A DNA stretch of 64,000 nucleotides. Origin: Chrysomallon squamiferum (Eukaryota > Mollusca > Gastropoda > Neomphalida > Peltospiridae). A program made the translations under genes and the position numbers. The notes under the pieces were generated by a model. That model was not told where the DNA came from. It worked only from the letters and a program-made list of their open reading frames with translations, and ran no database searches. Position 1 is the first letter of the stretch; each line of letters opens with the position of its first letter. Below, piece by piece: positions 1-64,000 of the stretch. The stretch covers positions 3,295,667-3,359,666 of the forward strand of contig CM022665.1 of the NCBI GenBank assembly GCA_012295275.1, read 5' to 3'.

Positions 1-493
1 AAAATAGACGTTAGATCGATTTGTGTTTGTTAAGTGAATCTAACATCGAATGGACTACTTTCTAAAACGAAAAATGAAAACTGCGAATAATCATGTTACT
101 TCCGTTTTTGTCAACTGTTGTTAGCAACTGCCAATAACAGACATTCAACAGACGTAAGAGCATAAATAAAACATACCGTTTTGTTGAATATAACGTTTTT
201 GAATTATCATTTATAATACTGCTTAACCATTCATGAAATTATGTACATTATCATGAAAAATAGACGACATAAAAAAAATATATTTATGAAACACTGATGC
301 GTGCAAGGAAACCTTTTGTTTTTCTCTCTCCAAACGTTTATATTTATGGAATATGACTTGTTTAGGTGCTGATTTTGAAAACTATCTTTTTGGATGTTAT
401 TTGATTATAATATGTTTAAAATTAAAATAATAATAATAATAATAATAACATTAAAATGATGGAATGAATGAACGATTGAATAAATAAATAAAA

Positions 494-828
494 TAATTAA
501 TTAATTAATTAATTAATTAATTAACAAACAAATAAATAAATAACAATGTTAGTATCACATTATATTGCAATACCTATGTATTATTAGTAATTTCATAGCT
601 AATGCAATTTCAGTTTTTTGTTTTTGTTTTTCCTCTATATGAATTATGGATAGTTGTATGTAAGAAATTAATCAGAATTGTTAGAAATACGCATTTTGTT
701 CTCGTTCTGTATTAAGAAAAATATATTAAAATCCAATTTAATTTAATCAGCAACAGTAACAACTATAATAATAATAATAATAATACTAAGAAGAAGAAGA
801 AGAAGAAGAAGAAAAAGAAGAAGCGCCC
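494..828. repeat. Microsatellites (ATTA)n and compound (AAT)n(AAG)n
   Basis: A run of ATTA units covers about 494-524. At about 765-828 an (AAT)n tract passes directly into an (AAG)n tract. The same AAT-to-AAG compound organisation recurs at 6730-6789. Confidence 0.9.
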
Positions 829-1148
829 AAAATTCCAGCTGGAATTCTAGAAAATTGTTCGGAAATGTGACAATCGTTTGACTAAGTATCCTGGATTAGT
901 TAAGTTTAAAGCTATGCTAATTATTAGAAGTGTTTTGTGCTTCCGTTTTCTCCATGTCTCTTGCTTCAAGATCTTGCATTTCTTCCAGAAAGAGTTCAAA
1001 GCGCTAACTGGAGAGACTCCCTGAGACATGCTGTATAGTGGGATCAGTTTTCTTCACGAGTACAGGGAGCTCTTCATCTTCATTTTTTACTTATTTATTT
1101 CTTTGTTTTAGAAATATTGCACTAATAATGCATTTATTTTTATTGCAG

Positions 1149-1261
1149 TGACTATAAGAAGAGCTGCAATAAACGAGAGATATCTACGCCGAAGAGATCA
1201 AATACATTTTAAAAAATCAGATAGTTCACTTACTAAGACAGTGACGCTCCAGAAATTGTAA
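1149..1261 (+). other. Candidate terminal coding exon of an unknown gene
   Basis: A good acceptor (tttttattgcag) is followed by 2 nt completing a codon and then 35 open sense codons (TIRRAAINERYLRRRDQ...) ending in TAA at 1259-1261. The peptide is basic and not recognised. No matching upstream exon is evident in the repeat-rich 1-1100 stretch, so any gene would begin outside the window. It overlaps the intron of the opposite-strand candidate; at most one of the two is likely real. Confidence 0.18.
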
Positions 1262-1385
1262 TATTGGTTGTTTAAAATAATCGCTGTTCAGAAACGTCAA
1301 CAGTTGTGTTAGATAACGTTCATTAGCTCGTGATCCCATCTTGTTCCTAAAAATATAGAAAAAAACAAAAAAAAAAAAAAAAAAT

Positions 1386-1530
1386 CACACACACACACAC
1401 ACAAAAGTTACAAAGATATGTCTCTCTGCATATGCTTCCTTTTTTACTCTCTTCTTTTTGACTCAGTACGTGGTTACATACACACGCACACACGCATGCA
1501 TACGCCCACGCACACGCACACGCACACACT
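1386..1530. repeat. (CA)n and cryptic CACG-rich repeats
   Basis: A pure (CA)n tract lies at about 1386-1403 and an interrupted CA/CACG tract at about 1480-1530. No coding potential is seen beyond low-complexity Cys/Ala/Val frames. Confidence 0.85.
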
Positions 1531-2175
1531 CTTAAAGAATATACAGTGAAAAACGTAAGTGGTTATGTAAAGAGCTAAATTTAAAAAGAAAGAAAAAAAA
1601 AAAAAAGTGAAACAAAAAAAGAACTCACCTGTCGTTTACCGTTTAATACGCTGTCCTTGCGGAGTACTGAACGACTTAGGGTAAGCACCGGAACTCAAAG
1701 ACTCCGACGATGAGTCGGGTACATACGTCGTCGTCGTCAAAACAATGAGATAAATAATTCACACGAAACAAAAAGCTCGGTTATTTCGAGCACAAAGAAA
1801 CAAGCTGATCAGAATCCATACATTCGGCCTAGCTGAACCGTATTCTTCAAACATTAATATGGATTATCACCGATACGTGGTTTGTTCATTGTTGATTTTA
1901 TGACGAATAAATGTTTTAACAGACTTTGAAGTGATGTAATTCGTTATGGAAACTGATAAATAGCAACGAGTGCGATTTAAAAAAAAAAAAAAAAAATTAT
2001 GTGTGATGTCAAAGTGTCGGTGTTTCATTGTTTTATGTTTTAAACAATTATGTAACATGGAAAGTGAATCGATATGCATTGAAAGGTGCTTCCGAGAAAA
2101 AAGAAGAAGAAAAAAAAAAAAAAACAATCATCTTCAAAATCGTTTGATATTTCATCTTAATTATGTGCTGCTGGT

Positions 2176-2440
2176 GATGATGATGACGACGACGACGACA
2201 ACAAAAACAACAACAATAACAATAATAAGAGTAAAAACTACATTTATAATAATGATTATGACGATAATGATGATAATAATAATAGTAATAAACTAATGAA
2301 TTAATGAAAGAAAGCATACTGAGATAAATTAATTAACTGAAAGTTATAGAAACAATACCAATTATTTCAAGTAGTTGAGGACACAAAAGGCGAATATGTT
2401 ACGATAACAACAACAGCAACAACAACAACAACAACAAATT
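2176..2440. repeat. Cryptic trinucleotide-rich stretch (GAT/GAC/AAC/AAT)
   Basis: Successive impure blocks of GATGAC, AAC, AAT and GATAAT triplets occupy 2176-2300, followed by an (AAC)n block at about 2404-2440. Open frames on both strands here translate homopolymeric tracts and are not considered genes. Confidence 0.8.
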
Positions 2441-3306
2441 TAATAATAAGAAGGAGATAGCAAAAATAGAAAAAGCAGCAACAGCAAATATTTATCCTTG
2501 TTGCCCTGATTTCCACTGCCTGACGTCTGCTAAATTTCCTGTCTTATAATAATTTATAATTGTCTTGACACCTAATAATAGGACTTCGCTAAACAAAATT
2601 TTAATATTTATTTATATTTTACTCACTGGATTTGTTTTATTTTAATATGTTATTTGATTTAATTCAGTAAAAAAAAATAATACTTATAATTAATATTATT
2701 TTCTTAAAATAATTTATTTCCACAGATTTCTAGTGTAAGTAATTTACAATTAAAGTAAATTGTAGATTTACTGAGCTTGACATTTTTGAAGACAATGTTA
2801 CTAGGTCAGTAGGTAATGATTCAGTATTAAAAAAGTTGTTTGGTAGCTCATAGTTTAAGCGAAATTGCTCTGTATCCGTTGGCAACACATTTCTGTTACT
2901 GTTTGTCTGAGAAAACAGATCAATCAGATACAATGAAATATACGAGTAAAACAAATTTAAATAACTTGTATTTCTGTTCCATAATTAAATAGGTTTAAGG
3001 CATGATGGGTCGCATTAATTATTAGTTCCTGCCAGCTTATTTTTCATCCTAGCCAGATTTCCATAAATTACGTTTAAAAGTACTGGGGAAAAAATACAAA
3101 AAAGCAACAAAAAAAAAAAAACCCAAAAAAACAAAAAAACAACAACAACAACAACAAAAAAAAAAAAAAAAACAACAACAAACAAACAAAAAACATCACC
3201 ATAAATCTGGTTCATGTTATTTGGAATGATCTATTCGCATATTGTAATTGCTTTCTTTTGGCTTTTAAAGGTCTTTATCAGGCGTTTTTTTTTTTCAGTT
3301 TTCTTC

Positions 3307-3310
<4 letters not shown>

Positions 3311-3364
<54 letters not shown>
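3311..3364. repeat. (GT)27 microsatellite
   Basis: An uninterrupted GT dinucleotide repeat of 54 bp. It is a likely polymorphic marker. Confidence 0.95.
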
Positions 3365-3366
<2 letters not shown>

Positions 3367-3766
3367 GTACTTGCGGTGACATGGTACAATACATTGCCTG
3401 TCTACAGTGATGAACTAATGTAACAGTAAGAACGTGTCTGTATACACAGAGATATCGCGAAGTAATGTAGAAGTAATGGCCGTTTGTTTCTGTGCACGTG
3501 CTCTATGTATTCAAGTACATACGTGTATCATGAAATTCAATGATAGCTATATATATATATATGACTGTTGTATAATTTGTTGCATAACTGACAGAATGAC
3601 TACATCGTCGGTTTAGACGTACATAAAAATGTTATAAATCATATCCAAGACAAGAATACAGCGGTCACTGGTTCAGTGTTTTGTCAACACATTTGTCTTG
3701 CGCAAGCTGCGTTCAGGTATGACAGTAGTATTACACAAAACGAAATCTTCCATCTGAGTCAGAAGT

Positions 3767-3799
3767 ATGGACCATTCACTATGTTTGTTCATCCTGGCG
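3767..3799 (+). other. Candidate signal-peptide first exon of the WAP gene
   Basis: An ATG at 3767 opens 11 codons (MDHSLCLFILA), hydrophobic like the start of a secretion signal, up to a GT at 3800-3801 in phase 0. The next proposed exon starts at 4175 in phase 0, so the two would join in frame and extend the WAP protein to 273 aa. The donor (GCG|GTTCGT) is only moderate. The alternative is that translation starts at the ATG at 4175. Confidence 0.3.
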
Positions 3800-4174
3800 G
3801 TTCGTATTAATTTTGTTTTATGTACACATAGTTTTATAGGGTGTTTTTAATAAATTATGGTAATTCATATATGAAAAACGAAAAAAAAAAAAAAAAAAAA
3901 TATATATAATACAATAACAACATAATAATAATTATTATTTTTATTATAAACACACACGCACACGTACGCACACAAAAAAATTATAGTTTCAGTCAGTTAT
4001 AGTAATGATGGTTTTCACCTTAAATTTCACAAAATAAATATGTATGTATATGTATGTATGTTTACATGTTTGTATGTGTGAATACGTACGCATTTGTATG
4101 TGTGTGTATGTACGTATGTTTGTATGTAAGTGTGTGTTTATGACATTTACATAAAAAAAACTCTATGATCTCAG

Positions 4175-5778
4175 ATGTTCAGCGGATTGTTTCGACTTCA
4201 AACCAGCGCTTTAGCTTCGATGTACAGCTGCAGTAAGGTAACATTTGAAACAAACACAATTCATTACACATTTTAAAGATAAGAATTACAGACAACAGGT
4301 CGTTTTCAATAGCATAGTTGTGTGATCACCAGCGATAATAAAATATCCATCCAGATAAATTATGTTTGTAAATATTATTAATTACCGATCTGTTTCTATT
4401 CTTTAACTGAAAATACTGAACAGCAAAGAAATAATTATTCTATTTTAAATCATTTGAGAGAGAATACTTTTAAAAATTGTGAATTATCAAAGACTAACTG
4501 AATCAAATGTCCTATGAAATCAACATTTTATATATATATATATAAAAATATCATAAAACATAAAAAAAAAAACCCAATAAAACATTTTATGTCATTTTCA
4601 TACATGAGCTTTATCCTAAACGGAAAGCTTGTAAATATTGCACTAAAAGCCTGTAGCTGTAGAAGATAGCGAGTGATAACCTCTCACTGCTAAAGCATGC
4701 GGAAGGTAAATTTTTAAACTCTGATTTTGTTCTTCTGAGATCTGCCCTAAAGGTGACATCTGCGTGATGATGGAGCGAAACTGTGCAGTGATTCCTTGCA
4801 ATGAAATACCTGTTTGTACCAGTTAGTATTATTTGTTTCTATTAATTAATTAATTAATTAATTAATTAATTTATTTATTATATTTAAAATTATCATTTTG
4901 TTTCTTCAAATTAATTTCTACAACTAGCAACTTGATCTCAAAACCACAAACGTATATACCACTATAATAAAATTAAAGTTGTGTTTACCATGAGCTATTT
5001 GAATGTTATTTAAGAAAATTGAATACCTCGAGATATTTTTTCCTAAACGGAATAAAATATAAATGTCTTTTCTTCAACTGTTCAACAATATATAAAAAAA
5101 AAAAAAAAAAATAGTAGTGACACTTCTTTTTCATAAAACATTTTGTACAACCAATAAAATATTGAACTGAAGGACCAACATCTGGAATGGAAAAGCCTGG
5201 TTTTTGTGGGAAACCCAGTGTGTTTGCTGACTGTACACACGAATGTACTATGGACAACGACTGCCCTGGGTTGCAAAAATGTTGTAGCAATGGATGCGGC
5301 ATGTCATGCAGTCGTCCACTGTTGCCGCCGAAAGATGGATCATGTCCACAGTTTAAACGCTCGATTTTAGGTACAGTAACAGTAAGGGTTTTTAATCATT
5401 AAATTAAAATGTTTTATTATCTAAGTCATTTGATGAATCTTGCTGATTTAACAGAAGTTTTATTATTTATTCATTTTTTTGTTATTAATTAATTAATTAA
5501 TTAATTAAATTAATTATTTTATATTTTGTTTATTGCTATTATTATATTTACCGTTATTATTTAATTCTTGGACCATTTTAGTTTTAGGAATGTGCTTCGA
5601 ATAACTAATATTTTACAATGATCTTTTTGATAAAATAATACTATTCAAAATATAATCAGTGATCAACAAAAAAAATAAAAAAAACTTATTTATACAGTAT
5701 TCTTTCCTTCCGTGATGGGCGGAAGATAATATATATATTTTATTATTTTAAAGAATAGATACTAATATGATGTTGATG

Positions 5779-5833
<55 letters not shown>

Positions 5834-6328
5834 TTACACTTAGAGTAAAACATATTAGTTTGTATCTTTCGTTTTTGAACAGCTAACTGCAGATCTACGT
5901 GCAAGACAGATTACGACTGCACCGGTTCTCTGAAATGTTGCGTCAAAGGCTGTAGCATGACCTGCGTGGACGTTAGACCAGTCACGAACAAACCAGGCTT
6001 CTGTCCTACGTTCATAGACCACTGTTCCACGCTATGCACCGCCGACACCGACTGTCCACATTTCGAAAAATGTTGTGAAAGTGCATGTGGAACATCCTGT
6101 CAGACACCAGAGGGAGTAATTACCAGTACAAGTTCAAACAGCCAGTGCCCTCGCGACACCATGGTAGCGTCAGACTGCTGGAATCCATGTTCTTCAGACG
6201 CTGATTGTTTCGAGAGCGCTATGTGTTGTGAAACGTCATGTGGGCGAGTTTGCCTAAGTTCTACCAAGGGATCATCTTTTTACCCGCAGGCGGAAGAGCA
6301 GCGAATTGTGTTATCAACAATATCGTGA
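4175..6328 (+). CDS. Secreted protein with four WAP four-disulfide core domains
   Basis: Exons 4175-4237, 4740-4821, 5173-5370 and 5883-6328 have phases 0/1/1 that join correctly, giving 263 codons with the stop (TGA 6326-6328). The first two exons encode a Cys-rich segment of the pattern CxxxCPxGxxC...C...PC...C, which often accompanies WAP domains in invertebrate extracellular proteins. Then come four WAP domains, each with all eight cysteines and a central KCC or MCC pair: domain 1 in exon 3, domain 2 split by the phase-1 intron at 5371-5882, domains 3 and 4 in the last exon. WAP proteins are typically secreted protease inhibitors, antimicrobial factors or shell/matrix components; which applies here cannot be read from sequence. 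The true start and signal peptide are uncertain (see 3767-3799). Confidence 0.8.
4822..5860. repeat. Intronic repeats within the WAP gene
   Basis: The introns carry (ATTA)n at about 4841-4872 and again near 5486-5510, and a (GT)n tract at about 5784-5817 that runs directly into a poly-T tract just upstream of the last exon's acceptor. This (GT)n-(T)n arrangement next to an acceptor is length-variable in other genes and could affect exon inclusion. Confidence 0.8.
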
Positions 6329-6375
6329 TTATTAAAATAATTGCTTACCAGAATGTGTTTTATTCTTCCTTTTTT

Positions 6376-6379
<4 letters not shown>

Positions 6380-6466
<87 letters not shown>
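6380..6466. repeat. (CT)n microsatellite in the WAP gene 3' UTR
   Basis: An almost pure CT dinucleotide repeat of roughly 87 bp begins about 50 nt after the WAP stop codon and upstream of its likely poly(A) signal. It is therefore probably transcribed. Confidence 0.95.
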
Positions 6467-6468
<2 letters not shown>

Positions 6469-6558
6469 ATAAACACATGTATATCTTCTCTTTTTTTTTC
6501 ATATTCAGAGCACTGTACCTTTGGAAGTAATTTGTTACATTATGATTTACAACAACAG

Positions 6559-6564
6559 AATAAA
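6559..6564 (+). terminator. Poly(A) signal of the WAP gene
   Basis: AATAAA lies about 230 nt downstream of the WAP stop codon on the same strand, with no better candidate between. Confidence 0.5.
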
Positions 6565-6729
6565 AGTCCATATTTCATCACTGTTAGACCTGACAAATTT
6601 GTGTGATAATAAAACTGGTGATTTTTAAAAGAGTGAAATAGTAACTATATAGATTATACTTATTCTGTAGCACTACGATAGAATTTAAATTAAATTAAAG
6701 TTAAAATAGAAAGAAAAGGTGTATTTTTC

Positions 6730-6756
6730 TAATAATAATAATAATAATAATAATAA

Positions 6757-6787
<31 letters not shown>

Positions 6788-6789
6788 AC
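6730..6789. repeat. Compound (AAT)n(AAG)n microsatellite
   Basis: An AAT tract passes without interruption into an AAG tract, as at 765-828. The rest of 6570-7320 is AT-rich intergenic DNA with no supported gene. Confidence 0.9.
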
Positions 6790-7329
6790 TAAGAATAGTC
6801 ACGGGATTAAAATTTTATAATGTAATATTAAGTTTTATTTAGTAATAATGAAACTACAACTTATGTTTTCATATACTCAGTATTTAGGCCTGAAATTAAA
6901 AATAAATGTGTTTTCAGTATCTACATATTTTTCTTTTCTTTTTTCTTCAGTTTCATAAATATTGTCACTATTTTATTTACATTTAATAGTCCAGATCCAT
7001 GTACAAACTGGGTGTCATTTCATTAGCACATCATTACGTCACGTCATTATTACGACGTCACAGCTGCCCATAAAACAGTGTCGCATCGGTAGATCTCTAA
7101 AAACAAAAACCCATACATACTACATATATTATTTCTTTCTTTCTTTATTTTTAATATATAAACATTCGGGGAAAAAAGAGGAAAAAAAAAGAAAATTACA
7201 TAATTTTCTCGCCATATCCTCTAACAACCTATGGAATAGGAATTAGTAGCAACAGTGCAAAGTTGCTGAGTGGCAGCATCCACCGCTGTTTGCAGCATCA
7301 AGTCATATTTATTAATTTTTTTTACACAG

Positions 7330-7353
7330 CCAATATTTCTGAGGACACAAAAC
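7330..7353 (+). other. Candidate 24-nt 5' untranslated exon
   Basis: A strong acceptor (T-rich tract, then acacag) and a consensus donor (AAC|GTAAGT) bracket 24 nt. The next acceptor (tttacttccag) ends at 7957, 17 nt before the ATG at 7975. An in-frame TGA in those 17 nt shows the ATG is preceded by untranslated sequence, so an upstream 5' UTR exon is expected. Splice evidence only. Confidence 0.35.
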
Positions 7354-7974
7354 GTAAGTAAATAATTCTAATTTTTTTGTGCTGTTATTTCTGGGTTGTT
7401 ATAATTTTTTTCTCTACTTTTGTTTGTTAAATAAAACAAAGATAAAACTGGTCCATACCAAATGGGTAATGTGCGATAAGTGCATTTTCTTATTATTTCA
7501 TACCTGTACTGTACACAGTGATAAAGGTTTCAAGTCGATTTAAGCTCGGTAATTAAAATTAATATAAATAGTATATGAAAAAAAATATAAATTATCTTAA
7601 TGTTTCAAGTTATTTTTTTGAATACTCATATTAATTATAATGTATATACACACACACACACATATATACACACATAGATACATTCATACATACATACATA
7701 CATGCATTCATGCATACACACACACACACACAGTTGCTATTATCTTGAAAACAAAATTAACACTAAACTAGTATGTAAACATTTTAGAAGTAGTATTAAT
7801 AGAGTAGAAGTAGCATCAATAATTTGGTATCATATACAAGACTATTGAAAATTAATGTTATAATATTAAAGATGCTGTTCTACGCATGCCATTTACGAAA
7901 CCAAAACAAACAACTACTTGAAGTTACCCTAATATTTTATTTTAATTTTACTTCCAGCTAAGACATGAAGCAAT

Positions 7975-10322
7975 ATGTCGTTGAAGAAAAAGCTCGGAAA
8001 GAAAATACGTCACGCTGGCAAAACGTTTAGATTCTGTTTGTCATGCACTAAGTGGGGCGAGTATGACATCGAAGACTTCAAATTCACGCAGCCGAATGAA
8101 AGAACCGAACAAGATGAAATTCAGGCGACGGAAATTTTGACTCGTTTCGCATTTACCACACAGTTTCTTGGTTTATGCTCCATGGAAAAACCCGTTTGCC
8201 ATTCAACGATTTAGAAGAAGCTCTATGGGAAGAGGATTTTGCAGTTGAGGTTCCGGTTCGTCCAGGTATGACCTGTCCTGTGTTAAAAGTCTGTCTTGGT
8301 TTTCAGGATCACGAACTCAGGGCAAACAAGCAACTATTCTATTACTCTTACACCTATAAAAAATCTAACTGGGACAAAGCTCTTCTTCAGTCGGAGTTCG
8401 CTTTGATAGCGAGTCAGAACTACCCTGACGACCCTATAATTGATGGACTGCCGGCTACTGTCTGGCTCGAATGTGTTGAACCAACTTTGTGTATCATGTT
8501 GTCGCTTTGTCGTCTGAAGCATCGGAAAAGTAACATCACATCTCCAAAAAAATATCCGGAATATCCAGACAGCGCACACAGTCGTCATGGTGATTACGAG
8601 TTTGGTCCTGTAGCCATATTTGCAGGTCACAGAAGAGCTAGTTTGAGAGTCGATTTTGTTTTGCAGCACATACAAGACGATGCGGCATCTATTATTGAGG
8701 TAACCATATGAAAAACATACTTAAAGAAAACTCATCTTATCATATTTTACACACATACACACACACATCACACACGAAAATAGATACATACAAATATACA
8801 TTGAGGAAATAATGGTTGAAAAATATTTTATTTAGATTGTGAACATTACATACGCACAAAACAAAACTGGCAAAACAATATACTTCTTATATTTTCTAGT
8901 TTACTCAGGTATAATGGATTAAGCGAAATACTGTAACATTTACTTCATATAATAAAATGTTATCATGAACTATAACTTTAACGTAATACTTAATAAAGAA
9001 AAGAATCATCACATAGAATTATGACTGAAAGGAAAAACAAAAAAAAAACTTTTTTTACTTTAGATGTCCTATCACAGTGACAGGTCACGTAATCGTCGCA
9101 GAAGACAAGCCGCCAATTACAGGTCGTTTCTGCAGCGTGAGATGGAGTTACTGGAGGGCAATAAAAATCAGTCGGCTAATCCAGCACCATGCGACGTTGA
9201 GCGTAATGTACCAGTTGTGTTTCGTTTGTCGGTCTTTTGGAGATGTTTAAATTCAACGAATTTAACTTCTTCTGAAAGAAATCAAGAAGGTGACGAAAAT
9301 CAGTCGCTTGCGTTGAGAGACAATTTTGACTTTATCCCTCATCAACACCAAATATATAACGTAACAAACAGTCAAAGGAACAGGTCACAAACAGGCCGGG
9401 CCAAATTTTCTGTGTGCTCAGCATTTGCAGAAGAATATGATGGTAATACCAATCAATCAGCCATTAGATATCCTGCAGACAGTTTTAAGCTGACTCCTGT
9501 TTTGTACATATGGAACAGTGAATCTCGTACATCTGATGTTGAGACGGCACCAGCAAACAGATATGAAATGATGTCGTCTGTTCACTTTAGTTACAAATTG
9601 TTTGCAACTGCACGTCCAAATACAGAAGAGCATAGCATCCATGGCAGGAACGTGTGTGAGTTGGCGTCAATGGACCCAGTAGTAAGGAGATATCTCCTGC
9701 AGTCCTACAACAAACCTCCATCGAAGGTAAGCGGGGGTGGATAAATAAACGAGAAGTTTAATATATTCAAAAATGTTCGATATGTTTATTTTATTGTAGA
9801 CTAGACTACCAACGTTTGCTAATAATAAAGTACGACAATAAAATGACATGCCTTAAAAGAGCCAGAGAGGCCGCGATTTTTCCACTTTTTTCGAGATAGT
9901 AACTTTAAAGATGAAATGCATTTAAGATCATAAGACAGTTTTATTACTTTTCTTAAATAAAATTTACTAAGACTTTTGAATGTGTATTATTTTATCAGAC
10001 AGACACCTGGTTTGATCGGGTGTACACAGAACACTATTTAAGAACTGAAAAGGATCCTGATCCAGTGACCCAGAACGCAGAGTTAACCCAGGACACACAG
10101 GAACACCTCCCGCTTCGTAGAAAAATAGCTAGAAACATTCGCAGCAGCTTCCAGCGATTCCAGCGTTGGTACTGCATTAGAACATTTTGGATCCAAAGGG
10201 AAGTAGTGACCGAAGTGAGGCGACGTTTTCGTCGTCGTAACCGTCAGAACCGTGGTAATCGGAACGAAGGAGATGATTACTGGCAAGAAAGAATAGACGT
10301 ATCGAATGAAGCTCGGGGATAA
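7975..10322 (+). CDS. Unrecognised three-exon protein with threefold repeat and Arg-rich tail, frameshifted
   Basis: Coding exons are about 7958-8699, 9064-9726 and 9999-10322, all joined in phase 0 with good donors (GAG|GTAACC, AAG|GTAAGC) and T-rich acceptors. The ATG at 7975 follows an in-frame stop. The first exon starts in one frame (MSLKKKLGKKIRHAGKTFRF...) but from about 8116 a different frame carries the sense (...YHTVSWFMLHGKTRLPFND), so a one-base indel lies between about 8116 and 8215. No GT/AG pair of the right phase explains it as an intron. Exon 2 begins with a basic NRRRRQ motif and contains three loose repeats opening with GNKNQS, GDENQS and GNTNQS (at 9157, 9289, 9442). The last exon ends in a strongly basic stretch (EVRRRFRRRNRQNRGNRN). 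No transmembrane segment or signal peptide is apparent. I recognise no family; nucleic-acid binding by the basic segments is a guess. It could be lineage-restricted. Confidence 0.65.
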
Positions 10323-10683
10323 AAATCGTTCCTGTACTGTCGAGAAACGCATTATAACTTTTTCAAAAGATCCGCTGTGTTTTTTTCTTATGGAAGGAGG
10401 AATTCCATATCAAAACGATTTTAAAATAAGGGTTTACTGATTTGTCATTTGTTTTGAAGTTGTGTGTGTGTCGTTTCTTAAACAGATTTTACATATTATT
10501 ATTTTTTTTTTTTAATGGTCACATAACTTTAGTTTTTAATTGCCAGTTTTTATATATTATTAAAAATGAAATGAGGAAAAAGAGGATTTTCAATATTTAA
10601 TACGTGACTGATTGTTGCATGTTATGTGCTAGTATGTAAATCGTGTAAAAACTGCTTTATCGTTGTTCCCTTTTGATTTTGGA

Positions 10684-10689
10684 AATAAA
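10684..10689 (+). terminator. Poly(A) signal of the unrecognised gene
   Basis: AATAAA lies about 360 nt after the stop codon at 10322, in a plain AT-rich 3' UTR. Confidence 0.55.
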
Positions 10690-11174
10690 GTTTTACCTAT
10701 CTTTATTTAATTTAATAACTTTATTTATGTATTATTATGAAACTAAAAATGTTTCGGACCTTCAGTTTTATCTGTGCGTATTATTTTCAAAAACTGCCCT
10801 ATAACGAAAGTTAATTTTCGTGTGAAAGTAAAAGCTGATCTGTAGTCAGTAGGTCTTATATTTTAAGCATTAGTTTGTATAATTCTGAGCATTGATGTTT
10901 TTACTTACAATAATTCATTCCGATGTGATTTTTGTTTTGCTTTATAATACATTGCAATGATTTGTAAAAATTATATATCTAATAACTGCACGAATGAAAT
11001 AATAAAATAAGCGCAAATAAAAGCTAATTAGTGTTGTTTTATTATAATACTGTGCACAGATATTTAAAGAATAATACTGGTGGCACAAACAAATGATTTT
11101 AATACATTTTGAATGCTTAAAATATTACCGTTTTGTTTGTGTTTTGGAGACTCGATACATACACCAACAATACA

Positions 11175-11208
<34 letters not shown>

Positions 11209-11210
11209 AC

Positions 11211-11271
<61 letters not shown>

Positions 11272-12014
11272 TAACAAATCCACCAGAGGAAATGGCAGCG
11301 TGATTTATACTTCATACAGGACGAAGCCGTGGGAACAATAGTTCTGGTTTATGGTATAAAAGTGAAAATAAATAAATAAATGTATCAATCCGTAGTAGAA
11401 TAATAACGTACGTATTATGTGTAAAACGTCAGCTCTTGAGGAAGTTCCGGTTTTTAGCGGTTTCACGCTGTGTCCTGTGTGTGCGTGCGTTAAATTTAAT
11501 GTTAACTACCATATATTCTTTTGTCTACTCTTTATCTGAAAGAGTGACAGCAAAATTTATTTCACACACACACACACACACACGCATGTTTATTATTCAT
11601 TACATTTTTACTAAGAAAATGCAACACCGCTTCTAGGAAAGTGAAATTCTTCAAACAGAAAAATATAGGCCTACATGGCCGTGAACTACATTGAGGCAAA
11701 AACCTCATACCGAAATTGCCGATTTATTATTATTATTATACAAAGATTTTATTAAAAAATATAAAATATAAATGGATAGAATCGAGGATTTTGTGTCTTT
11801 TAAGTCGGAACTTCGGCCGGCCTCCAGACCTCTCCCAATTTTTTTCTGCCGCGCTCTGACCGGCGATTAAGTATTTCAGCCTCATTTTCAAAAGAGTATC
11901 GTTACAGCCACGATATAACATTTAAATATTTACATCGTCAAATTTAAACAAACTCGTTAATTAAAAAAAGTAAAAGGTAACGAATACAAATAGGAAATTA
12001 TAAGAGACTTTGCA
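10690..12014. other. Intergenic DNA with microsatellites and a small GC-rich patch
   Basis: It holds an (ATAC)n tract at about 11171-11202, a long (AAT)n tract at about 11211-11270 and a (CA)n tract near 11563-11583. A GC-richer patch at about 11800-11905, containing cggccggcc, stands out about 150-300 nt upstream of MEAF6 and could be its core promoter or 5' UTR. No coding gene is supported. Confidence 0.5.
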
Positions 12015-12104
12015 ATGCTGAATGTAACAGATACCAGTCCATTTTTGAAGACACGACGAGACGCAAATTCACAATCTCATTCACTGCAAGAACCAGTCCA
12101 CAAT

Positions 12105-13246
12105 ATGGCTGGCAAAGGTTCGACAACAGTCGACACCCGCGCAGAATTAATTGAACTTGTCAGGAGGCGTGCTGAAATAGCGGTAATATTTTAAGATATC
12201 CACAATTTAAACACATATTATAAGTATTATTAAAGTGTTTGTTATCTTAAATACTTCCGAAATAAAATATATGATTATTTATTTATTTTGCGCCTTAAAT
12301 TTAGACATCATTTAGAACAAAATAGACCGAATCTTACCAGAGCTCCGGATGAACCCTTCGATTTTCGAATAAAAATAACAACATTGACTGTTGACCACTT
12401 TGGTACTCTGGTAATAAAACATATCCTGGGTTATCTCCTAATGTGCATACAATCAAACTGAACATTTTCAAACTGTTTAATATATTGTTTTATAATAATA
12501 ATTGTGCAAAATAAATATTAAATATAACGACATAAGAACAAGTTCCAAACCTTTCCAATATTCATCTACATTTATCTCCAGAGACATAATTGCTGCATGA
12601 TTTTTTTCACAGACTTCTGGAATGGAAACATTTCTTGAAACTGTCATCAAAATATTTTAATAATTTTATTATTTTTAGCAGTGTTAGTGGTAATCATTTT
12701 TGATTATGTGATATACTAATTGTATAATTTGAGAAAATTGTTTAATAAGTGATGTCATGCTAGTAGTAATACTAGCAGTAGTAGTACTGTTACACATTAC
12801 TGTCCAGAATGGTAAAAAAACTCGTATTTAATAACAGTACAAGATATTTTCTTAAGATATCCATAAAAATATGCTGATTAAAAGAATTGCAAAAATGCAT
12901 TCAGTTGGCACTTTGAATTGATATTACGAAATTTGTTTTAAACAAGGTTTGATGGTATGGAGTTATACTGCCACACAGTGAAACCACTGTAAATTCCAAT
13001 TCCCTGTGTACATTTTATGTGCACAATGCTGTTCACAATGATTATGTTATTAAACTTAATATTCATTACATTCTTAAATTTTATTGTGAAAGAAATGTGT
13101 ATAAGACAAATATATATGTATTCAAATGCAAATGATGTATGCCTATCAAGGGGCACTCATTTTATACCTAATGCATCTTTTGATGCTGATGATTGGATGT
13201 TAGATTATTAATCACACCTAATCCTGTTATGTGTGTGTGTGTACAT

Positions 13247-13280
<34 letters not shown>

Positions 13281-16200
13281 TTTGATCATAAATGCAGTTT
13301 CTGAGGTCATCACTGTCAAATAGATTTAATGATTTTCAGTTGACATTACCAGTTTGAACTAATTAATTGCAAATAAAGAAAACAGATTTATTTCTCTTAG
13401 TGCTGCATACAAATATTCATGGCAAAGAAACATTTCTTGTAATTTGTTCATTTCTGGACACATTTGTATTATATGCTAAAAGTTGGAATACAGAAGAAAA
13501 ACATGCAACATAAAAATTAGTAAAAACAAACAGCATGCACTGAATGATAATAAGTTTATACATTAATGTATTTTAATAATAAAATCATTTTAAATGGTGT
13601 CAATCCATTCTAGTTGCACATAAAATATACAGTAGGAAATGGAATTTACAGCAAGTTTATTGTGGAGCATTTAGTCACATTTCAAATATTGAGAAATTTT
13701 GAGTATTTTATTTATATATATTACTCATATAGACAGTAAAAAATTCAGTTATCATTAGTATGTTACAATAGTTTTTCTTTGGTTTAAATAATATTTTTTC
13801 ACAATACCCATTGTTTCATTGCATTAAGAGATGGTAACTGATAGTTCATTTTGTACAGTTGTGCAATATAAACAGTTTATTTATTTGGTTAAACAGGATA
13901 CGTTGGCTAATCTTGAACGACAAATATATGCTTTTGAAGGAAGTTACCTTGAAGATACTCAGCTCTATGGCAATATAATTCGAGGATGGGACAGATATCT
14001 CACCTCAAATAAGTAAGTTAGCTTTTATCACAATACATGTGTCTATTTCAGCTTTTCTTTCTTTTTTTCAGTTAGAAAAGATCTTTAAAAGAACAAATAT
14101 AATAATTGGCAAAATTAAAACGAACTGTTTCTGAATATATTCTCGTTTTGAGTAGTTAGCTTAATTTTGCAATGATTAGTAAATGACATTTTATTCCTTT
14201 TCTTTTTCACATACAGATACAAACACACAGCACAAAAATATATATAATTTTGATTTCAGCTTTATGCAGCATTTATCTTTAATTGATCTCTGTCTATGTA
14301 AATAAAAGTTTTAAGTTGATCTTCAATTTTTTCATGTACTTATCTTTGTTAATAGCACAATAGGTAAAACATGTTTATAGCTGTTGTTGTTTAATGTTTT
14401 GTTAAATTAAATTAATTGAATTAATGTACATTAACTGCTTATATTTGATTTTATATGACTACAAACCATAAAAAACTGAAAGGTGAAATTAATACATATT
14501 TGTTTTCAATCTAAATATTCCATTTATCTGTTTGAAGATCTATGCCAGTAACAGATTTTGTATTTAAAATTATTTTGTGATAGTCTAAAAATATGTGGTA
14601 AATATTTTGTTTTATGTTTCAGATACACAGACAGCAAAGCAGACAAAAGAAATCGTAAATACAAAGAGGCAGACAGGCTGTTTTCAAAATCGTCAGTCAC
14701 TTCAGCTGCTGTTAGTCTTTCAAACTGTTTCTTATAATAAAATAATGCTTTTCCATTAAATTGCTGCAGTTCATTATAAAAAGTTAAAAAAAATAATAGT
14801 AAAAAATATATATATATATGTTGAATATTAATCAGGGCTGAAAATTAACGGATGTAAATTGCTAAAATTTCCTCATCTGCACTTGCCATGTTCCTGTATA
14901 ATTGAATTACCCTGTCAATTTTGGGAAACATTTTCAAATTTAAAAGCAAAAGCTACCAAATAATTTAAATAATCACAACTTGTTAACAATTCCTGCATTT
15001 TTGTTGACATTGGTCTGGTAATCAATAATTGATTATTATAATTAATTTGGTGTAAATATATTGAAAATAGTCAACAGTCATTAAATTGTAATGCCTCTTG
15101 AAAACAACCCTTTTCAATCATGTTGATATATTTTTTAATATTTATCTTAGTAATATTTTCCCTTACAAAATTAATAATAATATGAATAAAATAAATAAAC
15201 TAATAATAATTATAATGAATAAAATTTTATATAAAAATAAATAAGACAAATATATTTTTGTGTAGATCTCCGATATCCTACCAGCAATATTAGTTGGGTT
15301 TTTTTCATTGGTTTTATTATAAAATAATTACCTTTTTTTTGTGTACTGTCAGTTTTTGTCTTGATTTACAAATGTGCAGAAAAAATCAGAAAATATTAAA
15401 AAGTTTGTTTTTTCAAAGCAATAGTTAATTACCATAGTGTGTACAGATATAATCTATGTAAATTACATTCATTAGCACTAGAACAGATATCTTTTTAAGT
15501 AGTAAAATATTTATCTTGGCAGTGATAAAACAGGTGTGTTTTTATTTCAGGCAGTAAGTGGGGTCACTGATCAACAACCAGAGAAATGTAAGTGCTTAAT
15601 AATTGCTCATGAATATTTATTACATTAAAAATAAATTGAGTGATACAGTGTTGAACAATTTCATAATTTTATGTGGCTTGTTTAATTAATCAGTATCAAA
15701 TGATATGCAAGAAATAGCACCACTGGTGCTGTTTTTTTTGTTTGTTTGTTGTTGTTGTTGTTGTTTTTTCAAAATAATTACAGGTTGTTATGTGTAAGTT
15801 GAATTGGGACATTTCAGAGGCATGAACGGTTTGCATTATTTTTATTTAGTGGATTCATCGCCATCCCCAGATTCTCAGAACAATCAAAACTCGGCAAATA
15901 CACCAACATCCCAGACAAATGGCCTGTCATCAAACAACTCAAATCATACAAACAGTAACGACCATAGCATTCCTGCACAGATGACTCATTCAGGAAAGGT
16001 TATGAAGGCCTCGGCCAAATACAAGAAAGGCAGAATGAAAGCAAAACACCGGTAACTTTCATCATGTTTTTTAACTACAATATTTATTTTTAGTGGGTTT
16101 TTTTATATTTGTTTTTTTATGGTAATGATAAAATTTAATTTTCTACTCTGATTTTTTTGTTTGTTTTCCAGACTTGAAGCTAGATCACGTAAAGGGAAAG

Positions 16201-16668
16201 AAGTAAGTTTTGCGTGCATAGTGATTTATAATATATAATTTTTTTTTTTTTTTCAATTGCTATAATTCAAACAACATTAGTCTAAGGGACCATTTAGGGT
16301 TATATCATATTTAAGAATTATTCATGTCATTTTGAAATGTTTCCAGTTAATAATATATAGAATAAAATGTGTACCTAGTGGTGTGAACTGTTGTAATTGA
16401 AATAACCGTCTTGTCTAAGTATGTCACTGTTTCTGCCAATAGTATATTATTCCTTTTTAAAAAGAACTGTTACTGTGATGAGTAGCATCTATGTAAAGGA
16501 TAAACTCCAAGTGTACTCTGTTTAGTGGATTTTTTTTTTTTTCTGTGGCTGAAGATACCTAAACTGATAATTTTTATTTTTATTTCCATTTGTAACAGTT
16601 GACTTTACATTTTACTATATTTATGATTCCACTGCAATGGTTGTTCTTTTTTACAGAGTGGTGATTGA
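12105..16668 (+). CDS. MEAF6: MEAF6 (Eaf6), subunit of MYST-type histone acetyltransferase complexes
   Basis: Seven exons: 12105-12182, 13897-14012, 14623-14710, 15551-15587, 15850-16051, 16172-16202 and 16657-16668. Phases 0/2/0/1/2/0 all match and total 188 codons with the stop (187 aa). The core in exons 1-3 is near-identical to vertebrate MEAF6: [31 protein letters not shown], and [15 protein letters not shown]. This is the NuA4/Eaf6 helical domain (about residues 8-95), which bundles with ING and BRPF/EPC scaffold proteins in NuA4/TIP60, HBO1 and MOZ/MORF acetyltransferases in the nucleus. The C-terminal half is a low-complexity Ser/Asn/Gln segment followed by a basic tail ([12 protein letters not shown]). 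The size matches the family (about 190-200 aa). An in-frame ATG at 12015 could add 30 residues; 12105 is preferred because it fits the vertebrate N-terminus. Confidence 0.95.
13231..13278. repeat. (GT)n-spacer-(CA)n inverted dinucleotide repeat
   Basis: In MEAF6 intron 1 a short GT tract is followed after a few bases by a longer CA tract. The two are complementary and could fold into a hairpin in RNA or DNA. The remainder of the 1.7-kb intron holds nothing else I can support. Confidence 0.85.
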
Positions 16669-16852
16669 AGGGAAAAACCCAGTCTCACTGAAGATAATGA
16701 ATTGCACGTTTAACCTGGCAGTGTTTTTTTAAGATAATGCATTCTGGATGATTTAATATGGCTTCACACACTTATTTTTGTTCTGTATCATCATTAAGGG
16801 TCAGGTGTTATTGAGTACAATAAGTATGTACTTAAAATACTCAGATGCAAGT

Positions 16853-16858
16853 AATAAA
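16853..16858 (+). terminator. Poly(A) signal of MEAF6
   Basis: AATAAA lies about 185 nt after the MEAF6 stop. Further AATAAA-like sites downstream (for example near 17448) could extend the 3' UTR. Confidence 0.5.
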
Positions 16859-16874
16859 TCATACACTATTTGTA

Positions 16875-18534
16875 TTTGACAGCATTTCTTAATAAAATAG
16901 AAATAACACCAGTATCTTTCTCAAATGAATCATGAAAATTAATTAGGCAATATTTTGCCAAGTTCAGGATTATTAAATCTACTTTATTTTTATACAGTTT
17001 AAAAAAAGGAGTGCATGTTATGGTGGGGTGGAGTTTACAAATGAATAAATTCATGTTGAATGTTCAGTTTTCTTAATGTAAAGAAAAATTGCGAAAGACT
17101 ACTTATTTCTAAAGGCATTTCCGTGAAATTCCTTTTAGGTCAAAGTTGTAATTGAAATCAGTGCCTTAAGGCAAATAAAATAACATTGCTTCTAGCATTA
17201 TTATTCCTTTTTGAAAGGAACCATTAAAGTGTTAATTATATATTGCAACTGATAAAATCTTTTGAAATTACTTTGCAGTATGTAAAACATACAAATTAAC
17301 TTAATTATTTAATGAATGCAAAATAAGTGAAACACATGCTTCAGTTGCAGAAAGTTACAAGCAGACAGTGTTTTGTGTAGATGTATAAATGTTTTTTTTT
17401 TTTTAATTTGTCAACAGTTAAAGTAATAGAATTTGTTAAAACACTACAATAAAATGTGTTTTTTGACTCAATTTAGATGTGTAACATTTAAAATATTTTA
17501 TTGTCTTCTGATAAATAAGACGTAATAAACATGGTTGTTGTTTGAGTGTTTTTTTTAATAGATTGTTGTTGTTTTTTTCAATTAAAATTGATAGCAAATT
17601 ACTGATATTAGAACTTAATGATTGACACAAAGCAGCACAGCTAGTTGGTAAAAAGCTACTTTATGTGTGTAAAGAATATTTTGGTTTCATAGAGTAGGTA
17701 CTGGCTGTCCACAAAGCCTGAATTAGTTGAAAATTGCTATCTTGACTCAGATACGTTTTTATTCAAAGGAGCATTTAATGTATACCATAGTAAATAGCAA
17801 CATATCTTCTTTCCAATGCACTATTTGTTTTGCTGAAAGTGTGATAAATTTAAAAAAAAAGTATGACTCATGCCATTTCATGCAACAGAAAATACACATG
17901 GGTTTCTACCTCCATTTTCACAAAGATTTACAATTAGTCTCATCAAAAAGTGCGCAGATTTCTTTCAAAGTGATGTTCTTTTTTAAATTAAACCAAATTT
18001 AGTTTCAGAACCTGATAACAAATATTTGAACTCAAAATATTCTTATTCTGATGACATCGCAGCAAAAATGCAGGATTCCTTAAACAATGGTCAGAAATGA
18101 ACTTCAGTGTCCGTCTGTTCTCGTTAAATTTTCTTTTCATGCCAGTATTTAACAAGTTCACCTTTTTAATTCAAAATACACTACATAAATTGTTTAGTTA
18201 TTTCAAAGTGATGTCTGAAATTTGAAAATTAGGTGTTTTTATGCTGCTATATATTGTTCTTTATTCTGGATAGTTATGCACTGACACTGGAGTTTTTTTT
18301 AGAACAAACATTTAGTAAAATCTTATTGTAAATGTATAACAAAACACAGCATTTGTTAATCTATTCAAATATTTTTATATGACAATCACAACTGTACATA
18401 AAGATTGAGTAGTAAACTGTTTTATAAAAACAATTAATTACTGAAGAAACAAAACAGGTATGCCTAAAAATTCTGTATTTAATTTCAAAAAATACTTGAG
18501 CCCTTGTGATAGATCCTCTCATTTTTCTCTAAAC
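16875..18534. other. Convergent intergenic region between MEAF6 and MRPL21
   Basis: This is AT-rich single-copy-looking DNA with short chance frames only (for example 17727-18002). It probably includes alternative 3' UTR of MEAF6. No gene is supported. Confidence 0.6.
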
Positions 18535-18540
18535 TTTATT
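18535..18540 (-). terminator. Poly(A) signal of MRPL21
   Basis: On the minus strand AATAAA lies about 140 nt beyond the MRPL21 stop codon. Confidence 0.5.
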
Positions 18541-18677
18541 CATCAAAGCAGCTAGTTTGTATATTGTATCTGTATGACAACAGAAATGATTTCAAATGGA
18601 ATAGTTTATGAGATTTTGCAAGTGACTTTCTGAAAGGTTTTTCAATTGTCTCTGTTATTTAGATAGTTCTTCTTCAG

Positions 18678-21600
18678 TCATTTTTGTGGCAAACCATTTA
18701 CCTCAATACTATTGATAACTAGCATAGTATATTTTGATCTAACCACTGCAAAAATAAAAAAATAAAAATTAATAAGTTTAAAATACAAAAATAGATCCTA
18801 TTTTTATTAAGCTCTAAAATGCTTTTAAATTTACAAATTCGAAATATCAAAATGAAGAGTTACAGTGTTGGATAAAAAAAAGTGTCTTTGCTGTTCAATC
18901 TGAATTTTTTATGCTTAAATGTACATATAATAAAAAAGCTTTTAAAAAAAAAAACTTGCTACACTACCATCTCATTTACAGTCTTAAATATTAGTATCAC
19001 AAATAAATCTGCTTTTAGAGAATATTCAAAAATAATTTTAAAGTAATTAAGATAACTTACGATTAAATCTTCTAAAACCTTTCCTTCTCACATACTTGAA
19101 TTTGGTTTTATAATGAGATAATGTTTTCTCAACAACTGTGGCTTCAATTCTCACCAAGTCCCGACTAAAAAAAATATTAATAAGAGATCAAATTATAATC
19201 TGATTTTGGTTAATTTGAACACTAGGGGTGAAAAAAAAAATATATATATATATATATAACCTGGATTACAATTTACTCTGTTTTTGTTTGAAATAGTCAC
19301 CACCTCATTCCCCCAAATATCTATCCTTCACACTTGGTAAAGATTTGACTTATGAGCTGCCAGTGTGAGTGTATAAAAATAAAATATTCTTGTATACTTA
19401 AAACCTATGACAACAATTTTATATCAAGTTATTAAGGAGAAATATTTATAATTAAGAAAAAGGATTCACCTCAACATTGGTTGGCCAACAAGCGAGAAGT
19501 CTTTACTCCCTACCATCAACACCTAAAAACAGATTTAAAAAAGATTCAAGACTATTTTTTATAATATTAAAATATATTCAGTTTTATATTTATTTATTTT
19601 TTAAGTTTGTTAAATGTTTACATGTTTTCTCTGAATGGTTTTTGTTTCTGTGAACATGCTACACAAATAAATAAATAAAGAGCAAAAATTAATCATCAGA
19701 CAGAATGACAAAACTACCTGAATCTGATTTAATTTGATATGTTTACCTTTTCCAATCGAATTCTGTCACCAATATTAGGAGGGAAATAGTGCTGGATAAT
19801 TATGATATCTTCTGTTGTTATTTTCCTTTGCTTCCCTGCTATGTGAACAACTGCAAACAATCGTCCAAGGTTTTCATCTTGCAGGGCAGTGTTTACCTTC
19901 TCTGTTAAGGCTGGAAAAACAATATTTATGTTAAGTATCCTAAAATATAAAGTTCCTCGTGTAATAAATTTGCAATAAGAAGTAGACCAACTGTATTACC
20001 AGTTACAAAATACAAAATTATAGTAAGTTATTAAACAGCTGAAGTATATGCACCGTGTTTACCTGTAGATTGTGAGGTATTTGCCAAGATGTTCCAGTCT
20101 GCATCACTGACTTTGGGGACAGATTGGCTGAAAACATTAAGAAAACAATAATGTATTTCAAATGTAACTATTCTTTTTTTCTTTTTTTTTAAATTTTAAA
20201 CATTTATTATTATTATTATATTTTTTAAACTTAGAAAAGTTAAAGATCTTTGTTAGAATATTGTTATATTAATCAGTGTCACATTAAGTAACAGGCTCAT
20301 AAAAAGTTTGATATGCCTCCTCGCTTAGTACCAGCAGTCTTCGGTCTATTCCTTGTGGTCCTTGTTGACACTGCCCTATTGGGATTCCAGTTATGTCTCG
20401 ACATCTTGCTGCTGGAAAAAGGGTAATGTTGAAGTCTTAACAAGGCACTGTCTTCTTTCACAAATGTTTTATTAGGTTGTCCTGAATGTTCGTGTCCTTG
20501 ATGTTGTTGGTTTAGTGATATATATCTTCATACAAGTCAACCAATTACAGTATGATTTAGACCTAAATGATGCACTGTTTCCCTGTATGACAGTAATGCA
20601 TTATTCATTTCAATAATTTGCCACTTAGTGGTGACGAACCTTGCTGCAACTTATAATAATTTGGGACAATATAAAGTGGGTGGTGCTTAGTTGGTTTCTA
20701 TGTGTATACTTGGTGTATTTCAGGTATGTGACAAAAGCTGTTTCTGTGCCACAGTGAAAGGTTGCCTGATTTTTGTGACAGCTAATAGCTTTCCTTGAGT
20801 GGGTCTTCTCATTCAAGTTTCTGTTTTGTCATTATTTTAATACATTTTCCAAAACAACAAATATCATGACAGTGTACATATTCAGCTGCATCTTTGTGTT
20901 CATTTCTTAACATGTGACTGTTGATAAACAAAGATGAAGCAACAGACAAGTTCACTTTCGAAATGTTCATGTGACTAACGTAAGCTTACTGGGACTTTAA
21001 ATTGTACACCCTTTGTGTTGGTTATGCCTTTCTCTCATAGTCTGCCAAATTTCTTAGAAATACTTGAAGTAGTAGGTACTTAATTTGGGATACCAAGATG
21101 TATGGTTTTCTCAGCAAATGACATGACCCATGTAACAGCTGTTGCTGCCAATGTCTGAGAGTTTGATGTGACTGAGAACTAATGTGGCATAATAGTCCAC
21201 CTACTGAGATTGGTATAATGAAGGCTTTAGGCAAATTAATGCTAATCAATGTTATTAATTAACTGGTCTTTTTGTACATTGGTTTAATTTCTTTGGAGTT
21301 TTTGAGACATATAATTAAAGTGCAAGGTACATTTGAGCTAATTAGTGTAATTAATTAAAATTCATGAGTGTTAGGAACATGCTAAAAATACTTCTTAGCT
21401 TCATTTTGATATACAATACACATATGTTGGTTTGAAGCTGTAAGTTATTCAATGTTTACATTGCTACATGACTGAAATCAATCAGTCTCCACTTATTGTT
21501 ACTTCTTTCACATCAATGCTATCAAAGAGATTTTGGTGCCATTTTTGTCTGCTCTTGCTGATGTTATGTAATTTTATAGGAAAATTATATTTCTTAAAAT

Positions 21601-22381
21601 TTTGTCACATACCTATACTTATATACGGATAATTAAACATACAATAACTAATTTAAAATATTACAATGCATATACAAAGTAAAAAAAAAAAAAAAAAATT
21701 TTTTTTTTTTTTTAAAGTATACCTCTGCGACGAAAGAGAAAATGAATTACGAATATGGTGACAGCAACTTGAACGTATGGGTAATCTTCCTGCAAGTTGT
21801 CTAGGACAAATAGGTATCTGTTTTAGTGCAGGATCAGCTGTAGCTTGCCAAGATGAAAACTGCACTGGTCTTGATGACTGCTGTAGACCTTGAAACAAAA
21901 AATTTAAAATAAAATTCTGGAAGCTCACAAAACAACAATTGTAATCCCTAAACTCTCCAAAACGCAAAAGACTGAAAAGGTCAAACCAATAACCGAAGCA
22001 AATCGACTATAAATATTCATTAAAAAGACTTAGTATATTGTTCATTACGTAGGATGGGGGAAAGGAACATTATCAGAGCGTGTTTCTGGATGGCCACTAC
22101 TATGTAAGTAACTGAAAACAGCTGCAACAGAAATTATAACTATCAGACTAAGAGTAAGACACTTGAACTTGACGCAGTTATTTTAGTAAATGGCATCTTC
22201 GGCCTACGATTGGTAGTAAAATTAACTTGTAAATGTAACGCAATTTTTACATGGAAAGGAATAGGACTCAGTTAATAATTTTTAAATCATGAAACAGATA
22301 AATACCTGATACTATTGTTCTGTTACCACAAATCTTTAAAACGTGAGAACAAAATCTACCAAAGGTAAATGGGGCAGCCAT
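18678..22381 (-). CDS. MRPL21: Mitochondrial large ribosomal subunit protein bL21m
   Basis: Seven minus-strand exons: 22381-22306, 21888-21723, 20127-20063, 19910-19747, 19522-19470, 19164-19061 and 18745-18678. Phases 1/2/1/0/2/1 match throughout, total 232 codons with the stop (231 aa). Residues 1 to about 75 form an Arg/Ser-rich, acidic-poor leader (MAAPFTFGRFCSHVLK...) typical of a mitochondrial presequence. The bL21 barrel follows: GRLFAVVHIAGKQRKITTED, IGDRIRLEKVLMVGSKDF, GQPMLSRDLVRIEATVVEKT. The basic tail YKTKFKYVRRKGFRRFN resembles the RFRKRKNF region of other L21m proteins, and the end is VINSIEVNG. The protein binds 23S-like rRNA in the mitoribosome large subunit. The start codon sits in an AAGATGGCTGCC context, a YY1-like element often found at the start of ubiquitously expressed nuclear genes for mitochondrial proteins. 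Confidence 0.95.
20290..21560. other. Intronic block of unlike composition in MRPL21
   Basis: The 1.6-kb intron between MRPL21 exons 2 and 3 contains a block that is less AT-rich and more complex than the surrounding introns. On the minus strand it reads as several interrupted frames (about 21249-21022 and 20816-20625) separated by stops. This could be a decayed mobile element or a lost exon cluster; I recognise no diagnostic transposase motif. Confidence 0.3.
21681..21713. repeat. Perfect A18T15 palindromic run
   Basis: Eighteen A followed directly by fifteen T, lying 10 bp from the donor of MRPL21 exon 2 (intron side). It is self-complementary and can form a hairpin or cruciform. Confidence 0.95.
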
Positions 22382-23506
22382 CTTTTTAAGACAGAGTTAT
22401 CGGTCATAACCAGTAAAGTATGGAAAGCTGAATCAGTCAAATATTCTGATATTACATTTGAACTGTAATAATTATTATTTCATGAAAGCTCGGTATAAAT
22501 TTTTAAAAATTCTGCTCATAGTCTGATTAAAAAGTAAATACGTATATAATTATTAGTGTAGAAATGTTTATAGAAGGATATCAAAATTGCAATGTAAAAT
22601 ATCCAGGAGACATTTCTGGAAATTAATAATAATATTATTACATACATAAATAATTCAGAATTTAAAATTTAATTTAATTCTTTTATTTAGAAAATTTGAC
22701 AAATGAAGTGCCAGTTTATATGTAATCTTAAAATAATAAGTTCAAAATAATTCCCTTTTGGATTCATATACAGAAACGCATATACCACTTTCTGGACATC
22801 TTCAAAGACTACATTTATTCTCATTATCTGAATCATTTGTAGATTCAAATTTGTGTCACCTGTTAAGATGATGGTCATTATATCGAATTCAGTAAAACAT
22901 TATTAATAAATATTAATAATAATAAATTTAAAAGTGAAAACGGCCTTCCGTAGAAGTTGCAATTCTATTTTTAACTTTTCCCCATTTGGCACTCTGCCTC
23001 ATTTTGGACGCCATATTGAAGACGAGGTTCAATCATTTCGAGGTTTGTGACTCGTTTTGACAAACAAGCGCTTGTTCAAATCCTCATGTGGGATGGGAGT
23101 GTCCCAAATTAAAAGCTCTCAAAACTTATGTTTAAATAATTGTATAACATAACTGTATCGTAGTTATTAATTATTTCAAGGAAACAACATATTGGCTGTT
23201 GTCTTCAAATTAATAATAATAATAATAATAAAAAAAAAATTAAAAAATTAAATAAAATTAAAATGGTGTTTCTAGAAAATATTATTTATTCATTCGTTTC
23301 TGACAACGCGAAAAGTAACGTTTGGAATTACGATAATCATTACTATAACATTTTCACTGCTGGTACAGAGTTAATCCTTGTTAATGTACAGTGTTCGTTT
23401 GCGTCAACCAATTAATGAAATTAGCACAAAAAGTAGATTAGAATTAATGAAGGTTAAAGGGAATATCCCATACCAAAATTTAATGACAGCGTTTTAACTG
23501 GTCAGT

Positions 23507-23543
<37 letters not shown>

Positions 23544-25185
23544 AATTTATTTATATCCTTTTCAGAATTTTATAAATTAATAAAAATAAAGTCAAATAAA
23601 TATTCTCGGTTTTATCTAGTTAATTTCACATGTCAACAGCTTGTCAAAATAAACATACTGTGACCAGAAATTAGTTTCTCAAGATGGCTGATGTTGCAAG
23701 AGAATGCAAAATTAAGCTGTAATTGAATTTTAAGACCTCTGTTTATATGATTTAAGTACATGTAATAATGCCAAGTCACCAAATAATCTTTTTCTACCAG
23801 AAATTAATTTATTACTTGAAATCAAATAGTAGTTTAAAAAAATTATGGGGCACAGTTTAACAAACTTTCTGTTGATATTTGTGTTAATTCTGATTTATTA
23901 TGATTTCAGGAATGTTTGAAACATAGTTTTTGTTGGATTGTATTTTTCAGTTAATAAATAGATCACAAATGGATCAACTAGTCACTTTTTTAATATTAAA
24001 ATAGCTTAGAAGATCTTCAACCAGAAAATTGTGTGTAATATACAAGCATAGTTTCAAGTAAATTTGTTATTTTGGTTCATGAACATAAACCAGGTAGAGT
24101 TTATAGCTGTCTTCAGTCATTAAAGCATCATGTATAACATTAGTACAGTTAGGTGTTGTTATAAGTATGCAGTAAATGTTATTTTAATGTGGACTTGTGA
24201 TGTGCAGAATTTTGACAATGTAGAGGTAATTTTATCCACAACTAACATAACCTGTCAATGTAAAAGAACATACTTTAATGAAATTTAAAAACATAATAAG
24301 TATGTCTTCTCTTTTGCTGAAATGTATTTTATATGCATCTAATTTCATATTAAAGTATGTAGATTTCTACGTTATCGAAAACCCAGATTTATGGTTTATA
24401 GCTTGAAGAGAAGAAGGAAAAATGTAAGAGAGTAAAATTGTTTTATTTAAAATATATTTCCTTTTCCATGTTTATTTTCTGCTGCAACAGTTAATTCTTA
24501 TTTTTGCTTTAATCAAAATATCTTGAATACACACACACACATACATACATACATACACACCAGGTAACATGGAATTGCGTTTAGAATGTTTCTGTTTGGG
24601 TGATGTTGCCCCAGTTAGAACAATTGTTGAATTTTTCTGCAGACCATAATAACTATTGTAAGATGTCAGTCAAATAGTTTTTGAATAATATTTTAATAAC
24701 AGTAGAGGAACACCTAAATCTGCCTATGTTGAGTTTCAGTGAGAATCCTTTATTAATTGGGGGAGGGGGGAGAAAAAGAAAGAAGCGAAACAACAACCAA
24801 AAAAAAAAAAGCAACCATGTAGCAAGTCCTTTGATGTGGAAATAACTACTTTGATTAATAATGACCTGGGTTGGATGTCTCATAAACATTAAGATGAAAT
24901 GAGCAACTACATGTGTGTGTATATCTAGACCTGTAAGAAAAAAAAAAAAAAAAAAAAAAAGCATTCTGAGACTACAGGCTGAATCCACAAAAGTTTTATC
25001 CATCCACTCTCTTGCTGTACATTTGTGTTTGATAATGGATGGTATGGTGTCACATGTAAATTTTCATTTTTTAATGCATAACTAAAACAAAATAAATAAA
25101 AATAATAATTAAACTGAAAAACTGCTGCTCTTCAATATTACTTTGATTGACGAAATTAATAATTATGGACTGCTTTCTTTACCAG
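22382..25185. promoter_or_regulatory. Head-to-head intergenic region of MRPL21 and CARF
   Basis: MRPL21 (minus) and CARF (plus) start codons face away from each other about 2.8 kb apart. A GC-richer patch at about 22980-23110 and a second YY1-like motif, CAAGATGGCTG at about 23679, stand out. The motif begins a 12-codon minimal frame (MADVARECKIKL then stop at about 23719), which would be an upstream ORF if it lies in the CARF 5' UTR. CARF needs at least one untranslated upstream exon because its first coding exon starts at an acceptor; I could not place it. The rest is AT-rich with (TTTA)n near 23512-23540. Confidence 0.35.
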
Positions 25186-25199
25186 GGTGAAGCATCAGG

Positions 25200-28100
25200 A
25201 TGACTAAGGATGGGGATGTCATGTCCAGTCCTGATGTTGTCATGGGAATAGTAACCAGTGGAGCCAGTGCTGAAGGACTGATGACCATTCCAATTAACAC
25301 TTGCACTCTTGTATCAAGAGATGAACATGGCAGTGATGTGTGTGGAATTAGTGGAGCATGCTCTATGGGCAACATCCAAACACTAGGTCTGAACAACTTT
25401 TTTCTCCTATATCGAATTGCTGTTAATGTTAAGAACACTTGTTTTTACAGAGTTTTGAATGTTTATTGCAATAATCAGATGTTCCATAGACTTAAATTGG
25501 TAGGGGGGGGGAGTTTATTTTTAAAATTATTTTTAATAATTTGATTTTTGAATGTTTACTGCCATAATTAGATGGTGCATACACTGCATTGGGGGGGGGG
25601 AATTATTTGAATATGATTATTTTTAAAATGTTTAAATCTGAAAACTGTGTCTGAAAAATAACGCTCTTGTTACCAAGTGTTACATTTAAAACATTGTTCA
25701 GCAATTTAAATTTCTCATCATGCACAGTTCTTCATTAAGAGTTATTTGTTAACAGCTGTTAATACCACTTAATATAACAATTATTATTTTAGGAATCACT
25801 ATCATCTTCAAAAATTCCTATTTGCATTTTCACATGTTTTTTTTCCTGTGATGGATGTAAACTATAGGACTTTTGACTAATTGTGAACATAGCATAGGAA
25901 CATTTTTTAAAGAACAGATAACAGGAACGTAACCCCATTAGGTTGTGTGGAGCTGTTTGCCTGGTGATGTTTTCCTAAGAATATTTTGTTGTGGATTTTT
26001 CTGTTTTTGAACCACGTTTTGCATTTATAAATAATATGTCAAAAATGAAGAAGAGTTCTTTGTTTAGTATTAACATTTTTTAAATATAATTAAAACTGTT
26101 ACACAATTTTATTTTCTGTAGGTGCATTTAAGTCTGACACAACTGCACTGCAGTGTCTCCTAGCTGCACCTATCTCAGCACCTCAGATTGTAGGAAATCC
26201 TGAAGCCATTCAAGTGATTACAATGCCAGCACCAACAGACGGAATAGCTAGGATTTGGCAGGTTATTCGCAATCCTGACAATCCTGAAATTGCTGCACTC
26301 ATTGCTGTAAATAATCCAGGAGAATATCTGCCAAAATCAGAAGGTAATGGTAAATGATGGTTTTTGTAAACCCAGGCTTACACATTCTTTACCAGTCTTT
26401 TTAATACAACTATTTCATTTAATATTTTTACCCCAAACAATTTTGTTTTTTTTGCTTTAATGTCTGAAATGTTCTTATTCTGTCTTTTACCAAACATTTG
26501 ATTTGTGTTGTTTGTTTATTAATTTATTTATCTTCTGTTAGAAAATAAATATTTATTTATTGTATAATTTCTTTTAAAATTAATGATTATTATTATTATT
26601 TTTTTTTCTTCAGGTGTATTAGGGTCAGGTTAGTATTTAATATCATTTCATATGCATAGCAATCTCTGTGTTTGGCCTTTAATTATTTCTTTTACCTGAA
26701 TACATTTTGTTGTTAAAGATCACTAGATTTTATTTTAGAACAAAATTAAATCTTTGTTTTTTGTTTTTCTTATTTCAGATGGAAATGCACAGTTTGTTGC
26801 TGAAGGTTTGCAGGGTGGGGAGGTGATGACTGAATCTCAGGCAACTGTGTTGATGCCTCCACCCCCACCCCCACCTCCCCAGCAGCAGGTTCTTCCCACT
26901 GACTTTCCTGCTTGGGCTTTAAAGTTAAAAAATTGTGAGGTGTGTTCCATTTTTCTTGTACCTTACATGAGAACTTCAACTGATGTAAATTTTGTACATT
27001 TTTTTTTTGTATATTAAATGAAAATTTTAACTGATTTAAGGCTAGAATTTAATATTTTTGTAAAAGCATTTTTGCTGATATAAATATTAAAGATAAATCT
27101 GCTATCTAACAAAGTTATGTACTTTTGATATTTACTGTATGAATTTTAAAATTAAATAATCTTCACTTGATATTTGGATTGATTTATACATACTTAAGAT
27201 TGTTTGCATAACAGTTTTGTTTAGTTTATGAATATTAATAACAATTTTATTGATGAAAAAAAGTGTTGAAACAATGGGAGTATGCAGAAAGAATTAATTT
27301 AAATGTTCTAATAACGTACCAGTTTAGAAGAAAACAATTCATTTGCCTGTTCTCACTGTTTCTCTTTGTTTTAGAAAATTGGCGATTCTTATCGTGGGTA
27401 TGTTGAGAATGAAGTGGAACTTGACCAGCTGTTGACTCTACACAAGCAGCAAACAGCAAGTTTCTGGGGAACACGCCAGTCACCCAGCCCAGCTAAACCA
27501 TCAACAAGACTGATGTGGAAGTCACAGTATGTGCCGTTTGACGGAATGCCTTTTGTTAATGCTGGTACGTCTTGCTCTAGTTCACACAGAAAAATACATT
27601 CTCCATTAAATGTTTTGTACAATGATTTGTTAACCAAGTTAGTGATTTTTAGCTGAATTTTAATTCCATTTAACTCAACTGAATAGTATATACCAAATAT
27701 TAAATATAAATAAAATATTCCATTTATAAAGAAGTATTTCAGTATCAGGAACCTTTGTTTTTGAGCTGTTTTCTAGATCAGCTGTCAGCTGTTTGACGTG
27801 CAGCTTTCATCTTGATGAAGGAGATTACTTTGTCCTCCATGGCCAGACTCTTGAGTTCAGGTGTTTTTTTTTTTAATTTAAAAAACCAAAAACAAATATC
27901 CACAGAAGGCAATACAAGAAATTCCAAACTATCCTATTTGTTATTTTCTGAAATCAGTTGTCATTTACTGAACAGAAATATATATATAACACACATTTTC
28001 CCTGTTACCGAGATGGCTTGTTTGAACATTAATGATTGTTTTATATTATTGTTTTAGGAAGCAGGGCAGTTGTGCAGGAATGTCAGTATGGACCAAGAAG

Positions 28101-31100
28101 AAAAGGTAATCCATACAAAAAAACAGTGGAAGATAACTCCAAGGTTTATAAACAGACATGCCCTGCTCGGTGAGTTACACTTTAATTTACTGAAATTTAA
28201 TTTATTTATTTCTCATTTGTTTGATCTAATTATGGATTTCATTATAACAGTATTTTGTATTTAAAAAAAAAAGAAAAAAAGATGTACTGTATCAAATCAG
28301 TAAGTAATAAAAATCAATAAGCATTTCTGAAAGTTAGTTCTGTCATTCACATTTCTGTTTGGAAACAATATTCAGAAATATAAAATTTTAATACAAGCGT
28401 TTATTCATCAGAATCTACATTAAGAAAGTGAAGAAATTTCCAGAATTTGCTGTTGATCTGAATGTTGATAAGAGATCACTAAAGATTGCAATGGATAAAG
28501 CTTTTCAGGAATTGAAGGACCGAGGTATTCCAGACAGCTATGGTGAAGAAAGGTATTTATAACCAGCTGTGTAATAATATTTTATCTGTTAGTTTGTTAT
28601 TTACAAAAAACATTTCTCATAAGTTATTTAATAATTGTGTTCACAAAAATCTTAATTTCAGTTTTTATAATTATTTGGAATATTAGACTAAATTTTTATA
28701 TATATATGTATATATTGTTCATTGTAGGTATTATATTCAGCTTCCAACAGAAAATGCTCACGAATTTCATGATGAACCTGTCTCTGCACCTGTGGCAGCA
28801 GCTCCTAAATACACACCAAATTTAGAAGTAATGAAAGAGGAGACAGATTTACCAAGCAGACGTTTGCATCCCCAGGTTGCCAAGAAGATCAGGGAGTTGG
28901 TTGCTGGTGGAGAGACCAAGGTTTATAATATTCGACGACAACTCAGGTAGGCTGTGATGTTGCTAACATCATCATTCATCAGTGTTGTCATTACCCTGTG
29001 TATATGTGGAAGTGAGGTTTGGTTTGTTGTTAAGTCTTTGAGTGTTGGTATGATTCTCAAAACTCAATTGTTGAAAGGAAATAAATTATATTTGAAGAAA
29101 CCATGTTATCTTAGTCAGTGGTGTTTATGCAGGCTTGTTGTCATGTTGGGTGAAAGTCTTAGCATGCAGTTTCCATAACCGTGTGCTGTCCTCAGCCAGA
29201 TGACTGCTTTCCAGTACTCATCCAGTTTGTCTCTTTGTCAGCTGGCTGGTCTTCCCCTAAATAATTTCCCTTCACATCTAGTGGTGTAGTTATTATTAAT
29301 GATATTCAGACAAAATGTTGCCAAACTCTGTTGAACTATTTTTGTTTGAAAAATAAAGTATTATACTGAATTATTCACTATGCCAGTAATTAATAAATAT
29401 ATTTTTTTTACAAGTATACTGGTTTCCAGAGATCCTTTCTTTTTTCTTTTTTTTTCTTTTGTTTCAAATTCTGTTTCAAATTTACACTTCTTATATTTAT
29501 GAGAAATAATTGGTGTAATGTAAAGACTATTATTTTTATTATAATAAACCATTCTTTTTGTTTAATTTTTTTCGTTTTGTCAATGAATAGAATCAAAAGA
29601 AGAAAATAAGTTTTAATTATATTTCAGAATGTTTGTTATGCGAGAGGTTTGTCATGGAAATGTACCTGAGCGTCATGATCTCACTTTGTTCCCGACTATT
29701 AATGATCTCAAAAATCACATTCACCAAGCACTGCGTGACATTGAAAATGGAACACTGCCCCTTACAGCCTCAACTGTAATTTTATCTCTATTCATTCATT
29801 TCTATTATTTATTTATTTGTTTGTTTGTATACTTATTTATTTATTTATTTATTTTGATTAAGAAAATTATTTCTTCAGATAGCATAATACCTCTGTTTAA
29901 GAAGAAAATATTAAAATTATTTTACTAGTAAATTACTTTGTTCAGCTTTATTAAAACAGACATGGATATGAACCAGTAATGTGTCAGAAAGCAAATCAAG
30001 GTTGTGAGTTTAAAGCAAAAAATTTCAAAAAAGTTTCTCTTAAATTTCTGACAAATAATTTTAATACAATACTGAATGGAACAAAAAAAAAAAAAAAACT
30101 TGACAACCCCCCCCCACTGATTATGCCACCTTTGCATTGTTGTTTTATAATAATCAACCTGATTATTTGTTAATTTTTATTATAAGTTAAATGTAGAGAT
30201 AATAACTACACACGACAAAAGTGGATCATCTAATTCCAATCCTGACTTTGAACACTCAGATCCAACTATGTGGGTTGGTATGCCTTTATCTCAGGATGCT
30301 CCAGTACCAGAAACTGTCACTGTTACACTGACACAGAATCCAGAGGAAGGTAATCAACACACTTTACAAATGTTTTGTCTTTTGAAATAACAGTTTGGCT
30401 GTGACCAGAAATATTTTGGTAAATCTGAATTTTATTTATGTTTTTTTTTGGTATTTTTTTCCTCTTTCTGTTGGTTTAGACAAAAATGTTTGGTTTTTTT
30501 ATAAATTATATTTTGTTTAATTTTCTTACGATAACAGATAATAAAGATTTGCAATACATTAAAAGAAACAAAAAAACCAACAAACCAAAAAAAAAATAAA
30601 CATAGTGGTCAAGATTTATATGTGCATATTAAACTGACAGGTAATACAATAACTTGGCCTTTATAAATATATATATATATATATATATATGTTTTTTTTC
30701 TTTATTTCAGATGGACATCATATTGTTTCACGTATAGAAACACATCTTAGTGATGGCACAACCCAAGTCAGTACAACATTAACACCTGAAACAGCTCAGT
30801 TACTTTCTAAACTTCACCCAGGCATGTTTCCAGCTGGCAGTCTATTACAGGTATACATTTTTTACTTTCTGCTCGTTTACTCACCATTTACTCTGTTAGA
30901 AAATAGTGCCACACATGATTTGAATGTTTGGTTAATGTTTATTAGGAAGAGATAAAATTTCAATAATTAGACAAAACTTGTTTATAGTGCACTTGAAAAA
31001 AACAACAAAAAAAACATGTCTAGCAAAATATTACAGGTTTTGATCTTCAGCAAAAATACTTCGAAAGTTTACGAAATGTTTCTTTGTTTGTATTATTCAG

Positions 31101-31708
31101 CTCACTCCAGCAGCAGTGACCCATCTACAACCCAATACCCAGCAGATCATTGTCACTGATGAAATGACTAATGGTGCCATAGCTCAAGTGAGTGAAATGG
31201 AAACACAGCCACAAGACAGCAGTGCACTGGATTCTGGTGCAACTCTCCATGTTGTAGACAGCTCTATGATAAACTCTGACACAACAGATGAACAAAATAA
31301 CCTTGCCATTTCTATGGCAATACGTAAGCACAATTTTAATTGTAAAATATATGTTTGTTTTTTTGTTGTGTGGATTGTTTTCATGAAATGAGTCCAGTTT
31401 AATCTTAATTTCTAAGCTTCATCTGATGCCTTAATTATATTAGTCCTGAACTAGAGAAAATTGATTCAAAATGAGAATCGTTTTTGATATCATTTATTTT
31501 TATTATCTGAACTGAAATAAATATATATACTGTTGAAATAAAACTGATAAGACTGAAATTTCGTAAATTTTCAAAATTATTCACCTTTGAATTTCAAAAC
31601 TTTTTGTTTTGTTTATAACTTTAAGAATTATTTATTGTTTCAGGTGAACATGAATTAGAACAGTTGGATTCAGGTATTTCAGAACAAGACATTTCACTGG
31701 ATGCTTAA
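25200..31708 (+). CDS. CARF: Calcium-responsive transcription factor (CaRF/ALS2CR8)
   Basis: Thirteen coding exons: 25200-25386, 26122-26343, 26614-26628, 26779-26939, 27375-27564, 28058-28169, 28412-28552, 28728-28946, 29628-29775, 30187-30349, 30711-30850, 31101-31323 and 31644-31708. All phases match; total 662 codons with the stop (661 aa; human CARF is about 725). The exon containing the ATG starts at an acceptor (25185), so the 5' UTR is spliced. The conserved ALS2CR8-type region spans residues about 196-465: the [17 protein letters not shown] stretch, [30 protein letters not shown], and [20 protein letters not shown]. Residues about 172-190 are a Pro-rich then Gln-rich run. The C-terminal third is Thr/Ser/Gln-rich and acidic, like an activation domain. 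Vertebrate CaRF is a nuclear factor that binds a calcium-response element in the BDNF gene. The donor of the first coding exon (CTAG|GTCTGA) is weak. Confidence 0.93.
26614..26628 (+). other. CARF: 15-nt CARF microexon
   Basis: A T-rich acceptor (tttcttcag) and a GTTAGT donor bracket 15 nt that are phase 1 on both sides. Inclusion inserts five residues (roughly GVLGS) and skipping keeps the frame, so alternative use is possible. It lies just upstream of the Pro/Gln-rich exon. Confidence 0.6.
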
Positions 31709-34190
31709 CAACAAATTAATATTTTGTCTAATATATATATATGTATAAATATTTATATATATATAAAACAATTTGTATCGTATGATACGTAAGTGCTCAC
31801 ATGGAATCCTACAAACACATGCACACATTTCCAAAATATTTAAGGTGATAAATATGCATATATTTCACTTAAAGGGCATTTCAAACAGCACGTGTACACA
31901 CAGTACACAATTTAAGATATGAAGAGAAAAAATGTTTCTATAAATTTCTGAGCTGAATTAAAAGCGAAAAGTAGAACAAAATATTATTAGAAAACATATT
32001 TACGATTCGTGATTCAAGTAATTCCTAGTGTGATCCAAGTATGTAATTTAGTGGTGTTACCAAGCCACTCAGTCTTTGATGTTACAGGTTTACTGAGCAG
32101 TTTAATCCTTCGTGCTCCACACAATCAGATTATTAGTAACATCCAAACCTTTAAGTGTATTGAACCTGGCAGAGATGTATTGAAATTTCCATCAATCACT
32201 CAAATGTTATAAAAAAAAAAATTAAAGACGTAATTGATGAGTGTGGAGGTTTATCAAGTTCACGATTACACACACAAATATGCATGCACAAACCCAGACA
32301 AATTTTAATATGAGATTATTTTATGGAGATGACACAGTGAAGTTCATTATATCTGTGATGATGATAAAAGATTCAGGATAAAGCAGTATTTGTATGAGAT
32401 ACAGGAAACTATCTGTTAATCTTGGAATAATGAAGTATTTATAACCAATTAAAGATGGAAATAAATTACAAATATTAATATGACTTACATTTTGTACAGT
32501 TGTTGAAATTTCTCAAAACTGCCAAATACATATAAATGTTTTCTTAGCTTTCCAACTTGTTTCAGCTTTACATAACATCAGTTACTTCCATCTCACATTG
32601 TTGTTAATAATTTGTTTACTTTTTGGGTGTGTTACTGAAAGTTGTTTATTACATTTATTTAATTATCCAGTTGCATTTTCATGTTACCCTTGCAGTTTGT
32701 ATTTTTAAAATAAAAAATGAAAATTAAACATTAGGATTATTGAACATTTTAAAGCTTTGATGTATATATTATTTGACTCGGTATTTTATCTGTTGTTTGG
32801 TGCATTTCCTTTCATATGTGCACTGAAAGAAAAAATGTAGAAACATGGATGTTAAGAAATGTAATTAAAATAGTTATAACATTTCTGAAAAAAACAAAAA
32901 CTGTTTATGACTGTTTATCATTTCTAATTTTTCATGATTTATATAGATTAAATAATACCTACCATTATGGTGGTACTCAATATTTTAAAACATTTTTATT
33001 TTTTTATTTTGTATTTATTTTCATTTTATTTCCTTGCTCCATTTTTGGAACTGGTAGACTAAAAAAAAAAAAAAAATCTAACATGCTAAGATTTTCTGTT
33101 TTCACAGAATATTTTGTTTTGTTTATGTAATATTTATTGTTGTGACTGAAAACCTTTGTGATATGTTTCAGGTTGTGTGATTTGGTTTTCCCTGATCCTT
33201 CAGTGAAGGACTATTTCATTTTTTTCTTTTTCATCAGACTATATAAATAAATAAGTAAATAAATAAATTAATTTTATGAATGGTTTTGTTTTGCTGCAGT
33301 AATCAGTTTGGTTAAATGTACTGTTTCAGATTGGTGCTATAGTAATTGACAGTGCAATATTAAAATGGCTTTGCAGAATCATTACCTGATAGATTTGAAC
33401 ATCATAAATATCTATAATATTATTCAAAACATTTTTCTTTTTTCCTCAGAGTTTAAAATTAATATTACATGACATTTACTTGTAACTGAACATCTTTGTT
33501 TCGGCTGTATTTAACGACGAAATTTAAATGATCTATATAATTATTCATAACTTTATTGGGTTTCTTAAGTTTCAAAACAAATTTTATTACAGAAATTATA
33601 TTTTATCATTTTATTTTAAGTTTTCATTTTGAAATTTACAACATAATTTGTTTTTCCTAAAACAAGTTGTAAATAGAGGGCTTAATGTTTTTGTTTTTTG
33701 GGGATCTTCATTTCTGTTATCTAAGACACAATGAAACGTTTAAATGTTGGAACTGATTTTATTATAATATAATGAATTTCAGTGTTATTATTGTTGATTG
33801 ATGTATTTTGATTTTTCTTGTTTTTTACTGTTTGTATTATTTATAAAGCTGAGTAAAGTATTTGAAAAAGACATCTTTTTTTTTGTCTTTAAAATATTTG
33901 ACATTTTTAGAGAGTATATAATGATTTTCTTATCTATAGTTACTGTTGGAAAAGCTTTTACAATGTCCACAAAACAACAAACAACTTTTTCATTAGGAAT
34001 ATTATGGTGTCTGTTACTTTCATTTTTGAAAACTCCAACCCCCACCATCCAAAAAAACCCCAACAATGTAACTAAAAATATGTAAAATCTAATGTGTGTA
34101 AAAATCATTTGAAATTTATATCCTTCAGTTCCATTTGTTTTATTTCATGCTTACTGAAAAGAAAAAATTAAAACATCTGAAAATCCCAAT
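31709..34190 (+). other. CARF 3' untranslated and convergent intergenic region
   Basis: AT-rich sequence follows the CARF stop. An AATAAA at 32709-32714 is one plausible poly(A) signal and there are others. Open frames on both strands near 33790-34110 are AT-rich chance frames. No gene is supported before the golgin 3' end. Confidence 0.5.
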
Positions 34191-34192
34191 AT

Positions 34193-34198
34193 TTTATT
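34193..34198 (-). terminator. Possible poly(A) signal of the golgin gene
   Basis: On the minus strand AATAAA lies about 1.37 kb beyond the golgin stop codon. Earlier minus-strand signals are possible; this one fits the point where the two convergent 3' regions would meet. Confidence 0.3.
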
Positions 34199-35567
34199 GA
34201 TTTTACACATATTATAGTTTCCCATAAATAACCACCACTTAATATTGTATAATATACTTGTCTATGCAATTTTTATAACAGCATCATTAATTGCAAAATT
34301 TAATTTTCATGAAAGACATTTTGCTGTTCATAAGCAAGACATATTCTCTGATATCACATTAAATGTATTCTATACACTATTCAAATACATGCACATAATT
34401 ATTATGTATGATAATAAGAAATGAAAAAAAAGTGCACATTTACTTGAACATACTTAAAGAAATAAATTCTTTACATTATTCTTCACCAATATGGTTTATC
34501 ATTATTTACGGTTTTCTCATTCACAACCACTTAGTAATTCCCAGTATTCACTGAATGTACAAAAAAACAACAAAACAAAAAAAAAAACAAAAAAAAAAAA
34601 AAAAAAAAGTAAAACAATCTACGGTAAACCATTAAATAATTTAAAAGTTTGCATTATCTGACATTTTTGTTAACATGCTTAAATTTCACTACTTCCTTTA
34701 AAACCTAAAGCTTTTCTAAAACTAAAATATTCCACATTTTGTCTTTATCAAGGCACTTTAGCAGTTATAATTTAAGTATACTGTACAAAATCAAATAACA
34801 TTATCATGAGCGGTTTGAAATGGTCAAATCACTAACATTTTCTTTATTATATGTAACTGTACATAAGTTCAACAGCTGTCGAGTAGAAGTGTATTTACTT
34901 AGCTAAAATTTAACATTTAAAAATGAATGTTCTAGAATAAATTTCTACCATCTGGTGAACATTCCTTCTTTGACTAACAATATGATCAGTCGGTTGAGGG
35001 GTCACAGCTGGAAAATTCTAAGCAATGACTTCTAAATGAAATATATTGTGACCTAATCATGCATCATTACATCAAATGTACAAGGACAAGAAATAAAATA
35101 TAATTAAGTGGACTATATTTTAACATCTTTGCAGTTAAATGCATTCTCAAAAACAAATACACTCTTTACATTTATTTATATGTATCACAACTGCATTGAA
35201 AAATTATTACTGTTTTGTTGTAATTGTTTTTAATCAATAAAATAAAAAATAAGTAATAAAAATACTGTAAAATGTAGCAAATATTTCACTTGGAAATAAA
35301 CACTAACTTTTCATTCCTCATTGGAAAAGTGGTCTTCTTGTAAAAGAAAACCCCAGACATACTGGAATGTTAATAAAGATATCTCGTAATAAAATTTACA
35401 TATGTATATGTGAACATGAACAGGCACTGACTTGCACAATGAAAAGACAAGAATGTATTGATAGTGGTCTTCTGAACCAATTTCCTGTTCCATCTTGTTC
35501 CCCAGTAATTTAGTATGACGAAGTGATACACTCCAAATACACACCACGTTCTTACAGTTCCTGACAG

Positions 35568-36318
35568 TTAAATGAAACCAGTGAAACAGGAGATGATGAG
35601 GATGTGGAGGAGGATGAAGTATGCCCACAGCAGAGTCCGAATCCCAGGACGTAGGCGCATCATTCGATTGAGTTGCCTGCTGGAAAAGTACAAGTATTCC
35701 CTGAAGTGAAAACAGATAACAGCAATTTTTACAAGCCTACTGGAAGGAAAGAACAAGTTCTAAAGCTGTTGTCATGCAGTGTTAAAAAAAAACAATTAAA
35801 ACAAAAAAAAAATACATATGCTACCAATGAACAGTATTAATTTAATTTACTTTATTTAACTGAGTTAAAAATCTAGCAAATATGTGTTAACATTCAACAA
35901 TTAGAACAAAACACAAATATATAAAAATTCAATTTTTTTTTTTTTATAGTTGCATAAATCATAATCAGAGAAAGTAGATACCCATACTTTTTTACATTCA
36001 GCCATCTCTGAAATCGTTGGCAATAACCAAAACCATGACGAGCTGAAAATAAAACAAGTCAATGTTATTGTCAGTGTTTTCGTAAGTCTTTGTAATATTT
36101 GATAATTAAATACACTTTGGTAATGTAACAATAAATTTATATACTTGCATACAATTACAGCTTAAAATTAATTTTGAAAGAGAATTTTAACATTATAAGC
36201 AAAGTAAAGGAAATGCAATAAGAGTAATAAAGCAAGTTAAAAATAAGAAAAACTTACTTAACATAGGACTGATTTCCCTTATTTTTGATTCTTCAAACTC
36301 TTCCATATCAAGTTTTAC
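35568..36318 (-). CDS. GOLGB1: Golgin C-terminal exons: juxtamembrane helix and tail anchor
   Basis: Three small exons (36318-36258, 36042-35988, 35679-35568; phases 1 and 2) encode MEEFEESKIREISPML, then HGFGYCQRFQRWLNVK, then RQLNRMMRLRPG, the 20-residue membrane helix, and a short CFTGFI end before TAA (35570-35568). The run of basic residues before the helix faces the cytosol in tail-anchored proteins and helps set topology. The middle exon's donor (AAA AA|GTATGG) was chosen over an earlier GT because only it keeps the membrane helix in frame. Confidence 0.8.
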
Positions 36319-36734
36319 CTTGGAGTGAAAACGTGTAAATTATTATCACATCACAAAAATGCAGAAATACGTACAGGTAACATTATACTTCATTTACTTA
36401 CAAATAAATTATTTAAAACCTTTTTGTGACACATTTTAAGAAGTCTATTTTGTCCTAGACTTGCATTTAAATCATATTTATTTGGTACATACATATATTT
36501 TTTTTTAGTAAGATGTGATGTTTTAACAAAAATGTGAAAGAAATAAGTAAAATAAAAAAATTACCTCCTTCATGATTGACGAAGCTTGCAGCTGCAGCTG
36601 TTCCTGTAACTGACCAACCAGTTTCTCAATCTGAGTTCTTTGTTCCTTCTCTAGCACCAAACTCCTCTCTAACTCAGCACATTTCTTAGCAGCTAAATCT
36701 CTTTCTTGTTCCAAAGATTCAACTCTGAGAGGGG

Positions 36735-36765
<31 letters not shown>

Positions 36766-37297
36766 GGTTTCAATTAGTGAAAGAAATCACAAACGTTTTT
36801 CAGTAACTGCATTTAATTAGTTCAGGTGGTATTAATGAGTAAATTCCAGTAAATAAAATAATTTTAAATTTTACAGTTCAAGCTAAATTAAATTACAGAG
36901 CTGATTTAAAACCTGAAATGATGAACAGAATAATTCTTATTACTTATGCTTGTTAATATATGTGTGAGATAATGCAACTATGAAAGATAATTGTAAAAAC
37001 AGATTGTTAAAAAAAAAAATAATAATAAATAATAATAATAATAATTATCTCATACTTTTTCTTGCAAATTTTCAGTTCATCATCTTCTGGCGTTGTTACA
37101 ACATGTGATGTCCTCTGAAGAGATTCACTCACTGATCTTCTTTCTATTTCTGAAAACTGCAGTCATAAAGAAAAGGAAAATTCTGAGAACATTGTAACAT
37201 TTGTTTTTATATGTAATACTTTCCTTGGTCAATCACTCAAGTAAACATTTTGGTATTTAATTATTAATAATATAACAAACAAACAAACAATAATAAA

Positions 37298-37353
<56 letters not shown>

Positions 37354-40300
37354 GAACTTTTCCATGTGAAGCCAATAATTATTTAAAAATTGCAGAAGTA
37401 ATAATAGGGTTTTTTCTTTTGTTTGTTTGATTTGTTTTGTTTATTTGTTTACACGTCATTGCCAGCAGTGACTATAGTTAATAATACTTTTTTCATTAAC
37501 AACGACATTGATCATTGTATGTTCAAACTGTTTGTCATTTCAAAGAAACATTTATGTTACTTTGTAGCTCATTTTGTTTTTTGTCACCTTGAATAAATTA
37601 TTTCTTCTGAACAAATTTATTTCTGGAGATATTTATTTTAAATCATTTCTTATTCAAAGTAAAAAGCGTGTTAAATCCAGTTAATATTTTCTTACAGCAG
37701 CAACTACTATTTAAAACACAACAACCTGTTAGAAAATTTCAAAACTCGACTTATGATTACAAATGATCCTACAGCTTCTACTGAATAAATAATCATTAGT
37801 TAGTATATTACAAAAAAAATAAATCAACTGAATGATTTAACTTTAGAACCTATTTTCGTTTCTTTTTTCTTTATAAAAATTAATCTTGTGTTAAGGACTC
37901 TTTAAACTATTCTGAATCTACCTACCTTCACTTGTGTGCTGAGGTGTGTTTGGTACAATTCACGATACTGCTGTTGCATGGCCAGACACTCTTGCTCTTT
38001 TTCTCGCAAAGACTTGGACAACTTGCCCAGCTGGAGGTTCAGGTAGCCTCTGTCTTCAGCCAACTGGCTCACCTTAAATACGACAGTTCTGATTAGTGAC
38101 ATGAATATCTCTGAGCTGCATGTTATTTACAAACATTATGACTTTTGTTGATGAGATAAAATGGCTAATTATTATTTCAGTTAGCGAGTTCCTGGGTTAT
38201 TAATTCAGTTTAAGTAATTTCAGGATTTTTGTTTAAGTCAGATATTTCGAAATTCAAAAGGATGAATATAGGTGTTAGCTGTTCAAACCATATTCATTAA
38301 AGCTTTTATTTGTATCCTTCCATCTGTGAAATGAACAGCACTTCATGTAATCTTTTTTCATTAATTTACCAAAATAAACCAATTTATCAGACAATTTCTT
38401 TTGTGTTATGCTTATTAAAACTTGACCAACCTGCATTGCCAGCTGCTGACATCTTGCCTCACGTTGCTGTGTACTGTGTAGAGCCTGGTTCAATTCCAGC
38501 TGAACCTGGTTCTTCTCAACTAAAGCTTTCGAAAACTGCTGCTGTAGTTTGTCGTATTCTGCCTGGAATTTTCCTGTTTGATCAGTTCCTGCTGCTGCTA
38601 CATCTAGCTGTGCTCTCAGGGTTTTGTTGTCAAACATCAGCTGCTGCAGCTTGGCTTCAGTTTGAGAGAGTTGTTGCTGTAGTTGTGAATTCTCCTCAGC
38701 CATTGATTTGCTTTGACCCTCAAGATCGTCTACTCTTCTTTGAAACACTTCTTTCTCTCTTTCCAGATGTTCTTTCTGTTCCACATTAAAACTGATCTCT
38801 CGACTCACTGTATTCAGTTCTTGGATTTTGTCGTTCAACTCTTCAATCTGATGAGCTAAACTGCTATTGTCTTTTAATACTTTGTTATACTGCTCATTCA
38901 ACATGTTAAACTCTGCTTCTATTGACATAACAGAAGCCATTTTATTCCTCAACTCATTCTCATGACTTCTTAAGGTTTCAATTTCAGAAGCTGATTTTTC
39001 AAGCTCTTCTTTGTACGTTTGTTCAACATTCAGCAAATACTTGGTTTGTTGTTTTTGTTTTTCCAGTTCTTCAATAAGCTGACTAATGTATTGATTTTTA
39101 CTGGCTAATTCTGATTCTATTTCTTTCAGTTTAGCATCAAATGAATCAACACGTTTATTCTGAGTAGTGGATAGCTCAAGCTCATTCTCCAGTATTTGTT
39201 TCTCCTTTTCAAGAGATGTATAACTGGTTTGCAACAAACTCAGTTCTGTCCTTGTAGACTCAAGTTCTTCTTCATATGCTGAGGCTTCTTCAAGCTTCCA
39301 AGACAAACCATCAGTTTTATCTTTCAAGCTCTGATTTTCATTCCTCAACTTTGTGAGTTCAAAGGTATTAACTTCAAGATCATTTTGCAGTGCTTCTGTT
39401 TCCATGACCTTCAAATTCAGATGACCAATTTCTTCTTTCAGTTCAGTATTTTCTCTTCTTATATTATCCAGTTCCTGGGATGTTTCACCGATTTCATTCT
39501 CAAGGGCACTCAGTTCCTGAATCTTCCAATTCAAGCCATCAATTGTTTCTTTCTGAGACTGTTTCTCTTTGTTTGCTAAAACTAAATCTTCTCGGAGTGC
39601 TTCAGTTTCTTCAACTAACTGATCCCTGTCAGATTCAAGTGAAATAATTCTGTCTTGTAATTCAGCCATAGTAACTTGCTGTTCTTCAAATCTGGTCACC
39701 TTTTGAAGTAAAAGTTGTTTTTCTTCATTGACAGAATTTAGTTCTTCTTTAACTCTATTATTTTCTTCTTCAACAGAAGATAATTTTGTTTCAAGGTCAT
39801 TTATAATTCCTGAATGCTGCTCACTGACAGCTAAATCTTCTCGTTGTTTGGAAAGAAAAAGTTTGCTTTCTTCAAGTTCTTTTTTCAGTTGTTCGTTATC
39901 TTCTTTAAGGCTCTGAATAATATTCTGAAACTCACTGTTATCTGTAAGAAGCATGTTATAATGGTTTTGCTGATCTTTCAGTTTGTTTTGTGTACTGTGC
40001 AGTTCTTGCTCCAGTGTTTCGTAACGAGTCAAAGTCTCTTGAACCTGTTCTTGTTCTTTCTCAAGAGAAGCCCTCAGATTATTTAGTTCTCTTTCTAACT
40101 GATCTGCTTTTTGTTTCTCAGAGTCTCTTTCATTTTCAATCTCACTAAGAGCTCTGTCACTGTAACGAGCTTCGTGCATTTGCTGAGCTTCATCAACCTG
40201 TACTTGAAGTTTTGATTTTAAGCGTTCAACTTCAGCACTAAGTCTATGAACTTTGTCATTCATGTCGACATTATCATGATACAAACGTGAATTGTCAATT

Positions 40301-43300
40301 TCCATTTTATGGAGTTGCTCTTGTAAATGCTGTCTTTCTTCCTTGAAGTGCTGGTCTTTAGAACGTTGATGGTCTTGTTGTTTTACTAACTCTGCCTGCA
40401 AGTTATCTTGCTCTTTCTGAAGTTCTTCATTTTTCACTTTAAAACTTTTCAGCTTTGCCAGCATTTTTTCGTTCTTTATTTCTATAACCTGCAGTTTATT
40501 TTTCAGCTTATCATGGTCGGTGAGCAAGTCATGGTACTTTTTCTGAATATTTGACAGTTCTTCTTGTGTTCGCTCGTTCACAACAGAAGAATCTTCACCT
40601 GACTGTCTTAATGTCTCATGCTCAAGTTTAGATGCAACTTCTGCTACAAACATCTTTTCAGATATCGGTACTTTTTCAGAAACTGCAATTCCTGAATCAG
40701 ATACTGAAATTCCTGAAGTATTCAATTCTGATAAATGTGACAGTCTAATTTCTAACTGTTCCTTTTCTTGCTTAAGTTGATTATTTTCTTCTTTGATGAT
40801 TTCAAATTTCTTTTGCAAATTTTTATACTGACCAGAAAGTTTTTCAGCATGTACCTGCAACTGTCTGCTTTCTTCCCTTGCTTCCTGCTCTCCAAACTGA
40901 GCATCTGCAACACTGCGCTCGAAGCCAGCAATCTCTCCTTGCAAAGTTTCAACTTCAGACTGAAGAATTTCTCGCTCTGATTCCATTTCATTTAATTTGG
41001 TATATAAACTTTCCAGAGAATTCTGCAAGTCTCTGATAGAAATCTGCATATTCTGAATGGTTTCAGCCTGAGCATCACATTCAGCTTTCAGATAATTCTT
41101 TTCAGCTTCCAGTTCATTCTTTTCTGAATTCACATTTTCTAACAAAAGTTTTAAACTTTCACAATTAGGACACTCTTTACTTTCTTCAGCCTGTTGACTT
41201 TCATTCTCTGATTTTTCTATCTGAATACTATCAGCAGAATTCTTTTCCTTAAGTACTGATACTTCCTCTTGCAGTGTAGCAACTTGTTGTTCTAGATGTG
41301 AATTTTCTTCCTGAATGTCTGCAAGCTCTTTTGTAAGCTCATCAAATGAAATCTTTGATTTTTCTAACTGTTCTTTACTTTCTTTGTGTTCATCACACAG
41401 AGATGAATATACATTATTCATTTCTTCAAGTTTGTTATTAAGATCAATTATCTTAGCATGACATTCATTATGGTTTCCACATTCACTGTTTATTCTTTGT
41501 AAAGAAGTCTGCAGTTTTTCGTTTGTTTCTTGCAAAAATTTTATTTCTTCATTACGCACATTTAGATTCTTCTGTAAGTCCTGTATTTGAGTAACGAATG
41601 AAACAGTTTCCTGTTTTAAAACTTCTCTTTCTTTCAAAGCATTCTCATAACTGAGTTTGATGTCTTCTGTTGCTTTCTGTAATGTGGATAAATCTAGCTG
41701 AAGTTTTTGAATTGTGGCTTCTTGGTCTTTGTGATGTTGCTGGTAATCTTTTAAAGCTTCCTCTGATTGTTTCAAAGCTTCTTCTTTTGACTCAACATTT
41801 TTTTCTAGTAACTTCATTTTGTCTTCAATAATTAACAACTGTTCAACAAATTCTTCTCTTTCTAAAGCAATCTGTTCAGATGACTTAAGAGATTCTGTTA
41901 AACTTTCTATTATATTATTCTTTTCATTCAGATCGTCTTCAAGGCGTAACATGGCTTCGGTTCTGGCCATCAACTGAACAATTGATTCTTCTCTTTCAGA
42001 AACAGATTGTTTATAGAAATCAACAGCCCCTTGAAGTTCCTGAATTGTCTCGTTTAGGTCTTTCACTTGAAGATCTTTCATTGCTGTCATTTCAGATTTT
42101 TGAATCTCCATATTATTTAACTGTTTCTTCAAACTCTGGTGCTCCTCGGTCAAGTTCTCAATACGACTTGACAGTTCAACATTTTCTTCCTTAAGCTTTT
42201 TTATTTCAGAGTCTTTCTGTCCAATCTGATACTCAGTAGCATGACATGTTTCAGTCAGTGACTGAACCTGACCCTGTAGCTGTTGAGAGTATTCTAAATA
42301 TGTCTGCATCTGCTCTTCCAACTCTTTCACTTTCACAGATTCATCTGTGGGTGTTGTTTCAGTAGATTCAGACTGTTTTGTTAGCCTTTCTATTTCCTCT
42401 TTGAGATTTTTCTCTCTCTGTTTAGCTTCATCTAGTTCTGAAGACACTTGACTCAGTTTTCCTTCAGACTCTTGTAACTGAAGCTTCAACTTCTTAACTG
42501 TGGCTAGAGCTTTCTTTGCTGTCAGTTCCCGAGATTCAAGAAGTCTCTGAGTTTTTTCCAATTTAGCAGCTGATTCTTCGAGTTCTGATTCAGAAATCTG
42601 ACCGATTCTTTCTTCCAGCTCTTGCATGTTTTCCAACAAAGATGTTATTTTGGTATCTTTTTCGTTGCATTTTTCAGTTAATTCTGCAATATGTTTCTGA
42701 GACTGGTCATAGAGTGACTGCAGATTAACAATGTCATCGGCTTTATTGCGTAATTGTTCACTAATGTGTTGAGTTACTTCTATCATTTCTTTTTCCTTTT
42801 CACTGAAACTACTTTTCAAGTTTTCAGCTGCAGAATTTTCAGCTTCTAATGCTTCCTCAAGACTTGTCACTCTGGCTTGAAACTCTACCTCAGCATCTAA
42901 TTTAGCCTGCAAAGTGTCTTCCAGTGTTTTCACCTGATCTACCAATAATTTTTCCCTTTCAGAAGAACCAATCTGAAGTGCCTCAAACGATTTTGTCATT
43001 TCTTCGAGTTGAGTTTGAATGAATCTGTTTTCAGCATTTAATTTACCAACTTCTTGTGTTTTTTCTTGCAGTTCATTGTCCAGTTTTTGTGCTTCTTCCA
43101 TAATACTCTGATGCTGATCAGATGAACCAGACTGAAGACTCTCGACAGTCGTATTTGCCATTTCTAGTTGTCTTTCAAGATTCTCAACTTTAGCCTTCCA
43201 CATAGTTTTTTCTTGCTGCATTTCTTCCAGAGACCTGGCAACATCTTCCAGTCTTGCTTCAGAAGATACCAGTTTATCTTGTAGTGCATCTTTTTCTTCT

Positions 43301-46300
43301 TGAAAACTATCCTGCTGAGATTTCAGTTGAAGATTCAGTTCCTCCACTGACTGCTTCAGATTATCCACCTACAAGATAAGAAATATCAAATCATTAAGTC
43401 ATCAAACCTTTGACACACACACATATATATATTAAACTTGTTTTATGTACATTTATGCTAGCATTTATTATAATAAAAAATAAGTCATTTTCTGAAACAA
43501 AAATAAAAAAAAAAAGACAAAGGAAAAATGTTTGTTTCAAATATCATGTCAATTAAACAAACAAAGTAAAACTGGAAATTTAAATTCAGGTAGTTTTACA
43601 TATGCACACATACCAATATATATCAACATTTTGAATTTTAAATGATTTTATGATTGTCTTTTTTTTTCTTTTTTTTTTTAAAAAGAAAAAAAAAAAGAAA
43701 AAAAAAAATGAAGAAAAATCAATTCAGATGATTACAGTTACATCAGTTTGTTTCAAGTGGATCTGAAACTAACTACTGTAAGTAATATAAATACTTATTA
43801 ATTAATACTAATATACTGCTCGCAAAGAATAATACCTGAATCAACTGTATTTATTTAGCTTGAAATATTTCTATCAGTGAACCTTTTAATAAATTATTAA
43901 CAAACAAATTCTAAAACTATTTGTATAAAGCAGTATGTTATTTTGTTTGTTTATTTATTTATTGTTTTTAGAATTTTATAAATATAATGCTAAAAAATAG
44001 ATTAATATGTTTGTATGGTTCAAGGTAAACATATATACTTGTAAATATGAAACTAATATACAGTTAATAAATATATACACGGAGATGTACAAGGCTATAC
44101 TGATATTGATTATAGATTACCATATGTTGCAGCGGTTATATAAACAGACTGTTACTGGAGTTTAATGTTAACAGTGCTGAATAATAAACTAGTGAGGTCA
44201 AACAAAGTTATAGTGTCCTTTCAGTTAAATGTGTATAAAATAAAAAACAAGAAGTGGAAATATTCATATTAGTGTAATATAACTTCAAATTGTGATTTTT
44301 TATTTATATTTTATCTTTTTATAAATATTAAAAAGAAAATATGTGTAAATCTGAACTAGCTGTAAACTATATCTCCATGCAAAACAATATGGTTAGCAGA
44401 ACAGTGTGTATCTTAAACTTGTATAAAAATTCAATAATTAAATTTAAACATAAAGAAAGTATTTTTATGTAAATTATCACAATTCACGTACTGAAACAGA
44501 ATGTAATGTTATATAAAAATATCAAATATCTAGTTATAATAAAATAAAATTATAAATGTTAACTCTGAAAGACAGTTATTTATTCTGTTCTGCTGTCATG
44601 AAAAAAAAAACGCTTATGAAAACATTCATAATGTGGAAATGTGTGCACGAACTATGGTAACTTATTTTATAATAATAATAATAAATAAAAAAACCCAACA
44701 TGATACTACTAATAACATACATTTCTACAATAATACGCTTTCTACCTAAAATGGATTAATAAAAATATTATAATTTGTCTATCATCTCGAAATTGTTACT
44801 TGGATACTTTTGATTACTAAGTTAGATTAACATTAAAGTGGTAACACGATAAAACAAAGCTTCCCAAAACAAAGCCTCTATTATCTATATTATATTGTGA
44901 AGCAGCAGCTGGCAAAGCAAAGAACAGTATATAGTGTTAGTAGTGAGCAAGGCATGTTAGACATTTTGAATATTAAAACATGATTATATTCAGCTTTCTC
45001 CTCTTCATCTTACTTGTTCATCCTTTTCTTGGTTTTGCTCCCTTAACCTCTCAAGATGAGACAACACAGTTACATGTTCTTTTGATTGCTGTTCAAACAC
45101 AGTTTGTTGTTCTTCATGCTGGCTCTGAAGCTGTTTTATCTGCAGTTGTAACACAGCTATTTCATGCATGTTTTCTTTAGTTTTAGCTTTTGTTTCATTA
45201 CTAAGAGAACATGACAGCTGTTGCTCATCCATTATAGAGTGTCCATATTCAAGGGGGACAACTTGATCACTGACTAAATTCTCACTGCATACAGCCACAG
45301 TATTTTCTGTAACACTAGCCAACTTCAGTTGACTTTCAGTATTGACATTTTGTGATACTAGAATATCCGGTGAAAGTATTTCTGAAGATGTCTCTTTATC
45401 AATATTCTTATTTAACTGCTGACACATAATTTCTTTTTCTTTTAGCTTTTCATTTAATAAATCAATCATCTTTTGGTGTGATTGTACAGAAAATTCTTTT
45501 TCTCTGATTGTGGCTTCGGCATTTTGTTGGTGTTTCTCTGCTCGATCTAACAAACTTTTATAATTCTCTATCTGTTCCACAAAATAGTTTATTTCATCAG
45601 TTTTTGATCTGTTGTCTGACACAAGTTGATCAATATTGTCCTGCAAGTGAGTAACTGTGGAAACATTTTCAGTTTCCATTTCTGCTGTTATTTTCTCAAG
45701 ATTTTGTTTGATCAAAGTTAGTCTGTTTATCACAGACATGTTTTCAGTGACCTGTTGTTGTAAGCATTTGATACGGTCCTCCAACTGCAGCACTATCTCA
45801 GACTTCTGCTGCAGTGCAATCTCTAAGGAATGTAAAGAAGTATGCATGGCATCCAAATCAGCCTGTTTAATCTCAGTTTGGATTAATTTGTCCTCCTTCT
45901 TCTGGTTAAGCATCTGTTTCAGCTGGTTCTCAGCCAGTAAGGTGCTGTTTAGCTCACACTGTGTCATTTCAAGTCTTTCCGTGATCATTTTCAACTGTTC
46001 TGAAGCAGACTCACAGTGGGCTGTCATTTTAACTAAATCTTTATTGATATGTGCTATCTTGGCATCTTTCTTTATTAATCTTTTTTGAAGTGATTCATTT
46101 TCCTTTTTTAATTCTGCCATGGACTTTTCATACTGAGCACATTTTTCAGTTAGCAGTTTCATTTCAGTAACCAAACTCTGGTTCTGTGTAACCAAGTTGT
46201 TAGCCACAGAATCTGCATACTGACAATGTTGTTGTAACTGTAGTACTTGCCTCTCATATTCTTCATTCTGCATTTTCACAGTGCACAACTCACTGTTCAA

Positions 46301-49300
46301 ACATCTGTTAGTTTCTGTCAATAGCATTATTTTGTTTTGCAGTTCTGACACTTCTGCACTTAATGACGTGTGAGGTTCATCAGTTTGCTTTGCTGTCCCT
46401 GCAAGTTCAGCTTCTAACTGATCCACTTTCTTATTGCTTTCTTCAAGTTGCTGAGCTACTTTCTGTAAATTGTCATTTGCTTGTTTTAACTGCTTTGCAA
46501 TGACTAGAGCTCTGGCCTCTTTCTTCTTTAAAAGCTTTTTAATTTTAGACATTTCATCGGACAAACTTTCTTTTTCTTTGGTTTCTGTGCTTGAGGTATG
46601 TGATGAGCTGGCAACTACAGTTTCTGAAGTCTGATCAGGAGAATATTCAGATTCATTGTGACTTATTTCAGTATCCGATCTTTCATGTTGTAATTCTAAA
46701 TGTTGCATCTCCTGCCAGCTCAGACCACCAATATTTCCTGAACTTGTACTTGACCTATCATAATTTTCCCATGCATCAGATTTTCCATCCCACTGTCCAT
46801 ATCCTCTTGGAGAAAGTATTTGCTCAGTTCTGGAATAATCTGGCATTTGTCTGCTGTAAGAATGCTGCTGCATATCCCAGGTCCTTCTATCACTTTCAAA
46901 TTCACTCTGCTGATAATATGAACATATTGCATTGGTGTACTGAAGTTCATCTTCTAAAACAGCAACCTGTTCTCTCAATATCTCAATTCGTGAATTCTGC
47001 ACCTCAATGATATGTTCTTTTGATTTCAGTTCTTCAGATTTCCTGTTCAGTTCAGTTTCGAGAGCTTGGTATTTACTTGGAATGTTACCATCACATTCAT
47101 TCGACTGATTTAATGTCAGTTGTGCTATATCTTGTTTATTTGTCATTATGATATTTTCATATTTATACTTTGTATCACTGAGGAGTGCATGCAGTTGGAT
47201 AATTTCTCTATCTTTTTCCTCTACAAGATCTTTCATCACATTCACTTCAACTTTCAAGGCTTCTTTCTCCTGAAATAATCCACTGTGGAAGGCTTCTGAG
47301 AAATGAGGATCAAGCCTTTCTTCCAAGGTCTGCTTTTCCAATTTCATCTCCTGAAGTTCTGTTTCAAGTTCATTTATGGTTTTAACAAAGTCGTTTATTT
47401 TCAATTCTTTATCATCGAGTGATTTTAAAAGATCATTTTTATCCCTTGATAGTATTTCTATTTTTTCTAATAACGATTGTGTGTGAAGAACTTTATCTGA
47501 AAGACAAGCTACCTGAACATTTCTTTCTTCCAGTAATGCTTTCAACTGCTCAGTCACCTTATCACTTTCTGAAAGACTCCTTTCACCATCTCCTTCTTGT
47601 GACTGTACAAGCTCCACTTTGTGCTCTGACATCTGCTGCTCCTTTTCCTGTAAAAAAAGTTGTAATTCACAACTCTTCCCTATTTGATTAAACATTTTAG
47701 AATCATATTTTGATAATTGTTTATAATTTTTAATGTATAGCATAATAAAATGACACCACCTATAATATTAGTAATTTTCTCTTAATGAATTTATGTGGTG
47801 AAAGTGTTTAATATGAAGTTTAAAAAGGCAGTTTAATTTTGTTTTTAGTATCTGAAACTGATTTTGCTGTATTTATATTTCTTTCACTCTTATAAATTAT
47901 GTCTTCTAAACTTTTATGCTGATAATTGTTATGTATTTTGTTGACAGCTTTAGTTGTTCATCAATAGTTGTAATTTTCTATGATATTTAGTTTTAAATCT
48001 CAAAAGTAATAAAAGTTCATTCTTGTCATGGATATTACAAACTGATTTCACAGGAATCTTTCTTTTCTTTCTTTTCAAAATATTATTGTTATTGTTATTG
48101 TTATTATTATTATTATTATTATTACTATTATTATTATTATTATTATTACTAAATTATCTGTGCTTATCTTTCAGTTTTATTAAACTGAATTTAATTTCTG
48201 TCACATTCTTCTTTGAACATAGACTGCAATCTATTTTAGAATTGTATCAGTTTCTTCTGCCAAATAGTGTATTTTGTTTACTGTAATGTTGAGATTGGTT
48301 AGCACTTGTAAACAACAAATTATTAGCTATTTGTTATTATCTAACAATTTCAGAATTAATTTCAAATGACCTGATACTGACCACAACCTATCAACAGACT
48401 ACAAAACTATTTAAATTTTTAATATTTTCAAACAAGCAATGATCTAGAACATAGTCTTCTGTCTGGAGCCTGTGTTTGTCCTTCTGAAAATGATTTATTT
48501 CAGAGGTGTGCTCACTAAGCTCCTCTTCTGAAAAGATGTTATCTTTCTGTATTAATACCTCTTGATTTTGGCTTCCATTAGATGCATAAACAACCACCTC
48601 ACTCTTTTCTGGACTTTCATTCTGTGATTCTCTTTCTGCTGATCTTAATATGAGTCTGTTCTGCTGTTTCATAGCTTCGCCATCCTTTTGAATGAAGTGT
48701 TCTTGTATACGTAACTTCTCTTCAATTAACCTCTCATAAGATATTTTCATTTCAGCAAGTTCACTATTAATAATGTTCCTTTCTTGAGTCAGTTCCTGAA
48801 TATTAATTTCATTCTCATCAACTTTAGACAGCAAATCCTTTATCTTCCTTGTGTTTTCATCATTTACAGTTACTAACATTTCTAGCTGAGAACTCAGTTC
48901 ACCTTTCTCACTTTCATATGAATTTGATATTGCCTGTTGCTTCTCCTCTACTGTCTTTTCTAAAGACCTTTGCTCTGACAGAAGATGTTCTATTTTTCCT
49001 GTCAGCTCCGCAATCCTGTTTTCATATGAATTTGAAAGTTCAGAAATCTGTCTATTCAGATCAGAATTCTTTTCCTCTAATATTTTTACATCAGATTCTA
49101 ACTGGGAACAACTTTCACTTAAATTATCTTTCAGTGTCTGAAGGTGTTGAAGTTTAGCTTCCAGTTCACAACACTGGCTAGAAATTTGTTCTTTTTCTTC
49201 TGTCAAATTTTCCAATTTATGTTTAATACTTACACAGATTTCCCTTTCGACTGTCAAGTCATTTGCCAGAGAAGAGCACTGGTCTTCAAGATGTGCACAT

Positions 49301-52300
49301 TTCGTTGTTAGTTTTTGTTTTTCTTCATTCAGCTTCTGAATGTGTGTTTCAAGACCAGAACACTTTTGATTCTGATCAAAGAGCTCAGCAGTGATCATTT
49401 CAATCTGACCATTTTTATCAGTGCACTGATCTTTATACTCTGTTAATTCAGAGTTAATTTTAACCATTTTCAGTTCTAGCGACTGAATCATTTCTTCAGA
49501 GATTGCTGTTTTGGATTTCAATTGATCCAAATTATCTTTCAAAGATTTTATTTGTGCATCTTTTTCCTCTAAAACAATCTGCATCTTTGAAGCATCAGAA
49601 AGTTCAGCCTGTAGTAATTCAAGCTGGTCAGAAAATCTCTGAGTCTCTGACTTTGATTCCTGTACCAACTTTTCTAATTTTGCTGTTTCCTCTTTCATTG
49701 AAACATTCTGGTTTTCAATGTTGTGGCATTTCTCTGACAACCTGGCCAACTCTTCTATTTTCTGGTTCAATTCATCTTGAAACATCTGCTTTTCTGAAGT
49801 TAACTCAGTTAATTTAGAATTCAGCGTGTCTGAATTTGTTTTCATTACACTAAGTTGACTTGTCAGATCTTCAGTCATCTTTTCCTGCTCTGCTAATTTT
49901 GTAGACAAATTTTCTACTTGACTTTCAAATAAACTGACCTTTTCGTCTTTTTCACTGATCTCCTTTTTGAGATATTCTGCATCACCAAGCAACTGTTCAT
50001 ACTAGCCCTTTAGTTTTGTTATGGTCTTCCTTTTCTTTATTCAGATCAGCTTCTAAACATTTTTGCTTATCACACAGTGATTTTATTTCTGTCTGGGCTG
50101 CATTATTTTGAGTATTTGCCATTTCTAGTTCATGCTCAACATCTCGTAATGACTTTGAAATATTTTCAATCAGTTTCTTCAAATTATTTTCACTTTCTGA
50201 CAGATCTTTGTTTTTATTAGAGAGCTGATTGATTTCATCGGACATGTCATCTTTGGTTCTAGATAGTGTTTCTCTCAACTGTGATAGTTCATATTCCACA
50301 GTTTGTTTTTCTGTCAGAGCTTCGCCAGCAAAGATTCCTTACACGCTACTAATTCATTCAGTCTGTTGACCTCAACTTGCAAGCTTGCATTACAAGATTC
50401 ACTTTTATTCAAACGTGTTAAAAGATCCTGCTTTTCTGATGTTAACTCTGTGACAGTATCCTTCTCTTTGTTTAGAATCTGGACAGTTTCATCCAATTTA
50501 CAAAAATTAGTTCTTTGTTTTCTGATGTCAGACTGGCTACTGTTTCGTTTGTGAACAATGTTGGCTTCTTTCTCCACGCTCAGCCAGTCACTCAGATTAC
50601 TTACTTGTGTTTGAAGATTTTCAATTTCATTTAAGTGAAGGCTCAGCTTTTCTCTGTGCACTTTGATCTCGTCTGTCAAATTTTCATTTTCATGAAAGAG
50701 ATCCTTCTTACTTTCATTCAAATTTGCTATTTCCTGTTGCTTCTCCTCTACTGTCTTTTCTAAAGACCTTTGCTCTGACAGAAGATGTTCTATTTTTCCT
50801 GTCAGCTCTGCAATCCTGTTTTCATATGAATTTGAAAGTTCAGAAATCTGTCTATTCAGATCAGAATTCTTTTCCTCTAATATTTTTACATCAGATTCTA
50901 ACTGGGAACAACTTTCACTTAATTTATCTTTCAGCGTCTCAATGTGCTCAAGTTTAGCTTCCAGTTCACAACACTGGCTAGAAATTTGTTCTTTTTCTTC
51001 TGTCAAATTTTCCAATTTATGTTTAATACTTACACAGATTTCCCTTTCGACTGTCAAGTCATTTGCCAGAGAAGAGCACTGGTCTTCAAGATGTGCACAT
51101 TTCGTTGTTAGTTTTTGTTTTTCTTCATTCAGCTTCTGAATGTGTGTTTCAAGACCAGAACACTTTTGATTCTGATCAAAGAGCTCAGCTGTGATCATTT
51201 CAATCTGACCATTTTTATCAGTGCACAGATCTTTATACTCTGTTAATTCAGAGTTAATTTTCTCCATTTTCAGTTCTAGCGACTGAATCATTTCTTCAGA
51301 GATTTCTGTTTTGGATTTCAATTGATCCAAATTATCTTTCAAAGATTTTATTTGTGCATCTTTTTCCTCTAAAACAATCTGCATCTTTGAAGCATCAGAA
51401 AGTTCAGCTTGTAGTAATTCAAGCTGGTCAGAAAATCTCTGAGTCTCTGACTTTGATTCCTGTACCAACTTTTCTAATTTTGCTGTTTCCTCTTTCATTG
51501 AAACATTCTGGTTTTCAATGTTGTGGCATTTCTCTGACAACCTGGCCAACTCTTCTATTTTCTGGTTCAATTCATCTTGAAACATCTGCTTTTCTGAAGT
51601 TAACTCAGTTAATTTAGAATTCAGCGTGTCTGAATTTGTTTTCATTACACTAAGTTGACTTGTCAGATCTTCAGTCATCTTTTCCTGCTCTGCTAATTTG
51701 GTAGACAAATTTTCTACTTGACTTTCAAATAAACTGACCTTTTCGTCTTTTTCACTGATCTCCTTTTTGAGATATTCCGCATCACCAAGCAACTGTTCGT
51801 ACTGCCCTTTAGTTTTGTTATGGTCTTCCTTTTCTTTATTCAGATCAGCTTCTAAACATTTTTGCTTATCACACAGTGATTTTATTTCTGTCTGGGCTGC
51901 ATTATTTTGAGTATTTGCCATTTCTAGTTCATGCTCAACATCTCGTAATGACTTAGAAATATTTTCAATCAGTTTCTTCAAATTATTTTCACTTTCTGAC
52001 AGATCTTTGTTTTTATTAGAGAGCTGATTGATTTCATCGGACATGTCATCTTTGGTTCTAGATAGTGTTTCTCTCGACTGTGATAGTTCATATTCCACAG
52101 TTTGTTTTTCTGTCAGAGCTTCGGCCAGCAAAGATTCCTTACACGCTACTAATTCATTCAGTCTGTTGACCTCAACTTGCAAGCTTGCATTACAAGATTC
52201 ACTTTTATTCAAACGTGTTAAAAGATCCTGCTTTTCTGATGTTAACTCTGTGACAGTATCCTTCTCTTTGTTTAGAATCTGGACAGTTTCATCCAATTTA

Positions 52301-55300
52301 CAAATTAGTTCTTTGTTTTCTGATGTCAGACTGGCTACTGTTTCGTTGTGAACAATGTTGGCTTCTTTCTCCACGTTCAGCCAGTCACTCAGATTACTTA
52401 CTTGTGTTTGAAGATTTTCAATTTCATTTAAGTGAAGGCTCAGCTTTTCTCTGTGCACTTTGATCTCGTCTGTCAAATTTTCATTTTCATGAAAGAGATC
52501 CTTCTTACTTTCATTCAAATTTGCTATTTCCTGTTGCTTCTCCTCTACTGTCTTTTCTAAAGACCTTTGCTCTGACAGAAGATGTTCTATTTTTCCTGTC
52601 AGCTCTGCAATCCTGTTTTCATATGAATTTGAAAGTTCAGAAATCTGTCTATTCAGATCAGAATTCTTTTCCTCTAATATTTTTACATCAGATTCTAACT
52701 GGGAACAACTTTCACTTAATTTATCTTTCAGCGTCTCAATGTGCTCAAGTTTAGCTTCCAGTTCACAACACTGGCTAGAAATTTGTTCTTTTTCTTCTGT
52801 CAAATTTTCCAATTTATGTTTAATACTTACACAGATTTCCCTTTCGACTGTCAAGTCATTTTGCCAGAAGAGAGCACTGGTCTTCAAGATGTGCACATTT
52901 CAAAGTTAGTTTTGTTTTTCTTCATTCAGCTTCTGAATGTGTGTTTCAAGACCAGAACACTTTTGATTCTGATCAAAGAGCTCAGCTGTGATCATTTCAA
53001 TCTGGCCATTTTTATCAGTGCACAGATCTTTATACTCTGTTAATTCAGAGTTAATTTTCTCCATTTTCAGTTCTAGCGACTGAATCATTTCTTCAGAGAT
53101 TTCTGTTTTTAGATTTCAATTGATCCAAATTATCTTTCAAAGATTTTATTTGTGCATCTTTTTCCTCTAAAACAATCTGCATCTTTTTGAGCATCAGAAA
53201 GTTCAGCTTGTAGTAATTCAAGCTGGTCAGAAAATCTCTGAGTCTCTGACTTTGATTCCTGTACCAACTTTTCTAATTTTGCTGTTTCCTCTTTCATTGA
53301 AACATTCTGGTTTTCAATGTTGTGGCATTTCTCTGACAACCTGGCCAACTCTTCTATTTTCTGGTTCAATTCATCTTGAAACATCTGCTTTTCTGAAGTT
53401 AACTCAGTTAATTTAGAATTCAGCGTGTCTGAATTTGTTTTCATTACACTAAGTTGACTTGTCAGATCTTCAGTCATCTTTTCCTGCTCTGCTAATTTGG
53501 TAGACAAATTTTCTACTTGACTTTCAAATAAACTGACCTTTTCGTCTTTATCACTGATCTCCTTTTTGAGATATTCCGCATCACCAAGCAACTGTTCGTA
53601 CTGCCCTTTAGTTTTGTTATGGTCTTCCTTTTCTTTATTCAGATCAGCTTCTAAACATTTTTGCTTATCACACAGTGATTTTATTTCTGTCTGGGCTGCA
53701 TTATTTTGAGTATTTGCCATTTCTAGTTCATGCTCAACATCTCGTAATGACTTAGAAATATTTTCAATCAGTTTCTTCAAATTATTTTCACTTTCTGACA
53801 GATCTTTGTTTTTATTAGAGAGCTGATTGATTTCATCGGACATGTCATCTTTGGTTCTAGATAGTGTTTCTCTCGACTGTGATAGTTCATATTCCACAGT
53901 TTGTTTTTCTGTCAGAGCTTCGGCCAGCAAAGATTCCTTACACGCTACTAATTCATTCAGTCTGTTGACCTCAACTTGCAAGCTTGCATTACAAGATTCA
54001 CTTTTATTCAAACGTGTTAAAAGATCCTGCTTTTCTGATGTTAACTCTGTGACAGTATCCTTCTCTTTGTTTAGAATCTGGACAGTTTCATCCAATTTAC
54101 AAATTAGTTCTTTGTTTTCTGATGTCAGACTGGCTACTGTTTCGTGTGAACAATGTTGGCTTCTTTCTCCACGTTCAGCCAGTCACTCAGATTACTTACT
54201 TGTGTTTGAAGATTTTCAATTTCATTTAAGTGAAGGCTCAGCTTTTCTCTGTGCACTTTGATCTCGTCTGTCAAATTTTCATTTTCATGAAAGAGATCCT
54301 TCTTACTTTCATTCAGATTTGCTATTTCCTGTTGCTTCTCCTCTACTGTCTTTTTCTAAAGACCTTTGCTCTGACAGAAGATGTTCTATTTTTCCTGTCA
54401 GCTCTGCAATCCTGTTTTCATATGAATTTGAAAGTTCAGAAATCTGTCTATTCAGATCAGAATTCTTTTCCTCTAATATTTTTACATCAGATTCTAACTG
54501 GGAACAACTTTCACTTAATTTATCTTTCAGCGTCTCAATGTGCTCAAGTTTAGCTTCCAGTTCACAACACTGGCTAGAAATTTGTTCTTTTTCTTCTGTC
54601 AAATTTTCCAATTTATGTTTAATACTTACACAGATTTCCCTTTCGACTGTCAAGTCATTTGCCAGAGAAGAGCACTGGTCTTCAAGATGTGCACATTTCG
54701 TTGTTAGTTTTTGTTTTTCTTCATTCAGCTTCTGAATGTGTGTTTCAAGACCAGAACACTTTTGATTCTGATCAAAGAGCTCAGCTGTGATCATTTCAAT
54801 CTGGCCATTTTTATCAGTGCACAGATCTTTATACTCTGTTAATTCAGAGTTAATTTTCTCCATTTTCAGTTCTAGCGACTGAATCATTTCTTCAGAGATT
54901 TCTGTTTTGGATTTCAATTGATCCAAATTATCTTTCAAAGATTTTATTTGTGCATCTTTTTCCTCTAAAACAATCTGCATCTTTGAAGCATCAGAAAGTT
55001 CAGCTTGTAGTAATTCAAGCTGGTCAGAAAATCTCTGAGTCTCTGACTTTGATTCCTGTACCAACTTTTCTAATTTTGCTGTTTCCTCTTTCAGTGAAAC
55101 ATTCTGGTTTTCAATGTCGTGGCATTTCTCTGACAACGTGGCCAACTCTTCTATTTTCTGGTTCAATTCATCTTGAAACATCTGCTTTTCTGAAGTTAAC
55201 TCAGTTAATTTAGAATTCAGCGTGTCTGAATTTGTTTTCATTACACTAAGTTGACTTGTCAGATCTTCAGTCATCTTTTCCTGCTCTGCTAATTTGGTAG

Positions 55301-58300
55301 ACAAATTTTCTACTTGACTTTCAAATAAACTGACCTTTTCGTCTTTTTCACTGATCTCCTTTTTGAGATATTCTGCATCACCAAGCAACTGTTCATACTG
55401 CCCTTTAGTTTTGTTATGGTCTTCCTTTTCTTTATTCAGATCAGCTTCTAAACATTTTTGCTTATCACACAGTGATTTTATTTCTGTCTGGGCTGCATTA
55501 TTTTGAGTATTTGCCATTTCTAGTTCATGCTCAACATCTCGTAATGACTTTGAAATATTTTCAATTTCTTTCTTCAAATTATTTTCACTTTCTGACAGAT
55601 CTTTGTTTTTATTAGAGAGCTGATTGATTTCATCGGACATGTCATCTTTGGTTCTAGATAGTGTTTCTCTCAACTGTGATAGTTCATATTCCACAGTTTG
55701 TTTTTCTGTCAGAGCTTCGGCCAGCAAAGATTCCTTACACGCTACTAATTCATTCAGTCTGTTGACCTCAACTTGCAAGCTTGCATTACAAGATTCACTT
55801 TTATTCAAACGTGTTAAAAGATCCTGCTTTTCTGATGTTAACTCTGTGACAGTATCCTTCTCTTTGTTTAGAATCTGGACAGTTTCATCCAATTTACAAA
55901 TTAGTTCTTTGTTTTCTGATGTCAGACTGGCTACTGTTTCGTTGTGAACAATGTTGGCTTCTTTCTCCACGTTCAGCCAGTCACTCAGATTACTTACTTG
56001 TGTTTGAAGATTTTCAATTTCATTTAAGTGAAGGCTCAGCTTTTCTCTGTGCACTTTGATCTCGTCTGTCAAATTTTCATTTTCATGAAAGAGATCCTTC
56101 TTACTTTCATTCAAATTTGCTATTTCCTGTTGCTTCTCCTCTACTGTCTTTTTCTAAAGACCTTTGCTCTGACAGAAGATGTTCTATTTTTCCTGTCAGC
56201 TCTGCAATCCTGTTTTCATATGAATTTGAAAGTTCAGAAATCTGTCTATTCAGATCAGAATTCTTTTCCTCTAATATTTTTACATCAGATTCTAACTGGG
56301 AACAACTTTCACTTAATTTATCTTTCAGCGTCTCAATGTGCTCAAGTTTAGCTTCCAGTTCACAACACTGGCTAGAAATTTGTTCTTTTTCTTCTGTCAA
56401 ATTTTCCAATTTATGTTTAATACTTACACAGATTTCCCTTTCGACTGTCAAGTCATTTGCCAGAGAACAGCACTGGTCTTCAAGATGTGCACATTTCGTT
56501 GTTAGTTTTTGTTTTTCTTCATTCAGCTTCTGAATGTGTGTTTCAAGACCAGAACACTTTTGATTCTGATCAAAGAGCTCAGCTGTGATCATTTCAATTT
56601 GACCATTTTTATCAGTGCACTGATCTTTATACTCTGTTAATTCAGAGTTAATTTTAACCATTTTCAGTTCTAGCGACTGAATCATTTCTTCAGAGATTTC
56701 TGTTTTGGATTTCAATTGATCCAAATTATCTTTCAAAGATTTTATTTGTGCATCTTTTTCCTCTAAAACAATCTGCATCTTTGAAGCATCAGAAAGTTCA
56801 GCTTGTAGTAATTCAAGCTGGTCAGAAAATCTCTGAGTCTCTGACTTTGATTCCTGTACCAACTTTTCTAATTTTGCTGTTTCCTCTTTCAGTGAAACAT
56901 TCTGGTTTTCAATGTCGTGGCATTTCTCTGACAACGTGGCCAACTCTTCTATTTTCTGGTTCAATTCATCTTGAAACATCTGCTTTTCTGAAGTTAACTC
57001 AGTTAATTTAGAATTCAGCGTGTCTGAATTTGTTTTCATTACACTAAGTTGACTTGTCAGATCTTCAGTCATCTTTTCCTGCTCTGCTAATTTTGTAGAC
57101 AAATTTTCGACCTGACTTTCAAATAAACTAACCTTTTCATCTTTTTCACTGATCTGCTTTTTGAGATATTCTGCATCACCAAGCAACTGTTCGTACTGCC
57201 CTTTGGTTTTGTTATGGTCTTCCTTTTCTTTATTCAGATCAGCTTCTAAACATTTTTGCTTATCACACAGTGATTTTATTTCTGTCTGGGCTGCATTATT
57301 TTGAGTATTTGCCATTTCTAGATCATGCTCAACATCTCGTAATGACTTTGAAATATTTTCAATCTCTTTCTTCAAATTATTTTCACTTTCTGACAGATCT
57401 TTGTTTTTATTAGAGAGCTGATTGATTTCATCAGACATGTTATCTTTGGTTCTAGATAGTGTTTCTCTCAACTGTGATAGTTCATATTCCACAGTTTGTT
57501 TTTCTGTCAGAGCTTCGGCCAGCAAAGATTCCTTACACGCTACTAATTCATTCAGTCTGTTGACCTCAACTTGCAAGCTTGCATTACAAGATTCACTTTT
57601 ATTCAAACATGTTAAAAGATCCTGCTTTTCTGATGTTAACTCTGACAGTATCCTTCTCTTTGTTTAGAAACTGGACTGTTTCATCCAATTTACAAATTAG
57701 TTCTTTGTTTTCTGATGTCAGACTAGCTAATCTTTCGTTGTGAACAATGTTGGCTTCTTTCTCCACATTCAGCCAGTCACTCAGATTATTTACTTGTGTT
57801 TGAAGATTTTCAATTTCATTTAAGTAAAGACTCAGCTTTTCTCCGTGCACTTTGACTTCATCTGTTAAATTTTCTTTTTCCTGCAACAAAATTTTATTAT
57901 TTTCATGCAAACTTCCCACCTGTTTCTCTTTTTCTTCTGTGATCTTTTTCATGTCTTCTGCCAAAGAGGCCTTCTCCGAGTGTAGTTGTTCTATTAAACT
58001 GGACTGCTCTTCTTTGGTTTTTTTCAACAGCTCAAGTTGCAACATCATTTCTTCAAACTGTAATTCATGTTGTGTGGTAAGTTCAGAACCCTTTATTTCA
58101 AGCGCAGCATTGGCTTCTTCAAGATTCTTTATAGTGAGCTCTAACTGTGAACACTTTTCTGTTAAAGTGTTATTTTGTATTTGGACATCCTGAAGCTTAG
58201 TTTCCAGATTAGTACAATGATTCAAAATGTTCTGATTTTTCTTTTGTTCCTCTTCAATATTATTCTGTGTTGTAGTACATTTTTCCTTTTCATCCAATAA

Positions 58301-61187
58301 CATTTTCTCAAGATCATCATACTTCAAAGTCATTTCTTGTTTTTCTTCATTCAGCTTCTGAATGTGTGTTTCAAGACCAGAACACTTTTGATTCTGATCA
58401 AAAAGCTCAGCTGTGATCATTTCAATCTGGCCGTTTTTATCAGTACACAGATTTTTATACTCTGTTAATTCAGAGTTAATTTTCTCTATTTTCAGTTCTA
58501 GAGACTGAATCATTTCTTCAGAGATTTTAATTTTAGAGTTTGCTTCTTCTAAATTTTCTCTGAGTGATTTTATTTTATCATCCTTTTCTTCCAAAACCTT
58601 TTGCATTTTTGATGTGTCAGAATCCAGAGAATCAGACAATGAAGATATTCTTTCTTCTTTTTCACAAAGTTCTGCCTGTAAAATTTGAAGCTGGTCAGAA
58701 AATCTCTGAGTCTCTGACTTTGATTCCTGTACCAACTTTTCTAATTTTGCTGTTTCCTCTTTCAGTGAAATATTCTGGTTTTCAATGTCGTGGCATTTCT
58801 CTGACAACGTGGCCAACTCTTCTATTTTCTGGTTCAGATCATCTTGAAACATCTGCTTTTCTGAAGTCAACTCAGTTAATTTAGAATTCAGCGTGTCTGA
58901 ATTTGTTTTCATTACACTAAGTTGACTTGTCAGATCTTCAGTCATCTTTTCCTGCTCTGCTAATTTGGTAGACAAATTTTCTACCTGACTTTCAAATAAA
59001 CTGACCTTTTCGTCTTTTTCACTGAACTGCTTTTTGAGATATTCCGCATCACCAAGCAACTGTTCGTACTGCCCTTTGGTTTTGTTATGGTCTTCCTTTT
59101 CTTTATTCAGATCAGCTTGTAAACATTCTTGTAACTGTGTCAAATGTTTATGCTGTTCACATAAAGATAAAACCTCAGTACTTTTTTCTTCTAATGTTTT
59201 TTTAAGACTATCATTAAACGAAACTTGCTCTTCAAGATTTTTGGTGAGATTTTGAACCTCTTCTTTATAAAGTGTTTCTGTTTTCTGCTTTTCTTCTAAC
59301 TCTTGTTCCATCTCTGACAGCTGACTGAGGAGAGACTCTGTTTTCTCACCAAATGTTTTTGCTTTCTCACTTTGCTTCTCTTGTAACAATTCAACTTGAT
59401 GATTTAGTTTGTTTACCAGCACTTCCAGTTCTTTCGACTTTCTCTTCTGCTCTTCAAAGCTAGAATTTAATTCTTCAGTCTCACTGTTTTTTATTTCAAG
59501 GTTCTGGTTTAGTTCATGAACTCTGTCCTCCCATTCTGAAATTTCGTGAGACATGTTTTTACATTTGGCCTCCAAATGCTTCACTTGTTCAGAAAGGTCA
59601 AGACACACTGCTGAGTTTGAAGACTGAAGAGAATTTATTTCTTCTTTTGTCTCACTAATGTTCTGATTTAACTGAAGAATTCTATTTTCCCTTTCTGCTA
59701 ATTCGCTGGACAGATTTTCACTTTTTTCTTTAAACGATGATAACATATCATTAAGTTGTTTCAGCTCTGTTGAATGACTAGCCAGCATTTGATTTTTCTC
59801 CTCTTTTATTGCCTTTGTTATCTGTCTTTCTGACTGAAGACTCTGCTGCACTTCTTCAAGCTGTAAAAACATTTGGAAGAAACTTAAATGAAGTGAATAG
59901 CCTACAAATTAAACTACAGAAATGACGACCTGATGTTATTTAGTAATACACAGACTAAAACTTTATTGCACTACATGAAACTGACAGATGCTGAATAATT
60001 TGAAAATTAAAAACAATCTGTTGCAAAACATAATCCCACCAACTAACAAACATACAAAACAAATGAACTCAGATACCTTTATGACTATAGTACAGTGGTC
60101 TCCCCAGCATTTGTGAAAGGGATGGTGGGAATCGGTGTAACAGGTGCAATTTAAAGGAACGGATGGTACAGAAAACATTCAGGGTACAAGTACTTTGAAC
60201 AATTTCAAATTACTTGTTTGTCACAAATACTCCTATAAATAATTGCATCATATGCATTAACTATCTTACAGTATGTAGCGAGACCTCTGTATTAATATGC
60301 AACATGAAGATGATGCTCATTTTAATTTCATATTTCTACAAACCTTTATAAGAAGTTCATCTTTCTCTTTCTCGAAAGCAATGTTAGGTTGTTTCTCATA
60401 TTCTATCTTTTCTTTGAGTGTCTTGATTTGTTCTAATAATTCTTCTTTTTCCTTCTCAACATCTAAAACAGAAAAATTATGAATAATAAGAAAATTGAAT
60501 GTAAATTTCAAGGTTAGTCTCATTGATTAGCAAGAAGAAATAATTTTTATCTGAATATGTCTGTGTTTATTGTTTGCTCACATAACGAAAACAATAAAAA
60601 GTTTGATAATGATAATTTTGTATCTCAGTAGTAATTATCAGATGCTAAAATGAATCAAAGGTCTGAAAATTTTACCATCTTTGGACTCCTCTATTTCAGC
60701 CATCTTCATTTCCAGTTCCACTTTCTCTCCTTTCAGTGCTGTGATAATCTCCTCTTTCTGTTTACATTCCTCTTCAAGTGATGTCACCACTGAGTTTAGC
60801 TGTGTAATTTGGTTTGTCATTTCAATCTGTTACACAAATATAACATTTAGTAGTGAAAATACATCCACGTTAAAGAAGAGATTTGTTTATATTTCCACTT
60901 TACCAAACTGATCACAATCTTTTAATCTATAAAAATATGTAATTATTATCATTACAATTATGTCTTAAAAGATATACAAATATGACAAGTATTAGCTAAA
61001 TGTACATATACCAATGTTTACTAGTTTCCATTTTGGTATTTTATGGATTAGTTACAGAACAGGTAGCTAGTTCAAGACATCCTGAAAATATCCGGCTTTT
61101 AAAACCTAATACTAGTTTACTAAACAATAAAGATAAGCACTACAGTCTTAGTTCCAAACTCTGTTCAAGCCAAAAAAATTCAGTAAC

Positions 61188-61221
<34 letters not shown>

Positions 61222-64000
61222 TGATAAATCTTTGTTTCTGGCAAAAAAGCCAAGATGTACAAACTCTTTGCACATAGTGATCTTCTGTAAGCTTTTTCAT
61301 AAATAACATGCTGAGATTAAAATTATCTTTAAAAAAGAAAGAGATGAGCTCACTATGTCTGTTTCTGCATGTTTCTTGTATTCATGGAACTCTACGAGCT
61401 GAGATTCAAAGCTAATGCGACTTTTCTTCTCCTGGTCTCGTTCTTCCTGCACAGTTGCTGAGTGTGCTCGAGCATCTTCCAGTTCCTGTCTCAGACTTTC
61501 CACAGTCTGCTTCTGATTCTCATCAAATATTAACTGATTCTGTCAAAACAAACATGCTGAATGCACCATCAGTGGGAAAAAGTAATAATTTGAGAAATGT
61601 TTGATAAAACAGTTCATTGCTCTTGCACAATTTACATTTAAGTGATTTATACTACACTACAGAATGCTTTGTTTTATTTTTGCTTGATATCTGCACATCA
61701 AATGAAATGGTTAATCCTGAATATGAATTATTAAAATAATATATCTCTTTCACTACCGTTTTTAACCTATTAATTTTTTTTTTTTTTTTTTTTTTACAAA
61801 TAATTAGCAGTCTGCTATTATTTGTCATTTTAGGTATTAGTTATTTCAAACAAACTGTGTGAAGATTTTTCACATCTGTATATTTAACACCTATTACATT
61901 AATAATCTAAGATAGAATTTTTTTTTTGGTAAAATGTATTTCTGTATCTATCAACAGACTATTTTTTAGAATATTTAGAATCAGGTATCTGCACATTTTA
62001 TTAAGTGTAGTATTTCCATACAAAGTGAATATACCAAAACGTTATTTTCCATGGAACAAACAAGAATAAAACATCCTACATGTAAGACAAACAAAGATTA
62101 TATTATTCACAGATACACAATGAACTGTACCTGATCAATGGAGGCTTGAAGATCTGTTACTTTCTGAGTGAGGGTTTCAATTTCCCTTTTAGCCAATTCA
62201 TATTTGCTGTGGATATCCATTTTTTCTTGAATTAAAATTTCTTTCTCCTGTTCTAATTCTTTTATTTTCTCTTCCAACTGACCTGCAAGTTTAAAAACAG
62301 TTCACAAGTCTTAGATACACACTGAATGCATCTCAATAATTATCTCAATCAAAGAGGAAAATTTAATAAATGTAATTATCTCATTCAAATCAAATGTTAT
62401 TTTCAGCACTTTGAATTACTGATTTTGTTATTACAGAAGAACATCAACAGAGTGCAACAAACAGTAAAATTGTCCTCACATTAACAAAGCTAAATTAGAA
62501 ATCTACCTTGCAATACTTTAGTTTCATCATAATCCACAAGTTTTAATTGCAAATTTCCTTTCTCATCCTCCAATTCTGCCAGACAGTTCTTTAGAGAAAC
62601 AACTTCTTCCTCCACAGAGCTTCCCTGTTTAATAATAAGAAAAAGATAACATTAACAATAATAGCATAAAATATACTGTATGAAGTTGATGCCTTTAGAA
62701 GAAACCATACCTGACACCAGGTGGTTATTTCTCATTTCAGATTAATTACAGAAAAGTTGACAGCATTATAGAGACAGTGGGACCCCCCCCCCCAAAAAAA
62801 ACCCACCAAATAAATGTTTCACTTTTTCAAGATAAGAATGTTTACAATTATTTAAGGAATATTTACATATATTGTGTCTTAAAGTTTTAAATCTGAGTTG
62901 CTTTACTTACAAGTTATTAGTCTGTTCTAAACTACGTCGGACAATACGTTTAAAGTACATGCTCAAGAAAGTTAGTGTAGCATACAATTATCTAAATCTC
63001 ATAATTTAACATTCTTTAATACTGAAGCTAGTAAAATTCATTCAAAATAAAACATTCCAATTTTATCTAATAAAGGACATTTCTTTTTTACTTTGTCTTA
63101 AATAAATAATTTTATTAATAAAATATACTTTTTCGATATTTACGTGGTATAATTTATCATTTAAGACATGTACAACTTACTCATTCAGAGCCCAGATCTA
63201 CAGTCAACAGAAAACATGCAGTAATGCTTTAGAACTATGTTTTAGTTAAAACTAAAGAATTTTTATTTTTATTTTTTTGACAAGATGCTTTACTTATCCA
63301 TGCAATTTTAGCATTAAATAATAACTGTTTTAATGAAAGGGCTATCTAAAACAAAAATAAAATTACTACCTGAAAACAAGATCTGAAAAAAACAAAACTA
63401 TCTTTACTAACTTAAAATACTATTGCTAAACTCAACTGCATTTCAACATCTCAAACTTCCATGTAGTAATATACTGCAAGTGAATATTAGCAAATAAGTT
63501 TCAAAATCTGTGTAAGCATAATTAATATAGAAATATTAGCTAATATTCAAATGAGTTTTTGTAAAACGTGAGTGAATTTGTTCTGCACCTGTTCATGATT
63601 AAAATTCAAAACTGCAACTGATTCATGTAACAGGCACACTTACTAATGATTCCAGTTTCAAAATTTCTAATGTGTGCAACTTACATTTTGTTATCTTTAT
63701 GTAAAATTCACAAACAACTGTATCACTCAAAAAACTGTAAAATGTCTACAAATAAATCATTACAACCAAGTACTTACCTTTTTAAACTTTTCCAATTCTT
63801 TCTCCAAAGATTTGATTTTGGATGTCATTTGTGCTTTCACCTTAAGAAACTTTGTTTCCACTTTGCCTCCATCATCATCAGCAGCAGTCTTTAGAGCTTC
63901 TATTTCATGACACCTTTCTGACAACTCTGATTTAAGCTGAGTTACCAGTGATTTCAACTCTTCTACTTCACCAGGTTGTGTTTGCAATTTTTGTTGGGAA
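35568..64000 (-). CDS. GOLGB1: Giantin-like giant golgin (golgin subfamily B member 1), 5' partial
   Basis: Minus-strand exons: 64000(partial)-63778, 62624-62507, 62282-62131, 61539-61354, 60826-60676, 60462-60344, 59860-48559 (tandem array, frame-broken), 47647-45014, 43368-38431, 38072-37926, 37156-37056, 36724-36565, 36318-36258, 36042-35988 and 35679-35568. All junction phases match. Nearly all of it is Glu/Lys/Gln/Leu-rich coiled coil. The C-terminus is a single hydrophobic helix (IRTLLWAYFILLHILIISCF) five residues from the end after an Arg-rich segment, i.e. a tail anchor. A coiled coil of this size with a C-terminal anchor is the giantin architecture: a Golgi-rim tether for COPI vesicles. 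Discounting 12 array indels, this window encodes about 6,817 residues, versus about 3,260 for human giantin. The N-terminus is outside the window. Other tail-anchored golgins (golgin-84, CASP) are far smaller. Family assignment rests on architecture rather than alignment. Confidence 0.75.
36731..36765. repeat. Long poly-A tract beside a golgin exon
   Basis: An almost unbroken A run of about 34 bp on the plus strand (poly-T on the gene strand) forms the polypyrimidine stretch upstream of the 36724 acceptor. Confidence 0.9.
37266..37351. repeat. (AAT)n microsatellite in a golgin intron
   Basis: A long AAT repeat with a short AAC-rich leader lies in the intron between exons 38072-37926 and 37156-37056. 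That intron (37157-37925) and the one at 38073-38430 hold no other feature I can support. Confidence 0.9.
38431..43368 (-). CDS. GOLGB1: 4.9-kb golgin exon, uninterrupted coiled coil
   Basis: A single exon of 4,938 bp (1,646 codons, phase 0 both ends; acceptor ttgtag, donor CAG|GTTGGT) with no stop and no indel. Almost every segment is heptad coiled coil. Two features break the pattern. The first is a Ser-rich linker at about 40,620-40,735 with a short internal duplication (SGISVSDSGIAVSEK). The second is a pair of cysteine motifs: CGNHNECH (about 41,466-41,492) and CPNC (about 41,160-41,172). It is a good control for the array: equally long, equally low in complexity at the protein level, yet free of frameshifts. 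Confidence 0.85.
43369..45013. other. Golgin intron with A/T hairpin
   Basis: A 1.6-kb AT-rich intron. At about 43658-43718 a run of T with one C is followed by a run of A with matching G interruptions, forming a near-perfect inverted repeat. Nothing else is supported. Confidence 0.7.
45014..47647 (-). CDS. GOLGB1: 2.6-kb golgin exon with a non-coil hinge
   Basis: An exon of 2,634 bp (878 codons, phase 0 both ends; acceptor tttttacag, donor CAA|GTAAGA), open throughout. Coiled coil is interrupted at about 46,882-46,558 by a roughly 110-residue segment rich in Tyr, Ser, Gly, Trp and Gln (SRQMPDYSRTEQILSPRGYG ... GGLSWQEMQHLELQ) and then an acidic Ser/Thr stretch. After it comes a Lys-rich coil start (KIKKLLKKKEARALVIAKQL). 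Such breaks in golgins act as flexible hinges or partner-binding sites; no binding partner can be named from sequence. Confidence 0.85.
47648..48558. other. Golgin intron with (TTA)n repeat
   Basis: AT-rich, with a (TTA)n-type microsatellite at about 48087-48150. Its upstream boundary depends on which donor ends the array exon (48559 is preferred). If that donor is not used, translation would read into 48558-48391 and stop there. Confidence 0.6.
48559..59860 (-). CDS. GOLGB1: 11.3-kb golgin exon carrying the tandem coiled-coil array, frame-broken
   Basis: The acceptor (gtttttacag) at 59861-59863 opens phase 0 at 59860 (LEEVQQSLQSERQ...). The preferred end is a GAG|GTATTA donor at 48559/48558, also phase 0, which matches the next exon. 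Open stretches of 757, 499, 601, 321, 860 and 533 codons follow one another in different frames, separated by 12 small indels at about 57642(-2), 56150(+1), 54352(+1), 54144(-1), 53185(+1), 53107(+1), 52905(-1), 52863(+1), 50548(+1), 50504(+2), 50324(-1) and 50004(+1), sizes relative to the other copies. Their sum is +4; discounting them gives 3,766 codons in one frame. The unique leader (59860 to about 59115) and unique tail (about 48910-48559) flank the repeats and are free of indels. Either this is a true giant exon with assembly errors or a partly decayed one. Confidence 0.6.
48910..59115 (-). repeat. GOLGB1: Head-to-tail array of a 1,797-bp (599-codon) coiled-coil unit
   Basis: A shared anchor (tgtgcatc followed by tttttcctct) ends at 49560, 51360, 53158, 54956 and 56754, so spacing is 1800, 1798, 1798 and 1798 bp. 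The indel-free copy (51063-52860 by a second anchor) gives 1,797 bp, exactly 599 codons, and each deviation is explained by listed indels. Five copies are near-identical. A sixth at the 5' side (about 57650-59115) is near-identical at its edges but diverged in its centre. Each unit includes markers such as ANDLTVEREICVSIKHKLEN, SELTEYKD, KEKEDHNKTKGQYEQLLGDA and NRLNELVACKESLLAE. The 3'-most copy switches to unique sequence after KTVEEKQQ at about 48,940. Confidence 0.93.
60344..63778 (-). CDS. GOLGB1: Golgin upstream small exons
   Basis: Five exons between 62624 and 60344 (118, 152, 186, 151 and 119 nt; phases 1/0/0/1/0) encode short coiled-coil segments such as NQLIFDENQKQTVESLRQEL and EKEKEELLEQIKTLKEKIEY. 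They join the partial exon at 64000-63778 to the array exon. This many-small-exons then giant-exons arrangement resembles vertebrate giantin genes. Introns here are AT-rich; one holds (AAT)n at about 61190-61219, another a C-run next to an A-run near 62783-62800, and 62625-63777 shows nothing further. Confidence 0.75.
63778..64000 (-). CDS. GOLGB1: Golgin exon truncated by the window edge
   Basis: Open from the window edge to a consensus donor (AAAAAG|GTAAGT at 63778). It encodes GEVEELKSLVTQLKSELSER and then a Lys-rich stretch, KAQMTSKIKSLEKELEKFKK. The acceptor and upstream exons lie outside the window. Confidence 0.7.

Follow-up and report, generated by a model that had tools for sequence, protein, structure and literature searches.

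Gene model and tandem array

The window, a stretch of 64,000 nt, carries on its minus strand a 15-exon model of a gene whose 5′ end lies beyond position 64000. The features to which the text refers are the following.

64000-63778, 62624-62507, 62282-62131, 61539-61354, 60826-60676 and 60462-60344, minus strand: exons 1-6 (as far as they lie in the window), with GT-AG at the borders seen
48559..59860, minus strand: exon 7 (11,302 nt), which holds the whole array, has an AG acceptor and a GT donor, and is in phase with its neighbors, exons 6 and 8, when the array indels are set aside
57912..59131, minus strand: older partial copy (unit positions 638-1797), from self-BLAST and alignment
48905..57911, minus strand: tandem array of five near-identical 1,797-bp units, from self-BLAST offsets and unit alignment
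45014..47647, minus strand: exon 8, coiled coil (878 codons), from the gene model
38431..43368, minus strand: exon 9, coiled coil (1,646 codons), from the gene model and three protein matches
35568..38072, minus strand: exons 10-15, to the stop codon, with GT-AG borders and an open frame
35571..35633, minus strand: C-terminal transmembrane anchor predicted by hydropathy, LLWAYFILLHILIISCFTGFI, immediately before the stop codon

The reading frame runs open from exons 1-6 into the beginning of exon 7. Downstream of exon 7, the exons encode 2,742 residues, the anchor among them, in a frame that stays open throughout, with GT-AG at the exon borders. The 19-residue hydropathy of the anchor-like tail is 2.08, the highest in the model, against a best value of 0.76 beyond the last 80 residues. 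The helix also contains a tyrosine, which is noted for its presence only and not for a position aligned to giantin. In a homologous-protein search that scored about 8,000 candidates sharing the most words, exon 9 was matched by three unnamed outside proteins, which have the motif QR[ED]ARCQQLA in common close to the 3′ edge of the exon; the same kind of search, again scoring about 8,000 candidates, gave no match for exon 8 or for the frame of copies 1 and 2, and a PDB search with the C-terminal 229 residues returned none. Pfam matches of the rod were set aside as a basis for naming because they are generic coiled-coil matches. At the level of layout, the predicted features, including the tail anchor, agree with the proposal of the first-pass annotation that a coiled-coil module lies in a giantin-like golgin.

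Within exon 7, self-BLAST identifies five head-to-tail copies of a 1,797-bp unit that are 96.3-98.4% identical, with self-comparison offsets of about 1,800, 3,597, 5,395 and 7,193, a repeat far above chance. Both the five near-identical copies and the recent tandem growth of a coiled-coil module, as claimed at first pass, are thereby borne out. The array is absent from the output of Tandem Repeats Finder because the longest period there is 500, and neither Rfam at gathering thresholds nor a tRNA scan gave any match. The majority unit comprises 1,797 nt, or 599 codons, with a single frame open throughout.

Divergence among the copies

The five copies, numbered from the 3′-most, are arranged as follows.

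56098..57911, minus strand: copy 5 (5′-most), with two frame breaks, one in common with copy 4
54300..56097, minus strand: copy 4, with one frame break, in common with copy 5
52502..54299, minus strand: copy 3, with five frame breaks, four of them within about 330 nt
50705..52501, minus strand: copy 2, the sole copy without a frame break
48905..50704, minus strand: copy 1 (3′-most), with four frame breaks

Variants are common to mixed groups of copies, and private differences are concentrated at the outer edges of the array, namely at the start of copy 5, which has the most of them (34 of the 76 variable sites, densest over its first ~310 nt), and in the last ~220 nt of copy 1. This combination of mixed-group sharing and edge-concentrated private differences is the pattern of unequal exchange and not that of simple assembly stutter. 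It has been reported that repeats cause assembly errors (PMC6868369), and error-like changes do occur in copies 1 and 3; nevertheless, silent-site differences of 1.7-6.7% between recent copies (6 of the 10 pairs), together with the grouped variants and the edge-private differences, would not readily arise from sequencing error, so that derivation of the whole array by misassembly of one or two true copies appears highly improbable.

A more restricted form of artefact, in which the array is real and its copy number has been inflated by duplication of an inner copy during assembly, concerns mainly copy 3 in relation to copy 2. In an array of 9 kb, inner copies are difficult to position. Over 1,510 positions there are 10 differences between copies 2 and 3, of which 9 are private to copy 3; for 8 of these 9, an indel of copy 3 is no more than 12 nt away, and the clustered private substitutions that accompany its frame breaks resemble errors. 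Since just two differences separate copies 2 and 3 more than 12 nt from any indel, there is little to mark copy 3 as distinct. On the other hand, copies 1, 2, 4 and 5 are mutually distinct under the same distance limit (15, 10 and 29 differences separate copy 2 from copies 1, 4 and 5, respectively, and 19, 30 and 23 separate the pairs among the latter three). At one position, moreover, copy 3 agrees with copy 4 and not with copy 2, and it lacks the indel common to copies 4 and 5. Four recent copies are accordingly distinguishable, and copy 3 may be an assembly duplicate; a true number of only two to four recent copies is nonetheless considered unlikely.

Stitching of two haplotypes, by which a block of copies would be repeated as two alleles, is not favored, because it needs copies 1/3 and 2/4 both to be close, or else copies 1/4 and 2/5; the corresponding numbers of differences are 27 and 11, and 20 and 33, where copies 2/3 have 10.

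Frame breaks and selection

The first-pass annotation placed all copies within one exon, which is true of the inferred exon and not of the assembled one: as assembled, exon 7 has a length of 1 modulo 3 and is not open. Its frame is shifted by 11 indel events (12 when the event common to copies 4 and 5 is counted twice), which the first-pass annotation did not mention; all of them lie inside the array and affect four of the five copies. When these indels are set aside, 11,298 nt or 3,766 codons remain, which are in phase with both neighboring exons and contain no stop in frame, as opposed to 370 and 479 stops in the other two frames. The array occupies 9,007 nt, and the other 11,473 coding nt of the model, including the older partial copy, have no frame break, although frame-preserving indels outside the array are undetectable by such a count. 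The chance that all 11 events would fall in the array, calculated as its share to the 11th power, is 1.2e-4.

The substitutions between copies show purifying selection. Among 45 substitutions, 20 are synonymous, 25 are replacements and none creates a stop, where 24%, 71% and 5% would be expected, respectively (p = 0.0034); this count leaves out the first 60 and the last ~230 unit positions and the sites within 8 nt of an indel. Removal of four changes private to copy 3 gives 19:22 (p = 0.0024). Part of the 25 replacement changes are perhaps errors too. The ratio dN/dS is 0.23-0.46 in 6 of the 10 pairs of recent copies, from which copy 3 was left out because of its error-like changes, and 0.39 against the older copy (380 codons).

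The confinement of the breaks to the array, the 3,766 stop-free codons and the signature of purifying selection favor the explanation that the indels are consensus errors or very recent breaks rather than marks of old decay. It could be argued instead that the breaks are real, and that an array with a coding history is now carried by a broken allele, yielding a protein truncated before the anchor or a pseudogene. Eleven events across four of the five copies, one of them occupying an identical unit position in both copy 4 and copy 5 and looking inherited or copied rather than random, are in line with that argument. However, the 2,742 downstream residues with the anchor would decay if never translated and yet are fully open, no stop arose by substitution among the 45 changes, and breaks confined to the repeat, if real, must be very recent. 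A genuinely broken gene is thus regarded as distinctly improbable.

The older partial copy

The homology of a sixth copy runs from position 59131 straight into copy 5, with no gap between them, and a single alignment spans both (78% identity, 1,461 columns, 28 gap openings). The older diverged copy recognized at first pass is therefore confirmed, but as a partial one covering about 1,160 of the 1,797 unit positions. Its divergence from the recent copies is uneven: the first ~470 nt are ~95-96% identical, the next ~290 nt ~86-88%, and the remainder is weaker, with part-by-part synonymous divergences of 0.105, 0.48 and about 2.5 (saturated).

A search for older copies of the module elsewhere in the gene, by local alignment of eight regions against 60 heptad-block shuffles, had a mixed outcome. 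Exon 8, both halves of exon 9 and the tail of the known older copy scored clearly above all 60 shuffles, the start of exon 7 (187 vs. 183) and the last 229 residues (90 vs. 86) barely exceeded the shuffle maximum, and no such excess was seen when exons 1-6 or the end of exon 7 were aligned to the module. Because this comparison is ambiguous, still older copies are not claimed.

The predicted rod and its evolution

The 599-residue majority unit contains no proline, and its heptad register closes over the border from unit to unit. Heptad scoring covered the unit and a construct of the head plus two units; in the run of head and array, the register breaks at the join, from which 18 nt of copy 5 are absent. 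When copy 2 alone (50704-52500) was folded with AlphaFold without an alignment, the predicted structure consisted of four long helices with three short breaks (~96% helix), with a mean pLDDT of 73 and no residue at 90 or more. Because the unit length is divisible by three and the heptads continue in register from one unit into the next, each copy would lengthen the rod with both frame and register kept.

If the array indels are errors, the protein predicted in the window has 6,824 residues (316, 3,766 from exon 7 and 2,742 from the downstream exons), and the earlier figure of about 6,800 is right on the same condition. It had also been proposed that the array could make the tether around twice as long as usual. 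The predicted total is indeed about twice that of vertebrate giantin; however, the array alone is not the cause, because the four extra copies account for ~2,400 residues and the in-window protein would still have about 4,430 without them.

Taken together, we consider it likely that the array at this locus is genuine and codes for part of a tail-anchored giantin-like golgin, that it was multiplied by unequal exchange, and that its indels are mostly consensus errors. The array is best read as coding sequence under selection that expanded in two rounds, with a predicted product of at least ~6,820 residues, about twice the length of vertebrate giantin. The likely course of events is that a coiled-coil segment was duplicated long ago, and that unequal exchange afterwards raised a 1,797-bp (599-codon) unit covering that segment to about five copies. 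These copies would have partly homogenized each other and part of the older copy, and most of the frame-shifting indels would be consensus errors, such a repeat being difficult to polish. When fully coiled, each copy would lengthen the rod by about 89 nm. The product is probably a rod protein that extends from the Golgi and captures vesicles: the C-terminal helix would anchor it in the Golgi membrane, a very long hinged rod would extend outward, and more copies would give a longer reach. It is tempting to speculate further, albeit with considerable doubt, that the array is fully translated as hinged ~89-nm modules whose number varies among individuals or close species and sets the reach of the Golgi tether.

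If true, a recent lengthening of the rod by ~2,400 residues, made in whole modules with frame and register preserved and with purifying selection acting on it, would constitute a natural experiment on tether reach, and a copy number differing between individuals would provide a natural series of golgin lengths in which the question of length is directly testable. If the frame breaks are instead real, the locus would be a caution about repeats in draft genomes.

Comparison with known systems

Golgin-84 and CASP are both far shorter than the protein predicted here, and Pfam includes profiles for both. The last 229 residues gave no golgin-84 or CASP profile match in Pfam at E up to 1, the only matches being three weak and unrelated ones (E 0.05-0.25). 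In their anchor layout the two proteins are similar to the present one, and both are described as residents of Golgi rims (PMC5840792). In the same survey, a tyrosine in the anchor helix is a trait of CASP that is suggested to extend to golgin-84 and giantin, and giantin is called chordate-specific (PMC5840792). In layout, the predicted protein resembles giantin (GOLGB1) in its single C-terminal transmembrane anchor, anchor tyrosine and very large size, and it would probably also have a very long coiled coil. Giantin is given as 3,259 residues in human and 3,356 in zebrafish, and the length of the vertebrate rod is stated to be conserved while its sequence is not (PMC5082667). By contrast, the present protein would reach ~6,820 residues or more, provided that the array indels are errors, and contains a recent tandem array of a 599-residue module. 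No golgin with a recent tandem module was found among the matches listed in the open-licence literature, which is weak evidence of absence.

Kilobase-scale coding arrays of near-identical units, in which protein length follows copy number, occur in apolipoprotein(a), with its kringles, and in epiplakin. These modules are of other kinds and do not form a continuous coiled-coil spacer. A precedent is trypanosome NUP-1, described as a large protein that is coiled coil over nearly its whole length and has 17 near-perfect 144-residue tandem repeats; the number of these repeats varies between species, and they are near-identical within a protein and diverged between species (PMC3313915). NUP-1 shares with the predicted golgin a large coiled coil built of near-identical tandem repeats; it differs in being a protist protein of the nuclear periphery with no predicted membrane helix, and its repeat unit is four times shorter.

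Copy Structure of the Array

A comparison of window positions 36001–64000 with themselves identified, between 48905 and 57911, five head-to-tail copies of a unit of ~1,797 bp (599 codons), which are 96.3–98.4% identical at offsets of ~1,800, 3,597, 5,395, and 7,193. Because the gene lies on the minus strand, copy 5 is the first and copy 1 the last in the gene. An older partial copy (the old copy, 57912–59131) precedes copy 5. The match to unit positions 638 to 1797 begins at 59131 and runs on into copy 5 in a single alignment of 1,461 columns (78% identity, 28 gap openings). Within the old copy, 470 nt are 95–96% identical to the recent copies, ~290 nt more are 86–88% identical, and the remainder is weaker. 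The five near-identical copies and the older one described in the first-pass annotation are confirmed by this self-comparison, beyond what chance would give.

Unit copies and large exons of the golgin gene
Start 48905, minus strand: copy 1, 1,800 nt as cut
Start 50705, minus strand: copy 2, 1,797 nt as cut
Start 52502, minus strand: copy 3, 1,798 nt as cut
Start 54300, minus strand: copy 4, 1,798 nt as cut
Start 56098, minus strand: copy 5, 1,814 nt as cut
59860 to 48559, minus strand: exon 7, contains the entire array
38431–43368, minus strand: exon 9, giant exon of 1,646 codons

Gene Model and Neighboring Genes

One minus-strand model of 15 exons fits the visible borders, with AG acceptors and GT donors. 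The 5′ end of the gene is beyond the window; exons 1–6 comprise 949 nt within it and form, with the start of exon 7, a single open frame of 1,036 codons, and exons 8–15 encode an uninterrupted 2,742 residues followed by a stop. Strong hydrophobicity is confined to the last 21 residues (hydropathy 2.08 vs. a best value of 0.76 outside the last 80 residues), so the predicted protein has a C-terminal membrane anchor.

A protein search with 1,644 residues of exon 9 returned three unnamed homologs, of 1,611 residues (27% identity over 53% of the query), 1,805 residues (35% over 16%), and 1,641 residues (27% over 55%). The motif QR[ED]ARCQQLA is common to exon 9 and all three homologs, each of which stops at most ~25 residues past it, and exon 9 likewise finishes just after it. 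The similar lengths of the homologs and their stops near the same motif look as if sequence drifts while length is kept. Exon 8 (45014–47647, minus strand) and both halves of exon 9 (38431–43368, minus strand) aligned to the 599-residue unit better than 60 of 60 heptad-block shuffles; this likeness reflects either very old copies of the module or mere shared coiled-coil texture.

Beside the golgin gene, a plus-strand gene at 27375–29925 carries an ALS2CR8 domain, typical of the calcium-responsive transcription factor family. Three pieces match PF15299, two above the cut-off and one below, and the gene may have further exons to about 31700. At 5166–6328 (plus strand) lie WAP (four-disulfide core) domains; the first piece contains a single matched stretch and the second piece contains three.

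Frame Breaks and Selection on the Reading Frame

The array lies wholly within one exon of the model, as first annotated; the annotation missed, however, that exon 7 is not open as assembled, its 11,302 nt being 1 mod 3 and covered by six ORF pieces. In the copy alignment, the majority unit is open throughout in a single frame. Frame-shifting indels number four in copy 1, none in copy 2, five in copy 3, one in copy 4, and two in copy 5, or 11 events if the one common to copies 4 and 5 is counted once. All 11 are within the 9,007 nt of the array, and the model's remaining 11,473 coding nt are free of frame breaks (chance 1.2e-4 under one rate). Such confinement is expected for errors, because polishing is hindered in repeats, and it argues against old decay of the gene as the source of the breaks. 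So does the state of exon 7 with the array indels set aside: its 11,298 nt (3,766 codons) contain no stops, and exon 8 receives the phase it needs. On the other hand, copies 4 and 5 (54300–57911, minus strand) share a break at an identical place in the unit that looks inherited or copied, so independent errors do not seem to account for every break.

The substitutions bear on the same alternative. Away from edges and indels, 45 differences among the copies comprise 20 synonymous, 25 replacement, and 0 stop changes, whereas random change would give 24% synonymous, 71% replacement, and 5% stop (p = 0.0034). The four of these that are private to copy 3 are three replacement and one synonymous, so that some replacement changes may be errors; without these four, the split is 19:22 (p = 0.0024). 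dN/dS is 0.23–0.46 among the recent copies (six of 10 pairs) and 0.39 against the old copy (380 codons). The skew toward synonymous changes, the absence of stops, and ratios below 1 speak against decay and show purifying selection on the frame during both rounds of copying. The annotated tandem amplification of a golgin coiled-coil module is partly supported: the array is probably a real, selected, and recent one in a giantin-like golgin, with copy number, intactness, and expression as predictions.

History of the Array

The recent copies are 0.017–0.067 apart in synonymous divergence (six of 10 pairs). In the old copy, the same measure is 0.105 in the first of three consecutive parts, 0.48 in the second, and ~2.5 (saturated) in the last. 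This pattern suggests an old duplication followed by recent multiplication, and an old copy partly overwritten by, or exchanged with, a recent one. Differences private to a single copy cluster most strongly where copy 5 starts and where copy 1 ends, as expected for the ends of an array homogenized by unequal exchange. Counted at inner positions that lie >12 nt from every indel, pairwise differences are 10 to 30 among copies 1, 2, 4, and 5 but two between copies 2 and 3, which implies a minimum of four recent copies and perhaps a fifth.

The Encoded Rod

The majority unit encodes 599 residues, with a high content of E, L, K, and S and no proline. A simple heptad model of our own, applied to four joined units, gave three phase breaks per unit, near residues 155, 369, and 561 (143 for the first break of the first unit), whereas the borders between units were free of breaks, so that the heptad register closes over one unit; the unit scored 0.105 per residue vs. 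−0.081 for ten shuffles. A second run placed a break at the join between the head of the protein and the array, where the joined sequence omitted 18 nt. In the fold predicted for copy 2 alone, without an alignment (mean pLDDT 73, pTM 0.29), ~96% of the residues are helical, in four long stretches between which lie three short breaks. At the standard coiled-coil rise of 0.1485 nm per residue, one unit computes to ~89 nm and five to ~445 nm. Full extension should not be assumed, because golgin coiled coils contain breaks and one golgin was found to be shorter than predicted (PMC5082667).

With the array indels set aside, the predicted protein has ~6,824 residues (316 + 3,766 + 2,742), about twice the giantin of human (3,259) or zebrafish (3,356), as given in PMC5082667. 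The doubling of length suggested in the annotation would hold for the protein, but the array alone does not suffice: ~4,430 residues remain without four of the copies, so the array lengthens the protein by about half. In the most likely mode of action, the protein would sit in the Golgi membrane by its C-terminal helix, while its rod of stiff segments interrupted by short breaks would extend outward; every module would then lengthen the rod, leaving frame, register, and ends unchanged, and copy number would set the reach.

Comparison with Known Systems

The layout of the golgin is as in giantin, golgin-84, and CASP; its C-terminal 229 residues gave no match to the golgin-84 or CASP profile. 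One survey (PMC5840792) confines giantin to chordates, although giantin-like golgins may be distributed more widely. Among the matches listed in open PMC text there was no golgin with such an array, a result that speaks only weakly for its absence. Near-identical repeats in a coiled-coil rod have a precedent in trypanosome NUP-1, for which PMC3313915 describes 17 repeats of 144 residues, in a number that varies by species.
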